A stretch of DNA of 64,000 bases, taken from Symbiodinium sp. CCMP2592. Lineage: Eukaryota > Sar > Dinophyceae > Suessiales > Symbiodiniaceae. Shown here one piece after another: positions 1 to 64,000 of the stretch. The notes below the pieces were generated by a model. The model ran no database searches and was not told where the DNA came from. It saw nothing but the letters and a program-made list of their open reading frames with translations. The stretch's first letter is position 1, and the number at the start of each line of letters is the position of its first letter. The stretch spans positions 1-64,000 of the forward strand of contig CAJNDT010000611.1 of assembly GCA_905221615.1 (NCBI GenBank), given 5' to 3'. The translations under genes and the position numbers were made by a program.

Positions 1-1
1 G

Positions 2-3000
2 CTGGACATTTGAGGGTTTTGCCCGCCCTCGGTGGTTCCGCTGAGGTGCTTCGAACTCCTCGAGCTTCAGCGCCTTGGACCACTCGGTGCCAAACGAATC
101 TAGCCACTTTTGGCTAAATTCAGAGGTCAGCACACTGGCGACCGCGATGCCGACCTCCGCGTTGGCCCGTGAACTAGCACTAAAGTTTAGGCTTCCTATC
201 ACGGCGCTAACTGTGGAGTCCGGCCTCGTCACGAGCACCGTCTTGGCGTGGTGGATGCCCTCGAGGCCTGCGCCGATGCTCACGTCCGTGCGGTTCTCGG
301 CGGCGTAAGCCGCCTTGACCGAGGTGCCCTTGCCGACACGGACCTGAACTCCTGCAGCACCTAGTTCCTTAAGGGACTGCAGCTGGAGCTTGGTCCTGCT
401 CGTCTGAGAGTTGTCGGCCAGGACGTGAGCTCGGGCGCCTCGCTCCAGCGAGGACACGAGGGCTCCTACCAAGGGCTTACTGTCGAAGCTGTAGGCCCGC
501 ACGTAGACGTGGTCGCCCTGCCCAGCATCCGCCAGCATCATTTGCACCACGCTGTGGTACTCGGGAAGGGTCAGAAACGTGACCCCAGCTCGCTCGAAGC
601 CATCTGGGAGCGGAAAGTCCCGGACGCGCCGCGCCTGGCTCGACAAGGGAACTGTCGGAGCCGGAGACACTGCAGAGGCCCCCGGACGGGTAGCCCCACT
701 GGCAGGCGTCTTCGGAACAGTCTCCGTCGGGGGCGCCGACACTGTGGCCACCCCTTGGCGGCCTCTGAGCTTGGAAATGCCGTCGAGGCAACCCTCCGAC
801 GGGCTGCCGACATTCCGCGCTCTTTCCGAAAGCGCCCTTGCTTTCGAAACCATGCCGGCTAAACACCCCTGTTCCAGGGCGGGCGCGCCGAGAATCGCAC
901 GGGCGCGTCTAGTCGCGGCCGGGGCGGCGGGCAGCGTTGGGGCAGCGCTCGCGCCTGTCATGGCCACGAGTTGCCCCGCAGCTTCAACAGCGCGGTCTAC
1001 GTGACCACAACGTCCCTCGTTCAGGAATGCCCTGCAGTCGCAGCCTGCGCCGTCCGCGCCCGACCCGACTTTCACAAGAACCCTGTGTGCTCCGGCCTTA
1101 GTCTTTGATGCAGCCTCAAAGACAGCCTCCCGGCCTTCGAGCGACACCAGAACAGCATTCCCAAAGGGGTTACCGTTCATGGCGTGCATTAGCCGGTTAG
1201 TGGCGACACGTCCGGCCCACCACAGCACTACGGCCGCGAACGTCCACAGTAGGACGACGGCCGTCAAGCCAACCACGCGGACACCCCGAACGAGGATACC
1301 AGAGGATTCCTCGATGAGGTCCTCCGCCGCAGTGGCACCTGCAGTGAGGCTCACGTGTGCCACCTCTCTGGCACCGCGCTCAACAGTGAAGAGGGTAGGC
1401 GCCAGCGCAGCGGCCACCAAACCCATCTTCCATCCAATGTTGCCCGTTGTGGCGTGGGCTGCGCGATTGCGCGCTCTCCTGGAGAGAGCCCAGCTGGCGA
1501 CCGCAGCGCCTATCGAGCGCACGGCCCCAAGGAACCCACCACGGTTCGAGGGCCCGGAAGAGACAGCGGGGCGAGAAGAAACGGCAGGGGCCTCGGGCGC
1601 CACTCTGTGGCCACCCTGGCCACGCAGTGGGAGCGTGAGGGCGGGCTGCCCAGCACGCTCGCCGAGTCGGGAGGAGTATGCCAGTCCGGCAGCACCTCCG
1701 GCCCACCATCCTCGGTTGCCGTAGCGGGTCGAGCTTCCCCTTCCACCACCTTTGCCACCACCCTTGCTGCCAGAGCTGCGGCCCCCACTGGGTGCACCGC
1801 GCCCGGAGGAAGGTTGGCTCCACCAGGCGCGGGCAGAGTCTTGAGAGAGCTCTGCCTGCCTGCGCTTTTCAGCGCGGAGCCTCTTCCGTCCGGAGCGGAG
1901 GAATTTCCTCGCATGCTCCGCAAGGGGATCGGCGTTGATGGAACGCTCGATCCGTTCCATCTTCGTGCCCTCGCTCTCTTCCGCCGAAGAAGCAGCTTCA
2001 TCGTCGCCTTCCTGGGGCGGCATGCCGTGGGTTATGAACGACGCGCCCGACTTAGGGCCACTGCACTTAAAGCACAGTTTGCGCCATAACATGTTCCTCT
2101 CTTGGCATGTGTCCCGCCCACAGGTCCAGTAGGCGTTGGACATTGCGGCGGCGATCGCGTCCGAACGCTTCGCATAAAGGTACTCCTTTATGCGTTCCTT
2201 ATGTTCATCGAGCCCGACCTCGATGAACCACGCCGGCGCCGTTCGCAGGTCCACCGGCGTGCTCCAGTACAGGCTGTCCTCGAAGATCCCCACACAGGGG
2301 GCACCTCCGAGCTCCTCGGAATCATGGTGCCGGCAGGTATTGCGTTCTGGTGGGTTCGCACGCCCACAAGTAAAGCAATCCCACCAGCCCCAAGGCCAGA
2401 CTTTGCCTGTGAGGAGCGGAACGCGCTCGGGTGTCGGTCCAAGCTCGTTTTCATCGTAATCGGGCCAGATTTCAAACACTGGCCTGTTCGACAAAATCGC
2501 AGCCTGGTAGACGAACGCGCGCCTCCGGCGCCGCGCCAACGCGAGGAGCTGCTCGAGCGTATGCTCACCACCGCCTCGGAAGAATTCCTTTATCTGTTCA
2601 TCATGTTGGAGATCAAGGGGGACCGTGAGCCTGGGATCCACGTCGCGGGCGCCGGGCCTTCCAGGCCCCGGCGGTGGAGTCGCATCCCAGTCCACGTCGC
2701 GCCAAGCGGCCCCGGGAACCTCGTTCGAGAGTCCGTAAACCCCCGAAACTCGGTGTTGGGGAGCCGGCGACTCCATGGTATCCTGCCATGTTGTGAATCG
2801 CTTCTTGGGCGGCGGCGGTCCCTCCGGCTCCGCGCGTCGCCGCTTGTCTGTGCTCGACGGAGCAGCGGCCCCGCTGGCACCTTCTTCGGCACCTGCCTCG
2901 CCACTAGACGAGGGAGCCGCGCCTGTCCCGGCCGCGGCTCCTGCAGGGCCGGCTGGTGCCGAGGGCGCTTCTTCCTTCTTGGTTGTGGCCCGCTTGGCCG

Positions 3001-3340
3001 CGGGGCCTTGACGCTCAGAGCCGCTCTCCTCAACGGCGCGCTTGAGGGAGGAGAGGGACTTAGCCTCTGCTGTCTCCTTTTCCTCCTTGGCCACTGCAGG
3101 AAGGCGGGTGTCGCGCCGTGCCTCAGGAGCCGCAGCCGCGGCCTCCTGGGCCGAAGCAGCAAGCTCCTCCTTGGCGCGTGCCGCCGCTCTTTCCCGTGCC
3201 AAGCCTGCCTTCATAGACTCCTCGAGGCTAGGGATCCGGACCTCCGGACTCCCTGCCTCAGCTGGGGGAGTCACGTTGGCCGCAGGCGCTGCAGAGGAGG
3301 AAGACGCCTCCTGAGAGGCAGCCGGAGGAGCAGGAGCCAT
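2..3340 (-). CDS. Second ORF of the retroelement: RanBP2-like fingers, membrane segment, SWIM finger, PLD-like nuclease (partial)
   Basis: This frame is open from 3514 to the left window edge and has no stop in the window, so the protein is truncated by the window. The first in-frame Met is at 3340, giving 1,113 residues to the edge. The N-terminus is Ala/Glu/Pro/Lys-rich and probably disordered. Around residues 322-336 and 407-426 are Trp-Cys fingers of RanBP2 type; the second reads C-x4-C-x10-C-x2-C with the usual Trp and Asn. An RG/GGK-rich stretch follows, then a hydrophobic segment (about residues 687-712, with VVLLW and VVLWW). Next is a SWIM-type CxCx8CxH finger (residues 767-780). The C-terminal part resembles a PLD/HKD nuclease module: HAK at 242-250 and GSLN at 185-196, followed by an EVGIAV strand. 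The HKD aspartate position is Thr, so activity is uncertain. Codon use and GC match the upstream polyprotein. It overlaps that ORF by 70 nt in the -1 frame, so it may be a separate ORF, a frameshift product, or one ORF broken by an indel. Confidence 0.75.
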   Translation of the reverse strand, partial: MAPAPPAASQEASSSSAAPAANVTPPAEAGSPEVRIPSLEESMKAGLARERAAARAKEELAASAQEAAAAAPEARRDTRLPAVAKEEKETAEAKSLSSLKRAVEESGSERQGPAAKRATTKKEEAPSAPAGPAGAAAGTGAAPSSSGEAGAEEGASGAAAPSSTDKRRRAEPEGPPPPKKRFTTWQDTMESPAPQHRVSGVYGLSNEVPGAAWRDVDWDATPPPGPGRPGARDVDPRLTVPLDLQHDEQIKEFFRGGGEHTLEQLLALARRRRRAFVYQAAILSNRPVFEIWPDYDENELGPTPERVPLLTGKVWPWGWWDCFTCGRANPPERNTCRHHDSEELGGAPCVGIFEDSLYWSTPVDLRTAPAWFIEVGLDEHKERIKEYLYAKRSDAIAAAMSNAYWTCGRDTCQERNMLWRKLCFKCSGPKSGASFITHGMPPQEGDDEAASSAEESEGTKMERIERSINADPLAEHARKFLRSGRKRLRAEKRRQAELSQDSARAWWSQPSSGRGAPSGGRSSGSKGGGKGGGRGSSTRYGNRGWWAGGAAGLAYSSRLGERAGQPALTLPLRGQGGHRVAPEAPAVSSRPAVSSGPSNRGGFLGAVRSIGAAVASWALSRRARNRAAHATTGNIGWKMGLVAAALAPTLFTVERGAREVAHVSLTAGATAAEDLIEESSGILVRGVRVVGLTAVVLLWTFAAVVLWWAGRVATNRLMHAMNGNPFGNAVLVSLEGREAVFEAASKTKAGAHRVLVKVGSGADGAGCDCRAFLNEGRCGHVDRAVEAAGQLVAMTGASAAPTLPAAPAATRRARAILGAPALEQGCLAGMVSKARALSERARNVGSPSEGCLDGISKLRGRQGVATVSAPPTETVPKTPASGATRPGASAVSPAPTVPLSSQARRVRDFPLPDGFERAGVTFLTLPEYHSVVQMMLADAGQGDHVYVRAYSFDSKPLVGALVSSLERGARAHVLADNSQTSRTKLQLQSLKELGAAGVQVRVGKGTSVKAAYAAENRTDVSIGAGLEGIHHAKTVLVTRPDSTVSAVIGSLNFSASSRANAEVGIAVASVLTSEFSQKWLDSFGTEWSKALKLEEFEAPQRNHRGRAKPSNVQ

Positions 3341-6300
3341 CTCCTGATCCTCGGAATGCGTCGCCGAAGATGGCGGAGCTTTCTTCTTAGGGCTGGAAGC
3401 CTGAGGCTCCGCACCCCATCGTGGATCAGGCGGGGTTCCAGTCCTCTGGACACCCCCTTCTCTCGAGGGAGCAGATCCGTTTCCAGCATAGGGGGATCTA
3501 TCTCCAGTTGGGTGTCAGTCTGCTTTGCGATAGGGTTCAAGACACCCGCGGCGAGCTTTTCTTCTCTGAGCCCATCGTGGTCGTTCCAGATAAGGTCTGA
3601 AAAGGTTTCCCTCATCGCTTGGACGTGCTCCCTCGGGGTATCTTCCCGGGGAGCGTCCACGTCCGGATCTTGGGGCTCCAAAAGCTCGTCGGGGAACGCC
3701 GGAGGAGGCGGTTCAACATCTTCGGGAACCTCTCCGGGTCTCCCCTGCTCTTCGCGAATCGCCTCCAACGCTTCGCCCAGCGGGGTCTCGTCCCTAAACA
3801 AGTGACGGTAGGGACTCGGAGCTGCGGCGTTGGGCATCATGAAGTCCGTCTCCTCGTACGCTGGCCCGAGAATGGTACTCGGGTAGCGCACGGGAGGCTT
3901 CGCCCGCTGCACCGGCCTCCGGTCAAGGCGATACGTGCGCCAGAGACCATCGGAAGTGCCACAAGGCGCCCCATCCGGGAGCCGCCTGAAATCACGCAGC
4001 TCCGCCCCGATGCGATCACAGAAGCGGTCCGGGTTGGAGATATGCGTAAACCGGCCCACGTCAGCCTCAAAGACCCAGACACGGTCTCTGTGGTCTCTGC
4101 GAGCTTCTCCGTGGCGGAAGCGTCTCAGAGCCACAGCGGCTTCTCCAAAGAACGCATCGTCGCACGGGGCCGGCACCATGTTCGCCGGAAGGCCCCTTCC
4201 GTGGACCTCCGCTCGGTGGTACGCGGCTTCGTACTCGTGCTCGAATTCGGCACGGCACCCGCGGATACCACACTTGTGGCCGGACCCACGGGAAGGAACC
4301 CTTCTAGGGTCTCCGTTCCCAATCTCCTCGGGTGTAGGGCAACCAGCCACGCCCCCGCCATGGATCGCACTCCGGTCGGGGGTGTCCCCGAGATCGACGA
4401 ATTCCCCAGGCACTGCGGCCTCCTCGGGAATCGGATCCACACTGAAAGGCACAAAGGTGTGCCGCGCAGGAGACTTCGGAGCGGGCCGTTCTTGGCTTGC
4501 CGACCGACGCTCCACGGATGACATGAAATCGTCGATCCCGCGGAGGATGGCCTCAGTCTTTGCCCGTTCCTCCTCGGTCTCCTCTGGGACGGCCGTACCT
4601 CCTTCTCGGGAGCCCTCTGGGCCTCCCGTGGAGGCCGAGCTCGCAGAAGGGGCTTCAGCACTAGGAACGGCCCCCTTCGGAGCGGCCTTGAGCGGAGGCC
4701 CACCAAGCTTAGGCCGGATAGGGCCTTGGTAAGGCCCGGGCCCCAGCCCGCCATGAGGCAAGGGCCTTTCCGACCGGTTCCTCGCAGCAGGTGGCGGAGG
4801 AGGAGATCGCGCGATGGGCGGCTCAGCCGGCCCACCCAGCAACCATCCAGGCCTGGGGCTCAAGAACTCCTCGGCCCTCTCGGTTTCCATGATCAGGAAC
4901 GGCGGTGGAGGCCTGACCCCTTTCGGCGTCGGGCCAGGCTTCACCGTGACCACTCCTTCCGGAACGGCTGGCCTCTTCGGCGGCGGCTTCGGGTTCGCCT
5001 TCTTGCTGAAGTTCTTCGGGTGGAACAAATCCGCTGGAGTAAGCGTACGGTCCGCCTCCATCGGCTGATCCCCAGGCGCTGCACCGGCACCCTCAGGGTC
5101 ACCGGGCGCGGCCTGAGGATCCTCAGGCAGCTCATCCCGGGCCCTGGGCGGCGTCTTGTAGCGGATCGTGTCCGCAGGCGGTGCTTCGGGAGGCACCTTT
5201 TGGGGGGGGCGGTGTGATCTTCCCCGCTCCTGTTCCCCTGCCGAAGGCGCTCCCTCTGGGGCCACCTTGGGGGTAGGCTTTAGTTTGCCTTCCCGCCCTG
5301 GCGGCGGCCTATCATCGACCGTCCTGGACCGATGCCGCGCAGAGGGCATCCCACGGGGACCACCCTCCTTAGGTGGTCCAGGCGGGGGTCCCGCCGGCAT
5401 TGCCGAGCTCTTGGCCCGCACCTCAACTTCCAGCTCGGAAGACGAGTCCTCGTCCCCGATATAGTAGTTGACCGGGCCGGCTCCGCCAGGCGGCGCCGAC
5501 TGCTCTCTGCGGACTCCGCTCCCGGGCTCCGCATCATCGACCCACCGCAGGTTGTTACCCTGACGCTCTGCAAGCGAGAGGTCGAAGACTTCACAGCCGG
5601 GTTGCACCGTGAGGATTCGGAGGATGCATTCTGGAGGGACACGCCCTGTCAGAACACATCCGTCTGTCCCTCTCCAGACGGGCACCCCGGAAGCCCTTAG
5701 GAGCTCGAGGTTCGAGACCACAAGACAGGTCGAGTTCTTTCTAAAGCCCGACGTACTGTCCCGCTGTCTTGGGTACCCGGGCCCGCTCACCCAATGGACA
5801 GTCAGGCGCGGGCCGTTTCCGCCTCCCGGGAGGAGGCCGTCGCGGCCGATCCGCCGCGCATGAAACACCTCTGTGCCATGACAGAGGGTGGAGCCTCCGT
5901 ACTCTACCGAGAGCTCCCTCATTCCGGCCTCATCGAGGCCGTCTCCATACACGGTGCCCGCGGTCAATCCTGACCCACGGCCGTGTCCCTGGAGAGCCCG
6001 GATCCGGCCATCGACCAGCTCCAGCCGCTGCTTCTCCCGACCGCCAGCCGCGTTTTCCAGATCACTCGCCGCACCTTCCTCGATCGCGGACGAAGTGATC
6101 TGGAGCTTCTCGGCTAAGGCGGATACGCTAATCCAGCCCCCTTCGCCGAGATGGCCCTGCAGGCCGAATTTGCCGTGGCGGAGGGCTTGCGTAAGCGCCC
6201 TCTGGCAAACCGCGGGGTTCTCTAGCCACACCCACGGCTGCCATCGCGAGTTGCTATCACGACCGCCTTTCCCTTCGTTCCCGCGTCTGCGGCCACCTCC

Positions 6301-9300
6301 CATGGCGCCCCTCGCGGCTCCCTGGCCCACGAGGGGCCCGGCACACGTAGGAAAAAGTGGGAGTGGCTCCGCGACCAGCCGGTCCACGGAGGACCCACCG
6401 GCAGCGAAGGAAAGAGGGGTACACGCGACCTCCCGGCCCACGTGTGCCAAAGCACACCGCGAGGCGCAAGAAGCCGATGGCAAGGGCCCGCGCGGCCCGT
6501 CGCAAGCTACTGGGCTACTCGTCTTGAGCCCACGCTGCGCGGCCATGTCCTGAAAGGCAGGGGGTTCAAGGGGGCTGCACAGAGAGATGGGGTAGGGCTC
6601 ACACTCAGCACGACCTACACCCTGGACTACCTCACTACACCCTTGCTGCAGCACGCACGCAACGAGTAGTAGCATAGAAAGGAGGTAGCGACCCACGGGC
6701 GTACATGCCTGCGTCCGAGCTGCCCCCCACGTTCCCCCCCGAACCCCCCCGACGCGGCACACTAAGACCCCGAACCCTAACCTAGACCCCGCGGTCAAGA
6801 CACAAGCGGTCAAGACGAACACAAGCGAGTTAGGGTATAGGGCTCTTGTGGGGTGGTTAGTGTCCGTTAGGGGTTCATCGTGTTTTGCTTTTGCTTTAGG
6901 CGCGACCTTCCGGTCCGCGTCAGGCGGACTGGAGCTCGAGCCGTCGCGGCCTCGAGCGCCTAAGGCTTCAAAGGCGGAAGCGGCGGTCTGAGGCGCGGAG
7001 CGGCTGCCCTTCCGGCACGCCGTCCTTATCTCCTCCTCTGCCTCCGCATCCGTGAGGAAACGGCCGTCAATGACCCTACCTGTACGAACCGTCAGGTCGT
7101 CGACATAGGCCACCCATTCCTTAGTGAACCTAAGCCTTCGATTGCGACCCGGCGCATACGCGCGGTCCACGACGTAGTTAAAATCGTCGGGACCATTGAC
7201 AGGCCCGAAGGTAAGCACAATAGGGAGGTACTTACCGCTACGCGCAACAATGGCAAGAACCTCCCTGGCACGCTTCGTGTTGCGGATCTGATTGAACCCG
7301 GAAACCGCATCAACGAAGCTATACCAGACTGATCCTACCGCTGCAGCGAGCACATCCGTGCTCCGCCGGCAGTAGTAAGTGGATCTCTTCACCCTGGCGT
7401 TTACCCTGCGGTAATCTCCCACCAAGCGGCGTTTCCTCGCCCGCTTGTGGGAAGGCATCTCCTTCGTAGGGAAAGGGGCCGAACCCCAGGCCGAAGGGCC
7501 TCGCACAAGCTGCCCTCTCTGTACCTCCTCCTCAAGCCGGTCATCAACCCACTGCGCCGCTTCCCCGCGGAGCGCATGGGGCTGAGAGCTGACCGGAGGC
7601 CCCGTAGGGACGCAGTCGTGCGCAAACTTCCGGACCGTGGTACGCGCCGTACCTTCGACCCAGAATGCAGCGGCCTTCCGGCCCACCGTCTCCTTAATGG
7701 CTGCGGGATCAGCCTCGGTGAGCCCCGGACGGTTCTCCGTAGGGCCCAACCTGAGGCCTTCAATGACCTGCGCCTTATACTCTGGCGTACGGCGGGGATC
7801 GGCAGCCACAGCCTGGCCTGCCAACGCATAGACCTCCAGGTCCGCGAAGACACCATCCCAATCCTTGGCGTCTGCCTTCGACCGCCAGTGCGCATCCATC
7901 TTCCTGGAGAACTCCAGAACTTCAGCCTCCATCTTCGCTCTCTCTTGAGGGGAGAGGTCCTCGCCAGACTTAACGTCCGGCAACGGTACCTCCGGAGCGG
8001 AAGGCTTCGCAGGCTCAGCCGGCGACTGGCCGCTCACTGAGCAAATGCTGTCGTAGCAAGGGGGCTGATCGCCCCTCAGACCAGCATCCGCCAGGCAACG
8101 GCACAAGGCCGGAGCGAGCACCCTCGAAGAGGTCCGGGCCTTCGCGTGCTGATGGGCTACCCTGCCCAAAGCGTCAGGCTTTGCACAGCGAACGCAAACC
8201 GAATCCATCTTGAAGTTGGAAAGACAGATCAGCGCTCCTTCCGAATGCTTAGAACCCCTAGTAACTGATCCCAAGAGCTGACATCGATCAGCTCGGCCGA
8301 AAGCCCAAGGGAACTTCGGTTCCGAAAGCGTCCCAAACACGGGAGCCCACCCCTGGGCCTCCCAAGGCTCCCAAAGTCCTTCCTGATCTGAGATAGTAAC
8401 AAGCATCTGGCGCCCCTTCTCGGCCACCATTGCTCCCCACCTACTGACCAGGGAGAGGAACTCCTTGGGGATACCCTTACCGGATAGGCCCACACCGAGG
8501 CACTTGGGGTCGAGCGTATCGACCAGAAGGCTCAGGGCTTGCCGGTCCTCCTCTGAGGAGAAGTCCCAGCGGATCCCGTAGGAGCTGGCTCCTTGAACCG
8601 CAGCAGGAGGGCTACGCAGGCCTCCTGCCTTACTGACCTGAGTAAGCGAGTGCTCCGACACCGCTACTTCGACAAGGTCCATGTCCATACCCTTTAGGTG
8701 ATCTCTGATCCACCCCTGGACCGCGGTACAGGAGCTACCTCTACCGACGATCAAGGAGGGCGCGGGAGCCTCAGCAAGGAGCTCCTTCAACGCAGCAGGG
8801 ACGTCAATCGGGGAAGCTGCCACACCCACTCGGTCCGGCACGGACTCTTGCAAGGAGTAACCGGCCTTATCGAGCTTCCGGGCAGAAGACGCAGCGAGAA
8901 CCCCATCCCTACTAAGATCCACCTTGGAGATAATCTCCTTCACGGTGATGGACTCTATGGCCTGTCTCGTCCCTTCGCGGGTCAGAGAACCGCCTTCGTC
9001 CAAAAACGCAAGGTGCCACCGGACTCTGAGTCCTGAGGCGTCGGGGATGTACCGGTGGACGCCCACCTGTGCCCTGGCTTCGTCCACTTGCGTGACCTTG
9101 CCTAGGCGACAGGTTTTAGGGCCCACTCGGGCGCCATGGTACGCAACATGGTCACCAATACGCAACACGAAGTTGCGGCCCCGGCGCTTGACAGTAAACT
9201 CGACCTGCTTAGCTTCACCGGCCGCTTGCTGACCCAATGAAGGCGGCTGATGCTCTGGCTCGTCGAAAAACTCTATGGGGTCCCTCTTCTCGGGCACCTC

Positions 9301-12300
9301 CGCATCTTCCGGCACGAGCACTACATCCTCCGCGTGGGCTTCACATTGCCGGCCTGGCGCCTCACCAGGGCCACCAGGAACAAGTTCGAGTTGCAGCCTA
9401 TGGCCTTTAACCGCCACTATCCTCCAAGGGCCGGTCAGACCAGGCTTCCAAGGGACACGCCCCGCCCCCTCTGGCCGGGGCTTGGGGGAATTCCAGACAA
9501 CTCTGTCCCCCACGCGGAGCTCAACTGTGCGACGCGACCGATTAGCAAGTCGGGCACGCGCCTCACTGCTCGCGTCCCAATGGCGCCGCACAGCGGCCGC
9601 CAAGTCGGAAAACTGCTTGAACTGGGAACGGGCCCAGTCCGTGATGGGCTCGAATTGGAGGGCCTCGCGGAGAACGTCCTTCTCCAACGGCAAGGCGAGG
9701 CTCCAGGACCGTTCCAGGTCCCTGGGGGTGTACCCATGCGCCCCCGGGGTATTATCCAACACATACTCGGCGACCATGAGCCATTCGCTCCAGTTCTCCA
9801 TGGAGCCGCCGATATGCCGGATGAGGTTACCCAGAACCTTCTGGACCTCTTGGTGGACCCTCTCGTTGGACCCCATCTCACAAGGCCTGAGAGCCATACT
9901 GAACTGCTGAGTTGTCCCAAGCATGGAGCACAACTCCAGCATCATGGCATTCTTGAACTCAGTGCCTCGATCAGATCGGATGAGGCGGGGCAGGGTGCGT
10001 GATCTCAGCACGCACCGCAGAAATGCCCTACGCACATCCGTATGCGTAAGTGTCTTCATGGGTTCCAGAAGCACTGCGTGGCTAAGGCAATCAAAGTACG
10101 TAATACTGTATCGGAAGCCATCGCGGTCCTCCCGATTAGGACCCTCGCAGTCGACGGAAACTTCCTGCCAACACGCTTCCGCGAGACATTTGACAGGTTT
10201 CGCTTCGACCTTCGTGGCTCGGGCCCTGCCCTTAACACACGCCAGGCATTTGGACACCCACAACTTAACGTCTGGTTCCATTCCTGGCCACCAGACGGCC
10301 CTTTCAAGGAGACGGAACGTGACCTCCGCCGAACGGTGCGCCCCCAGGAGGCCACAATGCACAGTCATGTAGCATGACTTCCGCCACGTGACGCCATTGG
10401 GCCCGGCGATACCGTTCGGGACGACCGGGACGACCACCGTCTGGCCAGTCTTGATGGTCACTTCCCTCTCCAAGACTCCGTCCGAGCCAAGCTTGAAAGG
10501 GGCTTCCGGCTTCTTGACCGAAGCCGTAAGGGACGGATCTCTCCGTTGAGCCTCGTGCCAAGCCGTGCGAAGAGCTGGCGTGACGCCGAACTCGCAGAGC
10601 CCGGCGCCATCCCTGGCCGCCAAGGCCAGCTTTTCTCTCTGACTCTCCGGGCTGTCCTTGTCCGACAGCACAGGGAAAGAACCGAGGCTGAGGGGACCAG
10701 AACCCCCGGACGCGGACACCTTAACCCGGCAAGTCCGCACGGAATGTGACTTGACACAAAAGGGCCGGTGGGAGGAGTACAACTCCACAACCACCCGTGG
10801 GGCCTTGGTAGCGGACCCCACAAAAGCCAGGGTCCTGCTAAGCTCTCCTTCCTTGACCTCGATCTTCTTCGAGAGCTGGACGGCCATCCAATGGCCTTCC
10901 TCTCCTGAACACTGGAAGGCGGCGATGACAGGCGAAGCCCTGAGCGACTTCCGATGCCCAAGGGACTGGATGCCGTCCCCATCATTCCAACCTTCCACGC
11001 GGTCCACCTCTCCCTTGAGACCAAGGAGACACGCAAAGGATTCCCGGAGGCGAACTTCGCCCTCCTGGAGATTCCATATGCGTTCGCACTCAGAATTAAC
11101 CACATGCCTGTGGCTGTGCCAGTTGGGCTCGACAGCCCAGTTGAGCGAGCTCGGCCCGCTCAGGCAGGACGGGAAGGCCTGGTGCCCTTGCAGGACTTCA
11201 CCAGAGGCGTTCACGACCCAGGAACTCCACAAAGAAGGGCCGTCCTTCTCGCACCCCTCGACTGGAAGCTCCAGGTCGCCCCCAGTCCAGACCCTCGCCT
11301 TAATCCTGCCGTACACCGTGGGCAGGAGCCCTTCCACGGGCTTTTGGAGGAAACCTTTGGCCCATGCTCGGATGAGGTCCGTATCAATGTCCACCGAACC
11401 ATCAGCAAGGCTGGCGGACAAGAGGGCGTTCACCTCGAGTGACACGCTCGGGTCGGCAGACTCCGGGCCCTCAGCGGCCTCCTTTTCGGCTTGGGCCTCA
11501 GCAACCTCCAGAGCTGTTTCCTCCGCCTCCTGCCGGATGCACGAAGGACACCTTGAAAATAGGTATGTCCTCTTTCCGCAGGCGCAGACTCCTTCGTGAT
11601 CCCAAAGCTCCCGAGAGGGCGCGTCAACGAGACCACGCAAGGAAACATCCGCGACTTTGGAGATCCCTTCTAGCTTCAGGGACGAAAGGACCTCAGCGGA
11701 AGCGGCAATCTTGCCCACTATCCCATATCCTGGTATAGGGGGCTCGGGAAACTCACGCCCCATCTCTGGGCACGCCTCAGCCACCTCAGCATGAGTAGAG
11801 TGCGCCTTCCAGACCTTAGGCTTAAGGCTCCAGATACCCTTGATCCCTGCCCAAGCGAGGCCCGCGACGCGGGCTTCCTTGCGCTGCAGGTTGCGAGCCT
11901 GGAGGGTGACTTCAACCACCAGCGGCCACCGCAAGGCAGCGGTGACAACTCCTCCTTGGCCAAGTCCTACCAGAAAGGTAGGGGAAAACGCAGCGGCTTC
12001 CCGAAGTACCTTCGCACAGGACGTAAGCAGGTCGACGCGGAGCTTCTTGACCTTCTTGGGCCCGGTAAGCTTACCGGTCATACCGTCGAAGTGGGACGCC
12101 ACTCCGTCATCGTCCTCAAAAGGGCCCCAGCAGCCTCTCACCGCAATGGAGTGCCCCGGGATTCCCGAGACGAAGACTTCACGGATCTCCGTGAGCGCCC
12201 TTTCCTGCTCCGTCCAAGGGGCATAATCGAAAACAATCATAACGCGGACAGGGGGACCGCCCGCGACCCCGACCGGCACCGCAGCCGCGGTCGCCGGGGC

Positions 12301-15300
12301 AACCTGCGTCGCGTGATCGGGAACCGCGTCTTCCCCTACTGCCCAGGGAACAGGACCGTCACCTTCGGTCCCTTCTCCAAGGTACTGGTCCAGGTCGAAC
12401 CCCTTCAGCTGGCCAGTCATCCCGACCAAGTCCTTGGTCCGGGCGGCCAAGAGCTCGTCCCGACCCTTCGGGTTCCTGGAAAAGGAGTCCCCCAGCGTCG
12501 CACTGCGACCACTGAGACTCCTGATCTCAGACCCATCCATCAAGATCTCCGCAACCCATCGAACCAGTTTCTGGTCGGAGCCGATATCAGAGGACTGCGC
12601 TCTCGTAAGATTGGCATGGTCCGTCCAACACAGGGTTCGGATAGTTCCGAAGACCTTTCGGGTTGCTCGCTTGACTTCGAGCTGTGCGAAGGCTTCTTGA
12701 ATCAGCGGGGGCCAATTTTGCTGCGCAGGGGTCAGACTCTTGGAGTGAGTCATAAGAACCTTAATCCTTGAGAGGTCCCTGCTCATTTGCACCACCGAGC
12801 CCCCTACCGCAATCCCGCTGGCGTCCGCTATCTGCTCAAGCGGGCAAGAGCCATCAGCAGCCGACGCCTCATCGAAGGCCGCCAGGCTGATATGGTGGCT
12901 CATCATCTTCTTGATGGCCTTGAAAGCCTTGCAGCCGGCAGTGGTGCCTGTCCCCAGGCCACCTTCCGGAAACTCCGCTCCCGGTTTCTGCCATTGGCCC
13001 AAAACCTTAGCAGCATGGCCATATTCCGCTGGCAGATAGCCCCGAAGCCAGTTCGCACACCCAAGGAATTGCTGGATGTGGAGCTTTTCCTTAAGCGGCG
13101 GGAAATCCACGACCGCTTGGCATCGCTCCTCGTCGGGCGCACTCCCGTGCCGCCCGATCCGGTGCCCGAGGAGCTTACCCTCTGACACACAGATCTCAGC
13201 CTTGGCGACACCAAAGGAGAACCCAAAGAGGATGCTCTTGTCGAGGAAAGCTTCCAAAGAGACCAGGTGATCGAGAAGGTGCGGGCAAGCACCCTTGTGC
13301 CTCGCACCCATATCCTCCCGCAGCTTGTCGTAGTAGTAGTCGGAGGGAGGTTCCTCGATCATCTTCTCAATGTCGGCCGATTCCACTATGTGGTACACCG
13401 GCTCGTTCCTAGTGTCCACTCTGGAACCACTAGTGACGTCTCGGCCGTGGCTTCCTCCAAGCCCCCTCGTAGCGGAACCCGCATCCCATCCTGCCCAACG
13501 CGGCCCCGTCTTCGTCCTGAAGACCGCGAGATCGGACGTGACGGGCACGGTCGACCAGTCGACAGACTCGGGCCAAAGCCTGAGGTCCCTAGTCTGCCAC
13601 AACCGCCACGGGCCGCCAGAAGACTTCAAGAGGCAAGTCTCGTACGGAAGCCTTTCGACATCCGGCCGATTCTCCGGGTCACCTTCCTGGGGCCTGCCGC
13701 TCCAAAGGCCAGCCATTCCTCCCTTCGTCTGCCACCACTGGCCCTCAGTGGGGATGGAGGAGAGGAAGGACACGGCATCCGGATCCGTAACCACGGACTC
13801 CGTGGCCCAAGGCCCTCCTAGGACCGTGCTTACGGCGGCAAGGGCGAAAACCGCCCCAACCCTCAGGCCCTTACGCCAACCCCTGCTGTGCGAGCATGCG
13901 CCGCAGCCTTGCAGGCCACAGACGGCGGTCCTCTCGGTGGACCCGCACGCAAAGCATCCAGGGAAGGTCGAGTCTTCGGCAGTGCCTAATCCGCAGTTCC
14001 CACACGGGTCACCACTCGCGTCCGTAAAGAGGGTCTCAACCCCTCCGCATTCACACGCGGTGGTCTGCGCGAGCCCGGTCCGGACCTCGCCGACGACGGC
14101 ACCCGGAGAGACAGTCGTGTCCTCTTCGGCTACCAGCAAGATCGAACCTTCCTCGGCTCCTGTGGGCCACAGCCCAGGCACTGCTTCGCAGTTGGCGGAC
14201 TCTACCGGGAGGACAGCCTCCGTAAGGGAGCCATCCTGGCCTCCACTGCCTTCCCTCTTCACAGGTGCGATGACCCCATCTCCGGCCAAGAGCTCCAGCG
14301 GGTTCTCCCCGCTGTACCGGAGCAGGTCCCTGCCTCCGGTACCCGGCTCAAAGCACAGAGCACCGTCGAGACTAGAAAGCCTGGACTCGAAGGCGTAGGC
14401 GCGGTCCTTCCGCGACCTACTGTAGTCTTCGCACCTGGGGATCTTAATCCCAAGGGTTTCCAGGGAGTGGCAGTCAGGAAGGGGCTTGAAGCCCAAGCCC
14501 TGCCGTCCCGAGCAATCCAAGGCGCGGCCGCCAAGGATGAGCCCATGCCAATCCGAGGTTCCTTTCGCGGCTATTTTACAGCGCACGAATATCTCTGGAC
14601 CCTCGCTGCAGTTGTCGGGGGAGAGCCCCTCCAGAAAGCGGACTCTCAGCACGACGGCCCCCTTCAGGGGCACCGGCTTCCCTGCAGCGATCCCATGGAC
14701 GAACTCCGGATGCACCCAGCGTTCGAACTTCACGACAGGAAACCTCCGGTCCTCCGTGCCGATCCCCAAGGCAGCAGCCCGGTTGAGGATCCCACAGAGG
14801 AGTTCCTCCGTGATGTGGTTCGAGCCTGCACACCCGTCCAGCATGCATTCCACCATGCCGTCGATGACCTGCACGACTGTTCTGTACTGGTACCCCCCGA
14901 CCTCGTTCTCGCAGAGGTGCCACCAGTCCTGAGGCAGCTCGTCCAACGAGCTGAACTTCGACGACGAGCTCTTGGCAAGCGGGAAAGCGGAGGAGTTCGC
15001 CGCAACAACCGTGCCAGCGCTCCCAATCTGGATGGAGAGCGTAGCGAAGGGATTCACCATCCCGGCGCCACTCGGGGCCGCCCAGTTCGAAGGCAACGCG
15101 GCTCCCCCAGTGGCGGGAAGCGAATGGACCATGTCACAGTCCGCTCCCTTACGGCACGACCCGTTCTTCTTGAAGAAAGGGCAGATAGTCCCTGGCGGCT
15201 TCGCGCCCGCCTTGGACTTCGCCTTGGGCTTGGCCTTGGCCTTGCCTTTGGGCTGCCCTCCGGGTCCACCCTTGCCCTTGCCCTTGCCCTTCCCCGGCGT

Positions 15301-17373
15301 TGTCGCCAGGGTGGACGCGTCCCGCTCCTTCTTGGCCGCGAGGGCCTTTTTGCGGAGCTCCTTGTCGTGCGAGTAAGGGCACGCGTCCCCTTTTGGGCAG
15401 TTCCCGTGGTCGCGGAAATGGAAACAGATAGGCTTACCTTTTCCATTTCCTTTCGGACCAGCGGCAAGCGTGGAAGAGGCGGCCGCCTTGGCCGCGGCCT
15501 TAGAAGCCTTGAGCTCCGTCCTCAGCTTCTCGACCTCCTTCCGCGCGGCGGACAGGGCTGGGTCTTCCGTCGAACCTGCGTACACGCTATTAGCCGTCAC
15601 CCGATGCGCAGCCTCACGCTGCTCATATTCGAGGACGACCTTATGCGCTTCTTCCCAGGTCGAAGGGCCTCGAAGCCCTGCGGATGCGCCGTCGCTAGGC
15701 CACAACCGCTTATCACCGCGGATCTCCTTCTGGAGATGTGGAGGCATCTTGCGCAAGTAGCTTAGGAAGAGCTCCCTCGCTGTCTTGCCAAGACCCACAC
15801 TCTCCAGCTCCGCGATGGAGGCCTCAAACAGGGGCTCGAACTGGTGCCCTGTGAGACGGCCCTTAGTGAGGGCGACGTGCTCCGCGTCCACCCTCATCTC
15901 CTTCTCTTCTCGGCTCTCGCCGAAGACAAGGTGCCGCTGCTTGATCCTTTCGTAAACGGCTTGGGGATTCTCAGTAACTTCCCCGGTCTTGGAGGCAGCC
16001 TTGTACACGTTAGTAAAGGTCTTAAGCCTCGAGCCGCGGCAGCGAGCACGAAGGGCGATGAGTTTCTCCCGGAAATTCATCCCCTTGCAGTTGTTGGCAA
16101 GGCCACAGACGTCCTCGAACTCTTCGTAGAACTGGACCACGTCCCGGATGTCGGAGCGATCGTCGGTGAGCGAGGGCCATTGGAGGTCCGTCTTCACGGT
16201 CGTGATCGACGTCTGACCTCCGCGAGACGCCAAGGCCTCCTTGAGCGCCTCGGTCTGGGCCGCCAAAGCTGCAGCGAGCTCTCCGGCTCCGCCGCTGGCG
16301 GAGTGAGGCTCGCCGGGCTTATCCTTCTTAAGCCCTTCGAGCTCTATCTCCAGAGCCGCAAGGCGGGACTTCAGGGGTGAGTCCCCCGGACCAGGTTGCG
16401 GATCCTCAGGGATCGCGAGCTGAAGGTCCACCGGGAGAGGCGCCGGTGCTCCGGACTTAGAGCCCGACTCCGCAACGGCGCCCGTCCGGGCCGCCAGGGC
16501 CGGGACAGAAGAAGGAGTGCTCCAAACCTTCTCGGGATCGCCGCTGCTCTTGCCTCCCAGGGCCAAGATCAGCTCGCCGAGGCACGAGATCTCCTTCTCG
16601 ACCTCCTCTCGGTCTTCCGACCCAAGAGAAACCGCGGCAACGGTAAACCTGGTGCGCAGGGCCCGCACCATCCTGGCAGGGTGCCAGTCACCTCCCATTT
16701 TGCCGTATTCCTCGGCAAGGATGGTGGCCTTGGTAGTGATCTTCTCAAGATCCTCCACCGTGACCTCTGCCTGGTGCGCCTTCAAGGCCACAACCAGCCT
16801 TGAAACCCGCGTCAGGTAATCCGCGACCGGTTCCTGGTCGGGACGGTAGAGCTCCCGCAGGTCCGCCTGCAGGGTCTCCGCCGTGACGGGACCACCCGTC
16901 CCAGCAGACGAGGGAGGCCCGGAACGGGCCGGGCCGCCGGCCACCGGCGAGAGAGCAAGCGCACCAACACGGCGCGCCGTCTCGGCCACGTCCGCCGGCG
17001 CAGCGGCAGGACGCGGAGCCGGTACCCCGGCCTCCGGCAGAAGCTCTTCAGAGCTGGGGCCCGGATCGCCATCCTGAGCACCCGGGCCCGCTTCCGCAGC
17101 TGGAGCTTCCTCATCTTCCTCTTCATCTTCTTCCTCTTCCTCTTCGGCATCGAAGTTGTCGTAGAGGAATTCCATCGTCTCCTTCCACAGACGCTGTTCA
17201 TCTGCTAGCGTCGTGGATCGTCCGTCCTTCTTCTTGGTGGGACGGGACCCCGTTTCCTTACGCCAACGGAGCCAGTACATAAAGGGCATCTTCTCCGGGT
17301 ACTCCACTGACCCATCCTCGATGCACCTCAGCAACGTGGCTCCTTCCGGCTGACCTGCGACCTCAGCGCTCAT
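3271..17373 (-). CDS. Retroelement polyprotein (gag, CCCH fingers, protease, split RT/RNase H, integrase, Tpt1-like, C2H2)
   Basis: A single uninterrupted 4,700-residue frame starts at the Met at 17371-17373. N-terminal 1-600: acidic run near 75-92, then a helical gag/capsid-like region (about 400-560). CCCH fingers at 650-669 and 731-750 are both C-x8-C-x5-C-x3-H. A protease-like motif MLDGCAGS has its Asp at 846, with LILGG further on. The RT thumb/connection (about 1344-1443, LLGH motif) runs into RNase H (Asp1517, Asp1585). The integrase zinc motif is H-x6-H-x29-C-x2-C from His2339. The core triad is D2408, D2468, E2504, with exactly 35 residues between the last two. An SH3-like integrase tail sits near 2618-2672, and a weak BAH-like stretch near 2728-2795. 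RT fingers/palm appear only at about 3272-3427 (motif A Asp3355, YVDD 3423-3426). Then come two hydrophobic segments, a Tpt1-like domain (3725-3927), a Pro-rich region and a C2H2 finger from 4368. The integrase, RNase H and RT motifs are Ty3/gypsy-like. The last 60 or so residues are Arg/Leu-rich and look out of frame. Confidence 0.93.
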   Translation of the reverse strand: MSAEVAGQPEGATLLRCIEDGSVEYPEKMPFMYWLRWRKETGSRPTKKKDGRSTTLADEQRLWKETMEFLYDNFDAEEEEEEDEEEDEEAPAAEAGPGAQDGDPGPSSEELLPEAGVPAPRPAAAPADVAETARRVGALALSPVAGGPARSGPPSSAGTGGPVTAETLQADLRELYRPDQEPVADYLTRVSRLVVALKAHQAEVTVEDLEKITTKATILAEEYGKMGGDWHPARMVRALRTRFTVAAVSLGSEDREEVEKEISCLGELILALGGKSSGDPEKVWSTPSSVPALAARTGAVAESGSKSGAPAPLPVDLQLAIPEDPQPGPGDSPLKSRLAALEIELEGLKKDKPGEPHSASGGAGELAAALAAQTEALKEALASRGGQTSITTVKTDLQWPSLTDDRSDIRDVVQFYEEFEDVCGLANNCKGMNFREKLIALRARCRGSRLKTFTNVYKAASKTGEVTENPQAVYERIKQRHLVFGESREEKEMRVDAEHVALTKGRLTGHQFEPLFEASIAELESVGLGKTARELFLSYLRKMPPHLQKEIRGDKRLWPSDGASAGLRGPSTWEEAHKVVLEYEQREAAHRVTANSVYAGSTEDPALSAARKEVEKLRTELKASKAAAKAAASSTLAAGPKGNGKGKPICFHFRDHGNCPKGDACPYSHDKELRKKALAAKKERDASTLATTPGKGKGKGKGGPGGQPKGKAKAKPKAKSKAGAKPPGTICPFFKKNGSCRKGADCDMVHSLPATGGAALPSNWAAPSGAGMVNPFATLSIQIGSAGTVVAANSSAFPLAKSSSSKFSSLDELPQDWWHLCENEVGGYQYRTVVQVIDGMVECMLDGCAGSNHITEELLCGILNRAAALGIGTEDRRFPVVKFERWVHPEFVHGIAAGKPVPLKGAVVLRVRFLEGLSPDNCSEGPEIFVRCKIAAKGTSDWHGLILGGRALDCSGRQGLGFKPLPDCHSLETLGIKIPRCEDYSRSRKDRAYAFESRLSSLDGALCFEPGTGGRDLLRYSGENPLELLAGDGVIAPVKREGSGGQDGSLTEAVLPVESANCEAVPGLWPTGAEEGSILLVAEEDTTVSPGAVVGEVRTGLAQTTACECGGVETLFTDASGDPCGNCGLGTAEDSTFPGCFACGSTERTAVCGLQGCGACSHSRGWRKGLRVGAVFALAAVSTVLGGPWATESVVTDPDAVSFLSSIPTEGQWWQTKGGMAGLWSGRPQEGDPENRPDVERLPYETCLLKSSGGPWRLWQTRDLRLWPESVDWSTVPVTSDLAVFRTKTGPRWAGWDAGSATRGLGGSHGRDVTSGSRVDTRNEPVYHIVESADIEKMIEEPPSDYYYDKLREDMGARHKGACPHLLDHLVSLEAFLDKSILFGFSFGVAKAEICVSEGKLLGHRIGRHGSAPDEERCQAVVDFPPLKEKLHIQQFLGCANWLRGYLPAEYGHAAKVLGQWQKPGAEFPEGGLGTGTTAGCKAFKAIKKMMSHHISLAAFDEASAADGSCPLEQIADASGIAVGGSVVQMSRDLSRIKVLMTHSKSLTPAQQNWPPLIQEAFAQLEVKRATRKVFGTIRTLCWTDHANLTRAQSSDIGSDQKLVRWVAEILMDGSEIRSLSGRSATLGDSFSRNPKGRDELLAARTKDLVGMTGQLKGFDLDQYLGEGTEGDGPVPWAVGEDAVPDHATQVAPATAAAVPVGVAGGPPVRVMIVFDYAPWTEQERALTEIREVFVSGIPGHSIAVRGCWGPFEDDDGVASHFDGMTGKLTGPKKVKKLRVDLLTSCAKVLREAAAFSPTFLVGLGQGGVVTAALRWPLVVEVTLQARNLQRKEARVAGLAWAGIKGIWSLKPKVWKAHSTHAEVAEACPEMGREFPEPPIPGYGIVGKIAASAEVLSSLKLEGISKVADVSLRGLVDAPSRELWDHEGVCACGKRTYLFSRCPSCIRQEAEETALEVAEAQAEKEAAEGPESADPSVSLEVNALLSASLADGSVDIDTDLIRAWAKGFLQKPVEGLLPTVYGRIKARVWTGGDLELPVEGCEKDGPSLWSSWVVNASGEVLQGHQAFPSCLSGPSSLNWAVEPNWHSHRHVVNSECERIWNLQEGEVRLRESFACLLGLKGEVDRVEGWNDGDGIQSLGHRKSLRASPVIAAFQCSGEEGHWMAVQLSKKIEVKEGELSRTLAFVGSATKAPRVVVELYSSHRPFCVKSHSVRTCRVKVSASGGSGPLSLGSFPVLSDKDSPESQREKLALAARDGAGLCEFGVTPALRTAWHEAQRRDPSLTASVKKPEAPFKLGSDGVLEREVTIKTGQTVVVPVVPNGIAGPNGVTWRKSCYMTVHCGLLGAHRSAEVTFRLLERAVWWPGMEPDVKLWVSKCLACVKGRARATKVEAKPVKCLAEACWQEVSVDCEGPNREDRDGFRYSITYFDCLSHAVLLEPMKTLTHTDVRRAFLRCVLRSRTLPRLIRSDRGTEFKNAMMLELCSMLGTTQQFSMALRPCEMGSNERVHQEVQKVLGNLIRHIGGSMENWSEWLMVAEYVLDNTPGAHGYTPRDLERSWSLALPLEKDVLREALQFEPITDWARSQFKQFSDLAAAVRRHWDASSEARARLANRSRRTVELRVGDRVVWNSPKPRPEGAGRVPWKPGLTGPWRIVAVKGHRLQLELVPGGPGEAPGRQCEAHAEDVVLVPEDAEVPEKRDPIEFFDEPEHQPPSLGQQAAGEAKQVEFTVKRRGRNFVLRIGDHVAYHGARVGPKTCRLGKVTQVDEARAQVGVHRYIPDASGLRVRWHLAFLDEGGSLTREGTRQAIESITVKEIISKVDLSRDGVLAASSARKLDKAGYSLQESVPDRVGVAASPIDVPAALKELLAEAPAPSLIVGRGSSCTAVQGWIRDHLKGMDMDLVEVAVSEHSLTQVSKAGGLRSPPAAVQGASSYGIRWDFSSEEDRQALSLLVDTLDPKCLGVGLSGKGIPKEFLSLVSRWGAMVAEKGRQMLVTISDQEGLWEPWEAQGWAPVFGTLSEPKFPWAFGRADRCQLLGSVTRGSKHSEGALICLSNFKMDSVCVRCAKPDALGRVAHQHAKARTSSRVLAPALCRCLADAGLRGDQPPCYDSICSVSGQSPAEPAKPSAPEVPLPDVKSGEDLSPQERAKMEAEVLEFSRKMDAHWRSKADAKDWDGVFADLEVYALAGQAVAADPRRTPEYKAQVIEGLRLGPTENRPGLTEADPAAIKETVGRKAAAFWVEGTARTTVRKFAHDCVPTGPPVSSQPHALRGEAAQWVDDRLEEEVQRGQLVRGPSAWGSAPFPTKEMPSHKRARKRRLVGDYRRVNARVKRSTYYCRRSTDVLAAAVGSVWYSFVDAVSGFNQIRNTKRAREVLAIVARSGKYLPIVLTFGPVNGPDDFNYVVDRAYAPGRNRRLRFTKEWVAYVDDLTVRTGRVIDGRFLTDAEAEEEIRTACRKGSRSAPQTAASAFEALGARGRDGSSSSPPDADRKVAPKAKAKHDEPLTDTNHPTRALYPNSLVFVLTACVLTAGSRLGFGVLVCRVGGVRGGTWGAARTQACTPVGRYLLSMLLLVACVLQQGCSEVVQGVGRAECEPYPISLCSPLEPPAFQDMAAQRGLKTSSPVACDGPRGPLPSASCASRCALAHVGREVACTPLSFAAGGSSVDRLVAEPLPLFPTCAGPLVGQGAARGAMGGGRRRGNEGKGGRDSNSRWQPWVWLENPAVCQRALTQALRHGKFGLQGHLGEGGWISVSALAEKLQITSSAIEEGAASDLENAAGGREKQRLELVDGRIRALQGHGRGSGLTAGTVYGDGLDEAGMRELSVEYGGSTLCHGTEVFHARRIGRDGLLPGGGNGPRLTVHWVSGPGYPRQRDSTSGFRKNSTCLVVSNLELLRASGVPVWRGTDGCVLTGRVPPECILRILTVQPGCEVFDLSLAERQGNNLRWVDDAEPGSGVRREQSAPPGGAGPVNYYIGDEDSSSELEVEVRAKSSAMPAGPPPGPPKEGGPRGMPSARHRSRTVDDRPPPGREGKLKPTPKVAPEGAPSAGEQERGRSHRPPQKVPPEAPPADTIRYKTPPRARDELPEDPQAAPGDPEGAGAAPGDQPMEADRTLTPADLFHPKNFSKKANPKPPPKRPAVPEGVVTVKPGPTPKGVRPPPPFLIMETERAEEFLSPRPGWLLGGPAEPPIARSPPPPPAARNRSERPLPHGGLGPGPYQGPIRPKLGGPPLKAAPKGAVPSAEAPSASSASTGGPEGSREGGTAVPEETEEERAKTEAILRGIDDFMSSVERRSASQERPAPKSPARHTFVPFSVDPIPEEAAVPGEFVDLGDTPDRSAIHGGGVAGCPTPEEIGNGDPRRVPSRGSGHKCGIRGCRAEFEHEYEAAYHRAEVHGRGLPANMVPAPCDDAFFGEAAVALRRFRHGEARRDHRDRVWVFEADVGRFTHISNPDRFCDRIGAELRDFRRLPDGAPCGTSDGLWRTYRLDRRPVQRAKPPVRYPSTILGPAYEETDFMMPNAAAPSPYRHLFRDETPLGEALEAIREEQGRPGEVPEDVEPPPPAFPDELLEPQDPDVDAPREDTPREHVQAMRETFSDLIWNDHDGLREEKLAAGVLNPIAKQTDTQLEIDPPMLETDLLPREKGVSRGLEPRLIHDGVRSLRLPALRRKLRHLRRRIPRIRRWLLLLRLPLRRRLPPLQRLRPT
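5593..6200 (-). other. Tpt1/KptA-like RNA 2'-phosphotransferase domain
   Basis: Residues about 3725-3927 follow the Tpt1/KptA pattern: LTQALRHGKFGL, then GGWISVSALAEKL, then QRLELVDGRIRALQGH, then LCHGTEVFHARRIGRDGLLP, a VHWVSG segment, and finally GCVLTGRVPPECIL. The family transfers an internal RNA 2'-phosphate to NAD+; the LRH Arg, the ALQGH His and the HGT motif are all present. Its place inside a retroelement polyprotein is unusual. Activity on RNA is inferred from motif retention only. Confidence 0.82.
7092..7560 (-). other. RT fingers/palm module, displaced to after the integrase
   Basis: About residues 3272-3427 show the classic order: an EEEVQRGQLVRGPSAWGSAPF segment, the RRLVGDYRRVN finger, motif A YSFVDAVSGFNQI (Asp3355), a motif-B-like LTFGPVNGPDDF, and motif C AYVDDLTV (3423-3426). 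The similarity stops shortly after motif C, exactly where the thumb would begin. The thumb is instead about 6 kb upstream in the coding direction. The three catalytic aspartates are intact. Confidence 0.9.
9360..10362 (-). other. Integrase domain
   Basis: The zinc-binding part is H-x6-H-x29-C-x2-C (His2339 onward). The catalytic core has VSVDCEGP (D2408), SDRGTEF (D2468) and NERVHQE (E2504), a D-D-35-E triad. The C-terminal part, with RVGDRVVW and GPWRIVAVKG, matches the SH3-like tail of gypsy integrases. All acidic catalytic residues are present. Confidence 0.92.
12580..13345 (-). other. RT thumb/connection and RNase H module (lacks fingers and palm)
   Basis: Residues about 1344-1443 read like the part of a Ty3/gypsy RT that normally follows the YxDD box: a HL-x2-HL helix, a KAEIC segment, LLGHRIG, then PDEERCQAVVDFP and FLGCANWLRGYLP. 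RNase H follows with IADASGIAVGG (Asp1517), a QEAF glutamate and WTDHANL (Asp1585). No fingers or palm motif precedes it. The upstream 350 residues are Cys-rich and otherwise unrecognised. The missing half is about 2,000 residues downstream in the same frame. Confidence 0.85.
14515..14900 (-). other. Aspartic protease-like domain of the polyprotein
   Basis: The frame shows a hydrophobic strand followed by MLDGCAGS, comparable to the D-S/T-G loop of retropepsins, with the Asp at residue 846. About 95 residues later LILGG resembles the second conserved hydrophobic-Gly segment. The domain lies between the second CCCH finger and the RT thumb, where a retroelement protease is expected. The exact DSG/DTG triplet is replaced by DGC, so proteolytic function is inferred. 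Confidence 0.6.
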
Positions 17374-17670
17374 GGTCGCCTAGCGAAGGAGAGAGCCCCG
17401 TGCCACACAGGACCACGGCCTCAAGGCGCACGACAAGCGCGCCTTCGAGGCCACGTTAAAAGATTGCGGCGCAGCAGCCGCCTGGGTGGCCGTTTCCCAG
17501 AACAGCCCCCAATTGTGGAGAACGGAAACCCAAAGGGGCAGCACGCACCCTCGTTTTCCGTCCAAGCAGAAAGTCCAACGACCGTGACAGGTCGAACGTC
17601 CGCCCAGGACGGGCTGCGCGCAATTGCGTCGCGGCAACGAGAAGCTACCAACGACACACTGCCGTGCTCA
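17374..17670 (-). promoter_or_regulatory. 5' leader of the polyprotein mRNA
   Basis: About 297 bp separate the spliced-leader relic from the polyprotein Met. The stretch is GC-rich like the ORF and contains short upstream open frames. No long terminal repeat or primer-binding site was recognised here. Composition falls sharply to AT-rich just beyond 17690, marking the likely insertion boundary. Confidence 0.5.
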
Positions 17671-17687
17671 CTTGAGCCAAAAATGTT
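17671..17687 (-). other. Relic spliced-leader sequence
   Basis: Read on the minus strand this is AACATTTTTGGCTCAAG. The 3' 14 nt of the conserved dinoflagellate spliced leader are CATTTTGGCTCAAG, so the match is complete apart from one additional T. It is in the sense direction directly upstream of the giant ORF. Such relics are known to mark genes that went through a trans-spliced mRNA and were reverse transcribed back into the genome. Confidence 0.75.
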
Positions 17688-17760
17688 ATGAATACGAATT
17701 ACAGAAGAGCATGCATAAAAGCATACAGCACAACAGCCAGCCCGCAGACTATGTACAGTT

Positions 17761-17818
17761 ACACCGTAGTGTAATAAGGTATTGGGGAGTATACTGTAGT
17801 ATAATTATGATACGGTGT
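17761..17818. repeat. Short palindromic element
   Basis: ACACCGTA at the left end is mirrored by TACGGTGT at the right end of a 58-bp AT-rich stretch. It lies immediately outside the retroelement boundary. Confidence 0.35.
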
Positions 17819-17839
17819 CCTTTGGAATAATTTCCGTAC

Positions 17840-17930
17840 CCAAAACCTGTAACCCCTAAATCCTAAACCCTAAAACCCTAAACCCTAACCCCTGAACCCC
17901 AACCCCTAAGCCCCAAGCCTTACAGGACCG
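17840..17930. repeat. CCCTAAA telomere-like tract
   Basis: Imperfect repeats of CCCTAAA-type heptamers. Similar interstitial tracts recur all through the non-coding part of the window. Confidence 0.7.
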
Positions 17931-18008
17931 CTGGAGCCTCACAGGGGTGGATGATGGACAACATCACGCACGCCATGATCGAGCCGATGCATTGCCTGCG
18001 AACGTACT

Positions 18009-18097
18009 ACTTGGAGGGTCGGGGGACTTAGTAACTGGTTATTTTAAGGACTTATAAGTACCATAACCCCAATTAGGTTCCCTTTTAGGGTACTTGG
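18009..18097. mobile_element. Family F MITE, truncated
   Basis: The left arm (ACTTGGAGGGTCGGGGGACT) and centre match the intact family F copy at 54205-54340. The right arm is missing. Confidence 0.6.
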
Positions 18098-18216
18098 GGG
18101 TTCAGGGGTTTAAAACTTTCGCGGCTTCCGCGTTCAGGGCTTTGAGGTTGAAGCAGTCTTCGACCGTGGCAGGTACGTCTAACAATAAGAGGCACGAGAT
18201 CTCAAAGCAAAACCAT

Positions 18217-18322
18217 ATGGGAGTTTCCGAGAATAGGGGACCCTAATATAGTACCTTAAATAGTAGGTTCCTAAAAAAAAGGATCCCAAAAGAAGGTACC
18301 CACCAATTTTCGGAAACTCCCA
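18217..18322. mobile_element. Family A MITE
   Basis: Termini GGGAGTTTCCG and CGGAAACTCCC pair with each other around an AT-rich, palindromic centre. Family A members are about 100-140 bp and usually carry a 4-bp flanking duplication of ATGT or ATAT type. Here the flanks are ATAT and ATGT. Confidence 0.8.
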
Positions 18323-18439
18323 TGTAGCGACCTAAGTAATCAGAACTGAATCTTTGCATTGGGGTATAGTGTAGTAGGAATGTTTGGGCACTATAAGACA
18401 GGCACCAGAAATTACGTGAGCTAAGAGTATCTGGCACTC

Positions 18440-18660
18440 AGAGACTCCAATATCCCTGAGTTTGGGAAGATACCTTAAAATATGGGAACTTCAAAAAGAT
18501 GTGGTCTAAGGTCTGTTCCTTCTTTAATTAGCCCCAAGGGTCCAAGTACCTGATAATCAGATACTCTCCAAAATCCTGACCTACATAACTACTATCCTAA
18601 AGCCGAGAACCTAAGTTTTATGGTGCTTTGGACCCTTAGGGAAGGGGTATTGGGATCTCT
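18440..18660. mobile_element. Family D MITE interrupted by a family E MITE
   Basis: Family D arms AGAGACTCCAATATCCC and GGGGTATTGGGATCTCT enclose an intact family E element at 18533-18641 with arms AAGGGTCCAAGTACC and TTTGGACCCTTAGGG. The order of insertion is therefore D first, then E. Confidence 0.75.
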
Positions 18661-18675
18661 GGGCAGGGGCCCGTC

Positions 18676-18783
18676 TGGAGGTTTCGGAAAATAGGGGGCC
18701 CCCCCAACAAAGTACCCTAAATAGTAAGATACTTATTATAAGAACCCCAAAAGAAGGTACCCCAAATTTTCGGAAACTCCCAT
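18676..18783. mobile_element. Family A MITE
   Basis: The left arm has drifted (GGAGGTTTCGG); the right arm TTTTCGGAAACTCCC is intact. Confidence 0.7.
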
Positions 18784-18839
18784 CTCAAGCCCGAGAGGCG
18801 AGGCAAGATTGGCGAAGCCTTGATTCCAAGACCTGGCGC

Positions 18840-19180
18840 GGGGCTTTAGCTTCGAACTCAGGGCTTTAGGGGCTTTAGGGGTTCAGGACTTCAAAATTCA
18901 CGGTTTCAGAGGCTTCAGGGGTTTAGGATTTAGAACTTAAGGTTTAGGGTTTATGGTTTCTAGTGCTGTTAAGTGGTCAAGGTTTTAGGGCTTGGTGGCT
19001 AGGGTTTATGGTTTAGGGCATGGAGGTTAGGAGTTTGGGCTTTGGGTTTAAGTGCCCGTACATGGTTGGGTGTAGAGCTTCTAGGATGTAGGGTTTAGGG
19101 CCAGGGCGTGGCAGTGGCGTTTAGGAGTTCCCTGAGTTTAAGGATTGTAGGGCTTAGGGTTTAGAGCTTCTAAAGAGTTC
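18840..19180. repeat. Degenerate TTTAGGG-rich stretch
   Basis: About 340 bp of GGTTTAGGG/GGCTTTAGG-like words without long exact arrays. No coding signal was seen. Confidence 0.6.
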
Positions 19181-19368
19181 GGCACTGCCAAAAACAATAG
19201 GGAAGTGCATCCACTCCTAATTCCAAGCCTCGGGGCAGTTTTGGCATTGATTTTTTGGGGGGAGGGGGGCAATTGAGTGGTTCCAAGATCCTCTTTGAGG
19301 AATGGGCGATGGGAAGTTCCGATGACTTAGATCAATTGAAAGCAAACGGCTTGCCAGGGAACACAACT

Positions 19369-19472
19369 ACGGTCGATGATATAAATCCTGCATTACCCAT
19401 AATAAGGAATATACATGGGAATTATGGTATATCCCTTATTATGGGTCATGCAGGATTTATAGCATCGACCGT
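19369..19472. mobile_element. Family C MITE
   Basis: Arms CGGTCGATGATATAAATCC and its complement flank a centre with TTACCCATAATAAGGAATAT. Outside the arms the flanks are TA on both sides. Confidence 0.8.
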
Positions 19473-19550
19473 ATGGCAAAATCTAACGGTTGCGAATAAA
19501 CAGTTTGGGTTTCTGCGTAGTTTGAGGACGTCAGGGCCATGGTCTTTCCC

Positions 19551-19754
19551 AGAGATCCCAATATCCCTGAATTAGGGAATAGATGCGGCCTTAATATTCC
19601 CTAAGGGTCCATGTACCCACATAGCATATACTTTGGGCCCAATGTACCTATATAGGGAATACTTTAAGGCCAATGTATCTGCTATATGAGTACATGGACC
19701 CTTAGGGATTGTGGCTTAAGGTATATTCCTTAATTAAGGGGTATTGGGATCTCT
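19551..19754. mobile_element. Family D MITE interrupted by a family B MITE
   Basis: Arms AGAGATCCCAATATCCC and GGGTATTGGGATCTCT belong to D. Inside, at about 19609-19707, is a complete family B element with arms CCCTAAGGGTCCATGTACCC and its complement. The B element has ATT on both sides. Confidence 0.8.
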
Positions 19755-19922
19755 TGGTTCAGGACTCCGTGACATGCCAAATTAGGACTTGCACCTTCTT
19801 TCAAACCAAACTGAAATTTCAAACCTTCCCTGTAGCCCTCAAGCCTTGCAAAGTCGTAGGTAATGACCCCCTCACTGATGGAATATGAGCCCTAAACCCC
19901 TAAACCGTAGACCCCTAAACCT

Positions 19923-20021
19923 TAGTTGCTGAGTTCATAAGCTCCCCCAAAGTGTACACTTTTAGTTTTATAGTGGGTAATATTATCCCCAAAAGTGTAA
20001 CGTGTATCCACTCAACTACTA
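19923..20021. mobile_element. Family G MITE
   Basis: Arms TAGTTGCTGAGTTCATAAG and ATCCACTCAACTACTA, with inner mirrored AAGTGTACACTTT and AAAAGTGTAACGTG. Further copies are at 53132-53234 and 58862-58961. Confidence 0.75.
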
Positions 20022-20270
20022 GTACTAAGAAACCCTAAACCTCAAAAAACAGTAGCACCTTTGGAACTCTCCCGAGGTCTTCGTAACATGCGTCCAGGTG
20101 GCACAGCTCCACCCATCGCCAGCCTTTGAGCATTAGGGTTTAGGATTTTGGGTTTAGGGTTTAGGGATCAACCAGATCGAAATCTAAATTCTAAACCCTA
20201 TTCCTCGGCTCTGAAGTAACTTTTATAGCAACAATGAAACCGGTGCAGACTTACCACTGCGCAAAGAATC

Positions 20271-20380
20271 ATATGGGAGTTCCCGAACATAGGGGATCCA
20301 AATATGGTAACCTAAATTGTAGGATACTCATTATAAGGACCCCCAAAAAAGATACCCCTCATTTTCGGAAACTCCCATAT
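20271..20380. mobile_element. Family A MITE with ATAT duplication
   Basis: GGGAGTTCCCGAA and TTTTCGGAAACTCCC arms are flanked on both sides by ATAT. Confidence 0.8.
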
Positions 20381-20482
20381 CAGAAGAACATCACCGTGGG
20401 CTTGACAGACAAAGACGACCAAGCGCTGAACCGACAGCCAACAGTCTTGCCTAGAGCAACCAATGTACCCTTAAAAGGAGAT

Positions 20483-20564
20483 ACGGTTGATGATATCAAA
20501 CCTGCATTATACTATATTCCTTATTACGGGTAATGCAGAATGCAGGATTTATAACATCAACCGT
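20483..20564. mobile_element. Family C MITE, shortened
   Basis: Arms CGGTTGATGATATCAAACC and its near-complement remain. The centre is shorter than in other copies. Confidence 0.7.
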
Positions 20565-20658
20565 GTGATCCAAAACATGGTACATGTAAGTTCTTCTCGA
20601 GGGTACCTAGGTTACTCCAGGTAAAGGTCCTCAGTCCAATCTGTGAGACGGCAATATA

Positions 20659-20761
20659 AGGGCCTTAGTAAGTAGAATAGCGTTTTGGAGCCCATTATAC
20701 TATAATCATAATTACTTAATAAGGAACCCCCAAAACAGTATTGGTAATCATTTAGGCCCTT
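20659..20761. mobile_element. Family H MITE
   Basis: GGGCCTTAGTAAGTAGAATAG on the left mirrors TTGGTAATCATTTAGGCCC on the right, with AAGGAACCCCCAAAACAG in the body. H is among the most frequent families in the window. Confidence 0.65.
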
Positions 20762-20970
20762 GTAGTAATGGTCAAGACGGAATCGAAAAGTTGATGATGA
20801 CACAAGACATGACGAACATGGCGATGAGCAAACTGCTGCTGGTGATTATCGTGATGAAACCCTGGTCATTACTGCAATGTTGCTGATTGGGATGATGTTA
20901 CGGAGACTGAAGATGCTCCTGCTGTTGCTGACGTTGGTCACCGTACGCCACACTCTCTAATCCTGCTACA

Positions 20971-21083
20971 TTACACCCCATAAAGTTGGAAACCGGATTA
21001 AGGCCAAATAGTGCTGGGACTCCCTATACATTTCTTCTGAGGACTGAGGCTATTGTGCTTCCAACTCTTGGGCTTCTACTGTA
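20971..21083. mobile_element. Family I MITE
   Basis: CCCCATAAAGTTGGAAACCGG at the left is mirrored by a diverged AACTCTTGGGCTTCTACTGTA at the right. Other copies: 30977-31072, 39397-39514, 44666-44776. Confidence 0.65.
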
Positions 21084-21092
21084 GTCTTCAAG

Positions 21093-21600
21093 GTGATGCT
21101 GTTGCTAATTAAGTGTATGATGGTTGCCGCACGTATAGGGCTGCCATTTGGGAGCATCGATATTGCATTGTCGCTCAGTAGTGCCGCACTTCAATTGCGG
21201 CCTCCAGGAGGAACCACAACAGGCGTAGTTAGAGCAAGCCACATGTGCCATGACAGGCAAGCTGCGAGAAAGTTACCGCGCAGTTTAGATGGCCTCCGGA
21301 ATGATGTCCAATGGAGTAGGCTATCGCCTCGTGAAACACGTTCTTTTGGCCAAGGAGTTACTTGGATAGTTGAAGACACCATGCCATGGGTCCTGTCCCA
21401 TGGACCTCAACATGAAGCCTCATGTGGGAGGATACATCCAAGGCTTTATGATCAGAAACAATGGCCGATGATCAAATCAACACGCCATGACAAAATGAGC
21501 TGGCACCAACATGCTGCTGGTCAAGTTTGTGTGTCTGCTTGCATAAACATATGTCTGTATATACATAAACATACGTATGTAAGCATGTATTTGTGCAAGC
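21093..21600 (+). other. Unassigned stretch; open frame of doubtful status
   Basis: An open frame runs from 21093 into a microsatellite and ends at 21902. Its C-terminal half is only translated TA/TGTA repeats. The first 160 or so codons contain no recognisable motif, and I do not support it as a gene. Confidence 0.15.
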
Positions 21601-21602
21601 TT

Positions 21603-21660
21603 CATGTGTGCATGTATGTATGTATGGATGGCTGTATGGATGTATGGATGTATCCCCCCC

Positions 21661-21706
<46 letters not shown>

Positions 21707-21722
21707 CATACATAAGAAAGAG
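21603..21722. repeat. TGTA/TGGA then TA microsatellite
   Basis: Runs of TGTATG and GGATG-like units are followed by (TA)n with CA interruptions. A further TA run lies at 21858-21876. Confidence 0.9.
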
Positions 21723-22040
21723 AGAGGAAGGTGGCATACTATGCATGCCTACATGCAGGCAGTCTGCCAAGCAAGCACGTATGTATGCATGTGTTTGGGT
21801 ATCTGTAGTACAGTTAACGGACACATACACATCATGTCACTCATGCCTGTGAACTCACATATATATATATATACATATGATTCTGCATACAGGTGTCCCT
21901 GAGCATACACTGAAGTAGCCAGTTCTCTCCTGCAAGAACCGGGTGGCCGTGTCTGGCTTAGGGCCTCATCGTTTAAACGATTTTCGGAGGTCAGGAAAAC
22001 GAAACCTCGGTCGGGTACATTGGTTGCAGCTGTTGAAAGT

Positions 22041-22148
22041 CCCAGACCTTCCCCTATCCCGTAATGAAGGTATATACCTTAAGCCTTAAATCATATTTGG
22101 AGGGTTCCTACTATAATTTGACGTATATTCCTTGATATTGGAAGCTCT
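22041..22148. mobile_element. Family D-related MITE (AGACCTTCC type)
   Basis: The CAGACCTTCCCC left arm and the central CTTAAATCAT and TACTATAATTT segments match the copies at 60969-61070 and 62330-62430. The right arm is weak. Confidence 0.5.
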
Positions 22149-22149
22149 T

Positions 22150-22940
22150 TGTTAATTGAAAGTTGCAAAACATGGCCTGCATGCTCAGGTAGGCCCCTTA
22201 TGCACTCCGTCATCCAAATCTGGATCCGAATTCCTCACGGAGCCACATGAACCCTCGCAACCCTGAAGCACAAACACCTTCTAATGCTAGCAGAATGCCG
22301 CTAATCCCGGAACCCTCAGCCATAAAGCCTCAGCCTAAAGCCCTTGAGCCCTAAACCTGAACACCGCAAAACCCAACCCTAAATCCCACAGCACCCATCT
22401 TCCTTTGGACATGCGGCAACAACGGACATGCCGAAGGAAAAGGCGATGATGAGTCTCGTTACGGTGGCTCCAGCACCATGGATGGTAGCTGCGCCTGGTT
22501 TCAGTCTAGGTTTGATGGTATGGTATAGGGTTTGGTGTTGGGGGTTCCAGGTAGCGTCTAAAGTTCAGGATTTGCAGGAAACATCGTAGACTCTGATGAA
22601 GCAGTGTCGCAGGAAGCTTCACAAAAACGCAAAGAAGCAACCAGGAAGTGACCAAACATGTAGGGAAACAAACTTCCTCCCCCCATTCCTCTGGTCCAAA
22701 AATCGATCCGAATTGGCTACTTCACACAGCGGTCTCACAGCATTATCTTGCCCAGACCCACAACTGTCATGTGTGAACTGGTTACCTTGGCTTTTTGTTG
22801 TTAGGTTCCAAACCATAATAATCATCAGCAAAAGAGTTCAGACACGTCAAACCCAAAGCTCCATGTCGCGTGAAAGGCTTTCTGAAGGTTCTGAAACTTC
22901 TTCAGGGCTTTCAAAGGGGTTCTATACGGGCTGTGTCGAA
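22150..22940. other. No gene recognised
   Basis: A mixture of CCCTAAA-like words (22320-22400) and unique sequence. Short open frames occur on both strands without motifs. Confidence 0.4.
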
Positions 22941-22942
22941 GT

Positions 22943-23057
22943 TACCCTAAGGGTCCATGTACCCAACTAGTTAGTATCTACTTTGGCCCCGAAGTACCTA
23001 TATAGGGACTACTTTAAGGCATATCTATATACCATTTAGGCACGTGGACCCTTTTTG
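22943..23057. mobile_element. Family B MITE
   Basis: The left arm ACCCTAAGGGTCCATGTACC is paired with a decayed right arm GTGGACCCTTTTTGGG. The typical family B centre with two TACCTATATAGGGACTAC-like mirrored words is present. Confidence 0.75.
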
Positions 23058-23431
23058 GGAAAGCTTTAGGTGTTTCTTGGCCCGACCTTTTCCTCCTGGG
23101 TCCTTAGCGCTGCTTCCCAAAGACTCCTTGACACAGACGAGTCCCTCCCGCAACGAAACCGGATTTCATGGCGACACTTTGCAGCAGGGCTGTCGGCTCA
23201 TGCTTGCGAATGCGTCATTGTAAGTGCATGCGCTATGCCAAGTGGCACCTACAACACTTACACCCTTGTCAGGCTTACCTGCGCGGGTCAGATGAAGCAA
23301 CGAGCCGATGACATCAAGGATTTGATGCAAGTACGCGTTCAAAGTCGAGACCTTCACACAGAACGTCTGATACCACTGCTACGCTTTCCTACATCTCCAC
23401 ATGTGCAAACAGATGCGTATCCGCACCCTTA

Positions 23432-23541
23432 TCCTAAGGGTCCATGTAATCAAACAGTATACACTTTGGTCGTAAAGTAGTCCCCATATAGGTACTTTAG
23501 GGCCAGAGAGTCTGCAATTCGGGGTACATGGACCCTCAGGG
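23432..23541. mobile_element. Family B MITE with TTAT flanks
   Basis: Arms CCTAAGGGTCCATG and CATGGACCCTCAGGG are flanked by TTAT on both sides. Confidence 0.75.
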
Positions 23542-23650
23542 TTATTTTAGGGAACTCCATGACAACCCTAAACCCTAAACCCTAAATCGCGCGAGATCGA
23601 ACCACCAGTCTGATTGCTGTAATGGGCATTGCGAAGGACTTCCATGCAAT

Positions 23651-23785
23651 TACCCTAAGGGTCCATGTACCCATATAGGGTTCCTTTAAGGGTTCCCATC
23701 AGGGTTCTATAAGGGTGCTTGAAAGGTTCCCATAAGGGTTCTATAAGGGTACTATAAAGGTTCTATATGGGTTTAGGGTTTAGGG
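23651..23785. repeat. Half family B arm followed by GGTTCTATAAGGGT repeats
   Basis: A left B arm (CCCTAAGGGTCCATGTACCC) runs into five or six short repeats of GGTTCYATAAGGGT before a TTTAGGG pair. Confidence 0.6.
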
Positions 23786-23899
23786 TTCAAGGGTCCATGT
23801 ACCCATATAATTAGCATATACTTTGGGCCCAATGTACCTATATGGGGAGTACGTTAAGGCCAATGTATATACGTTATGAGTACATGGACCCTTAGGGTT
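23786..23899. mobile_element. Family B MITE
   Basis: Complete copy; CAAGGGTCCATGTACCC and GTACATGGACCCTTAGGG arms are paired. Confidence 0.8.
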
Positions 23900-24589
23900 T
23901 TTGTAGTTCCGAGCTTTGTTTTTGAAAGCGCCCCTTTTTCAGCCAGCAGGTATTTTTGCTGACGAAAATCCCCACGGAGAAGGCCGACTTCAGGGTTTCG
24001 GTGTTTGTAATGGGGTTCGGGTCTCCATGCAATTTGCTATACCCCCCCTTAGATAGAACCATAATACAAATAGTATGTTAAATACTCTCTTGGGTTTTAT
24101 ATGACCAAAAGCAAAAATATTTCCTAAGGAGACAATAGTTTGGTATCATGAAGAACCATGTCCTCATGGAAACAATCACAGGATGCCAGGAGGACTCGAC
24201 ACAGATTTTTAAGTGCCTCTTAGCTTTGGCAGAGCATCAAGACAACAAGACAGAACAAGAGATAGGGTACAAAGGAACGCACATCTCGTGGAACCCGTAT
24301 CAACCCCCAAAAAAGCCGAAACCCTACTTAATTAGAGTAATCAGTGTACTTTTAGGACTTTAAGAAGGGAAAGGGATACGACACCTTACATGTCCAGCTT
24401 TTGTCCATCATACAATGGCTTTCTCTGCTCTCTCTCCCTCTCTCCCTCTCTCCCTAACCCGAAACCCAATAATCGTCACATAACAGCTTTCTGTGCTCTT
24501 TCTACCCCAAACCCTGCAAACTATGCAGCTTTTGTTGCAAGAGATTTGACAATGGGTCCCATACATGCCTACACTGTGGATATTACACT

Positions 24590-24694
24590 ACAGGTCCACG
24601 TACCCAAATAGAATATACTTTCGCCTTAAAATAGCCTCTATATGGGTACTTGGGGCCACAGTATATACAGTTTGGGTACATGGACCCTTAGGGT
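24590..24694. mobile_element. Family B MITE
   Basis: The left arm is slightly eroded (AGGTCCACGTACCC); the right arm GGTACATGGACCCTTAGGG is intact. Confidence 0.75.
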
Positions 24695-24765
24695 AAGTCA
24701 TTGGCAAGTGCTCCTTTAAGGGGTGCCTTAAAGGGTTTCTATAGGGTATCTAGAGGGGTACTATA

Positions 24766-24869
24766 TGGGTAGTTTTCTAAATTAGGGTCCATCTTGGGTA
24801 CTTGTATATAACGGTGCCATACAATTTTTGTTACCTAAAAGGGGGCACCAATATTTAGAAAACTACCCA
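24766..24869. mobile_element. MITE with TGGGTAGTTTTCTAAAT arms
   Basis: TGGGTAGTTTTCTAAAT is mirrored by ATTTAGAAAACTACCCA. Only one copy of this family was seen. Confidence 0.7.
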
Positions 24870-25099
24870 GATAGGGTTTAGTGCTTGCCGCTTAGGAAGT
24901 GTAGGGTTTGGGGCTTCAGAATGCTACCGCAAAATCCAAGACAAGTCAATCTTTCAACAGACACGCGGCCGCAGCCGACGAAGGTCAGCAGAAACGTGCC
25001 GACAAACTCTGCCACGACGGCCTCGCAGGGAACTTCCAAACATATCGGAGGAGCCCAGTGTGTAATGAAGGGGCCCTAGCAAGCAGAATAAGGTTCCTT

Positions 25100-26960
25100 G
25101 AAACGTTCCTTTGAAGGGATACTATGAGGGCTGCTGTAAGGGAGTAATGTGTGGAACTTTCGATGCGTCTAGAACCCTGAACCCGACTGCTGGTGGACAA
25201 AGTCCTGCGTTAACCGAGACTTGCTTAACTTTGATAAATGTGTGGTATAGTTATTCTGGGGAAGCAAGGGTTTTCTTCACCAGCCGTACTAGCATCGGGG
25301 AAGGTCCGAGTGTCAAAATCAATCTTCAGCCCCAAGCAGCCTCACGTCAGGATTGTCAGGATTGGTAGGTTAAGCAAGAGACAAACCATTCGGTGGTCTT
25401 GTGTCCTGTCGGCTGTATCCTTGTCGGAGAGTAGGTTCCAGGTGACGCAGTGCCACTGAGTCCCACTGGAGCATCCGAACCGATGGCCCAACCAAAAGCC
25501 ATTAGCCCTACCCAGACAAAACAATGCAGCACCACTTTCCAATTGCCTGATTTTCTTCACAGAACCCCAAACCCTAAACCCTAAATTTGAGCTATATAGG
25601 ATCCGAATCATACAACAAGTTATCCAACCAAAGTTATTGCATCGAGGGCCCAGGTGGGATTCCCAAACCCTGAATGCTAATAGCTAGAAGGGGATTAGAG
25701 ATCCTACGTTACGAGTTACGAGTATAGTTCTAATTAATCAGGAACCCTAAGGCATATGTAGTGCAGTTCTAACTATTCGGCCCTTCTACTGAGTCGCCGC
25801 CACCTTCATGTCAATGCGCGGGGTCTCCGGTTTTGGCCCGGTCTCGTAACCCGTCACCGAGCGCTTGACGCCACCCCATAGTAGATGGATCACCCTGGGC
25901 TAGGAAGTCTGATGCTTCTGTTGAGGTGCAGAAGTTCAGGATTTAGGGGTTTAGAAGTTGGGGCTGGGAGGTGTGCGGATGGATGTATATAGGGGGTTCC
26001 GGACGTATTTTTAAGTATCGGACGGGAGGGGCCCTATGGTTGCGGTGCTGGATCCAGCAACAATTGGTCTGAACTGCGAAGAATGCCTCCGCAAGGCCAT
26101 TAAGACCTGGTACATACTACCCTTCAACGCACCAAAACAAGACAAACCCTGCTGAATGTATTTGCTAAGACAAGAGCTTAAGACAAGGAAAGAGTCTGCG
26201 TCCTCCTACAGCTCTGCTCAAGAGTGAATCTGCAAAGCAGAGGTCTGCATAGTTAGTAATCAACCAACTTAAAGTCCTTCTAGGCCCTACACTCATGCAC
26301 AACGAAACCCTATTCTAACTGCTAAGCCACCCTGTACAAGCACACAAAGACCTGCAGCACATGTGCAAGCGAGAAGCATAGTGGCAGGTGTTCCTGGGTG
26401 CAGGGCTTGCGTAGGGATGTTGGAAGTTCGATACGTGACCCATCAAACTTGACACCAACCAAGCCGACTATGCAACACAAAGGTGAAGATGGCAGTGTCT
26501 GGACACCACTACCCAAAGCGGTTCTGGAGACCCTGATGCCTCAAGGTATCTGGCCTCTTCGAGGGGTGCTGGATCGTAACTATAGGGCGGAGGGCTTGGC
26601 GCATGGGACTTCAAGGCTTTTGCATTGTATTGTGTGCTTGGGGTCTCTAAAGACTTTGCATTAGGGCTTAACAGGAGAACAAACAAAAACTTGAATTTTG
26701 GGGGGTAGCTTAAGGCAGCATTGCCTTCTGCAATCATGTCTCCGGAGCTCCCACCGGTCCTAAAGCACAAGCCTTGCAACAAACCAACCTATAGTAGAAG
26801 CCAGGAGAACCCTATAAACCCTAAACTGCCCTAAACCCTAAACCGAGTACAGTTCAGAGCGAGCACACTGATCACGGCGAACCTATGACCCATCTCTCCA
26901 GTGTGCACTGCACGGCGTTACTGTCGGCTCAGATCACAAGATGAGAAACCAAAAGACACC
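25100..26960. other. No gene recognised
   Basis: Mostly unique sequence with a few CCCTAAA pairs (25563, 26815). Open frames under 110 codons occur on both strands and none shows a known motif. Confidence 0.35.
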
Positions 26961-26969
26961 CTTACCCTA

Positions 26970-27049
26970 AGGCTCCAAAGTAGTTCCTTTTGGGGGTTCA
27001 TATATAGAATCCTATAAGGTAATCCCAAAAAGGAACTACTATGGAGCCT
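26970..27049. mobile_element. Family K MITE
   Basis: AGGCTCCAAAGTAGTTCCTTT is mirrored by AAAGGAACTACTATGGAGCC. A second copy is at 54081-54170. Confidence 0.75.
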
Positions 27050-27166
27050 CTGGGCAAATTGTACAAACCCCAAACATCGAGTCTTGCAAAGGGTATGGCT
27101 ATGATCCTAAATGGTGATGTTCAGCCCGGCTTGTTCATCACGCTCTCTCCCCTTCCTCCCTCCTTC

Positions 27167-27226
27167 CCTCTCTCGCACACGCACACACACACACACACAC
27201 TCACACGCTCACACACACACACAAAA
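27167..27226. repeat. (CA)n microsatellite
   Basis: CTCTCGCACACG runs into an interrupted CA dinucleotide repeat. Confidence 0.9.
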
Positions 27227-27679
27227 ATGCCACCTAAGCAGACAACCGAAGAAGCTTACTTTTCCAGCTTCGAGAAGAAAAACCAGGAACTCAAGGTTAA
27301 CGTCTAGGGATGTCTGGGGGATACATTGACGCCGATCACGACATATCTGCTATACCTATTCGACAGCTCAGGAACCCCTAAGCGGCAAACCCGGCCCTAA
27401 ATCCTGAACGCGGCTTCGTGTCTGTCGTACTGAAGATCCAGTAGCAGAGCCTCGTCCCTCTGCAGTTCCGCTTGAGCCGGCCCACAGACACACATGTAAC
27501 ACAGGGGCATGGATTATCGCAGCTTGTTTGTGCGAGCTTGTGGTATGCTACAGTCTTACTACGAAGGGACTGCAAAGGGAATGTCTGTTGGGATTGCTCA
27601 TTACTCTCTCGTCGCTGTGCTTCTTCAAGCTTTCGGACTGCAGTTGACGGCCTTGGGCTTATGGTTCCTGGTGTACAGC

Positions 27680-27786
27680 ACTTGGAGGTTCATGGGTAGT
27701 TATAAATGGACTTATAAGTAGGGCAACTATACATACAACCCATCTTAGGGACTTATAGCCCCACGTATAACTATGAACCTCCAAGT
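27680..27786. mobile_element. Family F-related MITE
   Basis: ACTTGGAGGTTCATGGGTAG is mirrored by CTATGAACCTCCAAGT. The internal TTATAAGTAGGG word also occurs in family F. Confidence 0.65.
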
Positions 27787-28155
27787 ACAGCTATGTAGCA
27801 TCTTCCGTCCCACAACCGACCACCGCCGAACAGCTGTAACCAGGCAGTAGCGCAACGACAAGCGACAAACAGGCAAGCTCTGTACGAACAGTATTGACAA
27901 AAGCAAACCAGGACAAACGTAAGTCATTATCATACTGCTCCAGTCATCATCTCCTCTCTAGCACAAGGCTGATGCACAGACAGGTGAAGTACGTAGTTAA
28001 TGTATGAATGTAGTGATGTATGTGGAGGACTTTTGCTATGTATCCCCCATCCATGAAGCAACAATGCGCGGAAACCTATTGTGAATCCACCTTTAGCAAA
28101 ACCTACGCTCGAAACCCACCTCCACCCTGAACTCTCGATCCTACACCGTACACCC

Positions 28156-28293
28156 TATGTGGGAATTTCCGAAAATAGGGGACCCTAAATAATAGAGTAC
28201 CTTCAAAAATCCTCAATAGTAGGATCCTTATTGTAAGGATCCCAAAAGAAAGAATCCCAATATAAGGCACTCCTAATTTTCGGAAACTCCCAT
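28156..28293. mobile_element. Family A MITE with internal partial duplication
   Basis: GGGAATTTCCGAAAAT and ATTTTCGGAAACTCCC arms flanked by ATGT on both sides. At 138 bp it is longer than other A copies because of repeated AATCCT/AAGGATCCC-like centre segments. Confidence 0.8.
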
Positions 28294-28392
28294 GTGGGTG
28301 GTTGTCAAAATTAGGGTCCCTTTTTGATATATAATACGGCACCTATTATTTAGGGTACCCAAAAAGGGACCCTAATTTTGACAACCACCCAT
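28292..28392. mobile_element. Family J MITE abutting family A
   Basis: TGGGTGGTTGTCAAAATTAG is exactly mirrored by CTAATTTTGACAACCACCCA. It begins at the right boundary of the preceding A element, so one inserted beside the other. Confidence 0.85.
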
Positions 28393-28519
28393 GTAACTCC
28401 GGAACATGCCAGGACCCGGGCTGGTCTTCTGCCCCTTGCCCCAGGGATGTCTCCGAGCGTGAAGAGCTCCGAGACCCCCCAGGCAGCCGCCTCCGACAAA
28501 CTCCAGTGTAGGCTTTGTA

Positions 28520-28865
28520 GAGTTGGGGGTTTGATTTGGGAGAGCGTGGGTTTAGGGTGTCAGGTTTTGGGAGAGCTTGGGTTTAGGGTGTCAGGTTATA
28601 GGAGAGTTTAGGTTTAGGGTGTCAGGTTAGAGGAGAGTTTGGGTTTAGGGTGTCAGGTTAGAGGAGAGTTTGGGTTTAGGGTGTCAGGTTATAGAGGAGT
28701 TTGCAGGATATGGGAGAGTTTGAGTCAAGGGTGCCAGGTTTGGGGAGAGCTTGGGTTTAGGGTGCCAGGTTTTGGGAGAGCTCGGGTTTAGGGTGTCAGG
28801 TTATACGAGAGTTTGGGTTTAGGATGTGAGGTTATAGGAGAGTTTAGGTTTAGGGTGTCGGGCTA
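28520..28865. repeat. Minisatellite with TTTAGGG-containing unit
   Basis: About ten tandem units of roughly 33 bp. Each contains GAGAGTTTGGGTTTAGGG and a TGTCAGGTTAT word. Units differ by small substitutions and one is shortened. Confidence 0.9.
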
Positions 28866-29131
28866 ATTATGGGGTTTTGGGTTTCCGGCCAAGACAGACT
28901 TGGAGCCCAGTTACCCTGGCAAGGGCTATGTAGTGTACTCCGACAGTGCAAGTGTTCGTACTACCGTGCGTATGTAGACATAGATATAGACATAGGCTCA
29001 TAAGTTTTAAATTTGTTTTTAATTTACGTATGTTTTCAACTGTGCGTATATGTATGTACAAAGATTTAAATGTACATTCATGGTGCGAAAAAAGGAAAGT
29101 AGCAAGTGGAATCTCTACGAGTATATTATAT

Positions 29132-29246
29132 GAGTGGTTGTCAAAATTAGGGTCCCTTTTTGGGTCCTTAATAAAATCCGGCACCTAATATCGTTGATAG
29201 TAGGCCCTACAATACTAATATCGTTGATAGTTGGCCCTACAATATT
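29132..29246. repeat. Half family J MITE plus two direct repeats
   Basis: The left J arm (GTGGTTGTCAAAATTAGGG) is followed by two adjacent copies of a 31-bp unit beginning TAATATCGTTGATAG. Confidence 0.7.
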
Positions 29247-29279
29247 GAAGTAAATTGCCATTCTTGAACAGGGAATATA

Positions 29280-29490
29280 TACCCTAAACCCCAAGCCCTT
29301 TAGTTTACATTTACTAAAACCTAAGCCTAAACCCTAAAAAACCAAAAGCACTAAACCCTAAAACCCTAAACAGGGAATTTGCAACTGCCACAACCTGAGG
29401 GGTTTACGGTTTAGGGGTTTGGGGTTTAGGGAAGTTTAGGGGGTAGAGTTTTTGGTTTAGGGTTTAGGGGTTTAGGGTTTCGTGGACAAC
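29280..29490. repeat. CCCTAAA then TTTAGGG tracts facing each other
   Basis: CCCTAAA-rich sequence (29280-29370) is followed by TTTAGGG-rich sequence (29398-29485), a loose inverted arrangement. Confidence 0.65.
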
Positions 29491-29636
29491 TGCCAGCATC
29501 CCTAAATGACAATGATCAAGCCTTTTGGTATGTTCTGCAAAAGCCCGGAGAAGATTGAGGAAGTTGGTAGGGAAGCAGGAGCTTTCCCCGAGATCTGGCT
29601 CAATGTCTTACGTGCCCAGTATCCTAGGGCAACTAA

Positions 29637-29744
29637 AGGTTACCTAGAGTCTCTACCATTATGGAATTAGGCCCCAAAAGAACATCTCCATCAGGGTTTC
29701 CTAGTTCCATAATGGTACTATATATGGAGCCTCTAGGTTATAAC
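29637..29744. mobile_element. Family L MITE
   Basis: AAAGGTTACCTAGAGTCTCT and ACCATTATGGAA on the left are mirrored on the right by TTCCATAATGG and GCCTCTAGGTTATAAC. A second copy is at 58357-58462. Confidence 0.7.
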
Positions 29745-29832
29745 CTTCGGGATTATACAAGGGTGGGTTGCTACTAAGGCGCTAAGATGTGGATACTTGC
29801 CTGTCCTTCGCCGCCTTCAAGTTCTAAACTTC

Positions 29833-29941
29833 ATATGGGTCGTTGTCAAATTTGTGGTCCCTTTTAGGGTCCCTACTATAATACGGTACCGAGAAACTGG
29901 GTACCCCAAAAAGGGACCTTAGTTTTGACAACCAGCCATAT
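29833..29941. mobile_element. Family J MITE
   Basis: ATATGGGTCGTTGTCAAATT is mirrored by AGTTTTGACAACCAGCCATAT. Confidence 0.75.
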
Positions 29942-30032
29942 GCGTTCAATGCAGGCTGCGCAGAAGCCTTGATCTTCCATCTTGCTCTTGAAGCAGGCTC
30001 TTCAACTGCCATTCGTGAGGGTGAGTTGCTGC

Positions 30033-30132
30033 ACTTGGAGGGGCAGGGGACTTAGTAAGTAGGTTGTAAGTAGGGGTATAAGTACCCTAATGATTAACAT
30101 GGGTAGTGCTGGATTTATATCATCAGCCGTAG
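30033..30132. mobile_element. Composite of half family F and half family C
   Basis: The left F arm (CTTGGAGGGGCAGGGGACTT) is followed by the right terminus of family C (GGATTTATATCATCAGCCG). Neither element is complete. Confidence 0.55.
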
Positions 30133-30310
30133 TGCCAACCTTCTCGCCTCGAGCTCAGGGTGGGACAACATCCTGGCACCCGAAGGCGTCGAATTCCTTA
30201 AACCTGAAGCACTTCATCCCTGTGATATAGTGGCCTTAATAACCCTAAGCCCTAAACCCTAAACCCAGATTCGAGCTTCCGTCCTCCTATAAACACGTAG
30301 TACCACTAAA

Positions 30311-30415
30311 TATGTGAGATTCCGAAAATTAAGGGTACCTTGTTTTGGGGTCCTTCTAATAAAGATCCTACTGTTTAGGGTACTACATTAGCGTCCCGTA
30401 TTTTCGGAAACTCCC
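30311..30415. mobile_element. Family A MITE, reverse orientation
   Basis: The left arm GAGATTCCGAAAATTA has decayed; the right arm ATTTTCGGAAACTCCC is intact. Confidence 0.75.
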
Positions 30416-30773
30416 CTAAACCCAAAACCGTGGCCTACAAACTCGGAAGAGGCCATGCCTCCGAGGCTTTGACATCCCTGAACGAAATCGACCCTTGTCA
30501 CTGGTAGGGTTGCGTTTAGGGCTGACGGTTTAGGGTTTGGGATGGTTTGGGGTGTCTAGTAATAGTCGGGAAAGTCTCATGGACTCTCGGCAGAAGTAGT
30601 GTACATGGTAGAGTAGCGGGTAGAACACGGACGCTCTGTTTCCGTGCAATCACATTTAAACCACCAGGGTGCTCTTCAATGCAGGAACTCCGGTGGGTCG
30701 CAAACTTGTGCGGCTCGTGACATGTAGTAGGGCACCCAAGGAGGAACCTGACATTGAAAACTACCCAGAGATC

Positions 30774-30875
30774 CCAATATCCCATAATTAGGGAATATAC
30801 CTTAAATTATAGGGGGCCTTAGTATTATGGCTTAAGGTATATTCCTTAATTAAGGGGGTATAGGGATCTCTGGGT
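30774..30875. mobile_element. Family D MITE, uninterrupted
   Basis: CCCAGAGATCCCAATATCCC is mirrored by TATAGGGATCTCTGGG. This shows the size of D without insertions (about 102 bp). Confidence 0.8.
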
Positions 30876-30976
30876 ACCCCCATCCCGTCTTTGGGGCAGA
30901 GCTTTCGCTGGCCTAAGGCGGCCGGCCAGGCTGCTTTCAGAGACTCCGGCTGCGTAGGGCTTGCCGCTACAATATA

Positions 30977-31072
30977 TAGTGGACCCCAAATAATTGGAAA
31001 CCGGATTGAGGACAATTAGTGCTGGTTAGGGACTGAAGCTATTGGGTTTCCAACTTTTGGTTTCTACTGTAG
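30977..31072. mobile_element. Family I MITE
   Basis: AGTGGACCCCAAATAATTGG pairs with CCAACTTTTGGTTTCTACT. The body carries the GAAACCGGATT and AGTGCTGG words of the family. Confidence 0.65.
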
Positions 31073-31079
31073 GGAAATG

Positions 31080-32240
31080 AAACATTTAAAGGTATAGACA
31101 ACTACAGATACATAGGGCGGCAGTTGGCACAACATCCACTACGACTTAGCAGTTTCGGCACGAACCAAAACAACAACGAGGATATCAAACATGCCACTTG
31201 AATTGCCACGGCTGCTACTTCAAGTTCTCAGAGAGACGATGACATCGAGCCGAGTTTGGGCGCCCTATTTTGCCATGCTAGCTTTTACGATTACTGGGCT
31301 TTGTAGGAACTAGGGAGTTACAAGTACAGACTTTGTTCACAGTGGTTCCTTGCTTAAGTAGCAAGTCCCCAAATAGTATTAATGTCTGGCACTCCAAATC
31401 CCAGATTACGGCAAGGAAGGACAAGAGCCTCTGCAGCGAGAAAAACGTACTAATTTTGGCACGAAGCACAGCCTTTTCCCTCTTTGAGGGAAATGCCTGT
31501 CCGCTAATCCAACCCCCCACCTTGCTGCCAGCTTTGGTGCTTTTGTCATCTCTCATCGGCTTCAACGTGCTGTCGCATTGAATGGATCTAGACCCTAGCA
31601 TGTACTAGCCTCTTGTGGGATATCATACTTTTGTGAGTTGGAACCTCTAGAACAGAAACTAGGACAAAGTGCGACTTTCGAGTGTCTGGAATGCCGAAAG
31701 CAAGAGGTGGGTTGGGCCGACACCAAGAGCTACCGGAGATAAGGTTGTACAGTCGTGTGGAAGCCATCGCTAGCCACACGAATTGAGGCACCGCTACGCG
31801 ACAGACTTCCATGGCTGCTTCGAGCTATGGCATGGTTAAGTTTGAGCCAGACAGGGCAGAGCTACGAGCAGAAGCCGTGCAACACCTTTCAGTGGTGGAT
31901 AGCACCACCGACCATATGGGCCGTAGCAAATCTAACAAGAACTGACGAAAAGCTTCGGCAAACAAACACGACTACCTAACATCAACTGAGCAACACCTGA
32001 GATGTATTGTACCATGCCCGCTGACAGGAGGTCATCGCCGGGTGCGGTAAGAAAGTCAGAATCACCCAGATATTCCGTAGTTAAAGACTATACCGTGAAT
32101 CATATTGGGAACCCCACTAGACTTTCAGGTATATATTATATGTTCCTTGAGGGATTTTGGAAGATCTGGGCAAATCAGAAACATGTCTCGTAGAGGCCCG
32201 ACAGCGCAATCAGGTTCCCCAGCATCCGCGAGAAATTGAT
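31080..32240. other. No gene recognised
   Basis: Mostly unique sequence. The open frames at 31278-31601 (minus) and 31755-31979 (plus) have no recognisable motif and compete with frames on the other strand. Confidence 0.35.
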
Positions 32241-32250
32241 TCATGAGTCT

Positions 32251-32330
32251 TATGGGAATTTCCGAAAGTTAGGACTTTGTTGTGGGGTCCTTATAATCCT
32301 ATACTATCTAGGGTACTAACATGTACTAAC
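32251..32330. mobile_element. Left half of a family A MITE
   Basis: TATGGGAATTTCCGAAAGTTA and the GGGGTCCTTATAAT centre are present; no right arm follows. Confidence 0.5.
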
Positions 32331-33649
32331 ACTGGTTTCGCAAACTCCCTTATTCTTATCGTTCGAAAAGGTAGTCCTTTCAGGACCCACCCTTTACACG
32401 ACACCCTAGACCCTAAATCCGAAAATGCACCTATTATGTACACCTGCCGAGATCCCATGCCCTACATCCCAAAATCTTACCCTCAGGCTCCTGGACCCTC
32501 GCAGTGAGATCCCAAACCTTAGGCCCCCCAAGCGCAAACCCTCCCCCAGAGAGCCCATGAACCCTTTGGGAGCCTTAGGGTACAGCCTAAATACCAAACC
32601 CTTCTGGGGAACGCCGGAGCTTGAAAATCCTGGCCCTTGCCCCTGCACATTTCAGCCAGGCATGGAGGCAGTCCCACGGCACAAGAGTTCCAGATATGGT
32701 TTTAGGCTTTAGAGCTAAGTGTTTAGGGTTTGAGGGGTTCAGGGGCTACGGGTTTAGGGTTTATGTAGGGGTTTAGGACCTATGCATTTGGGCTTTAAGG
32801 TTCAAGGGTTGCCGGTCTAGGATTTTACGGTCCTGTGGTTGTAGAGTTTAGGGTCTGAGGCGTGGGAGTTGCGGATGCAGGGTTTGGGCCGTATCTCATT
32901 CTAGTCTCGATTCATGGAAAAAGCTATTTGTTCAACCTCTCCAAAACTCAAAACCCTACAGACACCTCTGTGAAACCCTTCTAAATCCCTATCGAGAACC
33001 TGTAGTCCCCTCACACAAACCATTGCAGACAGAAGTTATCATTGGCCGTAAACCCTCAACCCTACGACCATGTACGACAGAGGAACTCCGTGACTTCACA
33101 AGCACTCGAGTACCACATGAAGTTGTGCATGCATCCTATATACATCCTAACATAGTGGTGTGAATAATTAGAGCTGGGTCTGTAGGTTGCATAAGGCTTT
33201 ACTATAAGGGTTGGCAATGGGTAGCATAAGGGTTCAATAACGTAGAGAGTAGAGGCCTCAATAACCAAAACAACGTTCTGGTGGCATACTATACTTTAAC
33301 TTAATAGGAACCCTAAGGAATACTGGGTCTAATGAGGTTCGTACACCTATCAGCTGAATCCGGGCCTTCCCGGGTAATCACACCATCCCAAAGCCCTGAA
33401 CGGGTGTGTTGTTGAGGGCACCCGGCACTCGTAGGCGCTACCTGCCTAGATCCTGAAAAACTTTCACTTTTTGGACTCCTTATTATGATTTCCGTTTATA
33501 GGCCCTCAAAAAAAGGTAGGTTGTTCGAGGATAATGTGATCTCTGAAATAAGGAAAGACGGAGAAACTCTTGCCCTGCTTGGTATGTTTACCATAAGGGG
33601 TCTTAACAATTGTAAAGGCATTGGGGCAGACCACGAAGCCACAAGAATA

Positions 33650-33735
33650 TAGGAGCCTTAATGCCAGAATAGTTAGAATAGGGTTTGGGTCGTGTCATAT
33701 TATACTAATTATACTAATAAGGAGCCCCTAAAACA
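33650..33735. mobile_element. Family H MITE, partial
   Basis: GGAGCCTTAATGCCAGAATAG and TAATAAGGAGCCCCTAAAAC match H; the right end is missing. Confidence 0.5.
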
Positions 33736-34149
33736 TCAAAGACCCTTTATTACAGCCACATCAGCTTCGCTTGCTGAGAGTCTTGACACGATACCCACTC
33801 GGCAATGCACAGTTTTTTTTCTGCAGGGCTGGGTTCAGCATCCAATTAGTGTGGGTCCGTAACAAATAGATTAAGGTATTAGGGCCAACTAGAATTAAAA
33901 CAAGAATATCTCGTGTAACACGCAACCCCAAGGAATAGTAGTGACAATTGTTCAGGCATCTACGTTTTGCATGCCTCATTTGGTACTCCAGGAAAGGATG
34001 CACGACCCATATCTGAGAAGAAGGCACCACATCCAAAGCGGCAGCCGGAAACGGCTGGCCAGACCTCAAATACACGAAACTCACTCGTTGTTTTGGGTCT
34101 CCGTGCTTTTAAAGCCTCTCAGCAGAGCTACAAATGCGGCAACACATAC

Positions 34150-34295
34150 GCCTACGTACATTCGCACATCTATATACACACACACACGCACATACATAAT
34201 TACATGTTACACATATACATACATACATACATCCATGCGTACATACATAAGTACATACATACATACAAACATACATGTACATACATACTGAAACA
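34150..34295. repeat. ACAT-type microsatellite
   Basis: Interrupted CATACATA repeats across about 145 bp. Confidence 0.9.
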
Positions 34296-34518
34296 TGGTC
34301 CAGAGCTATGTTTTCGTTGTTCCAAAAGCGCTAGCTTTGCCATCAACTGAACAGTAGCCACTTAGAACAACTTGTTGTTGATCGTCTGCCGTTAACAACC
34401 TGTGCATTGTAATTGTGTCCTACATTTTGGGGGGCGAGGGCGCAACTTCGATTGGCACCCGCAGCAATGACAAGACGATCGCAGAACACTCTGTTCTACA
34501 GCATATGCCTAATCCTCT

Positions 34519-34884
34519 TCACCCAGGAGATTGGGGTTCAAGGTTTACCATCAATTCGAGGTTTTGGGCCATCCAAACCTTAAGTCTTGAATGAATTCTT
34601 CCGCGGAACTGATCATGCCTGTGTTCAGGTTGATCATAGCATCCGGCTTGGCACCGACACAAGCGGCCATCGCAATACCTGCAGTTGAGGTCGTGTGCGA
34701 TTAGCGGAAGTCCGGTTTGCGCTGTCGGATTTCGAAGGTTCTCGGGGCCCATATATGCCAAAAAAAAACCCAACATCGGTTCACTGGGTTCTATTTCTAG
34801 GATGTCGTCTGTTCCCGAGAAGTTGGATCCTTTTGTGCAGGGCGTATGGGGCTTGGGGTTTGGCAACTGGAACCCCACTTGCAT
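34519..34884 (-). CDS. Possible exon, unknown product
   Basis: A 121-codon frame has a Cys-rich patch with NCRYCDGRLCRCQAGC. The amino-acid composition is protein-like, but no family is recognised and part overlaps open frames on the other strand. Splice borders were not established. Confidence 0.2.
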   Translation of the reverse strand: MQVGFQLPNPKPHTPCTKGSNFSGTDDILEIEPSEPMLGFFLAYMGPENLRNPTAQTGLPLIAHDLNCRYCDGRLCRCQAGCYDQPEHRHDQFRGRIHSRLKVWMAQNLELMVNLEPQSPG

Positions 34885-35525
34885 GCATGGCCGTAAACAA
34901 TCTCTCGGTGGTTAAGCAAACCTGCGGTTCAGTGCATACGGCGTTACATTCATTAGATGTAAAACTTATACAGTTTCCAACCAAAAGCCGACTGTACACA
35001 TGTCGTCTGGACGACACCATCTTCTATAGATGTCCTCGACATGCGCCGGGGCTGCCACTGGGAGAGCCACCCGGTCGAACAGGAGCCAGCGAGCCCGACA
35101 CCCCGCAGGACACGAAAATCTTCTGAATAGTTCTAAAAGGTGAAATCAACGATGTAGGAAACCTTGTATATATGTGTTTTGGGTGCATTACTTACGGAGT
35201 TGGTAGTCGGTTCGGTTCGGGCAGGAAGTTAAGGATCCGCGGCCTTCGTGCTGAATCTTTATTACAGGAAAAAACTCGTGTGTACGGTTGTGTACTGGCG
35301 AACAAAAAATGTTGCGGACGATGGTTTTGCACACAGAAAATGTGAGATGTTTAGTTTGGCGCCGGCCAAAAATCCATCAATCCGAAGCAGTTTTCGACAA
35401 CATGCTTGTTTATGCCCTGGCGCCTGACGTGTCCTACACCCTGAGCCGAATGCGCCCGATATCCTATACCCCCAAGGCTGGAGATTCCGGGTTCAAAACA
35501 CTACGACACGTATCATGTGGACACA

Positions 35526-36032
35526 TCACCTCAACCAAACAAACCCAGACAAAGGCCTAGAAACTATAATATCTGGAATCAAACTTGGCAACACCTTTCG
35601 AACCCATGCAGCATCCGCCACCCGTGAAACAAAAAAGATGCTGCTACAGTTTTTACGAAATAACACCACAAATCCTTCGGGAACCTGGAAACCAAAACCT
35701 ACAGCCTCAGACCCGATGTTACTAATGAATTCGTCAACCACTGTTGTAGTCATCCTATGGCCACTATATGCTTCGCTCAACCCAGACTCGAACACACGCG
35801 ATACATATGCCATGGTATCGTCGGCTATCCGCAACCGCCGGCATAGTGCTTCCGGTCTAACGTGGAAACCTACTGCTTGGAGGCTCGCAAAAATTACGAC
35901 GTCACTGTGCACATGGAGTGCGAAAGCGGCAGCACATGTTGAAGAACTCGGCACGGAAGGTTTTGGAGCCTCAGTCCTTATGAACATGAACCGTGAACAT
36001 GCTTCCCGATTGAATACAAGCGCCTGCTGCAT
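35526..36032 (-). CDS. Possible exon, unknown product
   Basis: A 168-codon open frame whose composition is balanced and protein-like, with segments such as RLRIADDTMAYVSRVFESG and VPEGFVVLFRKNCSS. The plus strand is also open over most of this stretch (35515-36042), which weakens the case. No domain was recognised. Confidence 0.3.
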   Translation of the reverse strand: MQQALVFNREACSRFMFIRTEAPKPSVPSSSTCAAAFALHVHSDVVIFASLQAVGFHVRPEALCRRLRIADDTMAYVSRVFESGLSEAYSGHRMTTTVVDEFISNIGSEAVGFGFQVPEGFVVLFRKNCSSIFFVSRVADAAWVRKVLPSLIPDIIVSRPLSGFVWLR

Positions 36033-36420
36033 TCGCGAGTAAACCTTCCGCTGTCGAGTGCAAACCCTACGGACCTATGTAAAAAAGGTATGCCGGTACG
36101 GTGGCGTCCGCAAGCACGAGCTAAAATGGCGAGTCAATATCGGCACCGTCATCAGAGTGAACAAGACGGGGTTTGGTACGACAGCATCAGAATAGCCGAC
36201 TCATCCTAGATGCTGCGGCCTTCGGATGCTGCAGAAAAGGCAACATGATGTATGTTAGTGACGCGGACATGCAATGTTACAATAGCACTGTGGCACGGAC
36301 GACTGTCTTGCCACCGCAGCTGTGTGGTCCAAGTGCACGGTGCCACCGGGACTTGCAGTTCTATTCCCGACAAACTCAAACCTCACGTCAGTTGGATTGG
36401 CCATGATTGGCAACCGCATA

Positions 36421-36476
36421 ATGCAAAAGATCAATACATGCTCGGTCCTGCAAAAGATCAATACATGCTCGGTCCT
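36421..36476. repeat. 27-bp tandem duplication
   Basis: GCAAAAGATCAATACATGCT and the following CGGTCCT occur twice back to back. Confidence 0.9.
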
Positions 36477-36954
36477 CCGGAGGCGACCAGACTGTCAAGT
36501 GTGTTCTGCATGTCGAGCAACCAATTCAGCAGTTCAGCTTCCGGGAAATTGGGCTCAGTAAAATGTATGAAGTTGGCGTATCCAGTTCTTGTTTGAAGCT
36601 CTATATGATACTTGGAGAGACTCTCTTGCCAGTAGAGTGAAGCGAGATGCACTTGCCAAGAATCTGATTTGGGACGTCGAAGACTTGTTAGCACCGTCCG
36701 ACCACAAAAACAAAGGAAGAGTTCTCAATTCGCAAACCTACGAAGAATCGAGACTGCAAGTTCACCCTGAACATCATCCTCATGCTGGCACTCTCCGGCA
36801 TGATCGAGTTGCGAGAAGCATCAGTAATGTCCGGACCTCGATCAGTGACAAGTTCCAGGGATTCGGGTCAACAAACACGCGGGAGTTCCAGTTCCAGCGG
36901 TAGTGGTAACTCTCAAGAAGGGCGCGAAAGCAAAACAAGGTGAGTATACATGGG

Positions 36955-36978
36955 ACCTCAAAAACCCTAAACCTCAAA
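36955..36978. repeat. AACCCTAA flanked by 8-bp direct repeat
   Basis: ACCTCAAA, then AACCCTAA, then ACCTCAAA. The layout looks like a tiny telomeric insertion with a target duplication. Confidence 0.55.
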
Positions 36979-37144
36979 TACAGTTGCCCAAAGCCGATAT
37001 GACTGTGTATTCAGGGCTGAGGGCTGGTTCCCAAGTCCTGAAATGCAGAAGATCCGTCGGTAATTGCGTAGCAAAGTTCACGATTCAGCACTGGCACATG
37101 GTTCTGGCTCCTCCTGACTAATTGTGATCACCCCCTTTCGGTCC

Positions 37145-37206
37145 TATATTACCAACACCTAGATGGCCTTCGCTCCTAATTATATTACCAACACCCAGAT
37201 GGCCTG
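37145..37206. repeat. Tandem duplication
   Basis: Two copies of ATATTACCAACACCYAGATG followed by GCCT. Confidence 0.8.
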
Positions 37207-37651
37207 CGCAGACCCCGAATGAAAACCCCCCTAAATCCTGCACCCTTCTAAGGCCCTACTTCTAAGAACCATCAAGTCAGCAACGTCCTTCAAGAGCTGC
37301 TGCATGAAACCCTTGTGCTCAATTAATTGTGCCTTACTGCGTTCTCCCTGGGAGTCGAAGGACTAGTATAATTGAAGGGATTAGGGTTTAGGGTTTGGGA
37401 CTGGAGTATATAATAATAGGGTTTATAGGGATGCAGATAAGCCTTGGAAGGGCTTTGCAAAAGCTTTCGAAGCCTCAAGATGGCACTCATTTCCATACAT
37501 ATATATATATAGTATCACAAGTTACATTTATATGTTATGTAAGTACGATGGTTTATACCTTGAAGGTCATACAGCAAACAACGCCTCGCGTTCCTTACTC
37601 TGGTAACTTAACTAGGTTACAATTATACCACCTAGTCCCTCAGCCCTAAAC

Positions 37652-37762
37652 CTATGGGTCCAAGTACCTAATAATCATCTACTCTCCCAGATAGTACTGG
37701 TAACCTACATAACTACTCTCCGAAACCTAAGTACCTAATTATGGGTCCTTTGGACCCTAGGG
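37652..37762. mobile_element. Family E MITE
   Basis: TGGGTCCAAGTACCTAATAATC is paired with a right arm GGGTCCTTTGGACCCTAGGG. Confidence 0.75.
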
Positions 37763-37793
37763 CGGCATCCTTAACCCAAACCACCAAAGCCGC

Positions 37794-37974
37794 CAGGGTC
37801 CACATACCCAAATATCATATGATCTGGCCTTGAAGTAGTCCAGATAAAGGTACGCACTTCGGGGTCAATCAATCTACTCTATGGTACATGGGCCACTACC
37901 CTAAGGGTCCTAGTAATTATGTAGTTTTACATTTGGGAGAGTACATGATTATTAGGTAGTTGGACGCTTAGGGT
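37794..37974. mobile_element. Decayed family B copy followed by a short family E variant
   Basis: 37794-37892 keeps the B layout with diverged arms. 37898-37974 has ACCCTAAGGGTCCTAGTAAT and ATTAGGTAGTTGGACGCTTA arms. Confidence 0.5.
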
Positions 37975-38081
37975 TGGGGTTAGGGTTCCTTTTAGGCAGG
38001 AGTCCAGTCCACTTGATCATCTCCGAGCTGTAGCAAAGGGCATCCGCATCGCACGCCACCTCCAAGATGCCCCGACGTATT

Positions 38082-38177
38082 GTTGATGGACAAAATCCTG
38101 CATTACCCATTATAAGGAATATACCATAGTTCCCATAGTTTAGAGTCCTTAGGGTCATGCAGGATTTTGTCCATCAG
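38082..38177. mobile_element. Family C' MITE (GGACAAAATCC arm variant)
   Basis: TTGATGGACAAAATCCTGC is mirrored by GCAGGATTTTGTCCATCAG. The centre is the same as family C. Other C' copies: 47316-47415 and 56806-56901. Confidence 0.8.
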
Positions 38178-38190
38178 CAGTATCAGTGTA

Positions 38191-38406
38191 TTCCTAAGGG
38201 TCAATGTAGCCAAATTGTAAACACTTTAGCCCGGAAGTACCCCAGATAGGGAGTACTTTGAGGACAGACTGTATACCATACTTCGGTTGACGATATAAAT
38301 CCTGCATGACCCATAATAAGGAATATACCATAATTCCCATAGTTTAGGGTCCTTAAGGTAATGCAGGATTTATATCATCAACCGTTGGAGACATGGATCC
38401 TGAGGG
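38191..38406. mobile_element. Family B MITE interrupted by a family C MITE
   Basis: B arms CCTAAGGGTCAATGTAGCC and ACATGGATCCTGAGG surround an intact C element at 38284-38385, which is flanked by TT on both sides. Confidence 0.75.
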
Positions 38407-38840
38407 CGTGGCTCTAGATCAGGGGTTGTGACTGTGGGCTTAGGTCAGGCCTTCGAAGGGATCCGATAAAGGTCGGTTCAGAGCGGTGGTTTGGAAGTTT
38501 CTGAATTCTACCGCAGTCCCCGATGGGCTAAATGGTTTCTGTTCGGGGTCTTGGGTCCTCACTTTAAAGCCACTGACAGCCTGCACTTCCTGGGATGTGG
38601 CAGTCCTGCCAATGATCTGCAAACTGAGAGAACATCCCCTTTCCATCGGTGCAAAGCCTCAGAACTATGTAGTTTGGCCTTACAGAAATCCCTATGCAGG
38701 TGCTTTACGGTCAAAGCATCGACAATTTGGGCACATGGACTCTTAGGGAACATTGCAGTTTTACTTGGTTGGCTTCTGAAAATCCCTGTGCGATTCGGGT
38801 CCAGAGACACTTACATTTTGGTCTCTGGACTCACCCGCAG

Positions 38841-38943
38841 GCTCGCGTACCCAAGTAGTACATACATTGTCCTGTTCCGAAAAATGTACCCCTTTAAGGC
38901 CTAAGTATATTATGTACTATATGGGTTCATGGAGTCTTACGGG
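38841..38943. mobile_element. Decayed family B MITE
   Basis: ACTTTAAGGCCTAAGTAT-like centre and GGGTTCATGGAGTCTTACGGG right arm remain. Confidence 0.45.
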
Positions 38944-39396
38944 CACAACCTTACCTGTCACAGCGAAATCCAAGCCAATCTAGAACCCTCAAGGTTCAAA
39001 GCATCCAGTAATCAGGCAGTTGGGATAAGGATAACTCAAGTTTGCATCAAAAATCCTGGGAGGATGTGATGTGACATTGACATCGTACGGTGAGCCCTCA
39101 GAACCTGAAACCTTCGTTGAGCCTGCTGGCGGCGATCGGAGCTGACGCTAGTCGCGCTTGCCTCAACACACTATCGTTTCAGGAGACAAATTGCGGGTTC
39201 GGGTCAAGGTTTTGTAGCTTTGGCTCAGGGAGGTTGTAAGTAGTGCGTTTGCAGGTTCGGGGCTGCAAGCACACTCAGCTGTCAATTCCGGGTTTTGGAA
39301 TTGTAATGCGCAAGATTGCCGTTTACAGGCTGGGATTTGAGATGGAAACCCTATAAACCCTAAACCCCTAAACCCTGCGCTGTGCTGTGCCGAATT

Positions 39397-39514
39397 TACA
39401 GTCAACCCCATAAAGTTGAACACCGGACTAAGGTCAACTAGTACTGGAAATCCCTATAAATTACTCTTAAGGATTGAGGCTATTGGGTTTCCAACTTTTG
39501 TGCTTCTACTCTAG
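39397..39514. mobile_element. Family I MITE
   Basis: TACAGTCAACCCCATAAAGTT and CCAACTTTTGTGCTTCTACT arms. Confidence 0.65.
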
Positions 39515-39554
39515 GGTGCAGTGGTATGACTGGCCATCTTGCTTCACATGTCAA

Positions 39555-39672
39555 TCCCTAAGGGTCCATGTCTTCACATAGTGTAGTATATACATTTGGC
39601 CGTAATGTAACCCCATTTTGACATTTGAGTTCTGGAGGGTCCAAGTATGTACGGTACGTATGGGTACATGCA
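39555..39672. mobile_element. Family B MITE, decayed
   Basis: The TCCCTAAGGGTCCATGTC left arm is good; the right arm GGGTACATGCACAC is damaged. Confidence 0.55.
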
Positions 39673-39887
39673 CACGCCCAAAGCACATAACAATTCGGTA
39701 CGGATTTAGGAGTGTAGTTTCGCAGGCTACTATTTTGTTGAATGAACTGTTAGTTTTGTCATTCGCTAACCATTATTCGATACGTTGACCCTTTTAGGTA
39801 TGTAGGGCACACGATTTAAGAGTCAACATGGCGTCCAGAACAAGAGCCCCTTTGATTACATATACGGACTATCATTATGACGTACTT

Positions 39888-40073
39888 CGGTTGATGATAT
39901 ACATCCTGCATTACCCAGAGTAAGGAATATGTGGGGATTATGGTATATTCCTTATTATGGGTCATGCAGGATTTATATCCTTAAACCCTAAACCCTAAGC
40001 CCTCTATAGATCCTTTAAAGATACCCTTATAGATCCCTTTCAAGGAGCCCTAGGATTTATATCATCAACCGTT
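39888..40073. mobile_element. Family C MITE carrying a telomere-tailed insert
   Basis: C arms lie at both ends. The right arm is split by a 72-bp insert (39980-40051) that starts with CTTAAACCCTAAACCCTAAG. The insert is bounded by exact 12-bp direct repeats AGGATTTATATC (39968-39979 and 40052-40063). Confidence 0.8.
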
Positions 40074-40196
40074 GGACCCTAAGGGTCAGGGCATGTGAAA
40101 GACATCTGCCTTTGCAGATTCGCAGGCTGAGGCCGCCTCTTTGCATTTGCTGCTTGTCCCTAGGGCTCCGGTTGCCCAAATAATGGGTTTAGGGTT

Positions 40197-40291
40197 TACC
40201 TGTAGCCCAAACGACCTGCCTGTTTTTAAGGAATTATATCTAGAAACCATAATAAGGAACCCTAAAAAGGTAGGTCTTCCGGCTACAGGTA
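40197..40291. mobile_element. Family R MITE
   Basis: TACCTGTAGCCCAAACGACCT is mirrored by AGGTCTTCCGGCTACAGGTA. Confidence 0.7.
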
Positions 40292-40642
40292 TGGCTTAAG
40301 GTATTTAGGGTTTGGGGTTTGGGGTTTCAGGTTTAGGGTTTAGGGCTTAGGTTGAGGGTACAGGGTCACAGATGATATGGTTAGCAACCTAGTATTCAGG
40401 TAACTGGAGCCTTAGGGTGTTGCTTTTGCAACAGAAACTTCACATACCACAGGGGCCTGAATAATTTAGACTAGGGCTTCGGGGCATGTTACACCCTAGC
40501 TATTGCCTGGAACCCTATGGAACAGTGATTGGTCCTCGCAATCGTTCAGGCCCCGCATACCTCGCGCAATGCATGACACCTTTGGTGACTTCCAGCAATT
40601 AGATCCGCCCAAGATGCCTTCTGGTGCCGGATCCAACTCCCT

Positions 40643-40745
40643 AGAGACTCCAATATCCCTTAATTAAGGAATGTACCTTAAATTTTAGTAGGATCCCTGG
40701 TATGATTTAAGGTGTATCCCGTAATTAAGGGATATTGGAGTCTCT
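40643..40745. mobile_element. Family D MITE, uninterrupted
   Basis: AGAGACTCCAATATCCCTTA is mirrored by TAAGGGATATTGGAGTCTCT. Confidence 0.85.
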
Positions 40746-40778
40746 GGGTCTCCCGAGGTTTGACCCATGTAAGTATAA

Positions 40779-40880
40779 GCGCCTCTATAATTACCAATGC
40801 TCGTCTGGGGGGGTTCCTTATTGTACTGTAACTATAGTAGAATGGCCCCAATACCCTACTCTAATTATTAAGGCCCCTAT
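40779..40880. mobile_element. Family H MITE, reverse orientation
   Basis: CCTCTATAATTACCAATGC at the left and CTAATTATTAAGGCCCCT at the right, with GGGGGGTTCCTTATTGTAC in the body. Confidence 0.65.
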
Positions 40881-41106
40881 ATTAGCATTATCTTCTTTTC
40901 AAACTTTGCAGAAAGCAACATCCTGGTCTTCAACTAGGTTACTCGGACCAGATATACTTCGACACAGTCGGTGTCGACCTGCTATCTTCCATAGAAAGCA
41001 TGCAGCTTTGCACTGACGTCTGCTCCGTACTGCATCATCCCGGTGTGCAGCACAGTTCTACTGTCGATTACCTCACATTGAGGGAGCCTGTGGGAGGAAT
41101 CATTTT

Positions 41107-41205
41107 GGGGGTTTCCGAAATTAGGGGAGCCTACTAGTACCCTAAATAGTTTGTCCTTATTATAAGGATCCCAAAATAAGGTACCCCTAATTTTCGGAAA
41201 CTCCC
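41107..41205. mobile_element. Family A MITE at the 3' end of the kelch gene
   Basis: GGGGGTTTCCGAAATTAG and CTAATTTTCGGAAACTCCC arms; flanks TTTT and ATTT. It lies directly downstream of the last confident exon, so it may be intronic or in the 3' region. Confidence 0.75.
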
Positions 41206-44200
41206 ATTTCCGTGAAGAGGAGTTTGGTAGCCGACGAACAGCTCGGGAAAACGACCAAGTACTGGCCATCGACAGGAAGAGTACCAAGGTAGGGATGCAC
41301 GCACATGCCACTCTCCTCCGGTCCATGGCTAGGACCAGGATGGAATGAAAATCCAAGATTCTATTCCTTATAAGGTTTAAGTGCTTAGAAAAAATGTAAA
41401 ATGTTCCACGACTATGACAAAGTCCTTGTGTTTCAAGACAAACTCGGCCCCCGCGGCTGTGAAGATGAACATTGCAGTGTCGACATTTCCACACGAGTCC
41501 CAAGCCACGAGCTTGCCATTCATGGAAGCCTGACCATTTCGGGGATGGATGCATCTGCCATTCCTTGGCTGACTTCTGAACGCCTCCTAAAAATTAAACT
41601 TGTAGCCTCCTTCTTCTAGCTCATGTAGAAACCCAAAAAGTGAAAGTCCTAAGAGCCAACCAGAAAACGGCCAAGATTCTCGAGCTGGAGGTTGAAGTAG
41701 GCGCCGTCACTCTGAAAGTACACCTTCCTGAAAAGCAGGGCCGTGGATGTGCTGCAGGAGTCGGAGAACACGAGAGGCTCGTCATTTCCGGGGTCTGTGC
41801 TTCCAGATTCCGCACGAACCTGGGCTCTTGTTAAGGATTGTAACCTAAGTTACCATAACAAGGAATTTTGAATTAAGTGACCATAAAAAAATCCCTAGCA
41901 TTTACTATAGATCCCTGTTCTGGCACCTTAATGAAATTAAACCCTAAGGGTCCAAGTAGTGCTTATTTATGATTTTGGCTACCGAAAAAAGGCCCCAAAA
42001 TCCTATTATATGGAGTACTTGGACCCTTAGGGAAAATTCCTTAACAAGAGCCCAGGAAACCATAGTCTTTGCCTTTACTATAGATCCCTATGCTGGCACC
42101 TTAAACTAAACTTCCTTAACAAGAACCCAGGAACGCACTTCCCATTCCAGTGTTTCAAGAGGAAGCTGTCTCCCGCAAGGCTCGGCGGTTTCGTTGCAAA
42201 GGACATCCGTAAGGGCAGAACCCACATCCTCGCCTGGGCGGAAGCGATAAAAATCTCTGGAGGGTTTATAAAGGGTTTAGGGTTTTATAGGGTTTAGGAT
42301 TTTTTTCATAGGGTTTAGGGTTTTATAGGGTTTAGGATTTTTTTCATAGGGTTTAGGGTTCAGGGAAGCTGCGAACTCTCAAGGTTTCAGTGACCTTCCA
42401 AAGACTGTGTCGGTTTAGGGTTTAGGATTGCCAACTACCAAACGACAATGCCACGTGCCCCGCTGGTGTTTCAGCCAGTTACGCTGTCAAGTTTGCCAAA
42501 GTCTCTCTTGCCAGGGTCCCCAGTAGCCCCCCGAATAATAATAAGTTAAGGGTACCGCTTGTTCCTACTATTTGGCTTTGATGAATGAGGGAACCCTTAA
42601 AAACAAAGGTCAAGGGGTGCTACTGGGGAACCTCGTTTGTAGGGCGGGTGTTCCCCCACACCCTTGCCGATCGCAAGACCTCGACAGAACAGAAATCAAT
42701 ATCCGCAGGGGTCCACGCGCCCAAATCGTGATTATATGCGTTGGCCTCAAAGTACCTACAGGGCTGCCTTTCACCCCATGGAACCTTCTTAAATCGCTTA
42801 TACAGCCTTCACGGGGCCCGAAAACGCACACCATGCTCCTAATCCGAACTTCTTAACCCAGCAAACCCTAAGGTTTAGGGTTTAGGGTTCAGGGTTTTAG
42901 AACCCCTCTAACAAACCTCCTATATCACCCTTAATCCCTCGAACTCTAAACCGGAGAAATGAAATGGAGAAAGAACAAGGGACGACCGAGTCGATGACGA
43001 CCTTCGAAAGCGCAAATGCACCCAAGGCCACCTTGCTTCTGACCCTAAGGGTCCAAATACCTAATAATCAGACACTCTCCCAAATAGTAACCTACGTAAC
43101 TACTATCCGAAACCTAAGTACCTAAATATTGGATCCTTTGGACCCTTAGGGTGAGTTTCAGGGTTTCCGGTTTGGGTGCTTCTAAGGGCTGTAGGGTTTG
43201 AGGGCTTGTAAGGGGTTTAGTGCTTAGGGCTGAGCGTCCAGTTTTTTTTGTGGGGTTTGGGTTTAAGGGCTTAGGGCTAAAAAACAGGGTCTCAACTATT
43301 GGAATAGAGTTTGGAGATACATTTGTATACTAAAGTCATGATAAGGAGCCATACGCATAAGGAATAGTTGTACTATGTCTTCGGAATCTATATTATTTTG
43401 CATTGTTAGGATTGTAGGTTTTAGGGTTGAGGGTTAGTATGTCTAGTCGGGTATAGGGGCTTTCCGGTTGGATCTTTCTAAAGACTGTACAATACTATCC
43501 TACACTGGGTTCTCGTTACGGTTTCTGAATTACCAGAATCTCACAAGAACCCAGCTATTCCCAAGAGCGGCCCAGCAACAGTTTCGAGAAAAGCCTCCGA
43601 CACGACGAAGATGCCCAAAAAGGCGTCCTGAACCCAGGCATCATCAGTCGAGTTGAAATACACGGTCTCCTGAAGAGCACATGATTGCCGTAAATCCGTA
43701 TGAGATAGATGAGCTTGGTATGTGAGATTCGATGGCGCCCATAAATCGCATGCTGAGTTCGGATCCAAACTCTCCGTGGCCAAAGCAACGTCCATCCTCC
43801 ATGTTAGATTCTCACCTCCCAACAGGGACGATGGCAGCGGAAGGGTCGGGAGCAAAAGCTGCATCGAGATGTTGTGGCCGTCCACGCTCACGTTGAGGCT
43901 GGGTTCATGTAGCTCGCCGATCGCACTGGTGACGTTTACTTTCGAAGCAGATGCTTCACATGCCTTGGGAGCCAGATTGGGGGGCTCATAACGCCAAAGC
44001 TCCCGTGACATAAAAGCACCAGAGTAGACGTAGAATCGGCCAGCTGCATCCACAAAAGAAGAGTGGCCTTGCCGCTGGCCTGGGCCATTGCCAGAGGCAT
44101 GAAGGGTCCAACCACCAAGCGCAGTGTCAAAGGACCAAAGATCCGCATTGCCGCCCTCACCAGCAAAGATCCAGAAGCGGCCCAGTCCGTCGAGGTGGCC

Positions 44201-45478
44201 AGTCAGGTATCGACGTTTTGCCGGGCTTCCAACCGAACTACCGGAATCGACCTCCGTCCACACTGCAGCACTGGTGTCCAAACTCCACATTGCATTGGAC
44301 CATCCTCCGTTTGGGAATCTGCCCCCGAACTGCCAGAAAATGTCGCCACGATCAATATCTCCAGTTCCTGAACATACAGCTTCGCGAGCGCTTCCATCAT
44401 CAACTTGGAACCATGAAGAAGACTCCTCGGTGAAATGCCAAAGCTCACCATCTTGATTGTACCCTCCTTCGAAGTTGAAGCCTCCATAAACCCAGACTCT
44501 CTTGCCTGGGTTGTAGTTGTTACCCCAAGGGTCCAAGTACCTAATAATCATATACTCTCCAAAATCCTAACCTACATAACTACTATCCTAAAGCCGAGAA
44601 CCTTATTATTGGGTCCTTTGGACCCTTAGGGTTTGGCCTCGAACATAGTTCTGGGTAGGTACACTGTACAGCAAACCCCAAAAAGGTGGAAACCGAATTA
44701 AGGACAAGAAGTGCTGGGATTCCCTATATACATTAATCTTCAGGATTGAGGCTAGTGGGTTTCCAAGCTTTAAGCATAAAAGATTCTCAAAGCTATACCT
44801 AGCTGCTGCTGTCGATGAAAACGTGGTGGCCCCAACGACGCAGTGGCCCACCATCTTGGGAAATACGACTCCACGAAGAGATTGAGATCCTGGGCTGCTC
44901 AGTATTTAGGGCTTAGGGTGTATATGGTCTAGGGGTGAGGGTTTAAGGTTTAGGGTCTAGGGTTGAGGGCTTGGGGCTTAGGGTTTGTAGATGGCTACGT
45001 CTCGATTAGTAGAACATATTAGGGAAAGAAGATGCAAACAAAAGACAAGTGAAACAACTTAATATAGGGGATCCCACAAGATAGTATTGGTTATCATTTT
45101 TTAGGCCCCTATAGCACCACTGAACAGCCTTGAATCTGGAACTTCCAAAGGTCCGCTGTATCGTCGCCAGAGAAAACGAAGAGGTTTCCTCAGGCACCAG
45201 ATTCCACGGAGCATAGCTGAAGGTTTGAGTCTGGGAAAGATGGAGGGGCACTTTAATCCCTAAAAAAACTGTGGCAACGAAGCGAACCCTAAACCCCGAA
45301 CTCTGACCGCTCCTTGTCCGTCTGACGCCACGCAGCCTTGACCGTTCGAGCGGACTGAAGGCGGAGAGCCGTCCTCTTCCCTCCACGACTCACTCGCCAC
45401 ATTAAACCTCCACAGCTTCGACCCGCCAAAGGGTAAGTGCCACCAAACATCCTAGGCGTTGGCCATCATTTCCATATC

Positions 45479-45522
<44 letters not shown>

Positions 45523-45786
45523 GTATGTATGCATGTAAGTAGATGTGAGTATATATATATATATATATATACATATATATATGTACATACGAGTAGCATG
45601 AGTATGATGTACAGGCATAACCTTATTCAAAATACAAAGTATTAAGGCACCATAGTACCAGAGATCCGTCTGGCAATCATGAACCGCTGCGGCATTCATG
45701 CCACCGGGACCATCAGTGGAAACGATGCTCCAAGCTGCAGCTGCGAGTCGAACAGTATCAAGAAAGAGCCATCTCCGTCGCTGCAT
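41206..45786 (-). CDS. Kelch beta-propeller protein with lectin-like repeats (spliced, 5' and 3' ends uncertain)
   Basis: Exons on the minus strand: 45786-45667, 45451-45313, 45188-45137, 44889-44807, 44505 to about 43580, a possible small one at 43026-43009, 42233-42135, 41819-41680, 41563-41425, and 41315 to about 41206. Splicing at the 4-bp duplications rejoins kelch motifs: [53 protein letters not shown]. The long exon alone holds about four more kelch blades (VWVYGG, FWQFGG, FWIFAG, FYVYSG) and N-glycosylation-type sites. The later exons encode three Cys-paired repeats beginning [20 protein letters not shown] and [10 protein letters not shown], each followed by a second Cys (FSDSC, AWDSC, FPSC). 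These resemble beta-trefoil-type sugar-binding repeats, which is an inference. The start Met at 45784-45786 is only the first in frame; a signal-peptide exon may be missing. Between about 43580 and 42233 the structure is tentative. A stop follows soon after 41206 in any plausible frame. Confidence 0.75.
41316..41424 (-). mobile_element. Introner-type intron, GA donor, AGGA duplication
   Basis: A 105-bp inverted-repeat element (family O, 41318-41422) is flanked by TCCT on the plus strand (AGGA on the minus), exact at 41314-41317 and 41423-41426. Splicing between AG and GA within each duplication rejoins VLKHK to ESGMCVHP in frame. A second family O copy lies at 52260-52360. Confidence 0.7.
41564..41679 (-). 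mobile_element. Introner-type intron, GA donor, GAAT duplication
   Basis: A 112-bp element (41564-41675) has minus-strand termini CTTGGCCGTTTTCTG and CAGAAGTCAGCCAAG, matching as an inverted repeat in 12 of 15 positions. Exact GAAT copies flank it. Removing the element plus one GAAT gives NLQLE/NGRCIHP, completing a lectin-like repeat. The intron is GA...AG. Confidence 0.8.
41820..42134 (-). mobile_element. Introner-type intron, GT donor, GTTC duplication, with nested MITE
   Basis: A 311-bp element (41820-42130) has plus-strand termini CTGGGCTCTTGTTAAGGA and TCCTTAACAAGAACCCAG. It is flanked by exact GAAC (GTTC on the coding strand). Canonical GT...AG splicing gives HWNGKC/VRAESG in frame. 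Inside are a complete short family E-like MITE (41942-42032) and an internal duplication, with TTTACTATAGATCCCT at 41901 and 42074 and the right terminus present twice (42038-42056 and 42113-42130). Confidence 0.85.
42245..42365. repeat. TTTAGGG-type tandem repeat
   Basis: Two copies of an approximately 49-bp unit with GGGTTTAGGATTTTTTTCAT, inside the region between the long kelch exon and the lectin-like exons. Confidence 0.8.
43042..43152. mobile_element. Family E MITE
   Basis: ACCCTAAGGGTCCAAATACC and TCCTTTGGACCCTTAGGGT arms; lies within the poorly resolved intron of the kelch gene. Confidence 0.8.
43293..43370. mobile_element. Short palindromic element
   Basis: CAACTATTGGAATAGAGTTT is mirrored by GGAATAGTTG. 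It resembles a diverged family H copy. Confidence 0.4.
44506..44806 (-). mobile_element. Introner-type intron, GC donor, GCA duplication, with two nested MITEs
   Basis: Termini on the plus strand are CTGGGTTGTAG and CTATACCTAG. Coding-strand flanks are GCAG and GCAA. GC...AG splicing gives [14 protein letters not shown] family E MITE (44523-44631) and a family I MITE (44666-44776) make up most of the 301 bp. Confidence 0.75.
44890..45136 (-). mobile_element. Introner-type intron, GA donor, GAT duplication
   Basis: Coding-strand flanks are GATT and GATC. Termini CAAGGCTGTTC and GAGCAGCCCAG match as an inverted repeat in 8 of 11 positions. Splicing gives LWKFQ/ISISSW in frame. The intron holds a partial family H copy (45063-45112) and a TTTAGGG tract (44900-44990). 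Confidence 0.7.
45189..45312 (-). mobile_element. Introner-type intron, GA donor, AGGA duplication
   Basis: Exact AGGA copies lie at 45311-45314 and 45187-45190 (coding strand). Splicing between AG and GA gives [13 protein letters not shown] and restores a kelch strand. Terminal inverted repeats are weak here. Confidence 0.65.
45452..45666 (-). mobile_element. Introner-type intron, GA donor, GAT duplication, with microsatellites
   Basis: Coding-strand flanks are GATC and GATG. Termini CTGGTACTATGGTGCC and GGCCAACGCCTAG are a gapped inverted repeat. Splicing gives [14 protein letters not shown]. The centre has expanded (AT)n and (GTAT)n runs at 45484-45585. Confidence 0.6.
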
Positions 45787-45831
45787 GGCGGCCAGAATGA
45801 CTATACCGTGTTGTTTTGAACTGGCCGTCCA

Positions 45832-46450
45832 GGGTTTAGGGTTTAGGGTGTGCAATCCACTGGATTGCCGTCTTTCTCGACCCCAGTGGCTCTGTAGCCC
45901 GGGTTTCGCAAAAGGAGCAAAAATGGGGGCTGCAGGAACGACAAGGATGCGCCAGCTACTCCCTTCTTTCTACCTCCTGCAAGCTGACGAGTGACGGTAC
46001 GGCAGGCTTGCCTGAAGCTGAAACCCTGAACCCTCTAACATAAGGCTTAGGGTCTAGAATTTAGAGCTGCATCATGAAGGTTCTATGTGCTGAGTCTGAA
46101 GGTTTGAGGGATAGGGGTTAGGGTTTACGGTCTTTCATTTGGCGTAGAATTGAAACCCTCAGCATAGCCACCGACTACCACCAATGTTATTGGATTTTGT
46201 TGTTCTTGCGTTTAATGCATGACGTGCGATGCTAGTCTTGTGTATATATATATATATACACACACACACCTGATGCTGCTGTCACCACCGCTAGCATCAC
46301 TGCTGCCAATTGCTACGAGTCTTGCTGCTCTCATCGGTATTGCTGTCTCTTTATATCACCTTCAACAAACCGAAACGATTAGGCCTGGCAGAGGAATTCA
46401 CGTAACAAGGGGCTGTTGCCTGTTGCACACGGTTATCTGAGGTTTGCCAG
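45832..46450. other. No gene established; possible upstream exons
   Basis: Contains TTTAGGG pairs (45832, 46050-46140), a TA/CA run (46237-46270) and a GCTGCTGTCACC-type stretch. The minus strand near 45870-45990 is open in one frame and could hold the 5' end of the kelch gene, but I cannot place borders. Confidence 0.3.
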
Positions 46451-46451
46451 G

Positions 46452-46555
46452 TGGGAGTTTCCGAAAATAGAGGACCCTAATATAGGACCCTATAGAATAG
46501 GATCCTTATTACAAGGACCCCCAAACAAGGTACCCCTAATTTTCGGAAACTCCCA
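46452..46555. mobile_element. Family A MITE with AGGT duplication
   Basis: GGGAGTTTCCGAAAAT and ATTTTCGGAAACTCCC arms are flanked by AGGT on both sides. Confidence 0.85.
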
Positions 46556-46665
46556 GGTCCGTCCACAACACCCAGAAACCATGGGAAACCCAGGCGACTC
46601 GACCAACTTGGCAGACTTGGGGTTTGGGATCGTGGAGTGTTGGGGCGTTTCAGTGTTGCTAGGGG

Positions 46666-46743
46666 TTTACTAAAGGGATCTATAGGGCTCCTTGGGATCT
46701 ATAGGGTTCCTTAAAGGGATCTATGGGGTTTAGGGTTTAGGGT
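46666..46743 (+). repeat. Telomere-tailed element (family T)
   Basis: GGATCTATAGGGYTCCTT units end in GGGTTTAGGGTTTAGGG. Similar sequence occurs in the inserts at 39980, 50283 and 57029. No flanking duplication was seen here. Confidence 0.55.
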
Positions 46744-46744
46744 C

Positions 46745-46868
46745 TACTTGGAGGGGCAGGGGACTTAGTAAGTAGGTTCTAAGTAGGGTTACAATTGGGG
46801 TACCTCCATTTAGGGTACTTACCACTCTACTTATAACCTACTTACTAAGTCCCCTGCCCTTCCAAGTA
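46745..46868. mobile_element. Family F MITE
   Basis: ACTTGGAGGGGCAGGGGACTT is mirrored by AAGTCCCCTGCCCTTCCAAGT. Confidence 0.85.
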
Positions 46869-46963
46869 GGGTTTAGGGTCTGGGGTTTAGGATGTAGGCT
46901 CAGGTACAGGCCCTTTTAATTAACATCCACATTATCCGTGAACTCTGATCCCTACTGAGACGA

Positions 46964-47046
46964 TCATACCTATAGTCTCCATTAGGATTCTAAAATAGAG
47001 ATTTTGGTTAACCAAAAAAAAAATACAAGGGAGACTATAGGTACGA
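46964..47046. mobile_element. Family M MITE
   Basis: TCATACCTATAGTCTCCAT is mirrored by GGGAGACTATAGGTACGA. Single copy in the window. Confidence 0.65.
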
Positions 47047-47106
47047 CTGAGTAAGTTCTGCCATTAGTGCCTCAACGTTTTGGTACAAGTGCGTGCAAGT
47101 AGACTT

Positions 47107-47210
47107 ACCGAGATTAGGGGGTACCGTGGGTACCTTATTTGGGGTCTTTAAAATAAGGATCCTACTATTTAGGGTACGAAATTAAGGTCCCCTATTTTCG
47201 GAAACTCCCA
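47107..47210. mobile_element. Family A MITE, left arm eroded
   Basis: The right arm CCCCTATTTTCGGAAACTCCC and the centre are typical. Confidence 0.7.
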
Positions 47211-47315
47211 CATGTAAGTAGAATTAAGTAGAGTTACCGCACTCATAACCCCAGCGACAGAATCAAACGATCTTCGGTCCTCAGGTCACTGAAATCATGC
47301 ATGGAAACCCCTACT

Positions 47316-47415
47316 CTTGATGGACAAAATCCTGCATGACCCTAAGGACTCTAAACTAGAGGATCCATGGTATATTCCTTATTAATTATGGGTCATGCAG
47401 GATTTTGTTCATCAG
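47316..47415. mobile_element. Family C' MITE
   Basis: TTGATGGACAAAATCCTGC and GCAGGATTTTGTTCATCAG arms. Confidence 0.8.
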
Positions 47416-47763
47416 AAGTACCATCCAGAGACCTTGATATTTTCAAGAGGGCTTCGGCGTATATTTTACAATAACTTATACACAAGGTATAAGGAAAAAA
47501 AACAAATCACGCGCAAAAACCGTTTACGCACCGCCCGCCCCCAAACCCTATTCCCACCCCTGCGAACCCTAAACCCTAAACCTCTGGTCAACTTTCTGTC
47601 AATTCCAAGGCTCTGCCAGGTCGGTGTAGGGGTGGATGGCCAGAACCCAGATTCCGAAAGTCACGTCGAAGACCTCAGGGGGTTTAGGATTTCGATCTTC
47701 AGGGTCGAGGGTTACCTTACGGTTTAGGATTCAGGGTTTAGGGGCGAAGACCTCGGGGACTTT

Positions 47764-47876
47764 ACCTAGACCCTTCAACGTAGTACCTTTTTGTTGGATG
47801 GCGTAGTGTTTATGGTTAGGATGCTAGAATAAGAAACTAAGGGACCAAACCAACACTATACTTAAGGGTCTAGGTA
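47764..47876. mobile_element. Family S MITE
   Basis: ACCTAGACCCTTCAACGTAG is mirrored by TATACTTAAGGGTCTAGGT. Single copy. Confidence 0.65.
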
Positions 47877-47904
47877 GGGTTTAGAACTTCAGGGTGAAGG
47901 GTTG

Positions 47905-47925
47905 CCCTGTAGGGGTCCTTGTACC

Positions 47926-47961
<36 letters not shown>

Positions 47962-48044
47962 GTATACTTGGACCTTAATGCAGTCCCTAAATAGGTACCT
48001 CGGGGCCGATTTATATACTGACTGTTTGTGTACATGAACCCTTA
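47905..48044. mobile_element. Family B MITE expanded by a TA run
   Basis: CCCTGTAGGGGTCCTTGTACC and GTACATGAACCCTTATA arms; (AT)n at 47929-47959 sits in the left half. Confidence 0.6.
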
Positions 48045-48054
48045 TACCCTACAA

Positions 48055-48163
48055 ACCACTTAGTAAGTAGGTTGTAAGCAGAGTTATAAGTACCCTAAAT
48101 GGAGTTATCCCAATTGTAACCCTACTTATAACCTACTTACTAAGTCCCCTGCCCCTCCAAGTA
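48055..48163. mobile_element. Family F MITE, left arm shortened
   Basis: ACTTAGTAAGTAGGTTGTAAG is mirrored by CTTATAACCTACTTACTAAGT; CCCCTGCCCCTCCAAGTA remains on the right. Confidence 0.75.
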
Positions 48164-48459
48164 GGGTGGAGCGTTTAAGGGTTCAGGGTTTAGGGGTTTA
48201 GGGTTCAGGGGTTTAGGGTTCATCGCTTCGGTGGGCCTTCCGGAGACTTAGTTTTCATAAGTCGGGCACGACTCTTTGGCCAGCCCCGAAGGACCCAACT
48301 AATTGTCGCAGTCTCCCTAATTCCCTAAACCCTAAACCCTGAAAACGAAACTCAAATTGAACCACCCTAAGCCCTGTTGTGTAGCTTCGCAACCTCAAAC
48401 TTCAAGGACAGAGAGAGAAGACACACTTGCGGCAACCCAGGCTCGACGCACATGAAATT

Positions 48460-48566
48460 TGGGGGGGGGGGGGCCTTAATCATCAGAATAGGGTTTGGCG
48501 GTAAATTGTACTATACTTACTATAAGGAGCCCCCCAAAATGGTTGGTAGTTGTTTAAAGCCCCTGT
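48460..48566. mobile_element. Family H MITE with a 12-13 G run at its left border
   Basis: GGGCCTTAATCATCAGAATAG and GGTTGGTAGTTGTTTAAAGCCCC arms. Confidence 0.65.
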
Positions 48567-49104
48567 AGTATCTAGTGTCGTGTCGTGTAGGGCTGGCGAC
48601 ACGAAGAGGCAGATCATAGGAAGCAAAGCCTAAAAGCAAAGCCAAGCACCTGCAAGCCCCAAAACCCTAAACCACTGAACACCTAAAGCCAAAAAACAAA
48701 CTCTAAACACTAGAAAGCCTAAAACCCCAAGCACCGTAGTAAAGCCGCAAGTCCCACCTCGTTCGGAGAGCCCACCCACACAATAAAGCCGCAGTTCTGT
48801 GGGAACATGGTGGCATAGGTGCTCATCAGCCAGACTCCTTCACAGGCTCCGGGCTTAAAGATGTAGTGCGTGCGGTAGACTCGAGGAAGTTAGGGAACGG
48901 ACATTCTGGACGCATGGGTCTCTCTGTCAGTCGGTGTGGCCTACGGCTTGAGATTGCCGCTTTCGGATTACAGCTGCGCCATAATTCTACTCACAACGCG
49001 CACAGGCTCAAGCCCTCCGAGAATGTAGAGCTTGCAAGAAGCACATAGCTATCATATGAAATATAGAGAATTGCGAAGATCAAGAGAAACCTGTGTGTGT
49101 ATGT

Positions 49105-49111
49105 ATATGTA

Positions 49112-49148
<37 letters not shown>

Positions 49149-49185
49149 CTATCACACACACATATCTATATATATACACACAGAA
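49105..49185. repeat. (AT)n and CACA microsatellite
   Basis: About 36 bp of TA repeats with CACACA and TATATACACACA flanks. Confidence 0.9.
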
Positions 49186-49287
49186 TATTTACATAATGTA
49201 TATCTGGACACAAAGGCTCCCAGGGACGGGGGCCTTCACCAAGACGTCTTGGTAGCCCTATGAAGCACGACAATTCCAGAACAAACC

Positions 49288-49363
49288 ATGTGGGAGTTTT
49301 CGAAAAATGGGGGACCTAACATAGTACCCTAAATAGCAGGATCCTTATCGGAAACTCACATGT
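49288..49363. mobile_element. Family A MITE, internally deleted
   Basis: TGGGAGTTTTCGAAAAATGG joins almost directly to CGGAAACTCACATG. ATGT flanks both sides. Confidence 0.75.
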
Positions 49364-49741
49364 GACGTGACCCTTGAGCCAGCCTTTAAATGTGGAAGCA
49401 CTACGCCCAAAGAAAGATCCAGAGGGCGACTCCCTAAGCCAAAGACCCAGACCCAAACCCCCTACCTGAACCCTTCAAGCCTAAACCCCCCAAACCGCTG
49501 AACCGTAAACCAAATGCCCTGATATACCCTCAACCCTCATCCCCTAAAGCCCGAACTCCCCCAAAAAACCTGAACCCTAAACCCAAAGCCTTCAAAACTC
49601 AGCCCCCGAAGCCTAGACCGCGAAACCCAATGCCATTAAACAACCGACACCGGGTACCTGGACCCTACAAAAGCTTCATTTTTAGGGCTCCTTGTTCTGA
49701 GTTCCGACGGGCCTAATGACGTCATTCAAAATTAGGTTCTT

Positions 49742-49863
49742 TGCCAAAGGGTCCATATACCCAAATAGTAGATACTTTGGCCCCAAGCTACCTACATATA
49801 TGTATATACATAGATAGGAACTACTTTTTAAGCCTAAGTATATTTGGGCACGTGGACCCTTAA
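49742..49863. mobile_element. Family B MITE
   Basis: CAAAGGGTCCATATACCC and GGGCACGTGGACCCTTAA arms, centre enlarged by ATATATGTATATACATAG. Confidence 0.7.
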
Positions 49864-49929
49864 CACCTGAAGCCTTCAAGGAACCCTTGAGCAGACCCTT
49901 AAAGGAACGCTTGTAGTGGACCCTCAGGG

Positions 49930-50088
49930 TTTGGGGTTAAAGGAAACCCTAAACCCCCAAACCCCTATACCCAAAACCCAAAACCCTGGACCCTAAACCT
50001 ATAGCCTAAACTCTAAGTTTAAACCCTATAGCCTAAACCCTAAATTTAAACCCTAAACCCTAAACCTATAGCCTAAACCCTAAACCCA
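49930..50088. repeat. CCCTAAA-type tandem array
   Basis: Units combining CCTATAGCCTAAACCCTAAA and TTTAAACCCTAAA recur about three times. Confidence 0.8.
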
Positions 50089-50174
50089 GAGGGTCCAAGT
50101 ACTCCCTATTATAGGACTTTAGGGCCTCATTAGGTACCAAAAACCATAAATAGGGACTACTTGGACCTTTACGG
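50088..50174. mobile_element. Short family E-like MITE
   Basis: AGAGGGTCCAAGTACTCCCTA is mirrored by TAGGGACTACTTGGACCTTT. It resembles the MITE nested in the 41820-42134 intron. Confidence 0.6.
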
Positions 50175-50269
50175 TAAACCCTAAAGGAACCCTCAAAGGG
50201 AGCCCTGGCCTCGCCCGAAGCCGACGCAGATCACGGCACTGCTCTTGAAAGCTGGAGGAAGCTTCGCCT

Positions 50270-50418
50270 GCTCGCAGACACATGAAAGGGTACCTTTGTA
50301 AGGGGCTCCTTTAAGGCATCTATAGGGATCTATAGGGTTTTGGGGTTTAGGGCTTTAAGGGGCTCCTTAAAAGGATCTATAGGGTTTTAGGGTTTAGGGT
50401 TTAGGGCTCGCAGACACA
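50270..50418 (+). mobile_element. Telomere-tailed insert (family T) with 13-bp direct repeats
   Basis: Exact GCTCGCAGACACA lies at 50270-50282 and 50406-50418. The 123-bp insert holds two GGGGCTCCTT...GGATCTATAGGGTTTT units and ends in GGGTTTAGGGTTTAGG. Confidence 0.8.
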
Positions 50419-50669
50419 CAGTGATGCAAAGTGCTTCGGTTCAAGGCTCTGTTTTCGAAGGATCTGCGGGTTTTAGGGCTTTAGGCCACAAGGCCTACTA
50501 TAGGGCTACCCAATACGGGCTTCGTATCGGGCCTCAAGTGGCCTCATTTGGAATAGGACTTCTGGGAAACTAAGATTAAAATTAAAAGTACTGCGATTTT
50601 CCGACCGCTTTATTGGTGTGGCGATCAGAGTTCAAGGGCTTCAGTGTTTGGGGCTCATGAGGTCTATGT

Positions 50670-50771
50670 GGGAGTTTCCCAAAATAGGGGACCCTAATAT
50701 GGTACCCTAAATGGTAGGATCCTCATTATAAGGACCCCAAAATAAGGTACCCCCTATTTTCGGAAACTCCC
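50670..50771. mobile_element. Family A MITE with ATGT duplication
   Basis: GGGAGTTTCCCAAAATAGG and CCTATTTTCGGAAACTCCC arms; ATGT at 50666-50669 and 50772-50775. Confidence 0.85.
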
Positions 50772-50894
50772 ATGTACTGAACCTCCTATCACCCTTGGAT
50801 AGGGCTTACTTGCCCAGTATTCCAGAGGAACAAGACCTTGCGGATAAGAAGAATGATATGACCACCAAGATGCTAACAGGTTACCTCCTAAACC

Positions 50895-51000
50895 CTTGAA
50901 GGTCAAAACCCTAAACCCTGAAAGCCCTAAACCCTAAACCCTGAAAGCCTAAAACCCGAAACCATGAAAGCCCAAAACCCTAAACCCTGAGTAAAGCCTC
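50895..51000. repeat. CTGAAAGCCCTAAACCCTAAA tandem array
   Basis: About four imperfect units of 20-29 bp. Confidence 0.75.
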
Positions 51001-51343
51001 TAGGTCGGCCGCGACCGCTTTATGACCGCAGCCATCAAGACGACGTCGGCACCACTGGTTTGATTGCAGCTCCTCGTAAGCTTTGGCTTTCCCTGGGTTT
51101 GGGTTGTAGAGTAGACCTTAACCCCAAGCAACCCTCCACTTTAAGGACTTGTACAAAGAAAACATATTAGGGAACCCTAAAAAGGTAGGTTCCGTAGGGT
51201 CCAGGGAGGGTTTCAGAGCCAGGGTCCTCACGAGGTTTTGGCTGTTGTTTTGGTGTTTAGGTTCGAGAGCAGAGGGTTTAATTTAGGGCTTGGGAACAGA
51301 ACGGTTTAGGGTTTATGGTTTATGGTTTAGGGTTAGAAGGCTT

Positions 51344-51453
51344 ACCCCAAGAGTCCATGTATCCAAATGGCATATACATTGACCCCAAAGTACCCATATC
51401 TGGACTACTGTAAGGCCAAAGCATATGCTACTTGGGCACATGGACCCTTGGGG
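51344..51453. mobile_element. Family B MITE
   Basis: CCCCAAGAGTCCATGTATCC and GGGCACATGGACCCTTGGGG arms. Confidence 0.7.
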
Positions 51454-51569
51454 CGGGGCGTTTATACATCCTAAGGGTGTCATCGGGCTCGGTTGGGTGT
51501 TTGGGGTTTTGTGGATTTGCGTTTCAGGTCTTCAGTCAGATTGTTCCGCAGTTGCCCTATGCGCTCCTT

Positions 51570-51900
51570 TAAAGGTTCCATAAGGGTTTAGGGTGCAGGG
51601 TATAAGGGTCCATGCACCCACATAGTTTAAAGGTTCTATAAGGGTTGGTTTTAAATGCAGTGGGCCTTTTCTGTGCAGCGACCCTGCCTGTACAGGCTTG
51701 CACTAAACATTATCACTGACCGCCCCAGTAACAGAGGGTTTAGGGCTTATAGGGTTAAGGGTCTTAGGATATAAGGGTCCATGTACATGCCATGTACCAC
51801 ATAGTTTAAAGGTTCTATAAGGGTTTATTTTAGGGCTCAGGGTTAAGGGACTTAGCCCTAAACCCTAAACCATAAACCATGTACCCACATAGCATGGATG
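51570..51900. repeat. Broken family B arms and telomere-like sequence
   Basis: ATAAGGGTCCATG-type half arms at about 51602 and 51772 are each followed by TTTAAAGGTTCTATAAGGGTT, with TTTAGGG between. No complete element. Confidence 0.55.
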
Positions 51901-52073
51901 TTGGCCCTAAATGACCGAAATGTCCTGCGATGAGTTGTCCAGGTCGGTACCCTCCAGGAGGACCACAGGGACCTCCTGGAAGATCCCATACAAGGCCTCC
52001 AGATCACAGAGTCTCGGGTCGAGGGATTAGGTGCCAGATCTCGAGCTCCCAGCTTAGGAGTTTAGGGCTTAGT

Positions 52074-52181
52074 GTAGGGGCCTTAATGCTCAGAATAGGG
52101 TTTAGAGGGTGCCTTATCATAGTCATACTATAATAAATCCCCAAACCCCTATTCTAATTATTCAGGCCCCTACATTTAGGG
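52074..52181. mobile_element. Family H MITE, well paired
   Basis: TGTAGGGGCCTTAATGCTCAG is mirrored by TAATTATTCAGGCCCCTACA. Confidence 0.75.
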
Positions 52182-52259
52182 TTGCATGGAGCTTTGGAGT
52201 TGTTGGTGTCGGGATTGGTCTTCAGACGAAGGGAACAATGCTTCTGCAGGAGGGGTGAA

Positions 52260-52360
52260 CTAGTTCATGGCTGGGATAGGATCAAAAAATGTACACGTTT
52301 TGCTCCTTATTGGGTTTAAGTACCCATAGAAATGCAAAATGTTACCCAACCATGACAAAG
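52260..52360. mobile_element. Family O element outside a recognised gene, exact TGAA duplication
   Basis: Related along its length to the intron at 41318-41422, sharing TTACC/TTCC-ATGRC termini and ACATTTTGCAT- and CTTATTGGGTTTAAGT-like segments. TGAA lies at 52256-52259 and 52361-52364. Termini CTAGTTCATGGCTGGG and CCCAACCATGACAAAG are inverted. Confidence 0.7.
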
Positions 52361-52819
52361 TGAAAGTATCGGGAGATGGGCCAAAGTGCTGGGATCTGCT
52401 GCTGCCACGCATGCCCTGAATGACTACCTCAAGCTACATACATACATCCATAATGAAGAGTGTATACACATGCAGAGAGGGCAAGATAAAGTCAGAGAGG
52501 GAGAGAGAAGGCAGCGAGCGACGCCTAGGAGGCGTTCTGGTGCGGTGGCGCCGCGGTGTGGACCTGCGGTCCTTTCTGCCTGCCCTTTCAGTGGGCGGAG
52601 GCAGCGGACCAAACCCAACTTGAAACCCAACGGAAAACCCCGAAACACCTTGACCCTAACACCCCTAAAGAAACAAGCCTGAACCCTCACCACGACCTCT
52701 TGAACTCTGAAATTAATCACTCCCACAATTGAAGGAAACAGGCAGAGGAATCATCAGAGAAATCCTGAGATGGAGTCCTATGACTGTGGGTCTTTCGGCA
52801 TCAGGTAGCTCCTACAGCC

Positions 52820-53013
52820 TTCCCTGAAGGGTCCATTCACCCAGATAGTATGTACTTTGGCCTTAAAGTAGTCCCTACATAGGTAATTTGGGGCCACAGT
52901 ATATGGGGGTTTCCGAAAAAGGGCCAATGTAGTACCCTAAATAGTAGGATCCATAGGATAAGGACCCCAAAATGATGTACCCCCCAAAGTTTCGGAAACT
53001 CCCGTGTACATGG
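52820..53013. mobile_element. Family B MITE interrupted by a family A MITE
   Basis: B arms GAAGGGTCCATTCACCC and GTACATGGACCCTTA enclose a family A element (about 52904-53003) with GGGGGTTTCCGAAAAAG and TTTCGGAAACTCCC arms. Confidence 0.8.
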
Positions 53014-53131
53014 ACCCTTACAACCTTCCGCCTCGTCTTCCGTCGCCCCCAAATGCTTCAGCCGCGTGAAATTCAGCTCCGATCGCTCTAGGAGCTGGTC
53101 ATCGCTGCTGTCGTGGGCCTGTTCTGGATCT

Positions 53132-53234
53132 AAGTTGCTGAGTTCACAAGCCCCCCCGAAGTGTACACTTTTAGTTTTACAATAGTGGGTAATATTTGTC
53201 CAAAAAGTTGTAAAGTGTATCCACTCAGCTACTA
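53132..53234. mobile_element. Family G MITE
   Basis: TAAGTTGCTGAGTTCACAAG and ATCCACTCAGCTACTA arms. Confidence 0.75.
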
Positions 53235-53377
53235 AGGGGCTCAGGCGTACCCTAACCCTAGGTACCGTTATGGGATCCTTGAGGGTTCCCTTAAGAATTC
53301 CTTTAAGGGATCTTTGGAGGGTTCCTTTAAGGATCTGTAATGAGCCCGTTATGGGTTCTGGATTTGGGCGTAAAGCC

Positions 53378-53597
53378 GGGGCCTTAAAAATTAGAATAGG
53401 GTTTTGGGGGGGGTGTATTACCCTATGGTCATATTAAGGAACCCCCAGAATAACCTTGGTAGTCCGGGGACTTCGTACGTAGCTACGCTATCGAGTTATA
53501 GGTACCATAACCCCAAATAGGATCCCAATTAGGGTACTTATAAGCCTTTATAAGCCTACTTACTACCTACTTACTAAGTCCTCCGGCCCTCCAAGTA
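53378..53597. mobile_element. Partial family H followed by a family F MITE
   Basis: The H left part (GGGGCCTTAAAAATTAGAAT) ends near 53462. F follows with a decayed left arm and an intact right arm TACTAAGTCCTCCGGCCCTCC. Confidence 0.6.
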
Positions 53598-53677
53598 CCC
53601 CAACCTGGCCTCCGTTATGGCCGTTATGGGGCATACTTTCTCACATCATGATTACCGAATAGAGAAGCCTGACTTAA

Positions 53678-53792
53678 CCCTATAGGGGTCCATGTACCTG
53701 TACGGTATGTAGATACGTTTTCGCGGAAGTACCGAAAAAGGAACGCTTTTTACGGCCAAAGTAAATACTGTATGGGTACATGGACCCCTAAG
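53678..53792. mobile_element. Family B MITE
   Basis: CCCTATAGGGGTCCATGTACC and GGGTACATGGACCCCTA arms. Confidence 0.75.
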
Positions 53793-54080
53793 CTGAGGGT
53801 TCTTCTAGAGTTCTATAATGGGTCCTTAAGGATTCTTTAAGGGTTCTACAAGGGTTCGCTAAACATTATTTATACAAAAGTGCCAAAAACATTCCTCAGG
53901 GCCTCTTCGAACGTTGTTGGACGGTTTCCACAACTACGAGGTTCGGCTTAGGAAAGAAAGGAGGATTTGGAGGGTTTAAGGAGTTACCCTAAATCCTGCA
54001 CTCTCAAACCTAATGATAAACCATTAGCTGTAAAACCTGTTCAATGGGATTCAGTGTGCTCGAAGGTGTCCAAGCGGCTT

Positions 54081-54170
54081 CCCATAGGCTCCACAGTAGT
54101 TCCTTTTTGTGGTTCATGTTTAGAATCCTATAAGGTAATCCCAAAAGGGAACTACTATGGAGCCTATGGG
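54081..54170. mobile_element. Family K MITE
   Basis: CCCATAGGCTCCACAGTAG is mirrored by CTACTATGGAGCCTATGGG. Confidence 0.8.
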
Positions 54171-54204
54171 TAAGGCTTGGGATCTATGGCTTAAGTTTGG
54201 GGGT

Positions 54205-54340
54205 TACTTGGAGGGTCGGGGGACTTAGTAACTGGTCATGTTAAGGACTTATATGTACCATAACCCCAATTAGGGTCCCTTTTAGGGTACTTATAAGTCT
54301 ACTTACTACCTACTTACTAAGTCCCCCGACACTCCAAGTA
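54205..54340. mobile_element. Family F MITE, intact
   Basis: ACTTGGAGGGTCGGGGGACTT is mirrored by AAGTCCCCCGACACTCCAAGT. Confidence 0.85.
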
Positions 54341-54460
54341 GGGCTTTGCGCAATGTGCCCGATCCCATGAGGCATCGTTGTGCTTTCACTGCAGCTGGTC
54401 GCCACCAGAATCTGGGCAACCGGCAGGATCGGGTTGACATCCGTCTGGAGGGTTTAGGGC

Positions 54461-54576
54461 ATACTTAAAGGCTCATGGGACATAGTAACTAGGGTTATAA
54501 CTAGGGTAACTATACTTATAACCCCAATTAAGGGGCTTATAACCTGACTTATTAAGTCCCATGATCCTCCAAGTAG
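54461..54576. mobile_element. Family F-related MITE
   Basis: ACTTAAAGGCTCATGGGACAT is mirrored by AAGTCCCATGATCCTCCAAGT. Confidence 0.7.
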
Positions 54577-54594
54577 GGTTCAGTGTTTAAGGGT

Positions 54595-54798
54595 CTAGGG
54601 GTTAGTTGGGACAAGCTCTCCGGCCATTTGATAGAACCGGCGAGCCAATGCAGAAAGGAATTGGTCTGCATCGACCATGATGTGGAACACATGTGGTTGG
54701 ACGCATGCTGCAGCTGTGGTCGCAGCTCGTGGCACCGCTTGCTGCCCCGGTGAGGGATCGAGGATTGTATGGTGCAGAAGACACCACCTCACTCTCAT
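54595..54798 (-). CDS. Possible exon, unknown product
   Basis: A 67-codon frame has a protein-like C-terminal part (HVFHIMVDADQFLSALARRF). A second minus-strand frame and the plus strand are also open here. No domain recognised. Confidence 0.2.
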   Translation of the reverse strand: MRVRWCLLHHTILDPSPGQQAVPRAATTAAACVQPHVFHIMVDADQFLSALARRFYQMAGELVPTNP

Positions 54799-55087
54799 TC
54801 CGAATATGCCTTGCCCACATGATGAGACGCGATGTCTCCCAGTGGGCCACAGCCGTGTCAGTCACGGCCAGTGTCGGGTGAGGAACCTGCGGTGACACGC
54901 TGCCGCTTGAATTAGTGAGGCTCATTACCCTACGGCTCCATGTTACTTAGGCCTTAAAGTACTCACTTGGGGATTTCAGGATGTGATTACCTTGTCTAGA
55001 GATGCTGCTGTCCCGTTCTCAGAAGCCAAAATTATTCAGCAAACGGGCGCGTACAGCTTACAGCCTAGACCGCACCTGCCCTAAATT

Positions 55088-55201
55088 ACCAGGCTCCTGA
55101 GTAGCCCCATTTCCGTAAGGGTACTCTTTTCCCTGCCATAGGTTTGAAAAAGGGAACCCTAGAATAAAAAGGGCAAAAGGGTACTACCCAGGAACCTAGT
55201 A
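55088..55201. mobile_element. Family U MITE
   Basis: CCAGGCTCCTGAGTAGCCCC is mirrored by GTACTACCCAGGAACCTAG, with an internal GGGTACTCTTTT and AAAAGGGTACTAC pair. Confidence 0.6.
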
Positions 55202-56039
55202 GTTAAACCGAGACCACCTCCGAACCGTACTAAATGCTGCTGCACTCTAGTCTTTGACACCCGTAGTCCCAAACCTTGAAACCCTGAATCCACAGTCCTA
55301 GAACCAATAATGAAAGCCTAAACCCTCAACGAACCTTGTAGAAGCCTGTGTAGCAACACTTGGAATCAGCATTATTGCTATTAGAGATCGTGATTATAAC
55401 CCTGCAAGCAACCCTCTAAAGCACCATATTCAACCCAGCGGTGCTCTCAATCCTGAACCCGAAAACCCTCAACCCTAAACCTTCCGCCCTGAAACATTGA
55501 ACCTATAGCATCTCCCACCCACTCCGGTCGTACTACAGCCCTAGACCCTCGAATGCAGTGTCCTTTATTGGGTATAACCTGTTTTGGGATTAATGAACCC
55601 TGAACCCTGGACCCCAACACAACCAACAACTTCAGAACTGATCCCTAAAGGTACTAATATAGCGCGCTTATTAATTACCTACACGGTGGCTCCTTATTCT
55701 GATCATTATAGTACAAGAAGCCCCCCAAACCCTATGCTCCCCCTGTACTTCCTTGTCAAAGCCCCCTGGATCCCTGTGGGGCACCTTGAGAGCTTCAGCA
55801 GCGGCTCTTCCTGCGCCTTTCCTTGGCACCGTCCGAACATCTTGCTTCCCAAAAACCCCAAGGCTTAAAAGGTTCAAAGTTTCAGAAGAAGACTACCTCA
55901 TACGAGCTCAAATGTTGAAACGTTAGGTTTTGGATCAATGGATTATTGAGACTATTCTTGGGGATTATACATGGACTACTGTAGGGATCCATTCCCCCAC
56001 TCCCTACTAAGAACCAGGGAGATAAGCAGCTCAAAGCTG

Positions 56040-56350
56040 CTTTCTAGGGGGTTTGGGGTTTATACAGGTATAGGTTTAGGTTCAGGGTGCGATACCGGTC
56101 ATTATAAGGTTTTCATGAAACAAAAATAAGGTTTATGTCAGAAAGAGCTTCTTCTGTAAGGATTGAAGGTTTGGCTGTCTGGGGGGTTTGGGGTTTACGC
56201 ACGCAGTTTTTAGGTTTAGGGCGCGATACCTTGTGTTAGGCTGTCTAGGGGGTTTGGGGTTTATGCAGGTAGGTTTTAGGTTTAGGGCGCGATACCTTGT
56301 GTTAAAATAGGCTTCTCTGAGGTATCAAGGGGTTTTAGATTTACATGGGT
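56040..56350. repeat. Tandem repeat with GGGGGTTTGGGGTTTA
   Basis: Three to four units of about 75-115 bp share TCTAGGGGGTTTGGGGTTTA, GTTTAGG and GCGCGATACC. Confidence 0.8.
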
Positions 56351-56805
56351 GTAGGTTTTAACAGTCGAAGCATGGAAATTCTTCAACTCTAAACATCAAC
56401 AACTACCCTAAACCCTAAACCCTAAACCTAGAGCAAAAAGGTCCTAAACTACTGAAACCAGAAGCTCCAAAGAACGCCGAAGGCCCGCCACCCGTAAGAG
56501 GTGCTTTTGCTGCTTCTGTTAACCACCCAGAGAACCGACACTCCCATCCCGGGTTTTGCTTTAGGGCTTGGGGTTTAGGATTATAGACTCCCTCACACCC
56601 TAAACCTGAAAACTCCTGAATGAAACCCCACAGTTTTTAGGGTTTAGATCTTACTGCAAAGTTTGGGCCTTGGGTTTCGGGCTTAGGGCCAACCCCGCAC
56701 GAAAGATACCAAGCATCCAAAAGGCCCACTCCTAAACTCCCTAATACTCGAAACCCTCAACCCTAAACCCGCAAACCCCTAAACCCGACACCCCTAAACC
56801 CAACT

Positions 56806-56901
56806 GTTGATGGACAAAATCCTGCATGACCCTAAGGACTCTAAACTATGAGGACCATGGTATATTCCTTATAATGGGTAATGCAGGATTTTGTCCATCA
56901 G
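56806..56901. mobile_element. Family C' MITE
   Basis: TTGATGGACAAAATCCTGC and GCAGGATTTTGTCCATCA arms, nearly perfect. Confidence 0.85.
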
Positions 56902-57009
56902 CCTTATGGATCCCGTAACGGAACGCTTAAAGGAATCCTAAACTCCTTCCGTGGCTCAAGGCTTCGTTTAATGTGCCTGAAGTGCAGCTCAAGCCCGTGG
57001 CCTGCCAAC

Positions 57010-57204
57010 GGCTGATGATATAAATCCTAGGGTTCCCTTAAAGGGATCTATAAGGGTACCTTTAAGGGGCTCCTTAAAGGGATCTATAGGATTTTAGGGT
57101 TTAGGGTTTACGGATATAAATCCTGCATTACCCATAATAAGGAATATACCATAATTCCCATATATTCCCTATTCTGGGTAATGCAGGATTTATATCATCA
57201 ACCG
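57010..57204. mobile_element. Family C MITE carrying a telomere-tailed insert
   Basis: C arms CGGCTGATGATATAAATCC and GGATTTATATCATCAACCG. The left arm is split by an 84-bp insert (57029-57112) ending in TTAGGGTTTAGGGTTTACG. The insert is flanked by exact 12-bp GATATAAATCCT copies (57017-57028, 57113-57124). Confidence 0.85.
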
Positions 57205-57979
57205 CAGGGCTTGGGATTTTTTGAGGTTGAGGGTTTCGGGCTTTAGGGTCAAGGGTTTAGGGTCGTATAGCCGCTATGGTAGGGCTTGGGATTTAAGGGT
57301 TCTCTACGGGCTGTATAGGGCTTGGGATTTTGAGGTTTAGGGCTGAGGGAGTTTAGGGTCAAGGGTTTAGGCTTTAAGGTTCACGGCATGTGGCCGCTTC
57401 GAGTTTAGGATTTGGGGACATGTTTGGGCTTTATGGGAGGTCATAAGGTATGTTGTTGGTTGGCGAGTTTGACGGCTTAGAGTCTCTCGTGTATTATACA
57501 GAATACAGGGTTATAGTGGTTTTGCACATGCTTTGCAGGGTTGTTTCTGCACCGAGTCCAATACACAATAGGAAGGAATTGACAGGTGTAGCTACTGGTA
57601 GCTGGGCCCCTCTAGTCTAGTACCTTCTAGTTGGACATGGTGTTCTATGGGCAGTTTCGCATTTATTCAGACTTCTCTAATACAGCTGTTGGGAGGCCCT
57701 GAATCCTAAGCCCTATAAGCCTAAAACGATGCCAAGCTGCTGCAAGAAATAGTCCTACCTCTCCGAGGATAACGATGGCTGATTAGGGGTTTAGGGATTA
57801 GGGGTTTAGGGTTTAAGGTTTAGGGCTACCTTGAACTACCGTGCACAAACTACTCCACCCGAGAACCTTGAACACTAAGAACACTAAATTCCAAGACATG
57901 TTCACCAGCGCAATCGCTGTATGTACGTGTGTGCACAGGTGGTATATGCATAAATGAATAATTAAGCAACTAAATACCA

Positions 57980-58016
<37 letters not shown>

Positions 58017-58223
58017 TATGTATATGTTTATGTATAATACATCAAAACACAAAAGGACACATGCTAATTAGATGTACCGACGCATTATCCAGGAATCCAG
58101 GTAGATATATGGGCATGAACGTCTATCTCTATGGGTATATGCACACACACATACATACATACCTACGTAATACGTAAGTCCATAGCATATGCCTGAACAT
58201 ATGCAGTGATGGAGAGAGAAGGA

Positions 58224-58261
<38 letters not shown>

Positions 58262-58355
58262 TATTTTCAACTTCTACTGGCCTGGCGTCTGTTAACCTAG
58301 CGGCTCCACATATATACATGTATATGTATGTGTATATATATATATATATATATAT
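57980..58355. repeat. Microsatellites (TA)n, CATA, (GA)n, (TA)n
   Basis: TA at 57982-58012, CACACATACATAC at about 58142, GA at 58205-58256 and TA at 58333-58352. Confidence 0.9.
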
Positions 58356-58356
58356 A

Positions 58357-58462
58357 CATACTACCTCATTATGGAATTATATATGTCCCACAAGAGCATT
58401 CTTATTATGGCTTTCGGAACCCAATCCCATAATGGTAGTAAATATGGAGCGTCTGGGTAATG
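58357..58462. mobile_element. Family L MITE
   Basis: TACCTCATTATGGAATTATAT on the left and CCATAATGGTAGTAAATATGG on the right. Confidence 0.6.
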
Positions 58463-58861
58463 CATTGCGCTACTAAGGCGGAGCTGGGTGGGAGTCCCGG
58501 TACGGTGTTCGTGCCATAGTACTGCTGAAGGCGAACATCCATGTTTGCTTAGGGTTTATGGTTTAGGGAAGTTTAGGGTCTAGGCTTAGGGTTTAAGGCT
58601 TAAGGTTTATAGCCTATTAGGGTAGCACCCTGAAGCACCGAGCTACACGCCCAAGTATCCAAATGAATCGAACCTAGGATGCAGAGATAGTGCTAAACAG
58701 AGACAGAGCAGTTCACATAGCATGCAGCGAGCCGGTTTTGTTAAATTGGGCACCGGGAAGTATGAGTCTAAACCTCTCCACCAGCATGGTTTAGGTCACG
58801 AAATAAACGCACCAGTCTTTCCCAATTCCGTGCCCCCCCCCCCCCCCGCAAACACCCTACC

Positions 58862-58961
58862 TAGTTGCTGAGTTCAGAAGCCCAAAGAAGTGTACACTTT
58901 CAGTTTTACAGTGGGTAATATTACCCCCAAAAAGTGTAAAGTGTGTATCCACTCAGCTACT
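58862..58961. mobile_element. Family G MITE next to a C homopolymer
   Basis: TAGTTGCTGAGTTCAGAAG and ATCCACTCAGCTACT arms. A run of about 15 C lies at 58833-58848. Confidence 0.75.
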
Positions 58962-59117
58962 GAGCCTGAAGCTTGCGCGGTAAGGCCAGATCTCCGCGTC
59001 CTCTACTCCCAACGGATCCGCTCGGTGCTCTTGCAGTCCTACTCTCGATCATATCGGCAACATCACACAGGTCACGCTGGAACTGAATCGATTAGGGCTT
59101 AGTTTAGGGTGTATGGT

Positions 59118-59252
59118 TTAGGGTGTAGGGCTATAGGAACACGACAAAGCTAACATTTCGGCCTGGAAACGCCGCCCTCCGCCAGGCAACTCGGCGTCTG
59201 CATTCGCCAGAACAAACAAGAAGAGCCATGGCAATCGCAGCGACAAGGGCAT
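59118..59252 (-). CDS. Possible first exon with signal peptide
   Basis: From the Met at 59250-59252 the frame reads MPLSLRLPWLFLFVLANADA, then ELPGGG, a good secretory signal shape with Ala at the expected cleavage site. The stop is at 59118, so a real exon would end by splicing before it. No link to another exon is shown. Confidence 0.3.
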   Translation of the reverse strand: MPLSLRLPWLFLFVLANADAELPGGGRRFQAEMLALSCSYSPTP

Positions 59253-59528
59253 GCTCGGCTGAAGCTTTAAAGGTTGTCGTGCTGGTGGCGTGTAGGGCTT
59301 CGAGGGCTTGGTGGCTTCAGGGCTGCATATCCGTATGAGCTGAACCCGACATGTCAGAAACAGCCAACTCGACACTTGCAAGAAACTATAAACACCAATC
59401 GTAACATAAATGAGATACGCCGGAGGGCTTGATAACAGCCGAAGTGGCAATGGCTGCAAAACAAAACACCAGTTCTTCCATTTGTTGACTCTAGTTTGCG
59501 ATTGGCAAACTGTTTCTCCAGAATCAAC

Positions 59529-59693
59529 TAGGGGACCCTAATATGGTACACTTAAACAGTAGGATCCTTGTCATTAAAAGGAGCCCAAATTAAGGTTTTT
59601 CGGAAGCTCCAAACCCTAACCTCTAAACCCCTTATAGAACCCTTTTTGGGACAATTAAAGGATCCCTTTAACGGCACCCCTAATTTTCGGAAA
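59529..59693. mobile_element. Decayed family A elements
   Basis: The family A centre and TTTTTCGGAAGCTCC, then a second right arm ATTTTCGGAAACCACC about 85 bp later, with CCCTAAC-like sequence between. Confidence 0.45.
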
Positions 59694-60409
59694 CCACCAA
59701 ATCAAGCTGCCTAGATGACCAGAAGCGGGTTCTCAGGGCTTCCCACAGGTACTGTTTCTGTACTCGATAGTCACAACGCCATTACGTAGCTTTGCATGGC
59801 CTTTGCTTCCTTAGATAATCCTTGCACCATCCTGGATTTTTTTCGAAGTTAGTTATCATGTAAGAGTGCGATAGTAAGCTGTAAACAATGGCCCATGGAT
59901 TTAACAGCAGGAACTAGCACCCCCAGGCGCACAGGCCTTGTTCGGGCATCTTTTCCTCTCAAGCATATCGTTTGAGTATCCAGTGCTGTCCAGGACAGTC
60001 CTTTCAAACTCTCACGTTCACCGAATTTTCCTGGATAGGCAGGACTGCATCGGAGGAGGTTGTGCCGCCGTTAGGGGCTTAGGGTTTAGGTGCCACATGA
60101 CCCTGCCATCTCCAGAGTATTTCCTTCCTCAATTCGAGGAATCTTAGTTGTAGGTTCCGGAAAGGAATCTGGAAAGCATGTGCGCTTGGCCAGATGCGTG
60201 GCCGCCAAACTGTGCCTAAAAGTGCAACCGAGTTATCGCACAAAGACCGCATCCCCTCCCAAGATGCTCGGACATGTGCACCAAAGATGGAACTCCATGC
60301 TTTCATTTGTGCTACGAAGCTGAGGGGCTGTGAATATTTAGATTCGCATGAGTCTTCCGAATGAGAATGGACCGAGGCTTGGAGTATGAACATGTTGAAG
60401 ATGCCGATG

Positions 60410-60715
60410 ATTATGATGATCATGATGATGATGGTGATGCCGTTGGCGACTGTTCTTTCCTGCGTCCTGTTGGTGATGACATCATGTTGGCGTGAAGCGG
60501 TTTCTTATCTGCAGACACTGGCCGCAACGCTGGGAAAACACACTTAGCCCTGCTGGTGAGGTCGGTGTTGTTGCTGGTGCTGTTGCTCTTCTTGCTGTTG
60601 TTGCAGTTGCAGTGGCCGTTGCTGTTGCTGCTGCTGTTGACGTCTTTCTTGTTACTGCTGTTGTTGATGATGTGCTGTTGTCACTGCTGCTGCTGCTGCT
60701 GCTGCTGCTGAGTGT
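60410..60715. repeat. GAT/CTG/GTT trinucleotide-rich stretch
   Basis: GATGAT near 60410-60435 and CTG/GTT repeats at 60560-60712, ending in a pure CTG run. The apparent open frame is low-complexity. Confidence 0.8.
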
Positions 60716-60968
60716 GTTTGCAATTATATTGTGGTCCTAACTTTCAGGTGTGAAAACATATGTGCATGCATGCCGCATACACATATACATACATGCGCAC
60801 AGGTGCTTCCAACAGTTGTCCAAAGCAAGTCCTCTCTGATGCTCTTGGTAAGACAAGAAGATTGACCAGGGTACGACGATTGAAAAACTCCCTGCGTCGA
60901 CTGCTGCTGCTACAAACCACGTCTGTCTAAATCGAGCGCAGTTGCTTTCGCAGATATGGAGCACAAAG

Positions 60969-61070
60969 ACTCTCCAGAATCCGTTAATTAAGGAACAAAC
61001 CGTAAATCATATTCGGGATCCTACTATAACTTAAAGTATATTCCTTAACTAAGGGATTTTGGAAAGGTCT
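60969..61070. mobile_element. Family D-related MITE
   Basis: ACTCTCCAGAATCCGTTAAT and TAAGGGATTTTGGAAAGGT arms with a TTAATTAAGG/CCTTAACTAAGG core pair. Confidence 0.65.
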
Positions 61071-61499
61071 GAGCAGTTCCTGGATGCCCGCAGCTTCTTC
61101 TGCACAGCATCCGGATTCGAGTTGCATCCTCGCACTGCTCTGCGTGGCTACGGGCGCCAAGTCCGCGGGCCCAACTTGAGCTCTTGCATGTAAAACGAAG
61201 ATCCGCATACTTCCGAAAAGCTGTAAACACACGAAACCCGGCAATCCTAAAGCCAATGACATCCAAACAACATCTCGGAACCTGAAGGCGAAACCCCTAA
61301 ACCCTAGGCCATGTAGTCACAGAACTCCTGCGGCTTTCGAACTACAGCTTCGATGTCGATAAACTTTAAGATTTAGGGCTTAGGGTTTGCGCGGGTTCAA
61401 GTCCGAAGCGCTAGGTGGCCTGCTGCTGTCATGGCGGCGACAACTTCACCTGCACCCGGATGCATCTTCCTCCGATTGCCGCCTTTGGCTTTGAGCGAT

Positions 61500-61690
61500 C
61501 CTTGCTCATAAGGGTTCCTTTAAAGGGTTCTAAAGGGGTACTATAGGGGTTAAGGGTGCCTTTAAAGTGGATTATAACATTAATCGGCGCTAAACGGGCC
61601 ACGAAACGAAACCCCAAACCCTGAACTCTAAACCCTAAACCCTAAACCTTAAACCCTAAACCCTTAAACCCTATAAACCCTAAACCGAGG
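61500..61690. repeat. GGTTCCTTTAAAGG words and a CCCTAAA array
   Basis: Family T-like words at 61505-61560, then about eight CCCTAAAC units at 61620-61686. Confidence 0.75.
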
Positions 61691-61794
61691 AGCGGACGTG
61701 GATTGTGGGCCCGCTTCAAAAAAATGGAAAGGAGCGTTTTGCTCTCTTAGTCTCCGGGGAAACATCCCAGAGACGAAGCCCCGAGGGCGCCTGT

Positions 61795-62005
61795 GTGCTT
61801 AGGGCTTAGAGGGTTTAGGGTTTAGGGGTTTAGGGGGTTTAGGGGTTTAGGGGTTTAGGGGTTTCGGGTTTAGGGCCTAGGGCTTAGAGGGTTTAGGGTT
61901 TAGGGGTTTAGGGGTTTAGGGGTTTCGGGTTTAGGGCTTAGAGGGTTTAGGGTTGAGGGGAGTAGGGTTTAGGAGTTTACGGGTTTAGGGGTTTAGGGTT
62001 GAGGG
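61795..62005. repeat. TTTAGGG/GGGGTTTAGGGG array
   Basis: About 210 bp of near-continuous telomere-type repeats containing a duplicated block (61800-61875 and 61880-61945). Confidence 0.9.
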
Positions 62006-62008
62006 TTT

Positions 62009-62102
62009 ACCTAGAGTAACCTATTTAGGTACCATACAAAAAAAGATAAATGTACCAATTATATATCCCGTTTTTAGAGGTACATTGGATACTCTGGGTA
62101 AG
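62009..62102. mobile_element. Family N MITE
   Basis: TACCTAGAGTAACCTATTTAG is mirrored by ACATTGGATACTCTGGGTA. Confidence 0.6.
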
Positions 62103-62122
62103 CTTCGGGGTTTAGGGGGTTA

Positions 62123-62236
62123 TTTTCATAGGAGGCCAAAAGGGGTTTGGTAGGGATTAGGGCTCCCATAATAGAGGTTCATATTAAGGAATCCCTACCC
62201 CAAGAATCTTAACCCCCCCTTTTGGCCTCCCATGAT
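62123..62236. mobile_element. Family V MITE
   Basis: TCATAGGAGGCCAAAAGGGG is mirrored by CCCCCTTTTGGCCTCCCATGA. Confidence 0.8.
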
Positions 62237-62329
62237 TTATGTCTTCGGAGGGCTTGGCCTTTAGGCTGCCTCTGTGTCATTCGGGTCCGAGTTTACAATG
62301 TAAGCAGTCTGGGAGTGAACCCAGACCTT

Positions 62330-62430
62330 CCAAAATCCCTGAATTAAGGAATACACCTTAAATCACATCAGGGATCCTACCATGATTTAAAGTATATTCC
62401 TTAATTAAAGGCTTTTTTGGAAGGTCTGGG
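62330..62430. mobile_element. Family D-related MITE
   Basis: CCCAGACCTTCCAAAATCCC is mirrored by TTTTTTGGAAGGTCTGGG. Confidence 0.8.
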
Positions 62431-62965
62431 AAAAATCTCAAAGCTTCTGAGCATGGCAGTAGTGCTGTGCACATATACACATGAAGTATGTAAGTCACAC
62501 TCCCAATGTAAGTAAACCCTTAACCCTATACACATGTGTAAGAATGAAAATGTGCAAGTGGCACTCTCAGTCCCAATCTAAGTTTAAACCCTATAGGAAA
62601 GTACATGTGAAAACAGAGACAGGCAAACCCTTGGGGCAAGTACACCGTGCATGAGGGCAGGTTCCGTTCGGATCATAGTGCCCAGCATGACGGAAATGGA
62701 ACACTCCACGTCTGGCACGGTCTATGGCGTAAAGTTGAAGGGTTCAGGGTTTAGGGGTTCAGGGGTTTAGTTTTTAGGGGTTTGGGAGTAGGGGCTCCCG
62801 TGCGTAAGCTTTTGGTTTTCGGGAGGGGGTTGCGGCTTAGGAGTTTATGGTTTACCCAAGTTTCACCTGGGGAGGCGGCAAAGGTTGCTCGGCTCACATG
62901 GACTCGATGCGATCAGGTGGCCTCGAGCTGTCTGCGTCTATTGTGCTTTATTGCGGCTTCCAGAA

Positions 62966-63074
62966 CCCTAAGGCTCCATGTGCCCATATAGTATATACTT
63001 AGGCCTGAAAGTGCCTATATAGGGACCCCTTTAAGGCCTAAGTACCTACTGTATGGGTACATGGAGCCTTAGGG
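62966..63074. mobile_element. Family B MITE with a 16-bp flanking duplication
   Basis: CCCTAAGGCTCCATGTGCCC and GGGTACATGGAGCCTTAGGG arms. The same ATTGCGGCTTCCAGAA stands at 62950-62965 and 63075-63090. Confidence 0.85.
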
Positions 63075-63448
63075 ATTGCGGCTTCCAGAAGGGCGCGTCA
63101 AAGCCATTCTATAAGGGGTTCATTATTTGGTGGGTCCTGGGCCTGCTGAATAAGGGCTTAATAAGGCCTGAATAACAGCTTTGGAAGGCTGTAGAGGCTT
63201 GTAAGGGCTTAATAAGGGTCTCATTGAGCTTTTCCATATAGGAGAAACACCACCAAAATAAGAGATTGAGGGGCTTGATTTCTCAACTTTAAGAATTTGA
63301 CAAAAAGGAAAAATATTGAGATTGAGGGGCTCACTTCCTAAATTTAAGAAATTGAAGGGCTCGATTTCCTATTTTGGGGGGTTCTGGTAGGGCTGCTTAC
63401 AAGCTGGGTCAAAAATGGGATGGATATCGTGGCGTTTCAGAAGTCTTG

Positions 63449-63521
63449 GGCTGCCACGCCCGAGTGGACAAGCACATGAGCTGGAATGGGGAGTGCTGCG
63501 GGCTCGAATCCTGATGCGCCT
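63449..63521 (+). tRNA. tRNA-like sequence (class II type), probably a pseudogene or SINE head
   Basis: CGCCCGAGTGG (63457-63467) fits a Leu/Ser A box in 9 of 11 positions. GGCTCGAATCC (63501-63511) fits the B box in 10 of 11. The 33-bp gap between boxes suits a class II tRNA. Acceptor and anticodon stems do not pair well, and I cannot assign an anticodon. A T-rich stretch follows at 63530-63540. Confidence 0.4.
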
Positions 63522-63884
63522 TCATTTCTTGTTTTTGTTGTTTATTTGCTGCCGTTGCGAATTAAGTAATTTGGGTTAAGAAATCCAGGGTACCCTCAAA
63601 TACCGAAACGTTTTTTCCCTAAAGCAAGGTGTGCTTCAAAAAGAAGAAATCGAGCCCCCTCACAAAAATTTAACTGTTTCTTAACCGGCGCTGTCGCTGT
63701 ACCACCACAACAACCCACAGACCAAGTAAGTAGGCATTAACACCCCTAACTGTTCGTGTACTAAGCTCAGGCTGTCTTCCTGTGCGGTTGGCTGCATGTG
63801 CCTGGTTGCCCAAGATAGGGAGTGTGGGCAGGATCATCCAATAGGCGCCGGATTTCGCAAGTTAACCCCGTGTACCTTGATGTA

Positions 63885-63982
63885 AGGGCCTTAACATTAC
63901 AAAAGGGCTTTGGGCTCCTTTTTAGTATAATCACAATAAGAAGCCCTGAGAAATAATAATGGTAACTATTCAAGCTTCTATA
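63885..63982. mobile_element. Family H MITE
   Basis: AAGGGCCTTAACATTACAAAA and TAATGGTAACTATTCAAGC arms; body with AGAAGCCCTGAGAAATAATAA. Confidence 0.55.
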
Positions 63983-64000
63983 TTAACACCAAACTGTAAG

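Follow-up and report, generated by a model that had tools for sequence, protein, structure and literature searches.

How did one dinoflagellate gene come to carry nine introns whose first two bases are variously GA, GC or GT? The question is raised by a kelch/lectin gene on the minus strand (45786–41187) of a 64,000-nucleotide stretch of the Symbiodinium sp. CCMP2592 genome (hereafter the window). We consider it highly likely that introns 8 and 9, very probably intron 7 and probably several others are introners, that is, MITE-like non-autonomous DNA transposons inserted into exons. At least introns 8 and 9 are small mobile elements, and the duplicated bases beside them appear to act as the splice start.

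Judged from its sequence, the kelch/lectin gene is a real gene. The spliced model comprises 10 exons and nine introns, with exons 1–5 at 45786–45667, 45451–45313, 45188–45137, 44889–44807 and 44505–43580, and exons 6–10 at 43031–42984, 42233–42135, 41819–41680, 41563–41425 and 41315–41187. The Pfam kelch score is 58.1 for the one long exon by itself and rises to 84.7 on splicing, and the spliced protein aligns without gaps to the homologue P0002 at the junctions of introns 5–9 and to P0003 at those of introns 1, 7, 8 and 9 (18 of 21 residues covering the intron 1 junction). For the junctions of introns 2–4, which no homologue spans on both sides, the support is a single Pfam kelch match (residues 51–167). 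All nine introns have predicted GN-AG boundaries, with five GA, one GC and three GT donors. As the initial annotation had held, removing each element together with one repeat copy keeps the frame, yielding a kelch/lectin protein of 624 amino acids. A Pfam scan of ten other open reading frames in the window for further intron-bearing genes gave no match at E 0.01.

The introns, all on the minus strand, differ in how faithfully their borders repeat. Intron 1 (45452–45666; GA-AG) is TA-rich, lacks terminal inverted repeats (TIRs) and is bordered by GATC/GATG, which agree at three of four bases. Within the Pfam kelch match lie intron 2 (45189–45312; GA-AG; AGGA/AGGA; no clear TIR), intron 3 (44890–45136; GA-AG; GATT/GATC, 3/4) and intron 4 (44506–44806; GC-AG; GCAG/GCAA, 3/4), the last enclosing two repeat pieces that both have copies elsewhere in the window. 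The GT-AG introns 5 (43032–43579; GTTG/GTGG, 3/4) and 6 (42234–42983; GTCC/GCGA, no target duplication) had been missed by the initial annotation. The seven introns that it did list have their direct repeats on the minus strand at the places given, three matching at 3/4 and four exactly, namely intron 2 and the last three introns. Among the latter, intron 7 (41820–42134; GT-AG) contains a 311-bp element, CTGGGTTCTTGTTAAGG...CCTTAACAAGAGCCCAG, with an exact GTTC duplication and an apparent partial second copy of the intron itself. Intron 8 (41679–41564; GA-AG) is formed by a 112-bp introner at 41564–41675 (CTTGGC...GCCAAG) with an exact GAAT duplication, and intron 9 (41424–41316; GA-AG) by a 105-bp introner at 41318–41422, in which acceptor AG and donor GA alike derive from an exact AGGA duplication. 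Introns 4, 5 and 7 enclose nested MITEs of a different type, CCCTAAGGG.

Short repeats at splice junctions are also what ordinary old spliceosomal introns would show if exon junctions prefer AG|G, with any inverted repeats arising by chance. All nine acceptors are indeed AG|G and all donors G-initial, making the match at position +1 automatic, and the absence of a duplication at intron 6 likewise fits such an origin. At positions +2 to +4, however, 16 of 27 bases match between intron and following exon (7.7 expected, p = 0.0004) when introns are permuted within the gene, a procedure that keeps the AG|G preference. No excess was found outside the 4 bp, either at +5 and +6 (4/18; 5.0 expected) or at -4 and -3 (2/18; 4.4 expected). 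Since the excess covers +2 to +4 and is absent just outside, the 4-bp duplications in this gene are real as a group. In the AGGA pairs of introns 2 and 9, an AG|GA donor and an AG|GA acceptor partly repeat one another through ordinary splice-site preference; the pair of intron 9 is rescued because that intron belongs to a dispersed family, a rescue that intron 2 lacks. A blind scan of 18–64 kb for a TIR with an exact 4-bp duplication returned 50 hits, some overlapping, against 17–48 in five offset controls, and therefore proves little by itself.

Inverted ends are less widespread than the duplications. In a fixed register they are clear in three of the nine introns, 3 (11/16), 7 (15/16; a separate TIR count gave 14/15) and 8 (12/16), whereas the other six score 3–7/16, the level of mismatched pairs. 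A permutation test gave p = 0.06 ungapped and 0.026 gapped. The ends of intron 9 are themselves degenerate, but the consensus of its family has inverted ends at 12/16 (counted by eye). The earlier statement that most of these introns have inverted termini was thus overstated, and TIRs were rejected as a general property of the gene's introns. That introns 1, 2, 4, 5 and 6 have no TIR above background is again in keeping with old spliceosomal introns.

The strongest evidence for mobility comes from the source genome. The initial annotation had proposed a search for relatives of each element and named their absence elsewhere as an outcome that would count against it; run on introns 8 and 9, the search recovered a dispersed multi-copy family with common ends for both. 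For intron 8, 39 non-self matches were found among 40 scored of 1440 first-look candidates, at 88–91% identity; of the 39 listed, 29 are full-length (112 bp) and none of the remaining ten is shorter than 102 bp. Exact 4-bp duplications flank 23 of 40 measured copies (39 fetched copies plus intron 8), against 1.04 expected and a maximum of 5 in 2000 permutations; the excess does not extend beyond four positions, and the other 17 copies have no exact duplication. For intron 9, 39 non-self matches were found among 40 scored of 294 first-look candidates, and those listed match the first 57–84 of 101 query bases at 77–86% identity. All 39 were fetched, and 26 of 39 measured copies (38 of those fetched plus a second copy in the window) have exact 4-bp duplications, against 1.03 expected and a maximum of 6 in 2000, and 13 do not; L045 and intron 9 itself were not placed by the script and read AACC and AGGA by eye. 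The second copy within the window (52260–52360, minus strand) lies outside any recognised gene and is flanked by TTCA/TTCA. The copies measured in both families are those closest to the query and not a random sample. A 200-kb sample of contig C5053 contained no copies of introns 7, 8 or 9, and only repeat-like pieces of introns 1, 3 and 6 matched there.

Empty target sites were found for two of the 47 copies of both families that were tried, both in the intron 8 family and none in that of intron 9. One copy, L078, interrupts a MITE, and uninterrupted relatives of that MITE in the window, including one in intron 5 (43142–43040), are gap-free at the junction; the empty site of the other, L070, is at 51115–51205. 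Membership of dispersed families with 4-bp duplications refutes an old spliceosomal origin for introns 8 and 9, and as an account of the gene's introns we regard it as quite unlikely.

Some relatives are predicted introns in other genes. Besides intron 8, there are 23 copy-and-orientation cases with a would-be GN donor and AG acceptor (24 rows with intron 8). Seven joined fragments were scanned against Pfam, and in two, both with relatives of intron 9, the match crosses the junction. L034 (duplication GTGG; GT-AG) joins an aquaporin-like frame (MIP, E 4e-5) and L052 (GAGT; GA-AG) an ERGIC_N-like frame (E 1e-4), with scores under the curated cut-offs in each case (23.9 against 25 and 22.6 against 27). 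A PDB search with the ERGIC-like fragment gave no match. The intron 9 family therefore combines GT and GA donors in one element family, each apparently supplied by the duplication. The joined frames of L054, L058, L051 and L036 gave nothing significant in Pfam (one match for L036, E 0.11) and that of L074 gave no match. The GC-donor relatives L054, L058 and L083 form open frames; for other copies with a G-initial duplication, openness of a frame at such length is weak evidence.

We propose that insertion of an element into an exon would duplicate 4 bp of the target. Each element opens with CT and closes with AG (CTTGGC..GCCAAG, CTTTG..CTAG, CTGGG..CCCAG), so that the element would bring the 3′ splice site while the first duplication copy, GNNN, would become the 5′ splice site, its GA, GC or GT being set by the target. 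With AGGA as target, as in intron 9 and perhaps intron 2, the two copies of the duplication would provide both splice dinucleotides (AG|GA). Removal of the element with one copy would restore the uninterrupted exon and hence leave the protein unchanged. The cell would splice at the predicted junctions, presumably by means of the spliceosome, and a transposase would act in trans. Intron 7 is very probably an introner on internal evidence, namely its TIR, its exact duplication and its apparent partial second copy, and the group statistic suggests that introns 1–6 may have arisen likewise. The first claim, of introners whose duplications supply the donor, is supported by the exact duplications and common ends of the families of introns 8 and 9; intron 6 has no duplication. 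Extension of that claim to almost every intron is plausible, though shown for two to three of the nine.

MITEs might instead have entered older introns later without creating them, much as the nested MITEs of introns 4, 5 and 7 lie within introns. This is very unlikely, since in introns 7, 8 and 9 the predicted splice sites lie at the ends of the element and at its duplication, and since the frame is restored when an element is removed with one copy (in introns 7–9, L034 and L052), a result that an element landing in an existing intron would not give. Spreading through RNA, whereby introns, once spliced out, enter new transcripts by reverse splicing and return to the genome by reverse transcription, also predicts intron families with clean junctions, but the 4-bp duplications, the inverted ends and the existence of copies with no recognisable coding sequence beside them (L078, within its MITE, is one) make it exceedingly improbable.

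An origin of these introns as introners agrees with known systems, and the initial annotation rightly noted that both introners and donors other than GT are on record for dinoflagellates (PMC7789003, PMC9860276, PMC11453091). For a close relative, Symbiodinium microadriaticum, Gozashti et al. (2022, PMC9860276, Fig. 2B legend) have already published introners with a duplication-derived 5′ splice site, which, as described there, resemble the kelch/lectin introns in their 4-bp duplications, TIRs and element-borne 3′ splice site; the likeness drawn here is one of mechanism. Compared with that description, the present gene adds a second mode, in which both dinucleotides of intron 9 come from AGGA, and the occurrence of GT and GA donors in one family. 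For Florenciella, the same source describes splice sites that derive entirely from the site of insertion. Recent introner-driven intron gain in dinoflagellates, like that proposed here, is attributed to Roy et al. (2023, Curr Biol) in a review (PMC11453091). According to Farhat et al. (2021, PMC7789003), Amoebophrya introner elements have inverted repeats of 8–20 nt and direct repeats of 3–5 nt at intron boundaries, as here, but more than 60% of introns in that genus are not GT-AG and lack clear boundary dinucleotides, unlike the nine GN-AG introns of this gene. Within the window, intergenic MITEs of the GGGAGTTTCCG and GGGTGGTTGTC families share with the introners a length of about 100 bp, TIRs and 4-bp duplications, but their ends are GGG..CCC rather than CT..AG, and no intron of the kelch/lectin gene is formed by one.

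The mixed GT, GC and GA donors of Symbiodinium introns may, we tentatively suggest, largely be a fossil record of transposition targets. CT..AG elements might then be spliceable wherever the duplicated target is G-initial, the insertion site setting the second base of the donor, and that base might decay together with the duplication. Owing to its inverted ends, an element has an AG acceptor whichever way round it lies, so that introns might arise from insertions of either orientation, of which one is seen here. A partial survey (PMC7789003, PMC9860276, PMC11453091, PMC10666404, PMC4201569, PMC8045281, PMC11782384) found nothing stating a general derivation of Symbiodiniaceae GA and GC donors from target duplications; given its partial coverage, and given that PMC11782384 examines direct repeats near S. 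microadriaticum introns, we make no claim of priority. The kelch/lectin gene suggests a genome-wide test, in which the second base of every intron's donor would be compared with base +2 of the exon. It is a compact example, open to checking, whose DNA tells both where individual introns came from and why their splice donors are unusual. Two of its introns trace to dispersed element families and appear to take their donors from the duplicated target, which lends support to the published view of transposons as the drivers of dinoflagellate intron gain.

The kelch/lectin gene (45786-41187, minus strand) comprises, in our spliced model, 10 exons and 9 introns (i1 to i9, numbered 5' to 3' in the gene) and encodes a protein of 624 residues; the initial annotation had listed seven of these introns, whose direct-repeat pairs are all present in the sequence, and had overlooked two more. 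The product carries kelch repeats (Pfam E 8e-24), and its C-terminal part has only slight similarity to a ricin-type lectin (15.9 bits for RicinB_lectin_2, cut-off 25.6; E 0.022). A protein search recovered homologues from Symbiodinium sp. CCMP2456 (P0002) and Symbiodinium microadriaticum (P0003, 'rngB, partial'). The alignment with P0002 is gapless across the junctions of i5 to i9, the closest gap lying a few residues past i9, and P0003 is identical at 18 (i1), 19 (i7), 15 (i8) and 16 (i9) of 21 residues around the respective junctions. The annotated P0003 model lacks the i2-to-i4 stretch, the small i5/i6 exon and two more stretches, and therefore offers no two-sided test of i2 to i6; the predicted junctions of i2 to i4 rest on the Pfam kelch match (residues 51-167). 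At its 3' end the coding region overlaps a GGGAGTTTCCG MITE (41205-41107, minus strand; flanks AAAT/AAAA by eye), which provides the last codons and the stop.

All nine introns of the spliced model begin with G, end in AG and are followed by an exon base G, with GA donors in i1, i2, i3, i8 and i9, a GC donor in i4 and GT donors in i5, i6 and i7. When the opening bases of each intron were set against those of the exon that follows it, with exons permuted among introns as the null, matches were found at +3 in 5/9 and at +4 in 3/9 introns, giving 16/27 for +2 to +4 pooled versus 7.7 expected (p = 0.0004). If both bases are copies of one target, the second donor base would track exon base +2, and it does so in 8/9 introns (p = 0.004), in agreement with the earlier proposal that the donor dinucleotide comes from the duplication. 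Among the nine introns, no excess of matches was seen beyond the duplication, at +5,+6 (4/18) or -4,-3 (2/18). Three of four bases match in i1, i3, i4 and i5, and i6 has no duplication, as would be expected if these were older insertions. Inverted termini, earlier ascribed to most of the introns, are clear in i3, i7 and i8 only. Those of i7 are the best in the gene (15/16 in one count, 14/15 in another) and lie between exact GTTC copies; a MITE is nested inside this intron, and part of the intron's own sequence recurs within it as a direct repeat (families D6 and D7), which looks like a second, partial copy of i7.

The transposon-like character initially attributed to the introns is borne out for i8 and i9 by copies elsewhere in the source genome (1,098,105,373 bases in 5383 contigs, the longest seen being 4,009,728 bp). 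The 112-bp i8 element (41564-41675) gave 1440 first-look candidates, and the best 40 scored included at least 39 relatives elsewhere with 88-91% identity, 29 of these 39 matching the whole 112 bp and the rest beginning at base 2-11 or ending one base early. All 39 listed relatives were fetched, and together with i8 itself 23/40 copies have identical 4-bp flanks (2000 permutations: mean 1.04, maximum 5), while the others match at 3/4 (four), 2/4 (six), 1/4 (five) or 0/4 (two) bases. For i9 (query 41320-41420, 101 bases), there were 294 first-look candidates, and the best 40 scored included at least 39 non-self relatives with shared ends (E 8.5e-9 or better), in which the first 57-84 of the 101 query bases were matched at 77-86% identity. 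These 39, all fetched, form with i9 and a further copy at 52360-52260 a set of 41 sequences of the form CTTTGTCATAGTTGGGTAAC...CCCAACCATGAACTAG. Both ends were placed by script in 39/41, and L045 and i9 were read by eye (duplications AACC and AGGA). Flanks are identical in 26/39 placed copies (permuted 2000 times: mean 1.03, maximum 6), the remainder matching at 3/4 (six), 2/4 (three), 1/4 (three) or 0/4 (one) bases; across the four duplication positions 32, 36, 32 and 31 of 39 match, and outside them matches are at the permutation level. Since copies were chosen by similarity to the query, divergences from the sample consensus are not ages: the median is 3.6% in the i8 family (i8 itself 9.8%, the maximum of 39 aligned, a 131-bp sequence excluded) and 7.1% in the i9 family (i9 22.2%, likewise the maximum of 39, a 172-bp copy excluded).

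Joined flank pairs with exact duplications (47 across both families) were compared by blastn with the window and the fetched loci, yielding two convincing empty sites, both for i8-family copies (L078 and L070). L078 is inserted in a CCCTAAGGG MITE with unbroken relatives at 43142-43040 (in i5), 44622-44523 (in i4), 37754-37651, 18632-18532 and, partly, 37911-37973. For L070 the empty site lies at 51115-51205, and 40200-40275 is a weaker one. Matches for L091 and L105 were low-complexity, TTTAGGG-like sequence and were left uncounted. Degenerate TTTAGGG (telomere-like) tracts are widespread from 17.8 to 62 kb and also occur within i3, i5 and i6.

Removal of the element and one duplication copy also joins putative coding frames at other loci. 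L034 (i9 family, duplication GTGG) then yields an aquaporin-like frame with the NPA motif typical of such proteins (Pfam MIP, residues 2-53, E 4e-5), and L052 (i9 family, GAGT) a frame resembling ERGIC_N (E 1e-4 over residues 3-40). Each match spans the junction and falls below Pfam's cut-off, the scanned pieces being 65-residue fragments; the predicted donors would be GT and GA, respectively, within one family. Five of the seven joined fragments scanned, from both families, had no significant Pfam match. L074 (i8 family, GTTA) lies within an open frame of 98 residues that continues through the junction and has no Pfam match, and open frames are the sole support for the GC donors that would be used at L054 (GCAA), L058 (GCTG) and L083 (GCTA, i8 family).

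The window holds further repeats. Five intergenic MITEs end in GGG..CCC inverted repeats and are flanked by exact duplications of 4 bp (46453-46554, AGGT; 50670-50771, 28161-28291 and 28296-28390, each ATGT; 20275-20376, ATAT), three of which were also recovered in a second analysis. A CCCTAAGGGTCC..GGACCCTTAGGG MITE family occurs at 18532-18641, 37651-37762, 43037-43152 (in i5), 44517-44632 (in i4) and 41942-42032 (in i7), palindromic AAATCCTGCATTACCC..GGGTAATGCAGGATTT repeats at 38082-38181, 38286-38385, 47326-47406, 56816-56892 and 57117-57192, and a 31/62-bp tandem array at 28539-28859. A 4700-codon open frame (3271-17373, minus strand) in a G+C-rich segment (0.61-0.66 versus 0.44-0.50 elsewhere in the window) has matches in Pfam to integrase, reverse transcriptase, RNase H, an RNA 2'-phosphotransferase (Tpt1/KptA) domain and a CCCH zinc finger; it appears to be a polyprotein of retroelement type, in which the Tpt1 domain is unexpected.

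The elements are short and CT..AG-ended, carry 4-bp duplications, belong to dispersed families and restore the frame when removed. We propose that a transposase acting in trans would move them and that the spliceosome would remove them from the transcript. In the common mode, the element would carry the acceptor AG and a GNNN duplication would become the donor; the i9 element ends in GG, and both splice dinucleotides of this intron would be drawn from AGGA, a mode that may also hold for i2. Gozashti et al. (2022, PMC9860276, Fig. 2B legend) describe introners of S. microadriaticum that have terminal inverted repeats and 4-bp duplications, bring the 3' splice site with them and co-opt the duplication as the 5' site, and introners of Florenciella that owe both splice sites to the place of insertion. 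GC or GA donors are given for 25-74% of Symbiodiniaceae introns in a review (PMC11453091) citing Roy et al. 2023. As the mechanism is already published for S. microadriaticum, the kelch/lectin introners are a well-supported instance of a known process, and their most useful detail is the occurrence of different donors within one element family.
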